Of a DNA stretch of 32,864 nt, positions 1-32,864 are shown one piece after another (within the stretch, counting starts at the first letter, position 1; each line of letters starts with the position of its first letter). Source of the DNA: an uncultured Lactobacillus sp. Its GTDB lineage: Bacteria; Bacillota; Bacilli; Lactobacillales; Lactobacillaceae. Below the pieces are notes generated by a model, which worked only from the letters and a program-made list of their open reading frames with translations, had not been told where the DNA came from and made no database searches. Location of the stretch: NCBI RefSeq assembly GCF_944327175.1, contig NZ_CALVGT010000048.1:1-32864 (forward strand). The letters run 5' to 3'. The position numbers and the translations under genes are program-made.

Positions 1-2
1 TC

Positions 3-68
3 ATCATCCAGTCCGAAAGGGTAGACAATATCCAAGACCTCTACGGTTTCAAGGTTCTGTTAGTTTAA
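3..68 (+). CDS. Partial C-terminus of an unidentified protein
   Basis: The third frame is open from the window edge to a TAA at 66-68 and reads as a plausible C-terminal tail ending in DLYGFKVLLV. About 21 codons are visible, too few to assign a family. It could be the end of a real gene or of a decayed one. Nothing else supports it. Confidence 0.25.
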   Translation: MIQSERVDNIQDLYGFKVLLV

Positions 69-129
69 ACTATCGAATTTCGTAAAAAACAGTCAATCGA
101 CTGCTTATTTGTCATACCCAAAAAGCAAA

Positions 130-160
130 AAAAACACTCATCAAACTTAGATGAGTGTCC
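130..160 (-). terminator. Intrinsic terminator (minus-strand reading)
   Basis: A perfect 9-bp stem (arms 134-142 and 150-158) encloses a 7-base loop. On the minus strand it is followed by a run of eight T. It would end transcripts coming from the GGDEF-like remnant at 195-560. Confidence 0.7.
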
Positions 161-194
161 TAAAGCATTCCCCGTTCAAAGTCAATGTCTTAAC

Positions 195-560
195 TTAATG
201 ACATTGCTGGTCCGGGTGCTGATGTTTTACTTCTCGTCTTATGTCTAAGTAATGACCAAAGTTGTTAATCGAGCAGACATATAGTTGAGTCAAGTCATCG
301 CCGGTATACTGGAGGGCCTTCCTGGCCTTGTCGATGGCCGACTTGATGCTTTCCCGGGGATTAGTGTAGTAGTAGATCCCGGCCTTGATTCCGCCAACAG
401 AGTAGTTGCGGAACACAAACTTCTGCAGCTGCTTAATTTTGGCGATATAATCGGTGTTGGTTGACAAGACCACGAAACGGTCGTCATTTTCATTGAAAGC
501 TTTCAAAATAATATTAGTAGTAAAAAATAACAAATGTTTTGCTGACATAGAAAGATACAA
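195..560 (-). pseudogene. Remnant of a GGDEF-EAL type signalling protein
   Basis: This minus-strand reading frame of about 120 codons resembles the back half of a degenerate GGDEF domain as found in lactobacillar GGDEF-EAL proteins. It has a NDDRFVVLS strand, a GGIKAGIYYY strand where GGDEF proteins have their conserved late strand, a helix containing AIDKARKAL, and then LDIRREVKHQH, which resembles the linker into an EAL domain. It stops at TAA 195-197 just where EAL would begin. The N-terminal end has no convincing start or ribosome site (TTG at the 5' end, ATG at 546-548) and abuts the divergent SGNH hydrolase gene. I read it as a fragment with both ends lost, unlikely to have cyclase activity. 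The family call rests on pattern recognition by eye. Confidence 0.5.
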
Positions 561-1145
561 ATGCGAATTATATTACTCGGTGACAGCATCTTTGCCCGAA
601 AAGAAGGCCTGGATCAGCCTAGAATCAACTGGACCCTGAAAGAGAAAAAGGCAGATCTGGAAATCGACAATACGGCGGTGTCCGGCATCAATTCCGGTGC
701 CCTTTTAGCCCTGTTAGGGGACCTGGCCTTGAAGCGGCCCCGGGCTGACCAGCTTTTCTTGATGGTGGGCGTTAATGACGCAGCCAGCCATAAGCAAGTA
801 CCACTAGACCAGTACCGGAAGAACCTCCAGGCCATTGTCTCCGCCCTGGTCTGCTTTTATCCCGGGGCCAAAACCGTCCTGGTCTCCGGGCCGGCGGTGG
901 ATGAAGCTAAGCAGCAGGGGCGGACCAACGCAAAACTGGCAAAGTATGCTAAAGTAATGGAGGAAGTCGCGGCTGAATACCAGCTTGCCTATGCCGACTT
1001 TTTCACGGCTATGCTGAGGGAGGGAGACCTGAAAGCCCTGTGCCGGGGAGAGCTTGACGACGGCCTGCATTTCGGCCCGCGCGGTTATCGATTGCTGGCA
1101 GCGGAAATGATGAAGCAGCTGCCCAAGGAAGAGGTTAAACAATGA
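561..1145 (+). CDS. SGNH/GDSL-family esterase or lipase
   Basis: Predicted cytosolic serine hydrolase of the SGNH fold, 194 residues, which is usual for small family members. Visible motifs are block I GDSI near residues 7-10 (nucleophile Ser9), block III VGVND (Asn of the oxyanion hole) and block V DDGLHFGPRGY with the catalytic Asp and His. No signal peptide or membrane segment is seen, so it probably acts on a soluble acyl ester, perhaps an acyl carbohydrate or lysophospholipid; the substrate cannot be read from the sequence. The start at 561 fits the fold, which begins directly with the first beta strand, although the upstream Shine-Dalgarno is weak. The stop overlaps the start of the next gene by four bases (ATGA), implying translational coupling with the histidine phosphatase. 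Confidence 0.85.
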   Translation: MRIILLGDSIFARKEGLDQPRINWTLKEKKADLEIDNTAVSGINSGALLALLGDLALKRPRADQLFLMVGVNDAASHKQVPLDQYRKNLQAIVSALVCFYPGAKTVLVSGPAVDEAKQQGRTNAKLAKYAKVMEEVAAEYQLAYADFFTAMLREGDLKALCRGELDDGLHFGPRGYRLLAAEMMKQLPKEEVKQ

Positions 1146-1795
1146 AGAAGATCTACGTGGTTCGCCATGGCCGGACCTATTTGAACAAGTACCAGCGCCT
1201 GCAGGGCTGGTCTGACGCCCCTTTGACTGAAGAAGGGATCAAGGGCGCCCACCGGATGGGGAAGGCCTTGAAGGATCAGCATTTTGACCTGGTGGCCTCC
1301 AGCGATTTGAAGCGGGCGGCTGACACCCGAAAGATCATCGTTTCCGAAAACGACAACTGGGAGTCAACCAAGATGACCCAGACCGCTGACTTGCGGGAGC
1401 TCTTTTTCGGCTATTACGAGGCCTTCCATGATACGGAAGGGGTAGCGGCGGCCTTCAAGTCCACCAAGTACCCCCGCCTGGTTGACGCGGTCAAGGACGG
1501 CTACACTTGGCGGGAAATCGGGGACTTGTTTCACGCGGCTGACCCGGAGGGGGATGCTGAAAGCGGGAGCGAGTTTGAAGACCGCCTGAAGCGGGGGATT
1601 AACTATCTGGTCAACTATGATGAGTCAGAGCGGATCCTTTTGGTTGGCCACGCCTGCGTCATCCACTGCCTGGCCTGCATCTACGGGGGCAAGCAGCTCA
1701 GAACGGACTTGCCTAAGCACAACGAGATGACGGTCTTGAATGTCGATGATAACGGCCAGGTCAGCCTGGAAGAATTTGGCCGGCTGATGTACTGA
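1142..1795 (+). CDS. Histidine phosphatase superfamily (phosphoglycerate mutase-like) protein
   Basis: A 217-residue protein of the branch-1 histidine phosphatase family. The N-terminus carries the RHG signature (Arg8, His9, phosphorylated in the mechanism). Arg58 and Glu86 sit where the phosphate pocket and acid residue are expected, and the second catalytic histidine is His170 in LLVGHA. The length and the lack of mutase-specific insertions suggest a phosphatase of small phosphoesters rather than glycolytic Gpm. A purine-rich ribosome site (GGAAGAGG) lies at the end of the preceding gene, with which it overlaps by four bases. Substrate unknown. Confidence 0.88.
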   Translation: MKKIYVVRHGRTYLNKYQRLQGWSDAPLTEEGIKGAHRMGKALKDQHFDLVASSDLKRAADTRKIIVSENDNWESTKMTQTADLRELFFGYYEAFHDTEGVAAAFKSTKYPRLVDAVKDGYTWREIGDLFHAADPEGDAESGSEFEDRLKRGINYLVNYDESERILLVGHACVIHCLACIYGGKQLRTDLPKHNEMTVLNVDDNGQVSLEEFGRLMY

Positions 1796-1869
1796 TTTTT
1801 TGCCTGCAGGCCTATAATAGGATGTAGGAAAAGTAGGGAAAGATCTATCGAAAATGGTAGGTGAGACAG

Positions 1870-2691
1870 ATGATTAGTAAAGAAAACAAGTTGCTGATCC
1901 GGCGCTATCTTTACGCCATGATCAACATGTACGGCATTATTCCGCTGAGACACGCGTACCATATTTTCAGCCACCAGAACCCCTTGCTCAACATTGACGA
2001 GGACGATTTCTGGGAATTCACCATGCTGGACCAGAGCGACCAGGACTATAATATCGCTGGTGAAGGGGAGCTGCTGGTAGAAGAGCGCGGCGAAGACGAG
2101 GATGAGGAATTCTACCTTTACGGCGACTGGGTCTTGATGGACCTGCCGCAGGATTTCAAGCAGATCAAAAAGCTCCAGCACAACCGCCTCTATTACGTGC
2201 CGGAGAAGGATGAATTTTTGCGCCGGGAAAACGAATGGTACTATGAACGGACCACGGCGACGGAAGAGTACCGCCAGTATCTGAAAGACAGCAATCCGGG
2301 CCTTAGCGACGACCGGTTGGAAGAAGCCTTCTTTGAAGCCTTGACTCAGCTGCACTCTGTCAGCTACGGCAAGACGGTGGAAGAGACCATCAACGCCGTG
2401 CCCCGGTCCTTGCGCCTGATTGGCTTCACTGTCACTGACGAGCAGGAAGATGAACTGCGGGACCTGCTCAGACGGATGCTGGACGGGACCCGGCAAGAAG
2501 CTTTGCGGGGGAAGATGTACAAGTACCACAAGCTGCCGACCGCTTTGGAAATCATTGAGACGGAAGGCTTGACCCCGGAAAACATCTCCCGGATCCACAG
2601 TGGGAAAATCGATGCCATGGAACTGGTGCCCCAGATCGAACTCAAGCAGCCCGACTTGGCCCAGCAGCTGGCTACGATTTACCAGCAGTAA
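1870..2691 (+). CDS. Conserved hypothetical cytosolic protein, acidic centre
   Basis: I do not recognise a functional family. The 273-residue product is soluble, rich in Glu and Asp (a strongly acidic stretch near residues 74-82) and mostly helical by appearance. Its N-terminus resembles short helical repeats (RRYLYAMINMYGIIPLRHAY), and the C-terminus contains several small helices. It is reminiscent of the SEC-C/YecA-associated hypothetical proteins of lactobacilli, but no C-terminal SEC-C zinc motif is present. I chose ATG 1870 over the in-frame GTG at 1861 because AGGTGA at 1859-1864 is correctly spaced only for the ATG. A terminator follows at about 2710. Confidence 0.7.
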   Translation: MISKENKLLIRRYLYAMINMYGIIPLRHAYHIFSHQNPLLNIDEDDFWEFTMLDQSDQDYNIAGEGELLVEERGEDEDEEFYLYGDWVLMDLPQDFKQIKKLQHNRLYYVPEKDEFLRRENEWYYERTTATEEYRQYLKDSNPGLSDDRLEEAFFEALTQLHSVSYGKTVEETINAVPRSLRLIGFTVTDEQEDELRDLLRRMLDGTRQEALRGKMYKYHKLPTALEIIETEGLTPENISRIHSGKIDAMELVPQIELKQPDLAQQLATIYQQ

Positions 2692-2708
2692 GGTAAAATT
2701 AAACAAAG

Positions 2709-2750
2709 TAAAAGGCGAAACTCGGTTGAAGAGCTTCGTCTTTTCTTTTG
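2709..2750 (+). terminator. Intrinsic terminator
   Basis: AAGGCGAA pairs with TTCGTCTT (one G-T pair) around a short loop, followed by TTTTCTTTTG. It lies 20 bases beyond the preceding stop codon. Confidence 0.6.
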
Positions 2751-2772
2751 TCTGCTTTCTTGCAGCTTATTT

Positions 2773-2850
2773 TTAATAGCCGCGGCTGACCTTGCCGCCA
2801 CTGGCGCCGCTGAAGACGGGCAGGCCGGCGGCTCCTAAAAGCAGGTCTAG
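2773..2850 (-). pseudogene. Possible C-terminal gene fragment
   Basis: Read on the minus strand this GC-rich stretch encodes LLLGAAGLPVFSGASGGKV-like sequence ending in a TAA at 2773-2775, with an in-frame TAG about 12 codons upstream of the glycine-rich part. Its composition resembles coding DNA of this genome more than the AT-rich DNA on either side. I cannot name the family. It occupies part of the 380-base gap between genes. Confidence 0.25.
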
Positions 2851-2876
2851 TGGCTAAGCACCGGGGATGACACTAG

Positions 2877-2952
2877 ATATACACAACTTTCATAGAAGTT
2901 ATCCACAATATATCGTAGTTACTTACAGGAGTAAGGCCCAAGATGTGGAAAA
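2877..2952. promoter_or_regulatory. Cluster of DnaA-box-like sites
   Basis: A perfect TTATCCACA box lies at 2899-2907. A one-mismatch box ATATACACA is at 2877-2885, and TTTTCCACA lies on the minus strand at 2944-2952. All are in AT-rich non-coding DNA. No dnaA or dnaN gene is near, so this is not an obvious replication origin; it may bind DnaA for regulation or titration. Confidence 0.4.
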
Positions 2953-3072
2953 AGGAAAACTGGGCTAAGATAAACTGAAAGCAATTTTTTGCACTGCTTT
3001 AGCTTTTTGTCTATAATGGAAACTTAATACGCCTAATGGAAACAAGCAATGTAATGGAAATAAGGAGGCCAC

Positions 3073-3786
3073 ATGCGCTATCAGCAAATTATCCTGGACG
3101 TTGACGACACCTTGCTCGACACTGAAGCAACGGTCCACGACTCCCTGGTTCAACTCTTCAAATCCCATGGCTGGGAGATCAGTGACGAATTTGAAAAAGA
3201 ATTCCACGCCTACAACCAGGGCCTCTGGCGCCGGCTGGAGAAAGGCGAGCTGACCTTGGACCAACTCTATGAGGTCATGTTCCCGGATATTATCAAAAAG
3301 TACTGCGGGGTTGAAGTCGACGGGATGGAGACCGCTGACGAATTTCACAGCTACTTCCACACCGGCCACAAGCTCCTGCCCGGGGTCAAGGACACCCTCC
3401 GCTATGCCAAAAGACTGGGCTACAACCTGGCGGTTTTGAGCAACGGGGAGCAGTTTGGCCAGGAGCACCGGCTGGAATTAGCCGGGATCAGACACTACTT
3501 TGACCTGGTCGTGACCAGCCAGGAAGCCGGGGTGCAGAAGCCGAACGCGGAAATTTTTGACTACTTTTTCGCCAGAAGCGGCTACAGCCCCAACCAGACA
3601 GTCTTCTTCGGCGACGGTCTGTCCTCTGACATCATGGGGGCGGAAAACTATGGCTTTGCCAGCATCTGGTACAACCACCGCCACCGGCAGAAGACCCTGC
3701 CGGTTCACCCCCTCTTTGAGGTGGACAACTACGCCCAGTTCCAGCGGATCTTGAAAAAAGATTTCGCCCCGACCGCTCTGCGTTAG
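3073..3786 (+). CDS. yjjG: HAD-superfamily hydrolase, YjjG-like nucleotidase
   Basis: A 237-residue haloacid dehalogenase-type phosphatase. Motif I is DVDDT (Asp9, Asp11), motif II is LSNG, the motif III lysine is in QKPN, and motif IV is FFGDGLSSD. The DxDDTLLDTE start, the helical cap inserted after motif I and the overall length match the YjjG/YfnB group of pyrimidine nucleotidases, which hydrolyse non-canonical nucleoside monophosphates. The ribosome site AAGGAGG at 3062-3068 is ideal for ATG 3073. A second HAD gene follows 50 bases downstream, and the two may be cotranscribed. Family is clear, substrate is inferred. Confidence 0.85.
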   Translation: MRYQQIILDVDDTLLDTEATVHDSLVQLFKSHGWEISDEFEKEFHAYNQGLWRRLEKGELTLDQLYEVMFPDIIKKYCGVEVDGMETADEFHSYFHTGHKLLPGVKDTLRYAKRLGYNLAVLSNGEQFGQEHRLELAGIRHYFDLVVTSQEAGVQKPNAEIFDYFFARSGYSPNQTVFFGDGLSSDIMGAENYGFASIWYNHRHRQKTLPVHPLFEVDNYAQFQRILKKDFAPTALR

Positions 3787-3836
3787 TTTCCGTGTATACT
3801 TAAAGTAAGTAGACTTTAAGAAGGACTTGGGGAAAA

Positions 3837-4475
3837 ATGGAAAATTACTTTTTTGATTTCGACGGCACGATCTGTGAATCGCGCCACATTTACGCGGCCA
3901 GCGTGCAGAAGGCCTTTGAGGTCCGGGGAGTCAAGGTACCAAGCACCGAAGACATCTACCAGGCCATGGGGATCCCGATCGACGTTTCAATCGCCCGCTG
4001 GGCCCAGGAAGGGCACAGAAGCGACCTGGCCCAGACCCTGTTTGAGGAAAGCATGGCGGAATACAAGCTGCTGGAGGACGACCAGGTCCGCCTTTTTCCA
4101 GGGATCGTGAAGACCTTGACTCAGCTGAAACTGGCTGGCAAGCAGCTCTTCGTCTGCTCTAGCAAGACCCACCCGGAAATTGCTCATAATCTGGAAAATC
4201 TGGGCCTGCTGGATCTGTTCGTTGATTTTGTGGGGGCCGATGAGGTGGTCAACCACAAGCCGGCCAGTGATGAAATCGACCTTTTGGTCAAGCGGCATGG
4301 TTTGAACTTAAGCGAGTCGGTTATGCTGGGGGATGCCAAGTACGATATCCGGATGGGGAAGAACGCCGGCTGCGCGACCTGCGCCTGCACCTGGGGCGCT
4401 TTTGACCCGGCCAGCCTGAAGAAGGAAAAGGCTGACTACACGGTCGGCTATCCCCTGGAAATTTTGGCGATCTAG
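3837..4475 (+). CDS. HAD-superfamily hydrolase, phosphoglycolate phosphatase-like
   Basis: A 212-residue HAD phosphatase. Motif I is FDFDGT (Asp7, Asp9), motif II is VCSSK, the motif III lysine is in NHKPAS, and motif IV is MLGDAKYDIRMGKNAG. The layout fits the Gph/PGP-like subgroup with a small helical cap. The ribosome site is GGACTTGGGG just before ATG 3837. Such enzymes dephosphorylate small sugar or glycolate phosphates, or act in pyrophosphate or nucleotide housekeeping; the exact substrate cannot be told. It sits between another HAD gene and exonuclease III, all on the same strand with short gaps. Confidence 0.85.
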   Translation: MENYFFDFDGTICESRHIYAASVQKAFEVRGVKVPSTEDIYQAMGIPIDVSIARWAQEGHRSDLAQTLFEESMAEYKLLEDDQVRLFPGIVKTLTQLKLAGKQLFVCSSKTHPEIAHNLENLGLLDLFVDFVGADEVVNHKPASDEIDLLVKRHGLNLSESVMLGDAKYDIRMGKNAGCATCACTWGAFDPASLKKEKADYTVGYPLEILAI

Positions 4476-4530
4476 AAAAATAAAGAGTAAAAACAACAAA
4501 GAGTAAAGAAAAGAAGAAAGTGAAGATAAA

Positions 4531-5358
4531 ATGCGACTGATTTCTTGGAACATTGATTCATTGAACGCGGCCTTGACGGGGACTTCCCCGCGGGCGGAAA
4601 TGACCCGGGGGGTCTTGAAAAACTTGCATGACCTGGATCCAGATGTCCTGGCCTTGCAAGAGACCAAGCTGCCGGCCAGCGGGCCAAGCAAGAAGCACCA
4701 GGCGGCTCTGGCTGACCTTTTTCCGGAATACGATTTCGTTTGGCGGTCCAGCATGGAGCCAGCCCGGAAGGGTTACGCGGGCACGATGTTTTTGTACAAA
4801 AAGGGCCTGGACCCGGTAGTGACCCGGCCGGAAATCGGGGCACCGGAGCCGATGGACTTTGAAGGGCGGATTTTGACTCTGGAATTCCCGGACTTTTACG
4901 TGACCCAGGTCTACACGCCAAATGCCGGCAACGGCTTGGTCCGCTTGGGCGACCGGCAGGAATGGGACAAGTGCTACCGGGCCTACCTGGAAGAATTGGA
5001 TAAAAAGAAGCCAGTCCTGGCCAGCGGGGACTTTAACGCCGCCTACCAGGAAATCGACTTGAAGCACCCGGAAAACAACCACCATTCAGCCGGCTTTACG
5101 GATGAAGAAAGAGCGGGCTTTGGCCAGCTTTTGGCGGCGGGGTTCACGGATACCTTCCGCCAGATCCATGGCCAGGTGGAAGGGGTCTACTCCTGGTGGG
5201 CCCAGCGGGTGCGGACGGCCAAGGCCAACAATTCCGGCTGGAGAATCGACTACTGGCTGGTTTCCAACCGCCTGGCCGGCCAGGTGGAGAAGTCGGAAAT
5301 GATCGCGACTGGGGAAAGAGCGGATCATTGTCCAATTTTATTGGAAATTAAGCTGTAA
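4531..5358 (+). CDS. exoA: Exodeoxyribonuclease III / AP endonuclease
   Basis: A 275-residue endonuclease/exonuclease/phosphatase-fold protein, the usual length for gram-positive ExoA. Visible catalytic residues are Asn7 (SWNIDS), Glu44 (LQETK), Tyr128 (QVYTPNAG), Asp167 and Asn169 (GDFN), Asp240 (GWRIDY) and the Asp265-His266 pair (ADHCPI). The family cleaves 5' of abasic sites and removes 3' blocking groups in base excision repair, using Mg2+. The upstream region is A-rich with GAAAGTGAAG as a plausible ribosome site. The preceding gene ends 55 bases upstream. Confidence 0.93.
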   Translation: MRLISWNIDSLNAALTGTSPRAEMTRGVLKNLHDLDPDVLALQETKLPASGPSKKHQAALADLFPEYDFVWRSSMEPARKGYAGTMFLYKKGLDPVVTRPEIGAPEPMDFEGRILTLEFPDFYVTQVYTPNAGNGLVRLGDRQEWDKCYRAYLEELDKKKPVLASGDFNAAYQEIDLKHPENNHHSAGFTDEERAGFGQLLAAGFTDTFRQIHGQVEGVYSWWAQRVRTAKANNSGWRIDYWLVSNRLAGQVEKSEMIATGERADHCPILLEIKL

Positions 5359-5446
5359 TTCGGTTACAATTAGAAACTAGATGATGAAAAAACAAAGAAT
5401 TTTTAGCAAAGAATTTTAGTATAAAGTATATGAGGCGTATGTGTAT

Positions 5447-5986
5447 ATGAAGAGATTAGAAAAAGGGATCATCGCTCTGATCCTGGTCATTTTTGCCGGT
5501 ACGGCGATTATGGCCTTCACGAGCGGTGGCCAGAAAGCGGAAAGCAGTTCAGATGCTTTCGATACTTCAGAGTACCGGAAGGCGGTCAAGTCAACCGATA
5601 ACCACCACTTCAAGAACTTGAAGGTGAAATTGACCGGCGAGAAGGGCAAGATTACTGGCATCCTGCCTAAGTCGCCGACTTCAATCAGCCTGCTCAAGCA
5701 GTGGAAGAGCAAGAAAATTGACTTGAGCTTCAAGGCCAGCAAGAAGGACGGCCTGCTTGTCAGCACGCAGAAGGTCAAGTTGCCGACTTCTAAGATGCAG
5801 GAACTGACCCATGCCATGACTGGCGAGATTGGCTATGATCCAGCTAGTGACAAGCTTTTGATTTTTGCCGGCGACAAGAACTACAGCCAAGGCTTCTACC
5901 CGCTGGGCCGCTTGAAGAGAAACGGTCCAAGCTCAGTATCTTTAAGTGCTAGCCAGGAGCCGCTGGAATTAAGTTTTACAGATTAA
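5447..5986 (+). CDS. Membrane-anchored extracellular hypothetical protein
   Basis: A 179-residue protein with a short basic start (MKRLEKG), one hydrophobic segment at about residues 8-24 and no lipobox cysteine, so probably a signal anchor with the remainder outside the cell. The exported part is lysine- and serine-rich and looks beta-structured. I do not recognise a family. ATG 5447 is preferred to GTG 5441 because AGGCG at 5433-5437 is better spaced. A terminator follows directly. It stands alone between a DNA repair gene and a dehydrogenase, so context gives no clue. Confidence 0.7.
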   Translation: MKRLEKGIIALILVIFAGTAIMAFTSGGQKAESSSDAFDTSEYRKAVKSTDNHHFKNLKVKLTGEKGKITGILPKSPTSISLLKQWKSKKIDLSFKASKKDGLLVSTQKVKLPTSKMQELTHAMTGEIGYDPASDKLLIFAGDKNYSQGFYPLGRLKRNGPSSVSLSASQEPLELSFTD

Positions 5987-5991
5987 ACAGG

Positions 5992-6023
5992 AGGACTTTC
6001 GTTTTTGCGGAAGTCCTTTTGTT
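5992..6023 (+). terminator. Intrinsic terminator
   Basis: AGGACTT (5992-5998) pairs with AAGTCCT (6011-6017), followed by TTTTGTTTTT. It lies six bases after the preceding stop codon. Confidence 0.75.
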
Positions 6024-6159
6024 TTTCCTTTGTTTTCTGAATTTTTAACCAGGTTCCAACTTTTTTAATTAAGTAAGGCTTGCACTTTAGCCAAACTTGT
6101 TTTATTGTTGATTATGAGAAAATGATTGATGACATATTAAAAATAAGGAGGAATCTTTG

Positions 6160-7068
6160 ATGAGAAAAGTAGCAGTGATCGGCATGGGACACGTTGGGGC
6201 CACGGCAGCCTTTATTCTGTTTACCCACGGGGTAGCGGACGAATTGGTCTTGCTGGACAAGAATGAGACCAAGTGCCGGGCTGAATGGGGCGACTTGCGC
6301 GACACCCTGGGCAGAAACGACTTCTATGTCAACGTCAAGTGGGGCGACTGGAAAGAGCTGGCGGACGCTGACTTGATCATCACCGCTTTTGGTGACGTGG
6401 CGGCCTCAATCAAGACAGGCGACCGCTTTGCGGAATTCCCGATCAACACCAAGAACGCGGTTGAAGTTGGCCAGAAGATCAAGGACAGCGGCTTCAAGGG
6501 CGTCATCATCAACATCTCCAACCCTTGTGACGTGGTAACCTCCATCTTGCAAAAGGTGACTGGCCTGCCAAAGAGCCAGGTCTTCGGGACCGGGACCTTC
6601 CTGGACACTTCCAGAATGCAGCGGGTTGTCGGGGAAAAGCTGGGCCAGGACCCGAGAAACGTGTCCGGCTTCAACCTGGGCGAGCACGGGTCCAGCCAGT
6701 TCACGGCCTGGTCAACTGTTTGGGTCAACAACCGGCCAGCCAAGGACCTCTTCAATGAAGCAGAGAAAGAAGAAATGGACCGCTTGAGCAAGGACAATGC
6801 CTTCATGGTCGGCAAGGGCAAGGGCTACACCTGCTACGCTGTCGCTACCTGCGCGGTCCGTTTGGCCAGAGCCGTCTTCTCTGACGCCAAGTTCTACGGC
6901 CCGACCAGTTGCTACGTTGAATCTCTGGGGACCTACATCGGCTACCCGTCAATCGTTGGCAAGCATGGGGTAGAAGAAGTGCCAGTTCTGGACTTGCCAG
7001 CTGACGAACAAGGCAAGCTGGAAGCTTCCGCTAAGAAGCTGAAGGACAGCCTGGCCAGCTTGGAATAA
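6160..7068 (+). CDS. L-2-hydroxyisocaproate dehydrogenase-like L-2-hydroxyacid dehydrogenase
   Basis: A 302-residue member of the LDH/MDH superfamily. It has the NAD-binding loop GMGHVG (residues 8-13), the substrate arginine region GDRFAE, the TGTFLDTSRMQR motif with the catalytic Asp and substrate Arg, and NLGEHGSSQF with the catalytic His. GDRFAE, NLGEHGxSQFxAWSTV and KGYTxYxVAT resemble the L-HicDH of Weissella confusa more than true L-LDH, so branched or aromatic 2-oxoacids are likelier substrates than pyruvate. A perfect AAGGAGG at 6145-6151 selects ATG 6160 over TTG 6157. It is monocistronic, closed by a strong terminator at 7108-7134. The product may serve NADH reoxidation or keto-acid disposal. 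Confidence 0.85.
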   Translation: MRKVAVIGMGHVGATAAFILFTHGVADELVLLDKNETKCRAEWGDLRDTLGRNDFYVNVKWGDWKELADADLIITAFGDVAASIKTGDRFAEFPINTKNAVEVGQKIKDSGFKGVIINISNPCDVVTSILQKVTGLPKSQVFGTGTFLDTSRMQRVVGEKLGQDPRNVSGFNLGEHGSSQFTAWSTVWVNNRPAKDLFNEAEKEEMDRLSKDNAFMVGKGKGYTCYAVATCAVRLARAVFSDAKFYGPTSCYVESLGTYIGYPSIVGKHGVEEVPVLDLPADEQGKLEASAKKLKDSLASLE

Positions 7069-7107
7069 TTAAAACAATTCTAATGATTCAAAAAGTTTTA
7101 GCGTAAG

Positions 7108-7136
7108 AAAATCCTCCCGGACGGGAGGATTTTTGT
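7108..7136 (+). terminator. Intrinsic terminator
   Basis: AAAATCCTCCCG pairs with CGGGAGGATTTT around a very short loop, followed by a T run. A TATAAT box for the following gene lies at 7137-7142, directly after it. Confidence 0.9.
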
Positions 7137-7189
7137 TATAATAAGCTAAATTACAAAAAGTAAGTGATGTATTTGATAGGAGGTAAAAA

Positions 7190-8047
7190 ATGACTTTGCA
7201 TGGTTTGGAAGATACTTACGAATTAGCCAATGGGGTCAAGATCCCGGTGATCGGTTTCGGGACCTGGCAGACGCCAGACGGGGACGTGGCCCAAGAAGCA
7301 GTTGAGACAGCCTTGAATGCCGGCTACCGGCATATCGACACGGCCGCGGCTTATGGTAATGAAGCCAGCGTGGGCCGGGCCATCAAGCGTAGCGGTGTCA
7401 AGCGGAGCGACTTGTTCGTGACCAGCAAGCTTTGGAACGGGTCCCACAGCTATGAAGGGGCCAAGGCGGCTATTGACGACAGCCTGCTCAAGCTGGACAC
7501 GGACTACCTGGACCTGTACTTGATCCACTGGCCAAATCCAGTTGCCATCCGGGACCACTGGGCAGAGGGCAACGCGGAAGCCTGGTGGGCCATGGAAGAA
7601 GCTGTTCAGGCCGGCAAGATCCGGGCGATCGGGGTTTCCAACTTCCGCCGCCACCACCTGGAAGCCCTTTTGAAGACGGCAGAAATCAAGCCTGTGGTCA
7701 ACCAGATCTGCCTTAACCCAAATGACTTGCAAGCAGAAGTAACGGCCGCTAACAAGGAATATGGCCTTTTGAGCGAGGCTTACAGTCCTTTAGGGACGGG
7801 TGGCCTTTTGGGCAACGAGACCATTAAGGCAGTTGGGGCCAAGTACGGCAAGTCCAGCGCTCAGGTTTTGATCCGCTGGTCCCTGCAGCATAACTTTTTG
7901 CCACTGCCGAAGTCAGTCCACCCGGACTACATTAAGGCTAACGCCGAAGTCTTTGACTTTGAACTTACTGCAGACGACATGGCCAAGCTGGATGGCCTGC
8001 AAGGGATCGGCCAGCCTGTCCTGGATCCAGACCAAGCTGAATTTTAA
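7190..8047 (+). CDS. Aldo/keto reductase
   Basis: A 285-residue NADPH-dependent aldo/keto reductase of the (beta/alpha)8-barrel family. The catalytic tetrad is complete: Asp50, Tyr55, Lys80 and His113 (HWPNP). The C-terminal KSVHPDYIKAN segment is the usual NADPH 2'-phosphate site (normally K-S-x...R). Closest in look to the 2,5-diketo-gluconate reductase/YvgN group of firmicutes, which reduces aldehydes and small ketones such as methylglyoxal. AGGAGG at 7179-7184 is well placed for ATG 7190, and a TATAAT box at 7137-7142 marks a promoter in the gap. A perfect hairpin terminator follows. Confidence 0.9.
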   Translation: MTLHGLEDTYELANGVKIPVIGFGTWQTPDGDVAQEAVETALNAGYRHIDTAAAYGNEASVGRAIKRSGVKRSDLFVTSKLWNGSHSYEGAKAAIDDSLLKLDTDYLDLYLIHWPNPVAIRDHWAEGNAEAWWAMEEAVQAGKIRAIGVSNFRRHHLEALLKTAEIKPVVNQICLNPNDLQAEVTAANKEYGLLSEAYSPLGTGGLLGNETIKAVGAKYGKSSAQVLIRWSLQHNFLPLPKSVHPDYIKANAEVFDFELTADDMAKLDGLQGIGQPVLDPDQAEF

Positions 8048-8074
8048 AATGAAAAACTGAAAATATTTATAAGG

Positions 8075-8125
8075 AAGACTATATAATATACCAAAAAGTG
8101 AATTGGCAGTTATATAGTCTTTTTG
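8075..8125 (+). terminator. Intrinsic terminator with 12-bp perfect stem
   Basis: Arms at 8075-8086 and 8110-8121 (AAGACTATATAA and its exact complement) enclose a 23-base loop and are followed by T's. It ends the aldo/keto reductase transcript. Confidence 0.8.
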
Positions 8126-8212
8126 CATATATTAGGAAAAAAGAACAAAAATTGCTAAAAATTTTTTCAAAAAAATTTGGCGGCGTCCGAAAAAATAGGC
8201 TGGCAAATTAAA

Positions 8213-8256
8213 AAGTGTTGGATGACTTTGAGAGCAAGTATCCAACACTTTTTTCT
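8213..8256 (+). terminator. Second intrinsic terminator in the gap
   Basis: Perfect 11-bp stem, AAGTGTTGGAT (8213-8223) with ATCCAACACTT (8240-8250), followed by six T's. It is the middle of three hairpins in the 382-base gap 8048-8429, which otherwise holds only AT-rich DNA. A back-up terminator, or the end of an unseen short RNA. Confidence 0.65.
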
Positions 8257-8274
8257 TCTACAAATAAGCAAGCA

Positions 8275-8312
8275 AAAACCCGCGGGTGAGAAGGCCCCGC
8301 GGGTTTTCGTTT
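8275..8312. terminator. Bidirectional terminator, mainly for ldhA
   Basis: AAAACCCGCGGG (8275-8286) pairs with CCCGCGGGTTTT (8296-8307). T runs follow on both strands. It lies about 120 bases beyond the ldhA stop codon on the minus strand. Confidence 0.75.
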
Positions 8313-8429
8313 TAGCTTTTAATGGATAAGTTTAAAAGTATGTGTTTGTAAAGTAATGTAAGTAATTTTTAAGTAGATTGTTGTAAGAAAATCTGTAAGT
8401 TTTAAAAAAGGGATTTCTAAGCGGCTAGA

Positions 8430-9497
<1,068 letters not shown>

Positions 9498-9530
9498 CTA
9501 AAATGTGAGTATTTGAGCAAATATTTTTCT

Positions 9531-9544
9531 TGTAAGCGCTATAC
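9531..9544. promoter_or_regulatory. cre-like CcpA site upstream of ldhA
   Basis: TGTAAGCGCTATAC matches the cre consensus TGWAANCGNTNWCA at 12 of 14 positions. It lies about 60 bases upstream of the ldhA -10 box, a position from which CcpA can activate. The site is also upstream of the divergent deformylase-like gene. Confidence 0.4.
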
Positions 9545-9656
9545 TCAGTGGGTGACTTAGATTTAGTTCGTGAACTTGAGAATTTTTCACAAGCCTTATT
9601 TGTCAAAAAGGCTTAGACCCTTTAAACTGGTTTTAGCAAATAAAGGAGCAAGAAAA

Positions 9657-10088
9657 ATGACAGTGCAAAAAATCATCCATGACCCTCTCAGTTTAAGCCA
9701 GCCAGCAGCTAAAGCAGCGGCCAGTGACCGGCAAGCAGCCCAGGACCTGCTGGACACCCTGCTGGCCCACCGGGAAAGCGTTGACGGCCTACCGCCCGCC
9801 GCTGGCCTGGCCGCTAACATGATTGGGGTAAACAAGGCGATTATCGCGGTCAACGCCGGCTTTTTACCTATAGTTATGCTCAACCCCAAGATCGTTAAAA
9901 GATCCGGCCACTACCTGGCAGAAGAAGGTTGCCTGTCTTTGCCGGGAGAGCGGCCGGCTGACCGCTATGAAGAGATTACGGTCAAATACCAGGATATGGA
10001 CTTAAAAGAGCATGAGCAGGCCTTTACGGGCTTTGTGGCGGAAACTATCCAGCATGAGGTTGATCACTGCAAGGGAAAATTAGTTTAA
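9657..10088 (+). CDS. Peptide deformylase homologue with altered motif I
   Basis: A 143-residue member of the polypeptide deformylase family. Motif II EGCLSLP (Cys92) and motif III QHEVDH (His133, Glu134, His137) keep all metal ligands and the catalytic Glu. Motif I reads GLAANM (residues 50-55) where active enzymes have GLAAxQ: the oxyanion glutamine is replaced by Met55. The protein is also shorter than the roughly 185-residue type II deformylase normal in lactobacilli. It may be a slow, specialised or inactive paralogue beside a full-length housekeeping enzyme elsewhere. AAAGGAGC at 9642-9649 selects ATG 9657; the open frame further upstream lacks a ribosome site. Confidence 0.8.
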   Translation: MTVQKIIHDPLSLSQPAAKAAASDRQAAQDLLDTLLAHRESVDGLPPAAGLAANMIGVNKAIIAVNAGFLPIVMLNPKIVKRSGHYLAEEGCLSLPGERPADRYEEITVKYQDMDLKEHEQAFTGFVAETIQHEVDHCKGKLV

Positions 10089-10102
10089 TAAGGTAGGAAA
10101 GC

Positions 10103-10133
10103 AAAAAGCTGGGCCAAACGGCTCAGCTTTTTT
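10103..10133. terminator. Bidirectional terminator
   Basis: AAAGCTGGGCC pairs with GGCTCAGCTTT (one mismatch) around a 4-base loop, with A's before and T's after. It separates the convergent deformylase-like and MetQ-like genes. Confidence 0.8.
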
Positions 10134-11010
10134 AATCGGTCAGGTAGGAAACCGGCTTGTTGACTTCGACCTTGGTGCCGGAGTATTTCTTAGCGATCCA
10201 CTTTTGGATCTGCTTGTTATGGTAGAGCTTGCCCAGCTTCTTGTAAGTGGCATTGTTCTTGTTCTTCTTGGCAGTGGCCAGGACATTGATGTTGTTCTTG
10301 GTGCTCTGGTCAATCTTTTCGTGGTAAAGGGAGTCCTTCAGCACGTTCAAGTTGCCGGACAAGGCGATGGTGTTGCCGATTAAGACAGCGTCAACGGACT
10401 TGATGATCCGCGGGCCGGTGGTGTCGTCGATCAGCTTGAACTTGAACTTCTTGGGGTTGGAAACAATGTCGTTGGTGTTGCCGCTGGCTGAGTCAAAGTT
10501 CTTTTTCAGCTTGATCAAGCCGGCGCTTTGCAAAAGCAGGAGCCCTCTGGCTTCGTTGGCGGCATTGTTGGCCAAAGCGATCGTGGCGCCTTTAGGCAGC
10601 TTGGAGAGCTTTTTGTACTTGGAGGAATAAATTCCCATTGGTTCCAGGTAGGTTGTTGCCAGGGCGACTTGCTGGCCGGCATTGTTTTTTGACTTGTTGT
10701 AAGCTTCCAGGTAGGCCCAGGAGGCGAAGGCACTGACGTTGATACTGCCGTCAGAGGTTGCCCGCAGCAGGCTTGGCCCGTCGGTAAAAGCTTTTACCTT
10801 GATCTTAAGGCCCAGTTTTTTAGCCTGGCTGCTCTTGGCGATGTGCTGCCAGACTTGAACATCAGGGCCGATAGAGCCGACAGTGATGGTAGTCGTCTGG
10901 CTCTTGGCCATTTGCCGGGAAGAAGTCAGGCGAAAGGCGAAGAAGGCGGCAATGATGACGACGAGGGCGATGGCGGCGGCGATGAGCCGTTGCTTTTTCT
11001 TTCTTCTCAT
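10132..11010 (-). CDS. MetQ/NlpA-family substrate-binding protein
   Basis: A 292-residue periplasmic-binding-protein homologue of the NlpA/MetQ family, which captures methionine or related compounds for an ABC importer. Family signs are IKVKAFTDG, an INVSAFASWAYLEAYN stretch (normally D-aN-FQH-yl), a YSSKYKKLSKLPKGATIALANNAANEARGLLLL block and a C-terminal KKYSGTKV. The N-terminus is a basic stretch plus a hydrophobic segment at about residues 9-27, without a lipobox cysteine; the protein seems to lack cysteine altogether, so it is probably anchored by an uncleaved signal rather than a lipid. It follows luxS by 24 bases under the same methionine T-box. The ATPase and permease of the transporter are not in this window. 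Confidence 0.82.
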   Translation of the reverse strand: MRRKKKQRLIAAAIALVVIIAAFFAFRLTSSRQMAKSQTTTITVGSIGPDVQVWQHIAKSSQAKKLGLKIKVKAFTDGPSLLRATSDGSINVSAFASWAYLEAYNKSKNNAGQQVALATTYLEPMGIYSSKYKKLSKLPKGATIALANNAANEARGLLLLQSAGLIKLKKNFDSASGNTNDIVSNPKKFKFKLIDDTTGPRIIKSVDAVLIGNTIALSGNLNVLKDSLYHEKIDQSTKNNINVLATAKKNKNNATYKKLGKLYHNKQIQKWIAKKYSGTKVEVNKPVSYLTD

Positions 11011-11034
11011 AATTTTTGCTCCTAAAAATAAAAA

Positions 11035-11514
11035 CTAGTCTTCAACCACGTGGCGGTCAAATGGGTCGTCGCTGATGCCCTTCTTCAGGATGTCATTGCA
11101 CCATTCCTTGGCGCTGAAGAGGGAGTGGTCGCGGTAGTTGCCACAGCTTTCGATGGTGGTGCCAGGCACGTCTTCCCAAGTGATATCGTCTCTGATGGCC
11201 TTGAGGGAGTCGCGCAGGGCCTTGGCTACTTCAGTGGTGGTGTGTTCACCCCAGGTAATCAAGTGGAAGCCCGTCCGGCAGCCGAATGGGGAGCAGTCGA
11301 TGACGCCGTCTAAGCGGTCGCGCAGGAGGCTGGCTAGGAGGTGTTCAATGGTGTGCAGGCCGCCGGTTGGGATGGCGTTTTCGTTAGGCTGCACCAGGCG
11401 GAGGTCGAAGTTGGAGATCTTGTCGCCCTTAGGGCCCTCTTCAACGGTGATCAAGCGGACGTAAGGTGCCTTAACTTTAGTGTGGTCCAATTCAAAACTT
11501 TCTACTTTTGCCAT
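11035..11514 (-). CDS. luxS: S-ribosylhomocysteine lyase LuxS
   Basis: A 159-residue LuxS. It splits S-ribosylhomocysteine into homocysteine and DPD, the precursor of AI-2, in the activated methyl cycle. The metal site His54-x-x-Glu57-His58 (HTIEH) and Cys124 (ESCGNY) are present, as is the catalytic Cys79 in FGCRTGFH. Length is normal. AAGGAG about seven bases before the ATG at 11514 is the ribosome site. It is the first gene behind a methionine-type T-box leader (11583-11860), so supply of charged tRNA-Met should set its transcription, with the MetQ-like gene downstream. Confidence 0.96.
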
Positions 11515-11582
11515 GATAAAAATCTCCTTTTTTCTAAAAAATACTGTTTGACTAAATTACTTGAAAAAACGTGACAAAAAAA

Positions 11583-11860
11583 GTCCCTGAGCGAAATTGC
11601 TTTCGCTCAGGGACGTATTAGCGTGTTACCACCCATCTTCACGGCCAAAAGAGGCCGCCTTTAAGTACGCTCCGCCTGGGCGGAGTTATACTCGTGCGTG
11701 GTATCGGGCGCCTCCCGCGGGAAGCTTGCCGGAGCTCGCCTCCCGTATGACTCAAAGACCATGTTCGCCGGGGCCTCTTCAGCGCTTTTCAGCCACCGCG
11801 CCTCTCTGAAAGAAGATTTGACCAGCTACTTATCTTTTCCTTGTCAACGTGTTTTCATTT
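11583..11860 (-). promoter_or_regulatory. T-box riboswitch leader, methionine-type
   Basis: Read on the minus strand. After a stem I region there is a specifier loop containing GAACATGGTC, with ATG (Met) at 11760-11762. Then comes the T-box core GGGTGGTAACACG (11622-11634) and a strong terminator with arms GTCCCTGAGCGAAA and complement (11583-11614) ending in seven T's. The UGGU of the core would pair with a tRNA acceptor end carrying discriminator A, as tRNA-Met has. Uncharged tRNA-Met should favour the antiterminator and allow transcription of luxS and the MetQ-like gene. The specifier assignment is by eye and should be checked by folding. Confidence 0.88.
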
Positions 11861-11867
11861 TTTAATC

Positions 11868-11896
11868 ATAATATAATAACGGTAGCCGCTTGTCAA
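11868..11896 (-). promoter_or_regulatory. Promoter of the T-box / luxS transcript
   Basis: A consensus -35 TTGACA (11891-11896), a 17-base spacer and -10 TATTAT (11868-11873) on the minus strand, just ahead of the T-box leader. Confidence 0.8.
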
Positions 11897-11925
11897 CAGT
11901 TCGCGGCAAAAATTATCCAAGCCGG

Positions 11926-12098
11926 CTAATCGTCTTGGCCGTGGTCCTGCTTGGCTTCTTCCTCGCGCTTGATCTTGAGGACTAAGGGGTCAGTTTGATT
12001 ACCAGGAACTTGGCAAAGTAGTAGGCAATCACGAAGAAGAAGATAATGCCGACCAGTTGGGCAAGCAGGACGTTGTAAGTTACCTCAGCTAAAATCAT
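11926..12098 (-). pseudogene. Frameshifted small single-span membrane protein
   Basis: On the minus strand GGAGTGAG precedes an ATG at 12098 that opens a 38-codon frame encoding one membrane span (VGIIFFFVIAYYFAKFL) and stopping at 11982-11984. In the -1 frame the sequence continues as a charged tail, DPLVLKIKREEEAKQ to QDD, ending at TAG 11926-11928. Restoring one G in the CTGGTAATC stretch joins the halves into a natural product of about 57 residues with a cytosolic charged tail. It is too short to appear among ordinary gene calls. This is a one-base deletion in a once-intact gene, or a sequencing error; no slippery heptamer is visible. Function unknown. Confidence 0.55.
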
Positions 12099-12197
12099 TT
12101 TTTCTCACTCCATTTCACAAAATATATTTTTCACTTTTGACGTCAAGATAATTATAGCTCTATATATTGTTTTTTATAATGTTTTTACACTATATAT

Positions 12198-12237
12198 TCA
12201 AAAACGAAGCTGCTTTAATGTGCGGCTTCGTTTTTGA
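12198..12237. terminator. Intrinsic terminator
   Basis: TTCAAAAACGAAGC pairs with GCTTCGTTTTTGAA around a short loop. It lies just past the stop codon of the Rpn-like gene on the minus strand; T-rich arms make it potentially bidirectional. Confidence 0.75.
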
Positions 12238-12241
12238 ATGA

Positions 12242-13069
12242 TTAAACTTTTTCTTTCATCATCTGCAGATACTTAGCTTGGTCAGACTTTGGAACGCCCA
12301 GTGCGTCTAGTGCCTCTTCTGCAGAAACGTTAAACTTTACCATTACACTCAGAGCGTTTTTTACGGTTGTCTCATAGATGCCTTCATTGCGGCCTTCATC
12401 AACGCCGAGCTTGCGCTCATGGCGTAAAGTTGTCTCGTATTCCAATCTGTTCGCCCTCCATTCTTGATTATGATTGTAGTAATCCATCTTCTCGGCGATG
12501 TCATTGATCAGAGCATTCTCGCGGTCAACTTGGCCATTCATCAGATCCAAGAACTTCTGCATGGTCGGACTGACTTTGCCGCTCACTCCTTTTGAGTTGA
12601 CGTAGATGACGTGAGTGCCATCGCCAAGTGCCCGGTGCGTTTTCGGGCAATACACGATATAATTTGAAACCCGCTCCTTGTCCCCGAACTGGTCAAAGGG
12701 AGAGAAGATAATTACGAACATCGGTGGCAAATCATCGTAGTCAGTCCCGGCCAGCAAAGTAGTCATGTCAACCAAAGCCTTGTAATAGCGGCTCCGCTTG
12801 GGCTGGAAATCCCGGGAGAGCTGCATTTCGATGTCGTAGATCCGCCCTCGTTCGTCAAAGGCCTGGATATCCAACCGGATAGCCTTGTCCTCACGGCCAC
12901 CCTTGATTTGTGACTGGGCTTTGGTCGTCACCTTTTTAATCTTGAGTTCTGGCAACAATTCTTGCAAGAGCCGGGTGCAGATCTGTTCATCGCTCATCAC
13001 CGCGAAAAACATAAAATCGTCAGTAATGCCGATCGGTTCGTACTGGTCCAAATTATTTTCCTTGCTCAT
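12242..13069 (-). CDS. Rpn-family PD-(D/E)XK nuclease
   Basis: A 275-residue member of the Rpn/transposase_31-like family of PD-(D/E)XK nucleases, implicated in RecA-independent recombination and, in related work, in phage defence. The core is visible: a helical N-terminus with DDFMFFAVM, Asp67 in RLDIQA, the Glu81-Met-Gln83 motif (IYDIEMQ) and RSRYYKAL. The C-terminal third is helical and ends in a small three-helix motif (SAEEALDALGVPKSDQAKYL) shared with the partial protein at the window end. I chose ATG 13069, with AAAGGA 11 bases upstream, because ATG 13081 has no ribosome site. It is monocistronic, with its own terminator. DNA target and biological role unknown. Confidence 0.83.
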   Translation of the reverse strand: MSKENNLDQYEPIGITDDFMFFAVMSDEQICTRLLQELLPELKIKKVTTKAQSQIKGGREDKAIRLDIQAFDERGRIYDIEMQLSRDFQPKRSRYYKALVDMTTLLAGTDYDDLPPMFVIIFSPFDQFGDKERVSNYIVYCPKTHRALGDGTHVIYVNSKGVSGKVSPTMQKFLDLMNGQVDRENALINDIAEKMDYYNHNQEWRANRLEYETTLRHERKLGVDEGRNEGIYETTVKNALSVMVKFNVSAEEALDALGVPKSDQAKYLQMMKEKV

Positions 13070-13223
13070 ATTATAAAGCATCCTTTCACTGGTTAGCTAT
13101 TTTTACCCCTCCATTTACTAGTACGTTTTTTCGGCAAAAATTTTCTGACAAATTCAATTTATTTGAAGGAAATGGCGATAAAACCCCAAAACTCTTTACA
13201 CTACTTGCTCAGAGTAAAGAAAA

Positions 13224-13261
13224 AACCGCCAGCCGCGGTTAAATACTAGCGGCTGGCGGTT
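13224..13261 (-). terminator. Intrinsic terminator
   Basis: A perfect 13-bp stem (AACCGCCAGCCGC and its complement, arms 13224-13236 and 13249-13261) with T's on the minus strand, eight bases beyond the stop codon of the acyl-CoA dehydrogenase fusion. Confidence 0.88.
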
Positions 13262-13269
13262 ATTAATTC

Positions 13270-14865
13270 TTAGTCCAAACGGTTGAGGAGCTCCTTCAAG
13301 AAGTCGTAAGTGCTGCCGACGTAGCGGTAGTCTGAATCTTCGAAGACGATAGCGTTTGGGTTGGTGTTGACGGAGATGATGTTTTCAGCATGGTCAACAG
13401 TAAAGGTGTATTGCGGCGCGCCGGCAATCCCCAGGTTGATCAAAACTTGCGGCTTGATCTTGTGGCCGTTGACACCGAGCTGCTGGCCACGGTTGAAGTC
13501 TGAGCCGACCATTGGTCTGGTAACCCCGATTTCAGCACCCAGCTTTTCAGCTACTTGCTTGGCCAGAGCGATAGTCTCCGGCTGGTTGGCACCGCGGCCC
13601 AGAGCCAGGACGATCTTAGCCTTTGGCAGGCCGGCTGCTTGTGATGGGCTGCTTACCGCGTCAACCGCGCCGGCTGGAGTCTTGGCTGCTTCCAAAAGCG
13701 GCAGGATCTGGTCAAGGTCAGTCAAGTCAGCTTGCTTTCTTGCCACTTCCTGGCTTGGTACATCAGCCATTTCAGCGTTGCTGATTTCCGTGTACATCTT
13801 TTCGATTGTGCCTTCAGCGATTTCCATGGCTCTGGCGTCTCTTATCAGGTGTTCCGGAGCAAATTCAGCGCTGTAGCCGTAGCCACCCATGATCTGCAGG
13901 GTCAAGTCGCAGGATTCAACCGCTGCCTTGCTCCCGAAGCACTTAGCCATAGCGGATTGTTCCATGTATGGCTGGCCGGCGTCCTTCAAGCGGGCTGCTT
14001 CTTGGTAAACCAAACGGGTCAGTTCTTTGTTGGTTGCAATCTTGCTGATCTTGTACTGGGTAACCTGCATGTCCTTGAGCAGGGTCTTGCCAGACTTGCG
14101 CTTAGCCGCGTAGTTTTTGGCAATATCAAGGGCGTGTTCCTGGATCCCGGTCAAAACGGCCCCCATCAAGTAGCGGGCATCATCGTGGGCGTTGTTGGCA
14201 ATTTCCAAACCTTGTCCCCGTTTGCCCAGCATGTTTTCCGGACCAACTTCGATCTGGTTCATGACAACTTCACCGCAAGGAATCCCCCGCAGGCCGATGA
14301 ACTTTTCAACATAGCCGAAGGAGAAGCCCGGCATCCCCTTGTCCACGATAAAGACTGAATATTCATTAGGACCAGTCTTCACGTTGACTGAGTAAACTTG
14401 AGCCAGGGTCCCGTTGGTAATCATAACCTTGTCGCCGTTGATGATCCAGCGGCCATCCTTTTCAACAGCGTAGGACTGGTGGGCACTTGGGTTGGAGCCG
14501 CCTTCTGGTTCAGTGTTGGAGAAGCCAAGGATGGCTTGGGCGCCCCAGGCAAAGTAGCGCTCCTTAGCAGCGTCAGTGCCGTACTTGGCCAGCTGGTCAC
14601 AGCTCTTGTAGTGGCCTTCCAGCATTACGCCGACACTGGCGTTGGCCTTGGCCAGGATGTTGACGATCTTGCCGGCGGTCATGGCGCTGACGCCTAAGCC
14701 GCCATATTCTTTAGGAATTTTTGCCTTCAAAAGGCCCAGGTCAACGATCTTCTGGAAAAGGCCGTTTGGCAGCTTGGCCTGGCGGTCGATCTGCAGGTCA
14801 AAAGGTGCTACGTCCTTGTCTGCCAATTGCTGAACGGCTTGTAAAAGTTCGGTTTCATTAGTCAT
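13270..14865 (-). CDS. Acyl-CoA dehydrogenase fused to ETF-alpha FAD domain
   Basis: A 531-residue two-domain flavoprotein. Residues 1 to about 365 are an acyl-CoA dehydrogenase: FAD/substrate motif GFSNTEPEGGS (114-124), IMGGYGYSAEFAPEHLIRDA (325-344) and the catalytic base Glu351 in AEGTIEKMY. After a linker, residues 413-531 match the C-terminal FAD domain of electron-transfer flavoprotein alpha: LALGRG, LGAEIGVTRPMV, GVNGHKIKPQVLINLGIAGAPQY, SVNTNPNAIVF. The N-terminal half of ETF-alpha and all of ETF-beta are missing here. Residues expected to bind FAD are largely kept. The fusion could pass electrons directly from or to the acyl-CoA flavin, but partner and direction are unknown. It is monocistronic, with a terminator after the stop and no beta-oxidation genes nearby. 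Confidence 0.88.
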   Translation of the reverse strand: MTNETELLQAVQQLADKDVAPFDLQIDRQAKLPNGLFQKIVDLGLLKAKIPKEYGGLGVSAMTAGKIVNILAKANASVGVMLEGHYKSCDQLAKYGTDAAKERYFAWGAQAILGFSNTEPEGGSNPSAHQSYAVEKDGRWIINGDKVMITNGTLAQVYSVNVKTGPNEYSVFIVDKGMPGFSFGYVEKFIGLRGIPCGEVVMNQIEVGPENMLGKRGQGLEIANNAHDDARYLMGAVLTGIQEHALDIAKNYAAKRKSGKTLLKDMQVTQYKISKIATNKELTRLVYQEAARLKDAGQPYMEQSAMAKCFGSKAAVESCDLTLQIMGGYGYSAEFAPEHLIRDARAMEIAEGTIEKMYTEISNAEMADVPSQEVARKQADLTDLDQILPLLEAAKTPAGAVDAVSSPSQAAGLPKAKIVLALGRGANQPETIALAKQVAEKLGAEIGVTRPMVGSDFNRGQQLGVNGHKIKPQVLINLGIAGAPQYTFTVDHAENIISVNTNPNAIVFEDSDYRYVGSTYDFLKELLNRLD

Positions 14866-15027
14866 GCTAGTATCCTCATCATTCTTTTATTATATAGAAA
14901 AGCAACGTTTTTTATTTCACACAGCCGAAATAAAGAAAACGCTTTTATAGCTATATACTATCACTAACTAGTGGCAATTTGCAATAGGGGGGAATAAAAA
15001 AGGCCCACTCGCGTGAACCTTTCCAGT

Positions 15028-15350
15028 TTAATCAAGTTGAATTTCGCGGTCAAAAAGCCGGCGGATTTCAGCTGACAGATTATGGGCGATGAACAAAATA
15101 GTTTTGTCAGTCTTAAGCAAGCGGGTGATAATATCCTGGCTGGCTGCCCGGCCGCTGTTGCCAGTGATGAGAATTTTTTCACCAGCATGGATGATCAAAT
15201 CGGGGTAGGACAAAAGCTGTTTGCCGCGGGTTAGGGAGACCTGTTTGACCTCGATTTTGGCTATCCGGCTGACTGACCACAAATTGCTGTTTTTCTTGCT
15301 TTCCTGCAGGCGGGTAAGCCGCTGGCGCAGATTTTTGATCGAGTTCAGAT
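15028..15350 (-). pseudogene. ABC transporter ATPase remnant with internal deletion
   Basis: The minus-strand frame starts within a coiled membrane-domain end (RQRLTRLQESKKN), continues into an ABC ATPase strand (IEVKQVSLTRGKQLL) and reaches Walker A as GEKILITGNSG. Instead of the expected GKS it jumps to RAASQDIITRLLKTDKTILFIAHNL, which belongs after Walker B, and ends with DREIQLD. The P-loop lysine, Q-loop, signature and Walker B are gone, so it cannot hydrolyse ATP. The parent was probably an ABC exporter with fused membrane and ATPase domains. The 5' part is fused to an unrelated remnant at 15345-15485. Confidence 0.7.
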
Positions 15351-15485
15351 AGGAACAGCTGCCAGTTTGGTCAATGGCTGGGTCTGCTGGATCAGTTTTT
15401 TGGCCTCGGGGGACTTGGCGTAAGACGCGATCTGCTCGAGGATTTGCTCGAATTGTAATGGGTCTGTTTCAAAAATATTAGTCAT
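15345..15485 (-). pseudogene. N-terminal remnant of a MutS2-like protein
   Basis: A 46-codon frame with ATG 15483-15485, preceded by AAAGGAAA, reads MTNIFETDPLQFEQILEQIA... and resembles the first helices of MutS2-type proteins (a FxxILEQIAxYAKSxxAKxLI pattern). It stops at TGA 15345-15347, where the ABC transporter remnant begins. A deletion appears to have joined the start of one gene to the middle of another. Functional product unlikely. Confidence 0.5.
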
Positions 15486-15516
15486 CTAATTTTCCTTTAA
15501 TCTGATATGCGTAAAA

Positions 15517-15552
15517 AACCGGTCTCCAAAAAAGTTGGAGACCGGTTGCTAA
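15517..15552 (-). terminator. Intrinsic terminator
   Basis: AACCGGTCTCCAA and its exact complement (arms 15517-15529 and 15535-15547), with a T run on the minus strand. It ends the membrane-anchored protein gene at 15566. Confidence 0.88.
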
Positions 15553-15565
15553 TATTCTGCTTTAA

Positions 15566-16267
15566 TTAAGCGAAGTTTTCCTGCAGGTCCTTCACGCCGG
15601 CTTCTGACAGGGTGGTGTAGACTGAGCCCTTGACGCCCTTGAAGGTTTCCAGGCTAAGGTCGATGCTCTTTTCACCATTGCTGCCATCGCTGACTGCCAC
15701 GCCCAAAAGCTTGTAGGCGGTTGAAGTCGGGTCTGGTGAGAAATACAGGCGCTTCTTGCCGTCAGTTACTGACTTTTCAGTGTAGAAGTAGACCTTGGCC
15801 GGGTTGGACTTGACTGCCAGGTTGAGGTCGCTGGAGTCAACCATGTTCAAGGTCAGCAATTCGTAGTGCTGAGCCAGGTGACCGCCAACGCTTTGGAAGA
15901 CAGCCAGGAACTTTTCAGTTGCTTCAGGGTCAACTTCACCGAAGTCAATGTTGTCGTTTTCTTGTACCAATGACAAGATCAACAAGTGCTTAGTATCCTT
16001 GTCGTAGTATACGCTGAAGTTTTCAACGCCGCCTGGCCAAGGAGCCTTGCCCTTTTCGTATTGGGTAAAGTAGACGCTTGAGTCGTTCTTGACAACCAGC
16101 TTGTTTGCGCCGTCAACGGTCTCCAGACTGATGATTGGCATTGGCGGAACATAGCTGTCCTTTTGACGCTGTGCCCACAGCTGGGATTGCTTCTTCTTTT
16201 CATTGTGGGAGTTGATGTAAGTACCCACGCCGATGATGATGATCAATAATAAAAGTATCCAACCCAT
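15566..16267 (-). CDS. Membrane-anchored hypothetical protein
   Basis: A 233-residue protein with a single N-terminal membrane span (MGWILLLLIIIIGVGTYI) followed by a basic, glutamine-rich stalk and a domain rich in beta strands. The membrane orientation is uncertain: the positive charges follow the span, which favours a cytosolic globular part (N-out). I do not recognise the family; the content is reminiscent of proteins with an expression-coupled stress role, but there is no motif to support this. GGAGG lies about nine bases ahead of ATG 16267. A strong terminator follows. Confidence 0.7.
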   Translation of the reverse strand: MGWILLLLIIIIGVGTYINSHNEKKKQSQLWAQRQKDSYVPPMPIISLETVDGANKLVVKNDSSVYFTQYEKGKAPWPGGVENFSVYYDKDTKHLLILSLVQENDNIDFGEVDPEATEKFLAVFQSVGGHLAQHYELLTLNMVDSSDLNLAVKSNPAKVYFYTEKSVTDGKKRLYFSPDPTSTAYKLLGVAVSDGSNGEKSIDLSLETFKGVKGSVYTTLSEAGVKDLQENFA

Positions 16268-16500
16268 AGTTGTCTAAACCTCCAGTATAGGCATTTCTTC
16301 CGAGCTGAAAAAATGCTTGATTAATGCTAAGTTAAAATTTATCTGGCTCAAAGCTAAGTGCTAAGCCCGTTTATATCTTTTAATTTTACTACAAAATAGC
16401 CGTTTGGCAAACCTTGTATAGGCCGCAAAGTTATTAAAATTAAGCGGAGACGGGGTTTTTTTAGAAAAAAGCAGCTGATCCTTATTAGAAATAAATTAAG

Positions 16501-17415
16501 TTAGTGCTTGGCATTCTTTTCAATGTTTTCCCTTAAGTAGCCCAGGTACTTTTGCCCGATGGAAGAGAGCTGGTGCAGACGGTTGGTCAGGTAGCCGATT
16601 TCAATGTATTCGTCGCTGATCAAAGGTCGGGCGATGATGTCGTCCCCGTTTAAGTCAGCATTGATAATGCCGGAAGAAATGGTATAGCCGTTCAGGCCGA
16701 TAGCCAGGTTAAAGAGGGTGGCCCGGTCACTGACGATAATAGACTTGGGTGAGTGCTGGTCAGCCAGGGTTTCTTCCCAGTAATAAAAAGAATTGTGCTG
16801 ACCTTGGTCGTAGCTGAGCTTGGGGTAGGGCAATAGGTCTGCTAAAGAGACAGCCTTTTTGCCGGCCAGGGGATGGTTTCTGTATAAAAAGACGTGGGGG
16901 CGGGCCTTAAAGAGGGGAGTAAAGCTGAGTTTCTTTTCCTGGAAGCTGTTTTCCATGACCTGGCGGTTGTAGCGGCTGAGGTAGATGATGCCGATCTCGC
17001 TGTGGAGGCTGGCCACGTCTTCGATGACTTCATAGGTCCGCATTTCTTTGAGGCTGGCTTGGTAGTCGCTCTGGCCGATTTCTTTTAACAGCTGGACGAA
17101 AGCGTCAACGGCGAAGGCATAGTGCTGGGCCGCCACGGAAAAAATCTTCGGCGCGCTGGACTGGTCGCCATAGCGGCGCTCCAAGAGCTGGACCTGGTCC
17201 AGGATCTGCTGGGCGTATTGCATGAACTCCCGGCCATCTTCGGTCAAGCTAACCCCTTTTTTGCCCCGGATTAAGATGGTGATCCCCATTTCTTTTTCCA
17301 GCTGTTTGATGGCGCTGGACAGGGTGGGCTGGGCGATGAAAAGCTCTTTGGCTGCCTCGGTCATGTTGCCGAGGGTGACGACTTTTTGTAGATAGAGCAG
17401 TTGCTGGATGCGCAT
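16501..17415 (-). CDS. LysR-family regulator of Met/Cys metabolism (CmbR/MtaR-like)
   Basis: A 304-residue LysR-type regulator. Residues 1-60 hold the winged helix (MRIQQLLYLQKVV...MTEAAKELFIAQPTLSSAIKQLEKEMG); the rest is the co-inducer domain. Signature stretches FSVAAQHYAF, EIGIIYLSRYNR, LSYDQGQHNSFYYWEE and IVSDRATLFNLAIGLNGYTI match the CmbR/HomR/MtaR regulators of streptococci and lactococci, which control methionine and cysteine genes. GGAGG just upstream fixes ATG 17415; the frame extends 20 codons further but without a ribosome site. It is divergent from the MetE-like gene, which it probably controls through the palindromes at 17427-17468. Confidence 0.88.
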   Translation of the reverse strand: MRIQQLLYLQKVVTLGNMTEAAKELFIAQPTLSSAIKQLEKEMGITILIRGKKGVSLTEDGREFMQYAQQILDQVQLLERRYGDQSSAPKIFSVAAQHYAFAVDAFVQLLKEIGQSDYQASLKEMRTYEVIEDVASLHSEIGIIYLSRYNRQVMENSFQEKKLSFTPLFKARPHVFLYRNHPLAGKKAVSLADLLPYPKLSYDQGQHNSFYYWEETLADQHSPKSIIVSDRATLFNLAIGLNGYTISSGIINADLNGDDIIARPLISDEYIEIGYLTNRLHQLSSIGQKYLGYLRENIEKNAKH

Positions 17416-17426
17416 GCTTGAACCTC

Positions 17427-17468
17427 CATAGTTTAAATCTATCGATACGCGATAAAAATAGCTATTTT
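17427..17468. promoter_or_regulatory. Probable LysR operator region (MET-box-like and palindrome)
   Basis: CATAGTTTAAATCTATC (17427-17443) resembles the streptococcal MET-box TATAGTTTNAAACTATA. The perfect palindrome AAAATAGCTATTTT lies at 17455-17468. Both are between the divergent regulator and MetE-like gene, upstream of a TATAAT box at 17489-17494 for the latter. The assignment to this regulator is inferred. Confidence 0.5.
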
Positions 17469-17550
17469 CAATCATAACGAGATCTGGCTATAATAACAAG
17501 CATTAAGAGCAAATTAAAAACACGATTTAAAAACTTCGGAGGTAATTCAG

Positions 17551-18675
17551 ATGTCATTTCCACGTTACGATATTGTCGGCAGTTTCTTGCGTCCAGCAGC
17601 ATTAAAGGAAGCCCGGGAAAAATTTGCCCGCGGCGAAATCAGCCAGGCCGAGCTTACGGCCGTAGAAGACCAGGAAATCAAGGCTCTGGTGCAAAAAGAA
17701 GTCGCTGCCGGCTTAAAGGTAGTTTCTGATGGGGAATTCCGCCGCAGCTATTGGCACCTGGATACCTTCTGGGGCTTTGGCGGGGTAGAACACGTGCGGG
17801 CTGATCATGGTTACTTTTTCCGTGATGAAGAAACCCGGCCAGACGCGGCCAAGCTGGTTGGCAAATTGACTTATGAAGCCGGCCACCCAGATGTAGCAGC
17901 TTTTGACTTCCTCAAGCCTTTGGCGGATGCTGCTGGCGTTGAAGCCCGGCAGAGTATCCCTGCCCCGGCCCAGCTCTACTGTGAACTTATTTGCCGCAGC
18001 GACGAATTGATCGCGGCTACTGATGCCGTTTATCCAGACCGGGCCGAACTGGCTAAGGACGTTTCCAAGGTCTACCGGGAATTGATTTTGGACTTGTACA
18101 AGCACGGTGCCCGCAACATCAAGCTGGACGACTGTACTTGGGGCGTTTTGGTCAACGACAGTTTCTGGCATGCTTTTGACGAAGGCCACCTCAAGCGCGA
18201 AGAAATCCTGCAGCTTTACAAGGAAATCAATGAAAATGCCTTGCTTGACCTGCCAGAAGACTTGCGGATCACGACCCACATCTGCCGGGGCAACTACGAC
18301 TCAACTTGGGCTTCAGAAGGTGGCTACGGCCCAGCCGCTCTTTACGTCTTCAAGGAAAAAGGGGTGGATGCCTTCTACCTGGAATTTGACGACGACCGGT
18401 CAGGCGACTTCGCTCCTTTAGCTGAAGTGCCAGCTGACAAGATAGTTGTTTTGGGCCTGGTAACCAGCAAGAAGCCAGAATTGGAAGACCCGGAAGCTTT
18501 GAAGGCCCGGATCAAGGAAGCCGGTCAGTACCACCCATTGGCTACTACGGCTCTTAGCACTCAGTGCGGCTTTGCCTCAACTGAAGAAGGCAACCACTTG
18601 ACTGATGAAGAACAATGGGCCAAGATCAAGCTGGTCATCGACACGGCTAAGGAAGTTTGGCCAGACGCTGAATAA
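17551..18675 (+). CDS. Short cobalamin-independent methionine synthase (MetE C-terminal-like)
   Basis: A 374-residue protein corresponding to the catalytic C-terminal half of MetE, like Bacillus YxjG/YxjH. The zinc ligands are all visible: His243 and Cys245 (THICRGN), Glu278 (YLEFDDD) and Cys339 (STQCGFAS). DGEFRRSYWH near residue 60 and the early GSFLRP are family hallmarks. It transfers a methyl group to homocysteine to make methionine; the methyl donor of the short form is not certain. GGAGG precedes ATG 17551. It is divergent from the CmbR-like regulator. Together with luxS (homocysteine release) and the MetQ-like protein it forms a methionine supply theme in this window. Confidence 0.88.
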   Translation: MSFPRYDIVGSFLRPAALKEAREKFARGEISQAELTAVEDQEIKALVQKEVAAGLKVVSDGEFRRSYWHLDTFWGFGGVEHVRADHGYFFRDEETRPDAAKLVGKLTYEAGHPDVAAFDFLKPLADAAGVEARQSIPAPAQLYCELICRSDELIAATDAVYPDRAELAKDVSKVYRELILDLYKHGARNIKLDDCTWGVLVNDSFWHAFDEGHLKREEILQLYKEINENALLDLPEDLRITTHICRGNYDSTWASEGGYGPAALYVFKEKGVDAFYLEFDDDRSGDFAPLAEVPADKIVVLGLVTSKKPELEDPEALKARIKEAGQYHPLATTALSTQCGFASTEEGNHLTDEEQWAKIKLVIDTAKEVWPDAE

Positions 18676-18683
18676 TCAATAGG

Positions 18684-18713
18684 GATGCCTCCTTACGTGG
18701 GGCATCTTTTTGA
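18684..18713 (+). terminator. Intrinsic terminator (copy 1)
   Basis: GATGCCTCC...GGGGCATC stem with TTACGT loop, then five T's. It is nearly identical in sequence to the terminator at 19068-19097. Confidence 0.85.
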
Positions 18714-18796
18714 TATTTCCTTTATGCGTATGCTATGGTATTATTTTCTTGGATTCGCATATGTGAATTTCAATTTTTGCTGGAGGAAAAATTAGA

Positions 18797-19054
18797 ATGA
18801 GAGCGAGAAAAAGTATCTTAGCAATTTCGTTGAACATGTTGCTGATCGTAGCTGCCTGCTTGCTGATTGACAAATTAGCCCACAGACAGAGCACTTTTTG
18901 GGGTATTCTTTCTTTCCTGGCCTTCTACGGGACCTATGAGTTCCAAATTAGCGAGTCCGTGCCAAAGAAAGTCCACACAATTGTAAACGTGATCTTGGGA
19001 GTGGCCGCTTTAGCCATCGTCTGCGTGCTCATATATATCAGCTCCCATAACTAG
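18797..19054 (+). CDS. Small two-span membrane protein
   Basis: An 85-residue hydrophobic protein with one span near residues 7-24 and another near residues 61-81. The short loop between them holds an aromatic stretch (FWGILSFLAFYGTYEF) that could be a third, weaker span. TGGAGG lies 9-10 bases ahead of ATG 18797. I do not recognise the family. The gene sits alone between two nearly identical terminators, as if inserted or duplicated with a terminator cassette. Function unknown. Confidence 0.65.
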   Translation: MRARKSILAISLNMLLIVAACLLIDKLAHRQSTFWGILSFLAFYGTYEFQISESVPKKVHTIVNVILGVAALAIVCVLIYISSHN

Positions 19055-19067
19055 ACAAACAAGATTA

Positions 19068-19097
19068 GATGCCTCCTTACGCGGGGGCATCTTTTTG
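19068..19097 (+). terminator. Intrinsic terminator (copy 2)
   Basis: Same hairpin as at 18684-18713 with one or two base changes, including the trailing CTTTTTGATATTT. Confidence 0.85.
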
Positions 19098-19148
19098 ATA
19101 TTTGGAAAAAATGTCACAAGTCTGATAATTTTCTCAAAAAGTCGGCCG

Positions 19149-19183
19149 AAGCGCTTTCGAAAAGCTGAATTCTTCTTTATAAT
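19149..19183 (+). promoter_or_regulatory. Glucokinase promoter with weak cre-like element
   Basis: A TATAAT box at 19178-19183, with TTTCGA (19155-19160) 17 bases upstream as a weak -35. The palindromic core AAGCGCTTTC overlaps the -35 and matches cre at about 10 of 14 positions, so CcpA binding is only a possibility. Confidence 0.45.
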
Positions 19184-19226
19184 AGGACTAGCGAAAAGAG
19201 AACATTGAAGAAATGAGGCAACTACT

Positions 19227-20165
19227 TTGAAGAAATATGCATTTGGTGTTGACATCGGTGGTACCACTGTAAAGATTGGTTTGTTTGAAACCAACGGTGA
19301 ATTGTCCCAAAAGTGGGAAATCCCAACCAGAAAAGAAGGCAACGGGGCCAAGATCCTGCCTGACATCGCTGCTTCTCTGAATGACAAGCTGAAGGAACTG
19401 GACATTCTTAAGGAAGAAGTAGCCGGGATCGGCATCGACGTGCCAGGTCCAATCCTGGATGACGAAATCGTCAACCGCTGCGTCAACCTGGGCTGGGGCG
19501 TCTTCAACGTGGCTGAAAAGGTCCGCAAGCTGACTGGCCTGGACGAAGTCAAGGTAGCCAACGACGCCAACGCGGCTGCTTTGGGTGAAATGTGGCAAGG
19601 TGGTGGCGAAAGCCACCAAAACGTCGTCATGGTTACCCTGGGTACTGGTGTCGGCGGCGGGATCATCTCTGAAGGCAAGATCGTTGCTGGTGCCTTTGGG
19701 GCTGCCGGGGAAATCGGCCACATGCTGGTCAACAAGGATGAAACCCAGCTTTGCGGCTGCGGCAAGAAGGGGCACCTGGAACAATACGCTTCCGCTACTG
19801 GTATTGCCCGCAAGGCTAAGGAACTTCTGGCTGAAAGCAGCGAAGAATCAAGCCTGCGCGGGGTAGATCAGCTTGACGCCAAGGCAGTCTTTGACGCGGC
19901 TAAGGAAGGCGACAAGCTGGCTTTGGAAGTCGTTGACTTTGTCGGCGAAACTTTGGGCACGGCCCTGGCTTCCATCTCCTGCGTCTTTGACCCAGAAGTC
20001 TACGTCATCGGCGGCGGGGTCTCCAAGGCTGGCCAAATCTTGATCGACACGGTGCAAAAGCACTTCGTTGACGCGGCCTTCCACGCTTCAGAAGGTACGG
20101 AATTCGCCCTGGCCCAACTGGGCAACGATGCCGGTATGTACGGTGCCGTTAAGATGGTCCTGTAA
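19227..20165 (+). CDS. glcK: ROK-family glucokinase
   Basis: A 312-residue ROK kinase phosphorylating glucose with ATP, needed when sugar enters unphosphorylated, for example glucose from intracellular lactose cleavage. Visible are the phosphate loop DIGGTTVK (Asp9), catalytic Asp113 (ANDANAAALG), the phosphate motif GTGVGGGII and the sugar/zinc site GEIGH (Glu162, His165). The zinc motif reads CGCGKKGHLE: Cys176 and Cys178 are kept but the usual third cysteine is His183. The start is TTG 19227, supported by GAGG at 19215-19218; no better start is available. It has its own promoter and terminator. Confidence 0.92.
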   Translation: MKKYAFGVDIGGTTVKIGLFETNGELSQKWEIPTRKEGNGAKILPDIAASLNDKLKELDILKEEVAGIGIDVPGPILDDEIVNRCVNLGWGVFNVAEKVRKLTGLDEVKVANDANAAALGEMWQGGGESHQNVVMVTLGTGVGGGIISEGKIVAGAFGAAGEIGHMLVNKDETQLCGCGKKGHLEQYASATGIARKAKELLAESSEESSLRGVDQLDAKAVFDAAKEGDKLALEVVDFVGETLGTALASISCVFDPEVYVIGGGVSKAGQILIDTVQKHFVDAAFHASEGTEFALAQLGNDAGMYGAVKMVL

Positions 20166-20202
20166 GAAAAAATCTAAAGATCTAAAAAGCATAGCACGCG
20201 AA

Positions 20203-20238
20203 AAAACGAGGCAAGCCTTTCGGCTTGTCTCGTTTTTG
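20203..20238. terminator. Bidirectional terminator
   Basis: AAAACGAGGCAAGCC pairs with GGCTTGTCTCGTTTT around TTTC (one mismatch). It lies between the convergent glucokinase and L-lactate dehydrogenase genes. Confidence 0.88.
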
Positions 20239-20259
20239 CTTGCTTCACGCTTATTTTGT

Positions 20260-21183
20260 TTATTCTAAAGAGTCTAGGGTTGCCTTCATCGTCGCGGCTG
20301 AGGCCTGCATCTTGGCCAATTCGCTGTCATTTAACGGCAATTCTAGCACGTGGCTGATCCCTTGCCCGTTGATGATGGCCAGGGTGCCCAGGTAGATCTC
20401 GTCCTTGATCCCATATTCCCCATGCAATGGCGCGGAAAGCGGAAGGGCCAGGTCGTTGTTTTCCAAAATGGCGGCCACGATCTTGGCTAGCATCATAGCC
20501 ACGCCATAGTAGGTCGCGCCCTTTTTGCCGATGATCTCGCCGCCCTTTTCCCGGACGTGGGCTTCAATCTCATCCAAGGCTGCTTCTGTCATGCCCGGAT
20601 AGTCGAGCAAGGGCTTGCCATTGACCACGGCACTTGAGAAGTTCTCAAAGCTGCTGTCGCCATGTTCGCCCAGAACCCAGGCGTTGACTGATTCAATTGG
20701 TACTTGCAGCCGCTTGGCCAGTTCCACCCGCAAACGGGCTGAGTCCAGGGAAGTCCCGGTCCCGATGACCCGCTTCTTTGGGAAGCCGGACAGCTTCTGG
20801 GTCAAGGTGGTCAAGATGTCAACCGGGTTGGCGGAAACGACGAAGATGCCGCTGAAGCCGGAAGCTACGACTGGATCAATGACGCTCCGCAAGATGGCTT
20901 CATTCTTCTTGATTAGGTCAAGGCGGCTTTCACCTGGTTTGCGGGGCACGCCGGCCGTAATGACTACCACGTCAGCGTCAGCCGCGTCGCTGTAGTCGCC
21001 AGCTCTCAGCTTGGTCTGGCCCGTAAAGTAGGTTAGGTCTTCCAGGTCCAGGCAGTCGCCCGCGGCCCGGTCTTTATTTAAATCGCAGATGACCAGTTCG
21101 TCCACCCGCGTCGTTTGCAATAAATCGTTGGCAAAGTTGGAGCCGACAGCACCATCGCCAACCAGCAGGACTTTTCTATTCAT
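20260..21183 (-). CDS. ldhL: L-lactate dehydrogenase
   Basis: A 307-residue NAD-dependent L-LDH. It shows the Rossmann loop GDGAVG (9-14), the active-site loop VPRKPGESR with substrate Arg, the TGTSLDSARLR motif and the catalytic His in VLGEHGDSS. These match true L-LDH, in contrast to the HicDH-like enzyme at 6160. Length is slightly below the usual 313-320. GGGAGG precedes ATG 21183, and a TATAAT box lies about 35 bases upstream. D-LDH dominates in this species, so the role is secondary or conditional. Confidence 0.92.
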   Translation of the reverse strand: MNRKVLLVGDGAVGSNFANDLLQTTRVDELVICDLNKDRAAGDCLDLEDLTYFTGQTKLRAGDYSDAADADVVVITAGVPRKPGESRLDLIKKNEAILRSVIDPVVASGFSGIFVVSANPVDILTTLTQKLSGFPKKRVIGTGTSLDSARLRVELAKRLQVPIESVNAWVLGEHGDSSFENFSSAVVNGKPLLDYPGMTEAALDEIEAHVREKGGEIIGKKGATYYGVAMMLAKIVAAILENNDLALPLSAPLHGEYGIKDEIYLGTLAIINGQGISHVLELPLNDSELAKMQASAATMKATLDSLE

Positions 21184-21254
21184 ATTTGTTCCTCCCTCAG
21201 GGAAATTCGTTAACCTTATTATAACTGAATTTGAGCCAAATATTTCCCGGGAAA

Positions 21255-21285
21255 TAAAAAACGCGGCCCAGAGGACTGCGTTTCT
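21255..21285. terminator. Hairpin, possible terminator
   Basis: AAACGCGG pairs with CTGCGTTT (one G-T) with A's before and T's after. It lies upstream of ldhL and could end a transcript coming from the region 21300-21720 on the minus strand. Confidence 0.4.
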
Positions 21286-21299
21286 TAGAAATGTGATGT

Positions 21300-21620
21300 G
21301 ATGTGATAAAACTTAAGCTTGCTACGACAAAGTAGTTTGCTTGGCGACGCCTGTTAGTGATAGGAGTAGGGGCGCCGCATGTGATGAGTAAGGAAAAAAT
21401 AAGTTTGTCTGTCTGTAAGAGACAGGAACCGAAAAATGTTGAAATACATATCTGAGTTCAGAGCCAGCCCTTGCCTATAAAAAAACAAGTAACATAATAG
21501 AAAAGCAAAAGCATGGCGACTGGGCTGCTCATGAACCTGTTAAGAGCTACACCAACCGGTGGCATGCTCGGATCGCCACCCGTCAGTAGTACCGAAAATT
21601 ATAACGACTGAAGGAGAAAA
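21300..21620 (+). other. Hairpin-rich non-coding region, candidate leader RNA
   Basis: No gene-sized frame is present. Several short helices can be drawn: CTAC/GTAG at 21322-21334, GGCGCC pairings near 21343-21376, CTGTCT/AGACAG at 21409-21425, GAGC...GCTC enclosing CACC/GGTG at 21544-21569, and GGCGA (21515-21519) with TCGCC (21573-21577). A Shine-Dalgarno and a short ORF follow. I compared it with the riboswitch consensuses I know (FMN, cobalamin, M-box, yybP) and none fits. It could be a structured leader or small RNA; the folding is by eye only. Confidence 0.35.
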
Positions 21621-21621
21621 A

Positions 21622-21708
21622 ATGAGAAAAATAACTAGCCGCATAACCTTCGAAAAATATAATACTACGCTTTATGTTAATAATCAAAAAAATAGCTCAC
21701 TTTTTTGA
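21622..21708 (+). CDS. Possible 28-residue peptide (leader ORF)
   Basis: ATG 21622 sits eight bases after AAGGAG and opens 28 codons (MRKITSRITFEK...). The stop codon lies inside the right arm of the terminator at 21678-21714, so translation would run through the hairpin. The peptide is basic and not obviously hydrophobic. The well-placed ribosome site is the main support; it may equally be chance in AT-rich DNA. Confidence 0.3.
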   Translation: MRKITSRITFEKYNTTLYVNNQKNSSLF

Positions 21709-21714
21709 TTATTA
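21678..21714. terminator. Perfect 14-bp hairpin, probable terminator
   Basis: TAATAATCAAAAAA (21678-21691) and its exact complement (21701-21714) enclose a nine-base loop. The T tract lies within the right arm. It ends the structured region and short ORF. Confidence 0.5.
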
Positions 21715-21729
21715 AAAATCATATCTTTC

Positions 21730-21743
21730 TGTAAGCGGTTGGA
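21730..21743. promoter_or_regulatory. cre-like sequence without clear target
   Basis: TGTAAGCGGTTGGA matches the cre consensus at 12 of 14 positions. It lies downstream of the MFS gene at 21905 and after the terminator hairpin, so no obvious promoter is controlled by it. Confidence 0.2.
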
Positions 21744-21815
21744 AGGAAATGAAAACTGCAAAAAATTAAGCTTGTGACTTTGTAAACTTTCAGAAAAGAT
21801 AGCTGACTAAAGAAA

Positions 21816-21843
21816 AACGGCTCCAGCAGAGCTGAAGCCGTGA
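21816..21843 (-). terminator. Intrinsic terminator
   Basis: ACGGCTCCAGC pairs with GCTGAAGCCGT (one mismatch), with a T run on the minus strand. It ends the MFS gene at 21905. Confidence 0.8.
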
Positions 21844-21904
21844 CATGGTAGATATTCTAATTCTTGTTTATTTTTTAGTTTGCTTACTTTTTGTATTTCC
21901 TGTC

Positions 21905-23131
21905 TTAAGCTGCCCCCTTCTTGGCCTGGATTTCCTTGAGGCCTGGCAGGGTGATCATGACCAGGAAGCTGATGATATAGAGGGCGGACAAGAAGCCCAT
22001 GACCACGTACAGGTTGTAGTGGTCCATCAAGGCACCGATGATGACGGAGGAGAAGCCCCCGATGGCCCGGCCGGTATTCATGATCAAGTTATTGGCCGTG
22101 GACCGGATTTCAGTCGGGTAGAGCTGGCTGATTACCGCCCCGTAGCCACCGAACATCCCATTGGAGAAGAAGCCGGTCAAGGCTCCGGCCAAAAGCATGG
22201 CCCAGTAGCTGGTCACGTTGACGATGGCAAAGACCACGACCGCGCTGCCCAAAAGGAAGATGCCGAAGGACCAGCGGGGACCGATCTTGTCCATGATCGT
22301 CCCGAAGACCATCATCCCAATGCTCATGCCGACGATGGTAGCGATCATCCAGTAAGAAGAGCCGGAAACTGACATGCCCTGCTTCTTCTGCACGATTGAC
22401 GGCAGCCAGTTCATCAAGCCAAAGTAGCCGGCGATCTGCACGATCGTCATCAGCATCAGGCCCAGGGTCTGCAAAGCCAGGCGGGGCGTCTCAAACAAGC
22501 GGCCGAAGGAGATCTTTTCACTCGTTTCTTCCGCCTTCTTGTGAGCGGCCAAAAATTCATCGCTTTCTTTGACGTGGCGGCGGACAAAGTAGGTCAAAAC
22601 AACCGGCACTACCCCAAAGAGGAAGAGGGTGTTCCAGCCGTAAGCCGGAATGATCCAGGCAGCTAGAAGAGCAGCCATGATAGACCCGATTTGGCCGCCC
22701 ACGGCCGCCACCGAACTGGCCCGGCCAATTTGATTAGCCTGGAAGTTTTCCGCGATCAAGGCAATCCCGACCCCGTATTCACCGCCGGCCCCGATCCCGG
22801 CTAAGAAGCGGAGGGCATAGAGGGCGGTGATGTTGTGGACGAAGTAGGTCAAGCCAGTCGCAATGGCAAAAAGAAAGATCGTATAGCTGAAAGTCTTGAC
22901 CCGGCCGATACGATCTCCTAGCAGCCCAAAGAGCGCGCCACCGAAGAACATTCCGAGGTTGGTAAAGGTTCCGATCCAGCCGCCGGCCGCGGAGCTGATG
23001 TGCATCTGCGCGATGATTTCCGACAGGGAGAAAGACAGGAACATGACGTCCATGTTTTCCAGCAGGAAGCCGGATGACATGGAAGCCAAAACCCACTTTT
23101 GGTTAGTGGACATTGAGCTGGTATTATCCAT
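21905..23131 (-). CDS. MFS transporter, aromatic/hydroaromatic acid:H+ symporter-like
   Basis: A 408-residue major facilitator with about 12 spans and a central cytosolic loop at residues 190-210. The motif GLLGDRIGRVKTF follows span 2, and FLAGIGAGGEYGVG marks the metabolite/aromatic acid:H+ symporter groups (AAHS/MHS), which carry organic acids such as shikimate, benzoates or citrate. GGAGG lies 11-12 bases before ATG 23131. The promoter on the minus strand is TTGACA (23215-23220) and AATAAT (23192-23197) with 17 bases between. Its position beside the quinate/shikimate-type genes suggests a cyclic carboxylic acid as substrate, which is inference. Confidence 0.82.
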   Translation of the reverse strand: MDNTSSMSTNQKWVLASMSSGFLLENMDVMFLSFSLSEIIAQMHISSAAGGWIGTFTNLGMFFGGALFGLLGDRIGRVKTFSYTIFLFAIATGLTYFVHNITALYALRFLAGIGAGGEYGVGIALIAENFQANQIGRASSVAAVGGQIGSIMAALLAAWIIPAYGWNTLFLFGVVPVVLTYFVRRHVKESDEFLAAHKKAEETSEKISFGRLFETPRLALQTLGLMLMTIVQIAGYFGLMNWLPSIVQKKQGMSVSGSSYWMIATIVGMSIGMMVFGTIMDKIGPRWSFGIFLLGSAVVVFAIVNVTSYWAMLLAGALTGFFSNGMFGGYGAVISQLYPTEIRSTANNLIMNTGRAIGGFSSVIIGALMDHYNLYVVMGFLSALYIISFLVMITLPGLKEIQAKKGAA

Positions 23132-23191
23132 TATTAACTTATACCTCCAAAATTAATGCTCACGGACATTACTTATTTTGTATCGGTACCA

Positions 23192-23220
23192 ATTATTTGC
23201 GTTTTCCTTAAGATTGTCAA
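23192..23220 (-). promoter_or_regulatory. Promoter of the AAHS-like MFS gene
   Basis: -35 TTGACA at 23215-23220, 17-base spacer, -10 AATAAT at 23192-23197 on the minus strand. The rest of the roughly 450-base gap up to 23582 is AT-rich, with only the cre-like palindrome at 23523-23536 recognisable. Confidence 0.6.
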
Positions 23221-23522
23221 GGGGCCTTGCAAAACAATCGTTATTTAATTGCTCAGTCCGGTCGCCAACCGGCGGGGAAGGGGGGCAAAGCCAGACCTGG
23301 CTTTCGGTTTGAAGAAAGACAGAAAAACATGAAGTGAGAAATGTAATTTACTGATATCCAAGAGATGCCTCGCATAAAAATTTGTCTGCTGATTAAGTAT
23401 CACAATTTTACTCTATTGATTCCTAAGATTTTAATAGATTTTCTCTAATCATAATTTGCCGGCGATAAACTGTTTTTTAATCAGATGAATCTATTAATAA
23501 AAATGAGTATTCTATTATAAAG

Positions 23523-23536
23523 TGTAAACGGTTTAC
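23523..23536. promoter_or_regulatory. cre-like palindrome upstream of MFS gene
   Basis: TGTAAACGGTTTAC contains the perfect palindrome GTAAAC-G-GTTTAC and matches cre at 12 of 14 positions. It overlaps the promoter region (TATACT at 23539-23544) of the following transporter. A LacI-family protein such as CcpA would be expected to repress here. Confidence 0.5.
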
Positions 23537-23582
23537 TGTATACTGAAATTAAGTGAGAAAAATAACAAAAGGAGTGAAAACT

Positions 23583-24764
23583 ATGTCAGCTAAGAAGCAC
23601 AGATATGCCGCCACGGCTTCTACCGTTTACTTTTCATACTTTATGATGGGGATTGGAATGTCCCTTCTGGCCCAGTTCAAGCCCCAGTTTGCCAGCCTCT
23701 GGCATTCCTCAATTTCCGGAGTCTTGAGCGTGGTCAGCGCGGTTGGGATCGGGGGGATCGTCTCCATCTTGATCACTGGTCCTATTTCGGACCACTTTGG
23801 CCGCCGGGCCTCAGCCGTCATCGGTCACTTATTGTGGGCTATTTACTATATCGGCCTGCTTTATGCCCCGAATTTTGCGGTTGCCTACATCATCGGGATC
23901 CTGGGCGGGATCGCCAATTCCTTCTTGAACGCGTCCAACTTCCCGGCCTTGATGGAAATCTTTCCAGAAAGTGCCTCAGTAGCAGGCCTCATGTCTAAGT
24001 TTGCCATCAATATCGGCCAATTCTGCCTGCCTTTAGCCATCCTGCTGGGGACGGCCCTGGGCTCTGGCTACCGGACCGTCTTCATGCTGGCCGGCATTTT
24101 GTACATCGTCATGGCCTTGATTCTGGCCTTTTCACCCTACCCAGACCAGGTCACTGGCCCGAAAAAGCAGGAAAAAGCCAAGCACAACTTCAACCTGGGC
24201 GTCTGGAGCCTGGTTCTGATGGGCTTCACCTCCACGGCTGCCTTCCTGCTCTGGATCAATACCTACCAGGAACTGGCCAAGTCCTACGGGATTGCCAACC
24301 CCAGCTCCTTGCAGTCAGTCTACGCGGTTGGGGCCTCAATTGCCGTCCTTTTCAACTCCTTTATCATTAAAAAAGGAGTCAAGGAAATCGACATCTTGAT
24401 CTGGTACCCCCTGCTCAGCGCGGCTGGCCTGCTTTTGGCCTACTTCATCAAGGCCCCGCAAGTGCTCTACCTGACCAGTCTGGCGGTCGGCTTCTTCGCG
24501 GCCAGCGGTCTTTACCAGCTGGGTCAAAGCGTCCTGGGCCAGATGTACCCGGACATGAAGGCGACCGTCCAGTCTTGGGGCGGTTTCTTCTCAGCCTTCG
24601 CCAACTTTGCCATCATCCAGCTGGCGGCTTCCATTACGGCCCGGACTGGCGCGGCTGCCCCGCGTTTGATCCTGCTTTTGAACGTGGCCAATATGCTGGT
24701 CGGTACGGCTTTGGCCTTCGTAGTCAAGCGGGTTGGCCAGAAAAAACAGGGTAAGGCTGATTAA
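23583..24764 (+). CDS. MFS transporter, YdiN/YdiM-like
   Basis: A 393-residue major facilitator with 12 predicted spans. TVYFSYFMMGIGMSLLAQ, the loop motif ITGPISDHFGRRA and GILGGIANSFLNASNFPALMEIFPE resemble E. coli YdiN/YdiM, carriers of unproven substrate encoded next to ydiB and aroD. It is more diverged than the second YdiM-like carrier at 28954. AAAGGAGTG (23568-23576) selects ATG 23583; the earlier in-frame GTG/ATG at 23553 lacks a ribosome site. It lies upstream of the FMN/FAD reductase, separated by a terminator. Probable uptake or exchange of quinate, shikimate or their reduced products, by context. Confidence 0.8.
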   Translation: MSAKKHRYAATASTVYFSYFMMGIGMSLLAQFKPQFASLWHSSISGVLSVVSAVGIGGIVSILITGPISDHFGRRASAVIGHLLWAIYYIGLLYAPNFAVAYIIGILGGIANSFLNASNFPALMEIFPESASVAGLMSKFAINIGQFCLPLAILLGTALGSGYRTVFMLAGILYIVMALILAFSPYPDQVTGPKKQEKAKHNFNLGVWSLVLMGFTSTAAFLLWINTYQELAKSYGIANPSSLQSVYAVGASIAVLFNSFIIKKGVKEIDILIWYPLLSAAGLLLAYFIKAPQVLYLTSLAVGFFAASGLYQLGQSVLGQMYPDMKATVQSWGGFFSAFANFAIIQLAASITARTGAAAPRLILLLNVANMLVGTALAFVVKRVGQKKQGKAD

Positions 24765-24796
24765 TACATTATTTTCAATAAAGACGATCTATTAAT

Positions 24797-24839
24797 AAAA
24801 AGACCGGGACTTATTTTTTTAAGTAACCGGTCTTTTTAT
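24797..24839 (+). terminator. Intrinsic terminator
   Basis: AAAAAGACCGG (24797-24807) pairs with CCGGTCTTTTT (24827-24837). The next promoter's -10 box TATAAT overlaps its end at 24837-24842. Confidence 0.85.
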
Positions 24840-24841
24840 AA

Positions 24842-24855
24842 TGAAAGCGATTGTA
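24842..24855. promoter_or_regulatory. cre-like site at the flavoprotein promoter
   Basis: TGAAAGCGATTGTA matches cre at 12 of 14 positions and starts at the last base of the TATAAT box (24837-24842). Binding would block transcription start, so catabolite repression of the flavoprotein is likely. Confidence 0.5.
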
Positions 24856-24882
24856 GAAAAATAATTAGCAGGAGAAGATCTC

Positions 24883-26667
24883 ATGAGCAAAGAAACACTT
24901 AAAGCGCAAGCACAAGGCCGTAACGGAGAAATCGACTTTGACATCGAAATTGAAAACCGGGAAATTTCCGACATTAAGGTAACCAAGAGTTCAGAAACCA
25001 AGGCTGTCTTCAACCAGGCCTTCGGCCAGCTCCGCGACAACGTTCTGGCTGCCAACAGCTTCAACGTTGACGCTGTTTCCGGGGCAACCATTATGACTAA
25101 GGCCATCCTGGAATCCGGCCAAAAGGCGCTGGATGAAGCAGGTCTCATGCCAGCACCTCGTCCAGTTGACAGAAGCCACAAGGCTGTTACTTTAGATGTT
25201 GATGTAGCTGTTGTCGGCTCCGGCATGGCCGGCCTCATCGCTGCCTGCCGGGCCTTGTCCATGGGCAAGAAGGTCGTTGTTTTGGAAAAGAACGGCTATG
25301 TCGGCGGGGCTTCCATCTTAAACGGGTCCAACGTGACCGCTACCGGGTCAAAACTGGCCAAGAAACTCTTCGGCTCTTTAGCTGAAGAAGACTCAGCCCA
25401 GCGCCTTTTTAACGACATCACCAGAGAATGCCGGGGGACCAACTACCCTGAAATGTCCCACCTGCTGGCTGACAACATCGGCAAAGCTATCGACTTTATC
25501 ACTGACTTTGCTGGCTTGACCTACCAAAAGGCGGAAACCCAGACCATTGAACACAGCGTCAACCGGCAAGTGGAAATGCCAAGCCAAAGCTCTTACGAAG
25601 TCGTAACCAAGGTGGCTGATGCCTTTAAGAGCAAGGGCGGGATCCTTTTGACCGACGCCCGAGTTGAAGAATTAAAGAAGAACCCTGCCGGCGTTTTGAC
25701 CAGCCTGGTTGCTGAAGGCAAGCACCAAACCACCACGGTCAACTTCAAGTCCTTGGTATTAGCTGCCGGTGGCTGGGGAGCCAAGGACTTCAAGGAACAC
25801 AAGACTGACATTCCTTACTACGGGCCAATGACCTCAACTGGTGACTACTTCGGCTTTGCCAAGGGCATGAACCTGGTGACCCGGAACCTGGACTGGTACA
25901 AGGTTTACCCGCACGGCTTGGAAGTTGAACCTGGTATTGCCAAATTGACTACTTACTCAACTAAGGAAGCCAGCGACATGGGGGCAATTTTTGTCAACCG
26001 GGCTGGCAAGCGGGTGGTCAACGAAAGCCTGCCTTACACCCACTTCCGTGACGCGATCGCCAATGAAAAGGACAAGACCTGCTTCGTCTTGATGGACCAG
26101 CGGATCTGGGACCGCTACTACGAACTGATGCTTAAGTACGGCTTCACCGCTGAAGAAGTCCAAGGCTTCTTTGCTAATGATGGCAAAAAGAGCCCGGTTC
26201 TGGTCAAGGGTGACCTGGCCACTGTAGCGCAAAAGGCTGGCATCGACTACGGCAACTTGAAGGAAACCTTCGACCACTACCAGGAATACGCCAAGGCTGG
26301 CCGCGATCCGGAATTCGGCCGCGACGCCAAGTTCCTTCACGAGCTGGAAGGCGACACTTACTACGTCATTGAACAAAAGCTCCGTTTCTGCACCACCATG
26401 GGCGGCTACGAAGCCACTAAGGACATGCAGCTTCTGGACAACGACTTTAAGCCAGTAGCCAACTTCTACGCTGCCGGCGAACTGGTTGGCGGGGCTAACG
26501 GCAAGGACTCAATGCCTTCAATGATGAACTCCTGGTCCTATGCTTCCGGTTTCGTGGCTGGTACGGCAGCTGCTGACAATGCCAACAACTACGACGTTGA
26601 CGTTGTTACCAGCGCCAGCCATGCTCCGGCTCCTAAGCCAGAAGCAACCTCCGGTGCCAGCCACTAA
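24883..26667 (+). CDS. FMN/FAD-dependent reductase, fumarate-reductase-like fold
   Basis: A 594-residue soluble flavoprotein. Residues 1-85 form an FMN-binding domain with VDAVSGAT, where Thr69 is the expected site of covalent FMN attachment by an ApbE-type transferase. Residues 105-560 form an FAD-dependent fumarate reductase-type domain with VVGSGMAG (111-118) and LEKNGYVGGAS. Compared with Shewanella Fcc3, the proton-donor arginine is kept (Arg389, FRDAIA), but the carboxylate-binding residues differ: His365 becomes Tyr342, His504 becomes Thr504 and Arg544 becomes Ser543. Fumarate is therefore unlikely. Relatives reduce urocanate, acrylate or cinnamates. Context suggests a cyclic enone such as 3-dehydroshikimate. 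The biased codon use implies high expression. GGAGAAG precedes the ATG. Confidence 0.88.
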   Translation: MSKETLKAQAQGRNGEIDFDIEIENREISDIKVTKSSETKAVFNQAFGQLRDNVLAANSFNVDAVSGATIMTKAILESGQKALDEAGLMPAPRPVDRSHKAVTLDVDVAVVGSGMAGLIAACRALSMGKKVVVLEKNGYVGGASILNGSNVTATGSKLAKKLFGSLAEEDSAQRLFNDITRECRGTNYPEMSHLLADNIGKAIDFITDFAGLTYQKAETQTIEHSVNRQVEMPSQSSYEVVTKVADAFKSKGGILLTDARVEELKKNPAGVLTSLVAEGKHQTTTVNFKSLVLAAGGWGAKDFKEHKTDIPYYGPMTSTGDYFGFAKGMNLVTRNLDWYKVYPHGLEVEPGIAKLTTYSTKEASDMGAIFVNRAGKRVVNESLPYTHFRDAIANEKDKTCFVLMDQRIWDRYYELMLKYGFTAEEVQGFFANDGKKSPVLVKGDLATVAQKAGIDYGNLKETFDHYQEYAKAGRDPEFGRDAKFLHELEGDTYYVIEQKLRFCTTMGGYEATKDMQLLDNDFKPVANFYAAGELVGGANGKDSMPSMMNSWSYASGFVAGTAAADNANNYDVDVVTSASHAPAPKPEATSGASH

Positions 26668-26777
26668 TATTGCTAACAATTCACAATTTTTTCTCCCAGG
26701 CAAAAAAAAGGCTATGTGAAAACGTACACTTTGTTCTTTTTTGGCCACGGGAACCTTCTTCCTTACAAAAACTTGCT

Positions 26778-26811
26778 AAAAAAGCCCAAGCTGATGCTTG
26801 GGCTTTTTCTT
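26778..26811. terminator. Bidirectional terminator
   Basis: AAAAAGCCCAAGC pairs with GCTTGGGCTTTTT around TGAT. It lies between the flavoprotein gene and the convergent LysR gene. Confidence 0.9.
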
Positions 26812-26812
26812 T

Positions 26813-27733
26813 TTAAACCAGCTTATGTTCGTTATTGTAATGCTTCCGGCAGTAGGATTTGATAAATTGTTCGAATCTGGTTATGGCTGGGGTCAAGAAG
26901 TGGTCGGACTTTTTCACGACAAAAATCGGGTGAACGCCGACATTTTCATCAATGTGCAAGAGCTTGACCGTCCGTGGGTCCAGCTGGGGCAAATGCGGCA
27001 CGATGGCTACCCCGTAGCCCCAGTGAACGAAGCCGATAATAGTGTGGTCTTCCATGGACTCCATGATGATCTTCGGTTTGACGCTGGCGTCAGCAAACAT
27101 CTTGTCCAGGCGGGGGCGCAGGCCGCTGTTTTTGCTGTAGTAGATCATCGGGAACTTGGCCAAATCAGCCAGGGAGACAGAGTCCTTTTTGGCTAGAGGA
27201 TTGGAGAAGGGGACGACAGCCAGCATTTCCTGGTCAATCAGGTGGGAGATGTCGACCTTGTCCTCCAGGCCAGGCAGGTCAGGGACTGAGGAGACGACCA
27301 GGTCCAGGTCATCATTGACCAGCTGGTCAACCAAATCGTCAGTGGTTCCCTGCACGAAGGAGAAGGAAATGTTCTTGGTGTCTTTTTCCTGCTTAAATTT
27401 ATAGATCAGCTGGGGAATCAAGTCCTGGCCCATGGTAAAGGTGAAGCCGACCCTGATATGGCCCCGGTTGACGTCCAGCAATTCAGCGATGTACTCGCCG
27501 CCCCGGTCCAGGTCGCTCAAGCCGCTTTTGACGTATTCCAGGTATATCTTGCCGTAGTTGGTCAAGCGGATGTTCCGGCCTTCTTTTTCAAAAAGGGGCA
27601 CGCCGAGTTCTTCCTCAATGCTGCTGATAGCATAGGACAGGGAAGGCTGGGAGATGCCCAGCTTTTCGGCCGCCTTGGCCATGTGCTCCGTCTTAGCCAG
27701 CTCGACGAAGAAACGCAAATGTCGAATGTTCAT
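26813..27733 (-). CDS. LysR-family regulator, probably of hydroaromatic genes (QuiR-like)
   Basis: A 306-residue LysR-type regulator: winged helix at residues 1-60 (MNIRHLRFFVELAK...SQPSLSYAISSIEEELGVPLFEK), linker helix, and a co-inducer domain with the usual GFTFTMGQ and YGVAIVPHL motifs. AGGTAAACATG with GGAGG upstream fixes the start at 27733. It is divergent from the first YdiB-like dehydrogenase gene, across a perfect inverted repeat with a T-N11-A core. In Listeria the LysR protein QuiR activates comparable quinate/shikimate genes on binding shikimate; the same role is likely here but is inferred from context rather than from specific ligand residues. Confidence 0.85.
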   Translation of the reverse strand: MNIRHLRFFVELAKTEHMAKAAEKLGISQPSLSYAISSIEEELGVPLFEKEGRNIRLTNYGKIYLEYVKSGLSDLDRGGEYIAELLDVNRGHIRVGFTFTMGQDLIPQLIYKFKQEKDTKNISFSFVQGTTDDLVDQLVNDDLDLVVSSVPDLPGLEDKVDISHLIDQEMLAVVPFSNPLAKKDSVSLADLAKFPMIYYSKNSGLRPRLDKMFADASVKPKIIMESMEDHTIIGFVHWGYGVAIVPHLPQLDPRTVKLLHIDENVGVHPIFVVKKSDHFLTPAITRFEQFIKSYCRKHYNNEHKLV

Positions 27734-27792
27734 GTTTACCTCCGAATTATGGACAACAGGTTTCCATGCCTATATTATACCGTTAATCTAGA

Positions 27793-27815
27793 ATTGATAA
27801 AATGCTTTTATCAAT
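27793..27815. promoter_or_regulatory. LysR operator palindrome
   Basis: ATTGATAAAA (27793-27802) and TTTTATCAAT (27806-27815) form a perfect 10-bp inverted repeat around TGC, containing the LysR T-N11-A pattern. It lies between the divergent regulator and dehydrogenase genes. The same half-site ATTGATAAAA recurs at 31579-31588 ahead of the second dehydrogenase gene. Confidence 0.7.
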
Positions 27816-27846
27816 AATTTTGCTTTGCCTTATTTATCACGAAGAC

Positions 27847-27864
27847 TGAAAACGATAACATAAT
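27847..27864. promoter_or_regulatory. Perfect cre site overlapping the -10 box
   Basis: TGAAAACGATAACA (27847-27860) fits TGWAANCGNTNWCA at all 14 positions. It overlaps the presumed -10 CATAAT (27859-27864) of the quinate/shikimate dehydrogenase gene, a position for CcpA repression. The -35 region is poor, as expected of an activator-dependent promoter. Confidence 0.75.
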
Positions 27865-27915
27865 AGTGAATTGAGAAAAAAGTAACTTGTTAAAAGTTTA
27901 AAGGAGATTCCAGAA

Positions 27916-28851
27916 ATGGCAGACAAAAGAAACAACGAGATTGAAGAAACGAAGATTCAAGGCGTTAACGGCCCAATTACCGGCTGGCTTGACGGGCACA
28001 CGATTTTGGTCGGCTTGATGGCTTACCCGATCCGCCACACCATGTCACCAACCATGCACAACAACGCTTTTGCCAAGTTGGGCTTGAACGGGGCTTACCT
28101 TTGCTTTGAAATCGACAACGAAAAGCTTCCAGGTGCTATCGACGCTATCCGAACACTGGACATGCGGGGCTCAAATGTTTCAATGCCTAACAAGAAGAAG
28201 GTCATTCCTTACCTTGACAAGCTGGACAAGACTTCACAAATGTGTGACGCCGTAAACACCATCGTCAACGAACATGGCGTTTTGACCGGCTACACCACTG
28301 ACGGCATGGGCTGGCTGCGGGCCTTGAAGAAGGACGGCCAAGACGTTAAGGGCAAGATCATCACTTTGGCCGGTGCCGGCGGTGCCGCTACTCCAATCGC
28401 TGTTACTGCTTCCCTGGAAGGCGCCAAGGAAATCCGCATCTTCAACCTGGACGACGACAAGTGGGCACAAGCAGTCAAGAACGTTGAAACCATCAACAAG
28501 GAAACTGACTGCGTAGCCAGCGTTCACCACTTGGAAGATAAGGAAGACTTCAAGAAGTCAATCGCTGAATCAGACATCTACTGCGACGCTACCAGCGTAG
28601 GGATGAATCCATTGCAAGACCAGACTTTGGTTGAAGACCCATCATGGTTCCACGAAGACATGGTTGTTTCCGACACTGTTTATGCTCCACGCAAGACCAA
28701 GCTGATGGAAGTTGCTGAAAAGGCCGGCGTAAAGCACATCTACAACGGGATCGGCATGATGATCGAACAAGGTGCCGCTGCCTTCAAGCTGTGGACTGGC
28801 AAGGAAATGCCAACCGACTACATCCAGGAAATCATGGATGCCAACAAGTAA
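27916..28851 (+). CDS. ydiB: YdiB-like quinate/shikimate dehydrogenase (copy 1)
   Basis: A 311-residue dehydrogenase of the AroE/YdiB family, interconverting quinate with 3-dehydroquinate or shikimate with 3-dehydroshikimate. Stretches such as AYPIRH-SP, MRGxxVSMPNK, GYTTDGMGW and EQGAxxFKLWTGKEMP follow E. coli YdiB rather than biosynthetic AroE. Catalytic Lys93 and Asp129 are present, as is the dinucleotide loop GAGGA (153-157). The acidic residues after IFNLDDD instead of the NRxxxK of NADP enzymes favour NAD. The first substrate serine (SxSP motif) is Thr42. A 25-residue N-terminal extension precedes the fold. AAAGGAG gives the start. It leads a group with the YdiM-like carrier and aroD. 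Confidence 0.9.
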   Translation: MADKRNNEIEETKIQGVNGPITGWLDGHTILVGLMAYPIRHTMSPTMHNNAFAKLGLNGAYLCFEIDNEKLPGAIDAIRTLDMRGSNVSMPNKKKVIPYLDKLDKTSQMCDAVNTIVNEHGVLTGYTTDGMGWLRALKKDGQDVKGKIITLAGAGGAATPIAVTASLEGAKEIRIFNLDDDKWAQAVKNVETINKETDCVASVHHLEDKEDFKKSIAESDIYCDATSVGMNPLQDQTLVEDPSWFHEDMVVSDTVYAPRKTKLMEVAEKAGVKHIYNGIGMMIEQGAAAFKLWTGKEMPTDYIQEIMDANK

Positions 28852-28896
28852 TCTGTAATTTTTAACCAGCAAACTTAATAGAAATTGGTTTAAATC

Positions 28897-28939
28897 AATA
28901 CCTTCTGCAGCTGAATATTTGCCGACAGAAGGTATTTTT
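28897..28939 (+). terminator. Intergenic terminator or attenuator
   Basis: AATACCTTCTG (28897-28907) pairs with CAGAAGGTATT (28926-28936), followed by T's. It lies between the dehydrogenase and carrier genes; the carrier's ribosome site GGAAGG follows directly. Partial read-through would make the downstream genes less expressed. Confidence 0.75.
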
Positions 28940-28953
28940 GGAAGGACAAAATC

Positions 28954-30168
28954 ATGAAAAAGAACAAGTACATGATGACTGCCTTCATGCTGTACATGAA
29001 CTACTTCGTGCACGGGATGGGCGTTATTATTATCTCACAAAATGCATCCAGCCTGGCCCAGCAATGGGGTACGACCGCGACCGGTGCCATCGCCGTGGTT
29101 TCCTCACTGGGTATCGGCCGGATCATCAACCTTTTGATCTCAGGTATCCTGTCTGACAAGTTCGGCAGAAAGCCATTCGTGCAACTGGGGATCGTCTTCT
29201 ACCTGGTCTTCTTTGTTGGCCTGCTCTTCTCTAAGAGCGTGGCTGTGGCCTACATTCTGGGGATCTGCGCCGGGATGGCCAATTCCTTCCTGGACACTGG
29301 TACTTACCCAGCCCTGATGGAAATCTTCCCAGCTGCCAAGGGGACTTCCAACGTTGTTTTGAAGGCCTTCATCTCTGGTGCCCAGTTCCTCTTGCCATTC
29401 ATCGTCAGCGGCCTGGCTGCTGCTCACGCATGGTACGGCTGGTCAATCGTTATCCCAGCTGCCATCCTGGTTATCACCTTCATCTACTTCCTCAAGGGTG
29501 CCTTCCCGGACTCCAAGGCAGTTGCTGAAGCTGAAGAAAAGAAGGCTGAAGAAGCTGAAGCTGCCGCAGCCGGCGACAAGCCAGTTGTTAAGTCCGACAA
29601 GTGGCTGGACGGTACCTTGTTCATCCTTTACGGTTATATTTCTCAAGCTACCTTCTACATGGTTAGTCAAATGCTGACTCAATACGGGCAACAAATCAGC
29701 CACATGAACGACGGTGCTGCCCACGCCCTGGTTTCCTGGTACTCACTTGGTTCAATCTGCTGCGTTCTGTTTACTGCAGTGATCGGCCGCAAGTTCAAGG
29801 AAGTGCAATTGGTACCAATTTACACCTTGGGTGCCTTCCTCGCCATCTTCTTGATGTGGGCATACCCAGCTAGCGCGGTATTGATGGGCATTCTGGCCTT
29901 CGCCGTTGGTTTCTTCGCCGCTGGTGGCGTAATGCAGCTGGGCTTGACGGTTATGGCCGACTTCTTCCCAGCTGGCAAGGGGACAGTTACTGGCTTCTTC
30001 TACACTGCCGGTTCAATCGCTTCTTTCACTATTCCTTTGGTAATCAACGCTTTGCCAGGGATGAGAGAAGTTATGTTCTTTGACGTGATCGTTGCCCTGC
30101 TGGGCTTCGTGGACACGACCATCATCGCTATCCGTTACAAGAAGCTGTTTGGTTCACTGAAGAAGTAA
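28954..30168 (+). CDS. ydiM: MFS transporter, YdiM-like
   Basis: A 404-residue 12-span major facilitator very like E. coli YdiM: LYMNYFVHGMGVIIIS, VVSSLGIGRIINLLISGILSDKFGRKPF, AYILGICAGMANSFLDTGTYPALMEIFP, LYGYISQATFYMVSQMLTQYGQ and GFFAAGGVMQLGLTVMADFFP. The cytosolic centre loop holds an acidic, alanine-rich insert (about residues 189-210). GGAAGG precedes the ATG. In E. coli the homologue also neighbours ydiB and aroD, which supports transport of quinate, shikimate or a product. Specific substrate not proven. The codon bias suggests strong expression. Confidence 0.87.
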   Translation: MKKNKYMMTAFMLYMNYFVHGMGVIIISQNASSLAQQWGTTATGAIAVVSSLGIGRIINLLISGILSDKFGRKPFVQLGIVFYLVFFVGLLFSKSVAVAYILGICAGMANSFLDTGTYPALMEIFPAAKGTSNVVLKAFISGAQFLLPFIVSGLAAAHAWYGWSIVIPAAILVITFIYFLKGAFPDSKAVAEAEEKKAEEAEAAAAGDKPVVKSDKWLDGTLFILYGYISQATFYMVSQMLTQYGQQISHMNDGAAHALVSWYSLGSICCVLFTAVIGRKFKEVQLVPIYTLGAFLAIFLMWAYPASAVLMGILAFAVGFFAAGGVMQLGLTVMADFFPAGKGTVTGFFYTAGSIASFTIPLVINALPGMREVMFFDVIVALLGFVDTTIIAIRYKKLFGSLKK

Positions 30169-30201
30169 TTTTTTAAAAAAGCAAAAACAGAAGGTATTAA
30201 T

Positions 30202-30960
30202 ATGACTACTGTAAAAGTTAGAAACATTGTTTTAGGCGAAGGCCTGCCAAAGATTGCCGTGCCAAACGTTGGCGTGACCGAAGAAGAAATCCTGGCTTCA
30301 GCCAAGGAAATCGCGGCTGCCAAGCCGGACATCATGGAATGGCGGATCGACTACTACGAAGCCGGCATCAAGGACAATGAAAAGCTGATCGCTACGGCCA
30401 AGGCTTTGCGGGACGCGGTTGGCGAACTGCCAATCCTGGTTACTTTCAGAACCAAGAACGAAGGCGGCGTCCTGGAACTCGGTGAAGACGAATACCTGGA
30501 TCTGGTGGCTACTGTAGTAACCAACCGCTTGGGCGACGCGGTTGACATCGAACTTTTCCACGATGAAGAAAGAGTCAAGGACCTGGTTAAGCAGGCTCAC
30601 AACTACAATGTGGTAGTTATCATGAGCAACCACGACTTTGAAAAGGTGCCAACCAAGGATGTCATCGAATTCCGCTTGAAGAAGATGGCTGAATTGGGTG
30701 CTGACGTGCCAAAACTGGCCTGCATGCCGCACAGTGCTGACGACGTTTTGACTCTTTTGAGCGCTACTAATAACGCCCACAAGGCACTTTCAACGCCAAT
30801 CATCACCATGGCAATGGCCGACTTGGGCAAGGTCAGCCGGATTGCCGGCCAAGTCTTCGGCTCCTGCCTGTCATTCGGTGCCGTTGGCAAGGCTTCAGCA
30901 CCTGGCCAATTGTCAATCGAAGACTTGAGAAACGCTGAAAATTACTTGGAATTGCGCTAA
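30202..30960 (+). CDS. aroD: Type I 3-dehydroquinate dehydratase
   Basis: A 252-residue class I enzyme converting 3-dehydroquinate to 3-dehydroshikimate through a Schiff base. Catalytic His of SNHDF (about residue 143) and Lys of PKLACMP (about residue 170) are visible, with MEWRIDYY (substrate Arg), TFRTKNEGG and GSCLSFGAVGKASAPGQ. It lies 33 bases behind the YdiM-like gene and is probably cotranscribed. Its ribosome site is within ACAGAAGGTATT, a 12-mer also present in the hairpin at 28925-28936. With the YdiB-like enzyme it gives the catabolic steps from quinate to 3-dehydroshikimate; biosynthetic use is also possible. Confidence 0.95.
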   Translation: MTTVKVRNIVLGEGLPKIAVPNVGVTEEEILASAKEIAAAKPDIMEWRIDYYEAGIKDNEKLIATAKALRDAVGELPILVTFRTKNEGGVLELGEDEYLDLVATVVTNRLGDAVDIELFHDEERVKDLVKQAHNYNVVVIMSNHDFEKVPTKDVIEFRLKKMAELGADVPKLACMPHSADDVLTLLSATNNAHKALSTPIITMAMADLGKVSRIAGQVFGSCLSFGAVGKASAPGQLSIEDLRNAENYLELR

Positions 30961-30988
30961 TAACCAAGAGAAACGCTTTTCCAGAAAA

Positions 30989-31028
30989 GAAAGCTCCCGT
31001 ATCAATCGCGATACGGGAGATTTTTTGG
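30989..31028. terminator. Intrinsic terminator
   Basis: CTCCCGTATC pairs with GATACGGGAG around AATCGC, then six T's. It ends the aroD transcript. Confidence 0.9.
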
Positions 31029-31050
31029 CGGGGATATATTTTTTAGTCGC

Positions 31051-31146
31051 TTAAATCTTCACCGTCACTGTCTTGCCCTCTTCACTGATTTGGTCCTTGA
31101 CCCCGATGCCGTTTTCCACTATCCAGAGCGGCTTGTGGTAACCTCA
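31051..31146 (-). pseudogene. Fragment of a GH1 6-phospho-beta-glucosidase
   Basis: The minus strand encodes YHKPLWIVENGIGVKDQ and a short tail ending at TAA 31051-31053. The KPLxIVENG sequence holds the nucleophile Glu and is diagnostic of glycoside hydrolase family 1. Only about 30 of some 480 residues remain, with a stop just upstream of the fragment. The parent would have hydrolysed phosphorylated beta-glucosides such as cellobiose-6-phosphate. Confidence 0.72.
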
Positions 31147-31165
31147 CTTTTTTTAATTTGCCAAA

Positions 31166-31259
31166 ATAAAAACCCGCAAGCCAGGATCTTCACGTAAAAA
31201 AGTATAGAAAGAATCCTGTGTATGCTTGCGGGCTCATGCCTAGTCGAACTAGTAACACA
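31166..31259 (-). promoter_or_regulatory. BglG/LicT-type antiterminator site 2 with terminator
   Basis: On the minus strand GTGTTACT...GGCATGAG (31233-31259) has the form of a ribonucleic antiterminator (RAT) and overlaps the left arm of a terminator with stem GCCCGCAAGC/GCTTGCGGG (about 31173-31232) and a T run. Binding of an antiterminator protein would prevent the terminator. Confidence 0.72.
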
Positions 31260-31264
31260 CCTGG

Positions 31265-31367
31265 TTTAAGCGAAAAAAGAACCTACCAGAAAAAATCAAG
31301 GAGCACTGGCAACTAGTGCCAGCGGCTGATTTCGTGATAGGTTCATGCCTGATTTAACAGTAACACG
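31265..31367 (-). promoter_or_regulatory. BglG/LicT-type antiterminator site 1 with terminator
   Basis: GTGTTACTGTTAAATCAGGC (minus strand, within 31341-31367) matches the RAT consensus closely. It overlaps a terminator whose stem begins GAACCTA and closes TAGGTTC with a T-run at 31265-31271. It is the first of two tandem RAT-terminator pairs. Confidence 0.75.
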
Positions 31368-31382
31368 CTTAAGACATTTATT

Positions 31383-31411
31383 ATGATAGCGCTTCCCAAA
31401 AACGCTGTCAA
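31383..31411 (-). promoter_or_regulatory. Orphan promoter with cre site
   Basis: Consensus -35 TTGACA (31406-31411), 17-base spacer and -10 TATCAT (31383-31388) on the minus strand. A cre-like sequence (31384-31397, 12 of 14 matches) overlaps the -10. It reads into the two RAT hairpins and the GH1 fragment. Confidence 0.75.
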
Positions 31412-31436
31412 TAGAAAGTGTGGAATTTTTTTATTT

Positions 31437-31575
31437 TTACCGGTGAGTGACCCGCCAGATATGAAGAATCAAGTAAATCTGGTCATCGGCAGACAAAGTC
31501 CAGTCGGCCTCGCGCTTGAGCTATTGGGCAATCCGGTCAACGGTGTCTTTATTGCTGGGAAAACAATAGAAAAAG
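31437..31575 (-). pseudogene. C-terminal remnant of a BglG/LicT antiterminator gene
   Basis: The minus strand encodes NKDTVDRIAQ, an in-frame TAG, then LKREADWTLSADDQIYLILH and IWRVTHR before TAA 31437-31439. The pattern (DxxLxLILHIxRV) is the end of PRD2 in BglG/LicT-family antiterminators. Its place directly upstream of the RAT hairpins is the standard bgl operon layout, so this was the cognate regulator. It is truncated and interrupted. Confidence 0.68.
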
Positions 31576-31578
31576 TTG

Positions 31579-31629
31579 ATTGATAAAAGTGGCAGAATGC
31601 CTTTCTTTATAAGCTGGCAAGCGCTAGCA
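31579..31629 (+). promoter_or_regulatory. Putative regulatory region of dehydrogenase copy 2
   Basis: Half-site ATTGATAAAA (31579-31588), identical to one arm of the LysR palindrome at 27793-27815, precedes a cre-like GGCAAGCGCTAGCA (31616-31629, 11 of 14). Both lie within 90 bases of the start codon at 31667. Confidence 0.4.
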
Positions 31630-31666
31630 TATTTTTGAAAGATAAAAACAAAAGGAACAGTAAAAG

Positions 31667-32599
31667 ATGACTGACGAAAGAAACAATGATATTTTACCGG
31701 TAAAAATCAACGGGATTACCGGACCGGTGACAGGCTGGCTGGACGGGCACACAATCTTGCTGGGCCTGTTCGCTAATCCAATCAGACACTCAGTTTCACC
31801 GACTATGCACAACAACGCGATGGCTAAGCTAGGCTTGAATGGGGCTTACCTCTGCTTTGAGATCGGGCCGGACCGGATCGGGGACGCGGTCAAGGCCTTG
31901 CGGACTTTGGATATGCGGGGCGCCAACGTATCTATGCCAAACAAGAAGGAGATCATCCCTTACCTGGACAAGCTGGACCCGGCAGCGGAAATTTGCGGGG
32001 CAGTCAACACGGTGGTTAATGACCATGGCTTTTTGACTGGTTATACCACTGATGGGACTGGCTGGCTGCGGTCATTAAGAGAAGATGGCCAGGACGTTAA
32101 GGGGCAGGTCATGACTTTGGCCGGCGCTGGGGGGGCAGCGATTCCAATTGCCGTCGCCACGGCTATGGCTGGGGCCAAGGAGATTAGAATTTTTAACATT
32201 CACGATCGCAACTGGGAACCGGCCAAGGGCAAGGTAGCCGCGATCAATGAGGCGACTGCCTGCGTTTGCAGCTTGAACCCGATGGAAGACAAGGAAGCTT
32301 TCAAGCAGTCGATCGCTGAATCCGGGATCTACTGCGACGCGACCGGGGTAGGGATGCCGCCGCTGGACGACCTGTCACTGGTGGAAGACCCATCCTGGCT
32401 GCATGAGGACATGGTTGTCAGCGACACGGTTTATGAACCGCGGGAGACCAAGCTGATGCGGATTGCCAAAGAGGCCGGCGTCAAGCACATCTATAACGGT
32501 CTGGGTATGGTGGTCGGCCAGGGGGCAGAGTCCTTCAAGCTCTGGACTGGCAAGGAGATGCCGGTTGACTACATTAAGGAAATCATCGCTAAGGCGTAA
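31667..32599 (+). CDS. YdiB-like quinate/shikimate dehydrogenase (copy 2)
   Basis: A 310-residue paralogue of the gene at 27916. An ungapped comparison by eye gives about 213 identities in 310 positions (69%). Catalytic Lys93 and Asp129 and the GAGGA loop are kept, and the first substrate serine is Ser42 rather than Thr42. The cofactor loop reads IFNIHDRNW, so cofactor preference may differ. Codon use is less restricted than in copy 1 (more GGG, CGG, GCG), suggesting lower expression. AAAGGAAC precedes the ATG. It is monocistronic with its own terminator. It may act on a different hydroaromatic substrate, perhaps the ring-reduced ketone. Confidence 0.88.
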   Translation: MTDERNNDILPVKINGITGPVTGWLDGHTILLGLFANPIRHSVSPTMHNNAMAKLGLNGAYLCFEIGPDRIGDAVKALRTLDMRGANVSMPNKKEIIPYLDKLDPAAEICGAVNTVVNDHGFLTGYTTDGTGWLRSLREDGQDVKGQVMTLAGAGGAAIPIAVATAMAGAKEIRIFNIHDRNWEPAKGKVAAINEATACVCSLNPMEDKEAFKQSIAESGIYCDATGVGMPPLDDLSLVEDPSWLHEDMVVSDTVYEPRETKLMRIAKEAGVKHIYNGLGMVVGQGAESFKLWTGKEMPVDYIKEIIAKA

Positions 32600-32601
32600 G
32601 A

Positions 32602-32637
32602 AAAGCGGGCAAGGCAAACTTGTCCGCTTTTGTTGTG
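32602..32637. terminator. Bidirectional terminator
   Basis: AAAAGCGGGCAAG pairs with CTTGTCCGCTTTT (one G-T) around GCAAA. It separates the convergent dehydrogenase copy 2 and the Rpn-like gene at the window end. Confidence 0.85.
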
Positions 32638-32638
32638 C

Positions 32639-32864
32639 TTACTTTTTCTTGAGCAGATTCTTGTACATAGGCCGGTCTGCCTCGGGGATACCCAGGAGGT
32701 CCATGGCTCCGTCTGGAGTTAAGTTGGTGGTGCTCAGAATGTTGATTAGGTGGTCTCTAGTCACCTTCTCAGTAGTTTCTTTAGTAACTTCTTTAGTAAC
32801 TTCCTTGGTTACCTTTGCAGTAACTTCCTCAGTCGTTTCCTTCTTGGCCTGGTCAAGCTTGACC
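32639..32864 (-). CDS. C-terminal part of a second Rpn-like protein, with KEVT repeats
   Basis: The minus-strand frame runs from the window edge to TAA 32639-32641, about 75 residues. It starts with VKLDQAKKE, continues through seven tandem four-residue units (KETT, EEVT, AKVT, KEVT, KEVT, KETT, EKVT) encoded by 12-base repeats, and ends in DHLINILSTTNLTPDGAMDLL plus a basic tail. The last 30 residues align with the end of the Rpn-like protein at 12242 (ALDALGVPKSDQAKYLQMM against AMDLLGIPEADRPMYKNLL). The nuclease domain lies outside the window, so the assignment is by the tail only. Confidence 0.6.
   Translation of the reverse strand, partial: VKLDQAKKETTEEVTAKVTKEVTKEVTKETTEKVTRDHLINILSTTNLTPDGAMDLLGIPEADRPMYKNLLKKK
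32759..32842 (-). repeat. Seven 12-base tandem repeats coding (K/E)-E-V-T units
   Basis: Units run 32759-32770, 32771-32782 and so on to 32842, each near AGTAACTTCTTT on the plus strand. They keep the reading frame and code for a charged, threonine-rich linker. Such short in-frame repeats can expand or shrink by slippage. Confidence 0.8.

Follow-up and report, generated by a model that had tools for sequence, protein, structure and literature searches.

Lactobacilli reportedly reduce quinate and shikimate: Whiting and Coggins are said to have described this in 1971, and a paper from 1974 is said to deal with a hydroaromatic dehydrogenase in the same context. L. pastorianus is a classic quinate reducer. 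In the literature searched, whose scope took in few subscription papers, no genes were tied to this activity. The gene cluster analysed here is proposed to act on the same substrates in the same kind of organism.

Several described enzymes can be set beside the central flavoprotein of this cluster, hereafter FLAV. Flavocytochrome c3 fumarate reductase and urocanate reductase have their fold and FAD domain in common with it; in fumarate reductases Arg402 is catalytic, while a His-His pair and Arg544 bind the substrate carboxylates. These residues are not kept in FLAV, which in addition carries an FMN_bind domain. The hydroxycinnamate reductase HcrB (L. plantarum lp_1425) is built from FMN_bind and FAD_binding_2 domains, both of which are found in FLAV, and its domain plan is comparable to that of the fused relatives of FLAV discussed below. 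HcrB-like paralogues (FLAVx, putative counterparts of HcrB judging by length and alignment) keep the Arg, His-His and Arg of fumarate reductases, whereas FLAV has a Tyr and none of them. BaiCD-type OYE enzymes belong to another family (Oxidored_FMN) and are analogous at most, not homologous, but they occupy the slot of FLAV beside the dehydroquinase in three genomes that lack FLAV.

Gene content of the cluster and its genome

The window, that is the whole stretch of 32,864 nucleotides analysed, is one entire contig of an uncultured Lactobacillus sp., and hence the cluster is cut 265 bases past the second dehydrogenase gene. The source genome comprises 1.72 Mb and is 96% complete. The eight genes which the original prediction had placed between positions 21905 and 32599 were all recovered there as open reading frames matching the named families in Pfam and NCBIfam: three MFS carriers, the FMN/FAD reductase FLAV, a LysR regulator, two YdiB-like dehydrogenases (SDH1 and SDH2) and a type I dehydroquinase (DHQ). 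No Rfam family reached its gathering score within the window.

FLAV (24883-26667, plus strand) combines FMN_bind and FAD_binding_2 domains and is predicted to reduce a ring C=C bond of 3-dehydroshikimate or shikimate. Directly 5' of it lies MFS2 (23553-24764, plus strand; Pfam MFS_1), and MFS3 (28954-30168, plus strand; MFS_1) is found between SDH1 and DHQ, a position that recurs elsewhere, for example in L011, L013, L021, L026 and L029. For comparison we used 79 hand-chosen stretches, of which 40 come from genomes selected once the results of the FLAV, DHQ and SDH searches were in, and some duplicate a place already included; a gene of the MFS2/MFS3 group was present in 56. MFS1 (21905-23131, minus strand; MFS_1), a carrier resembling aromatic-acid/H+ symporters (TIGR00895, 247 bits, under the cut-off of 418), adjoins the module only in L. 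nasalidis (L009) and L. equicursoris (L025) among 38 loci from named records, and its membership is therefore doubtful.

SDH1 (27916-28851, plus strand) and SDH2 (31667-32599, plus strand) are 69% identical, both pass Pfam Shikimate_dh, and both align well with YdiB; SDH1 scored 331 bits against PDB entry 3tnl and 288 bits against YdiB itself (1npd). The NCBIfam quinate/shikimate model NF009390 was matched below cut-off by both, and of the NCBIfam shikimate dehydrogenase models two were passed by SDH1 and none by SDH2. A counterpart of SDH2 stands 3' of DHQ in L. equicursoris as well, where it is followed by another MFS gene, a LysR gene and an HcrB-like flavoprotein gene. DHQ (30202-30960, plus strand) matches TIGR01093, the type I 3-dehydroquinate dehydratase model (DHquinase_I), with 231.8 bits, above the cut-off of 139.3, and keeps, when aligned with 3m7w, the SNHDF and PK-A-MP stretches, which presumably provide the His and the Schiff-base Lys.

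The LysR gene (26813-27733, minus strand; HTH_1 and LysR_substrate) is divergent from SDH1, and its group occurs in 46 of the 79 stretches, the window included. Between the two genes a perfect palindrome, ATTGATAAAA-TGC-TTTTATCAAT (27793-27815), is a weak candidate operator; the other loci inspected do not have it in this form in their LysR-SDH gap, and a search upstream of MFS2, SDH1 and SDH2 gave no convincing common operator.

The absence of other biosynthetic aro genes, noted originally for the cluster, extends to the whole genome for the AroB and AroC steps, the two that the search covered. Neither chorismate synthase (AroC) nor dehydroquinate synthase (AroB) had any match in this genome (1.72 Mb, 96% complete), from which it follows that the cluster enzymes do not serve aromatic synthesis, and a biosynthetic role was rejected for this genome. 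The window DHQ is the sole DHQ match of the genome (E ≤ 1e-20), and SDH1 and SDH2 are its sole two YdiB-type matches (E ≤ 1e-60).

The active site and electron supply of the flavoprotein

The FAD_binding_2 fold of FLAV was found by both Pfam (PF00890) and Foldseek, and Pfam detected no haem domain. The closest folds to the predicted structure were urocanate and fumarate reductases, followed by the ketosteroid dehydrogenase 4c3x and the cyclohexanone dehydrogenase 8am8 at 18-20% identity; NCBIfam matches to ChcC-type enzymes were weak and far under their cut-offs. Where flavocytochrome c3 has its catalytic Arg402, FLAV has Tyr385 (codon at 26035-26037, plus strand), and Tyr stands there in 59 of 59 FLAV rows (50 distinct), as against Arg in 8 of 8 HcrB-like rows (6 distinct). 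The His-His place is taken by Cys (30 rows) or Ala (29) followed by Thr (59), and the Arg544 place by Ser (55), Pro (2) or Ala (2). With its catalytic Arg turned into Tyr and the carboxylate-binding His and Arg gone, FLAV, as far as its sequence tells, is not a usual fumarate reductase, and that identity was rejected. A FLAV profile gave the Arg402Tyr variant of flavocytochrome c3 (1jrz) 153.5 bits, the wild type (1qjd) 148.8, and the Arg402Ala and Arg402Lys variants 148.5. Tyr385, Tyr342 and Thr504 are invariant in all 59 rows. Urocanate reductase UrdA likewise has Tyr at the Tyr342 place, and position 385 is also matched by Tyr in two further flavoproteins of the source genome (L004, L007), which means that neither Tyr on its own is a mark of a hydroaromatic substrate; the predicted structure is of low confidence around residues 300-360, a stretch that includes Tyr342.

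The ApbE flavinylation motif is D-x2-(S/T)-G-A-(S/T). The FMN_bind domain of FLAV contains D63-x-x-S-G-A-T69 (25069-25089, plus strand), a predicted FMN attachment motif whose D63, G67 and A68 are invariant in 31 sequences; residue 69 is Thr in 30 and Ser in 29 of the 59 rows. One ApbE gene is present in the source genome (C5:16181-17020). Taken together, the motif and the genomic ApbE fit a protein predicted to be flavinylated. An ApbE-family gene occurs in 13 of the 79 stretches and directly adjoins FLAV in 10 of these 13 (L034 and L099 being one place). In the three long homologues scanned (L031, L033, L034), FLAV is joined in one protein with an FMN_red domain (NAD(P)H:FMN reductase), which suggests that electrons enter from NAD(P)H; the window FLAV is without this domain, a point that counts against the module reading.

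Association of FLAV with dehydroquinase in Lactobacillaceae

The original prediction had named rarity of ydiB/aroD genes beside FLAV orthologues as the outcome that would speak against it. The opposite was observed: among the 301 Lactobacillaceae genomes searched, 35 carry FLAV, and in 31 of these DHQ lies within 10 kb of it, the distance being 0.9-1.1 kb in 22 of the 31. In the control, DHQ was within 10 kb of FLAVx in 2 of 63 genomes among the DHQ positions listed, those of at least nine control genomes (G037, G070, G099, G124, G148, G171, G192, G216, G257) and the second DHQ matches of a few others not being listed. The Fisher p value was 8e-19, or 3.5e-12 when these nine were all scored as neighbours, and is only indicative because the genomes are related. 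In a sample from named records, which overlaps the 301-genome set, FLAV, SDH and DHQ occurred together in 29 of 38 loci, and in five of the nine others the sequence runs no further than 2,514 bases past FLAV. Against the module reading count the 4 of 35 FLAV genomes with no DHQ found nearby and the occurrence of FLAV, DHQ or SDH copies that contain stops (G286, G078, G118, G019). As SDH-DHQ pairs also occur with neither FLAV nor OYE (L104, L105, L108) or together with aroA/aroC/aroK-like genes (L111-L115), the pair alone implies no reduction.

In three genomes with no FLAV match (G225, G050, G108), a long OYE-family gene directly adjoins DHQ, in the slot of FLAV; its best NCBIfam match, below cut-off, is BaiCD, and the placement was checked for seven close homologues. 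The cluster is also carried by S. paracollinoides (L035), the NCBI name for L. pastorianus, and by genome G258, whose FLAV matches the solved fragment 2lfc, deposited as a fumarate reductase flavoprotein subunit and presumably from L. plantarum, in 151 of 151 aligned residues. The FLAV of L. plantarum is, at a guess, lp_3491. In transcriptomes of L. plantarum, lp_3491, annotated as EC 1.3.5.4, was up in carrot juice, where the authors invoked a citrate-to-succinate route (PMC4895336), and lp_3490 and lp_3491 were up with cranberry proanthocyanidins in some conditions (PMC8004764).

The proposed pathway and its rivals

We consider it likely that the cluster is a module for reducing hydroaromatic quinate and shikimate, in which FLAV reduces the ring C=C as an electron sink. 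Reduction of the ring is favoured by the absent AroB and AroC, the fused FMN_red domain, the adjoining ApbE, the lost fumarate-reductase residues and the OYE that fills the slot of FLAV in three genomes; together with the linkage, they support the original prediction of a gene module, which most likely serves to reduce the ring. What it would act on (3-dehydroshikimate or shikimate), what it would make and its use as an electron sink are predictions. The MFS carriers would import quinate or shikimate, which a YdiB-like dehydrogenase, going by family function, would oxidise to 3-dehydroquinate or 3-dehydroshikimate, yielding NADH; DHQ, whose family motifs are kept, would dehydrate 3-dehydroquinate to 3-dehydroshikimate. 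FLAV, to which ApbE would attach the flavin and which would draw its electrons in the end from NAD(P)H, would then reduce the ring C1=C2 of 3-dehydroshikimate or shikimate, and a dehydrogenase, perhaps SDH2, would reduce the 3-ketone with NADH to dihydroshikimate. On balance one NADH would be reoxidised per quinate or shikimate, and pyruvate would be spared from lactate.

Other carriers have a TIM-barrel gene beside an SDR gene. The inosose dehydratase IolE removes a hydroxyl from inosose, and the TIM-barrel protein could remove the 5-hydroxyl likewise, but this assignment is weak: its best PDB match by far is Lmo2234, described merely as a protein, with IolI second. As the TIM-barrel gene had no match in the source genome at E ≤ 1e-40 and the SDR matches there are distant (32% at best), dihydroshikimate rather than dihydroxycyclohexanecarboxylate is expected here.

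The main rival, which we regard as unlikely, is that FLAV acts on the side chain of caffeate or caffeoylquinate, reducing its double bond, and lies near quinate genes since both halves come with chlorogenic acid. In its favour, a cinnamoyl/chlorogenate esterase-family gene is directly upstream of FLAV in L022, members of its group occur in L023 (about 3 kb from FLAV), L029 (about 8 kb) and L034/L035, and FLAVx, a relative of FLAV, shares the stretch in 9 of 79 cases. The esterase group, however, was seen in 5 of 79 stretches (the family search covered the L022 protein), whereas FLAV tracks DHQ; the fumarate-reductase residues lost in FLAV are kept in FLAVx, and OYE fills the slot of FLAV beside DHQ.

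It is very improbable that FLAV works in reverse, desaturating a reduced hydroaromatic ring in the manner of cyclohexanone or 3-ketosteroid dehydrogenases. Although 4c3x and 8am8 rank right behind the urocanate and fumarate reductases and ChcC-type models give weak matches, the identity to both structures is 18-20%, such electrons would have to find an acceptor in a fermenting lactobacillus, and the fused FMN reductase domain suggests an inward flow. An ordinary fumarate reductase next to unrelated genes, as the closest folds and the name of the 2lfc deposit might suggest, is more improbable still, given that all 59 rows have other residues for the catalytic Arg, the His-His pair and the C-terminal Arg, and given the linkage to DHQ. 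Least probable of all is a salvage route by which quinate or shikimate would be used to make aromatic amino acids: the SDH-DHQ pairs with aroA/aroC/aroK-like genes elsewhere would suit it, but it is contradicted here by the missing AroC and AroB, unless the 4% of the genome that is missing encodes chorismate synthase, and an FAD reductase has no role in such a route.

A broader reading of ring reduction, for which we see some grounds but which we put forward tentatively, is that FLAV is the first member of a family of flavinylated ene-reductases that act on the ring of 3-dehydroshikimate, with Tyr for the fumarate-reductase Arg, and interchangeable with a BaiCD-like OYE. In several lactobacilli it might form half of a chlorogenate-respiration island, where the esterase would split caffeoylquinate, the caffeoyl half would be reduced by an HcrB-like enzyme or by a set of CoA-transferase, acyl-CoA dehydrogenase and Etf, and the quinate half by FLAV; in L. 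plantarum-like genomes, the TIM-barrel dehydratase and the SDR might lead on to 3,4-dihydroxycyclohexanecarboxylate.

If the proposed module is correct, an old activity without genes, the reduction of quinate and shikimate, would gain them, as a testable set in tractable food bacteria, and the annotation "fumarate reductase" would be corrected. It would also explain an extra electron acceptor of plant-associated lactobacilli, and ring reduction would join the known hydroxycinnamate reductions of lactic acid bacteria. Judged from sequence, with the key reaction being a prediction, this gene set, which stays clustered in many lactobacilli, probably imports two plant acids, quinate and shikimate, and puts spare electrons on their ring.

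Gene content of the window and its host genome

Open reading frames and family matches confirmed the eight genes of the original prediction and their coordinates: three MFS carriers (MFS1-3), a LysR regulator, the flavoprotein FLAV (24883-26667, +), two YdiB-like dehydrogenases, SDH1 (27916-28851, +) and SDH2 (31667-32599, +), and the type I dehydroquinase DHQ (30202-30960, +). The window is one entire contig of a 1.72 Mb genome (96% complete), from a Lactobacillus close to both L. nasalidis (FLAV proteins 95% identical) and L. delbrueckii (97% identity in the lactate dehydrogenase neighbouring the module). FLAV consists of FMN_bind, with a flavinylation motif, and FAD_binding_2 domains (Pfam); the single ApbE gene of the genome lies outside the window. 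About 10 kb upstream of FLAV, a 531-aa fusion of an acyl-CoA dehydrogenase with the FAD domain of electron-transfer-flavoprotein alpha (13270-14865, -) looks to be an unusual arrangement, and a transposase-like gene of the PD-(D/E)XK family is found at 12242-13081 (-). The divergent LysR/SDH1 promoter contains a perfect palindrome with 10-bp arms (27793-27815), and the 706 bases that separate SDH2 from DHQ include a stable hairpin (31165-31240, +; -24.8 kcal/mol, z -4.8) that matched no Rfam family at gathering score.

Pfam searches of the host genome returned no match for chorismate synthase (14 of 14 control genomes positive) or dehydroquinate synthase (11 of 14), so the claim that other biosynthetic aro genes are missing held genome-wide for the two steps searched. 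Given these two missing enzymes, the cluster very probably does not serve aromatic biosynthesis. DHQ, which retains the motifs of solved type I enzymes, is the sole match in the genome at E ≤ 1e-20, as are SDH1 and SDH2 at E ≤ 1e-60. DAHP synthase and dehydroquinate synthase genes were observed near FLAV in the Secundilactobacillus loci L033, L034 and L035, directly after it in L034 and L035 (the L034 pair was confirmed by search); they could supply the module with dehydroquinate made de novo.

Linkage of the flavoprotein and dehydroquinase genes

FLAV homologues are present in 35 of 301 Lactobacillaceae genomes (E ≤ 1e-60). Far from seldom neighbouring ydiB/aroD genes, they share a contig with DHQ, no more than 10 kb apart, in 31 of these genomes, and the reading of a quinate/shikimate reduction cluster thus survives the neighbour test originally set for it. 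The gap between the two genes is 0.9-1.1 kb in 22 of the 31 linked genomes. Among the 31, stops interrupt DHQ in G286 and FLAV in G078 and G118. The four exceptions are G226 (no DHQ match, FLAV contig of 8.4 kb), G122 (DHQ and SDH on a contig other than that of FLAV), G099 (a weak DHQ match in the genome; its 20-kb stretch L117 lacks DHQ and holds a pair of more distant SDH genes) and G019 (a partial FLAV, and a nearby SDH piece interrupted by stops). As a control, an HcrB-like paralogue occurs in 63 of the 301 genomes (DHQ placement could be read for all but nine or more of these) and has DHQ within 10 kb in two (G098 and G272), both with FLAV itself nearby. Across 180 Bacilli genomes, the host included, there was a single further FLAV match, at 33% identity.

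FLAV, SDH and DHQ occur together in 29 of 38 loci from named records, a set that overlaps with the 301 genomes; since the genomes are related, the counts are non-independent. Among the nine incomplete loci, five (L009, L012, L017, L024 and L040) extend no more than 2,514 bases past the end of FLAV, L037 has a FLAV+OYE arrangement, L043 contains FLAV only in pieces, L044 combines FLAV with a short DHQ but lacks SDH, and L046 (L. delbrueckii subsp. delbrueckii DSM 20074) keeps only a remnant. In the latter, only a 39-residue MFS1 piece and the final 71 FLAV residues were found between LDH and LysR (9640-10213), and the stretch stops just beyond LysR, short of any SDH/DHQ position. The module is real and conserved.

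Active site of FLAV and its predicted step

The AlphaFold model of FLAV was usable (pLDDT 83.4, pTM 0.84; residues 300-360 of low confidence), and Foldseek ranked urocanate and fumarate reductases first, followed by ketosteroid and cyclohexanone dehydrogenases. Tyr385 replaces the catalytic Arg of fumarate reductases in 59 of 59 FLAV rows (50 distinct), their His-His pair is Cys/Ala-Thr and Ser, Pro or Ala takes the place of their C-terminal Arg, whereas the HcrB-like paralogue keeps Arg, His-His and Arg in 8 of 8 rows (6 distinct). An independent sign that the alignment at Tyr385 is right is that the FLAV profile favours the Arg402Tyr chain of Fcc3 (153.5 bits) over the wild type (148.8) and over Arg402Ala and Arg402Lys (both 148.5). 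Caution against over-reading is called for, as two other flavoproteins of the host also have Tyr at this position, and Tyr342 of FLAV is common to UrdA.

All three long FLAV homologues scanned (L031, L033, L034) carry a C-terminal NADPH-dependent FMN reductase domain, and therefore these fused forms should be fed by NAD(P)H; the FLAV of the window is of the short form. Of 79 stretches compared, 13 contain ApbE-family genes; the set adds the window and 40 stretches chosen by us from the genome-search results to the 38 loci, several places being doubled. These genes directly adjoin FLAV in 10 (L034 and L099 being one place), lie two genes from it in L038/L103 (a single place) and occur without FLAV in L116.

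In three genomes without a FLAV match (G108, G050 and G225), a gene for a long OYE-family protein adjoins DHQ. Its best NCBIfam match, for the G225 and G108 copies tested, is BaiCD, under the cut-off of that family; BaiCD is a reductase of an enone. Of seven close homologues (at least 74% identity), three adjoin DHQ, two adjoin FLAV (G271 and G122), one is 1.6 kb from SDH (G169) and one contains stops (G298). Judged by family assignment, the replacement would be non-orthologous. The sharing of one slot by two unrelated reductase families is our best evidence for the predicted step, reduction of a C=C made by SDH and DHQ, i.e. that of 3-dehydroshikimate or shikimate.

Possible chlorogenate link, further reduction and metabolic role

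The main rival explanation is that FLAV reduces the caffeoyl half of chlorogenate. In seven Lactobacillus loci (L016, L019, L021, L027, L036, L039 and L041), MFS-FLAV is closely preceded by a CoA-transferase/acyl-CoA dehydrogenase/EtfB/EtfA/CoA ligase/thioesterase set; L106 and L107 have a similar set near OYE-DHQ-SDH. The CoA-transferase, acyl-CoA dehydrogenase, CoA ligase and EtfA of L019 were confirmed by search, whereas EtfB and thioesterase were assigned by us from the sequence. Among the PDB matches of the acyl-CoA dehydrogenase, CarC of caffeyl-CoA reductase ranks fifth, and the set recalls a hydroxycinnamoyl-CoA reductase system. In L022, FLAV directly follows a gene of the cinnamoyl/chlorogenate esterase family (9066-9818), and genes grouped with it lie farther from FLAV in L023, L029, L034 and L035. 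Both kinds of neighbour suggest chlorogenate as a natural source for the module, and both also count for reduction of the caffeoyl half by FLAV; the OYE-family protein in the FLAV slot beside DHQ points to the hydroaromatic ring.

In 9 of the 79 stretches a TIM-barrel gene lies with an SDR, accompanied in L089, L100 and L117 by two further SDH genes. The closest solved chains of the TIM-barrel protein are Lmo2234, then IolI; homologues are present in 21 of the 301 genomes, 13 of them also with FLAV (2.4 expected). An IolE-like dehydration would give a 3,4-diketone, the reduction of which would yield 3,4-dihydroxycyclohexanecarboxylate. The host genome has no TIM match at E ≤ 1e-40 and only distant SDR matches (32% at best).

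Quinate and shikimate in lactobacilli were reportedly treated by Whiting and Coggins in 1971. The FLAV of G258 is identical over 151 residues to 2lfc, which we take to come from L. plantarum, and G258 (L100) holds the TIM/SDR/SDH genes as well as the module. S. paracollinoides, the NCBI name for Lactobacillus pastorianus, carries the cluster (L035), but LysR, MFS and DHQ are split there. In the portions of the literature searched, quinate reduction in lactobacilli is assigned no gene, which is not proof of absence. Weissella cibaria is documented to use a plant acid, ferulate, as an electron acceptor, with acetate rising and lactate and ethanol falling (PMC13101492). FLAV is very probably linked functionally to quinate/shikimate metabolism, and reduction of a ring C=C as an electron sink is its likely role.
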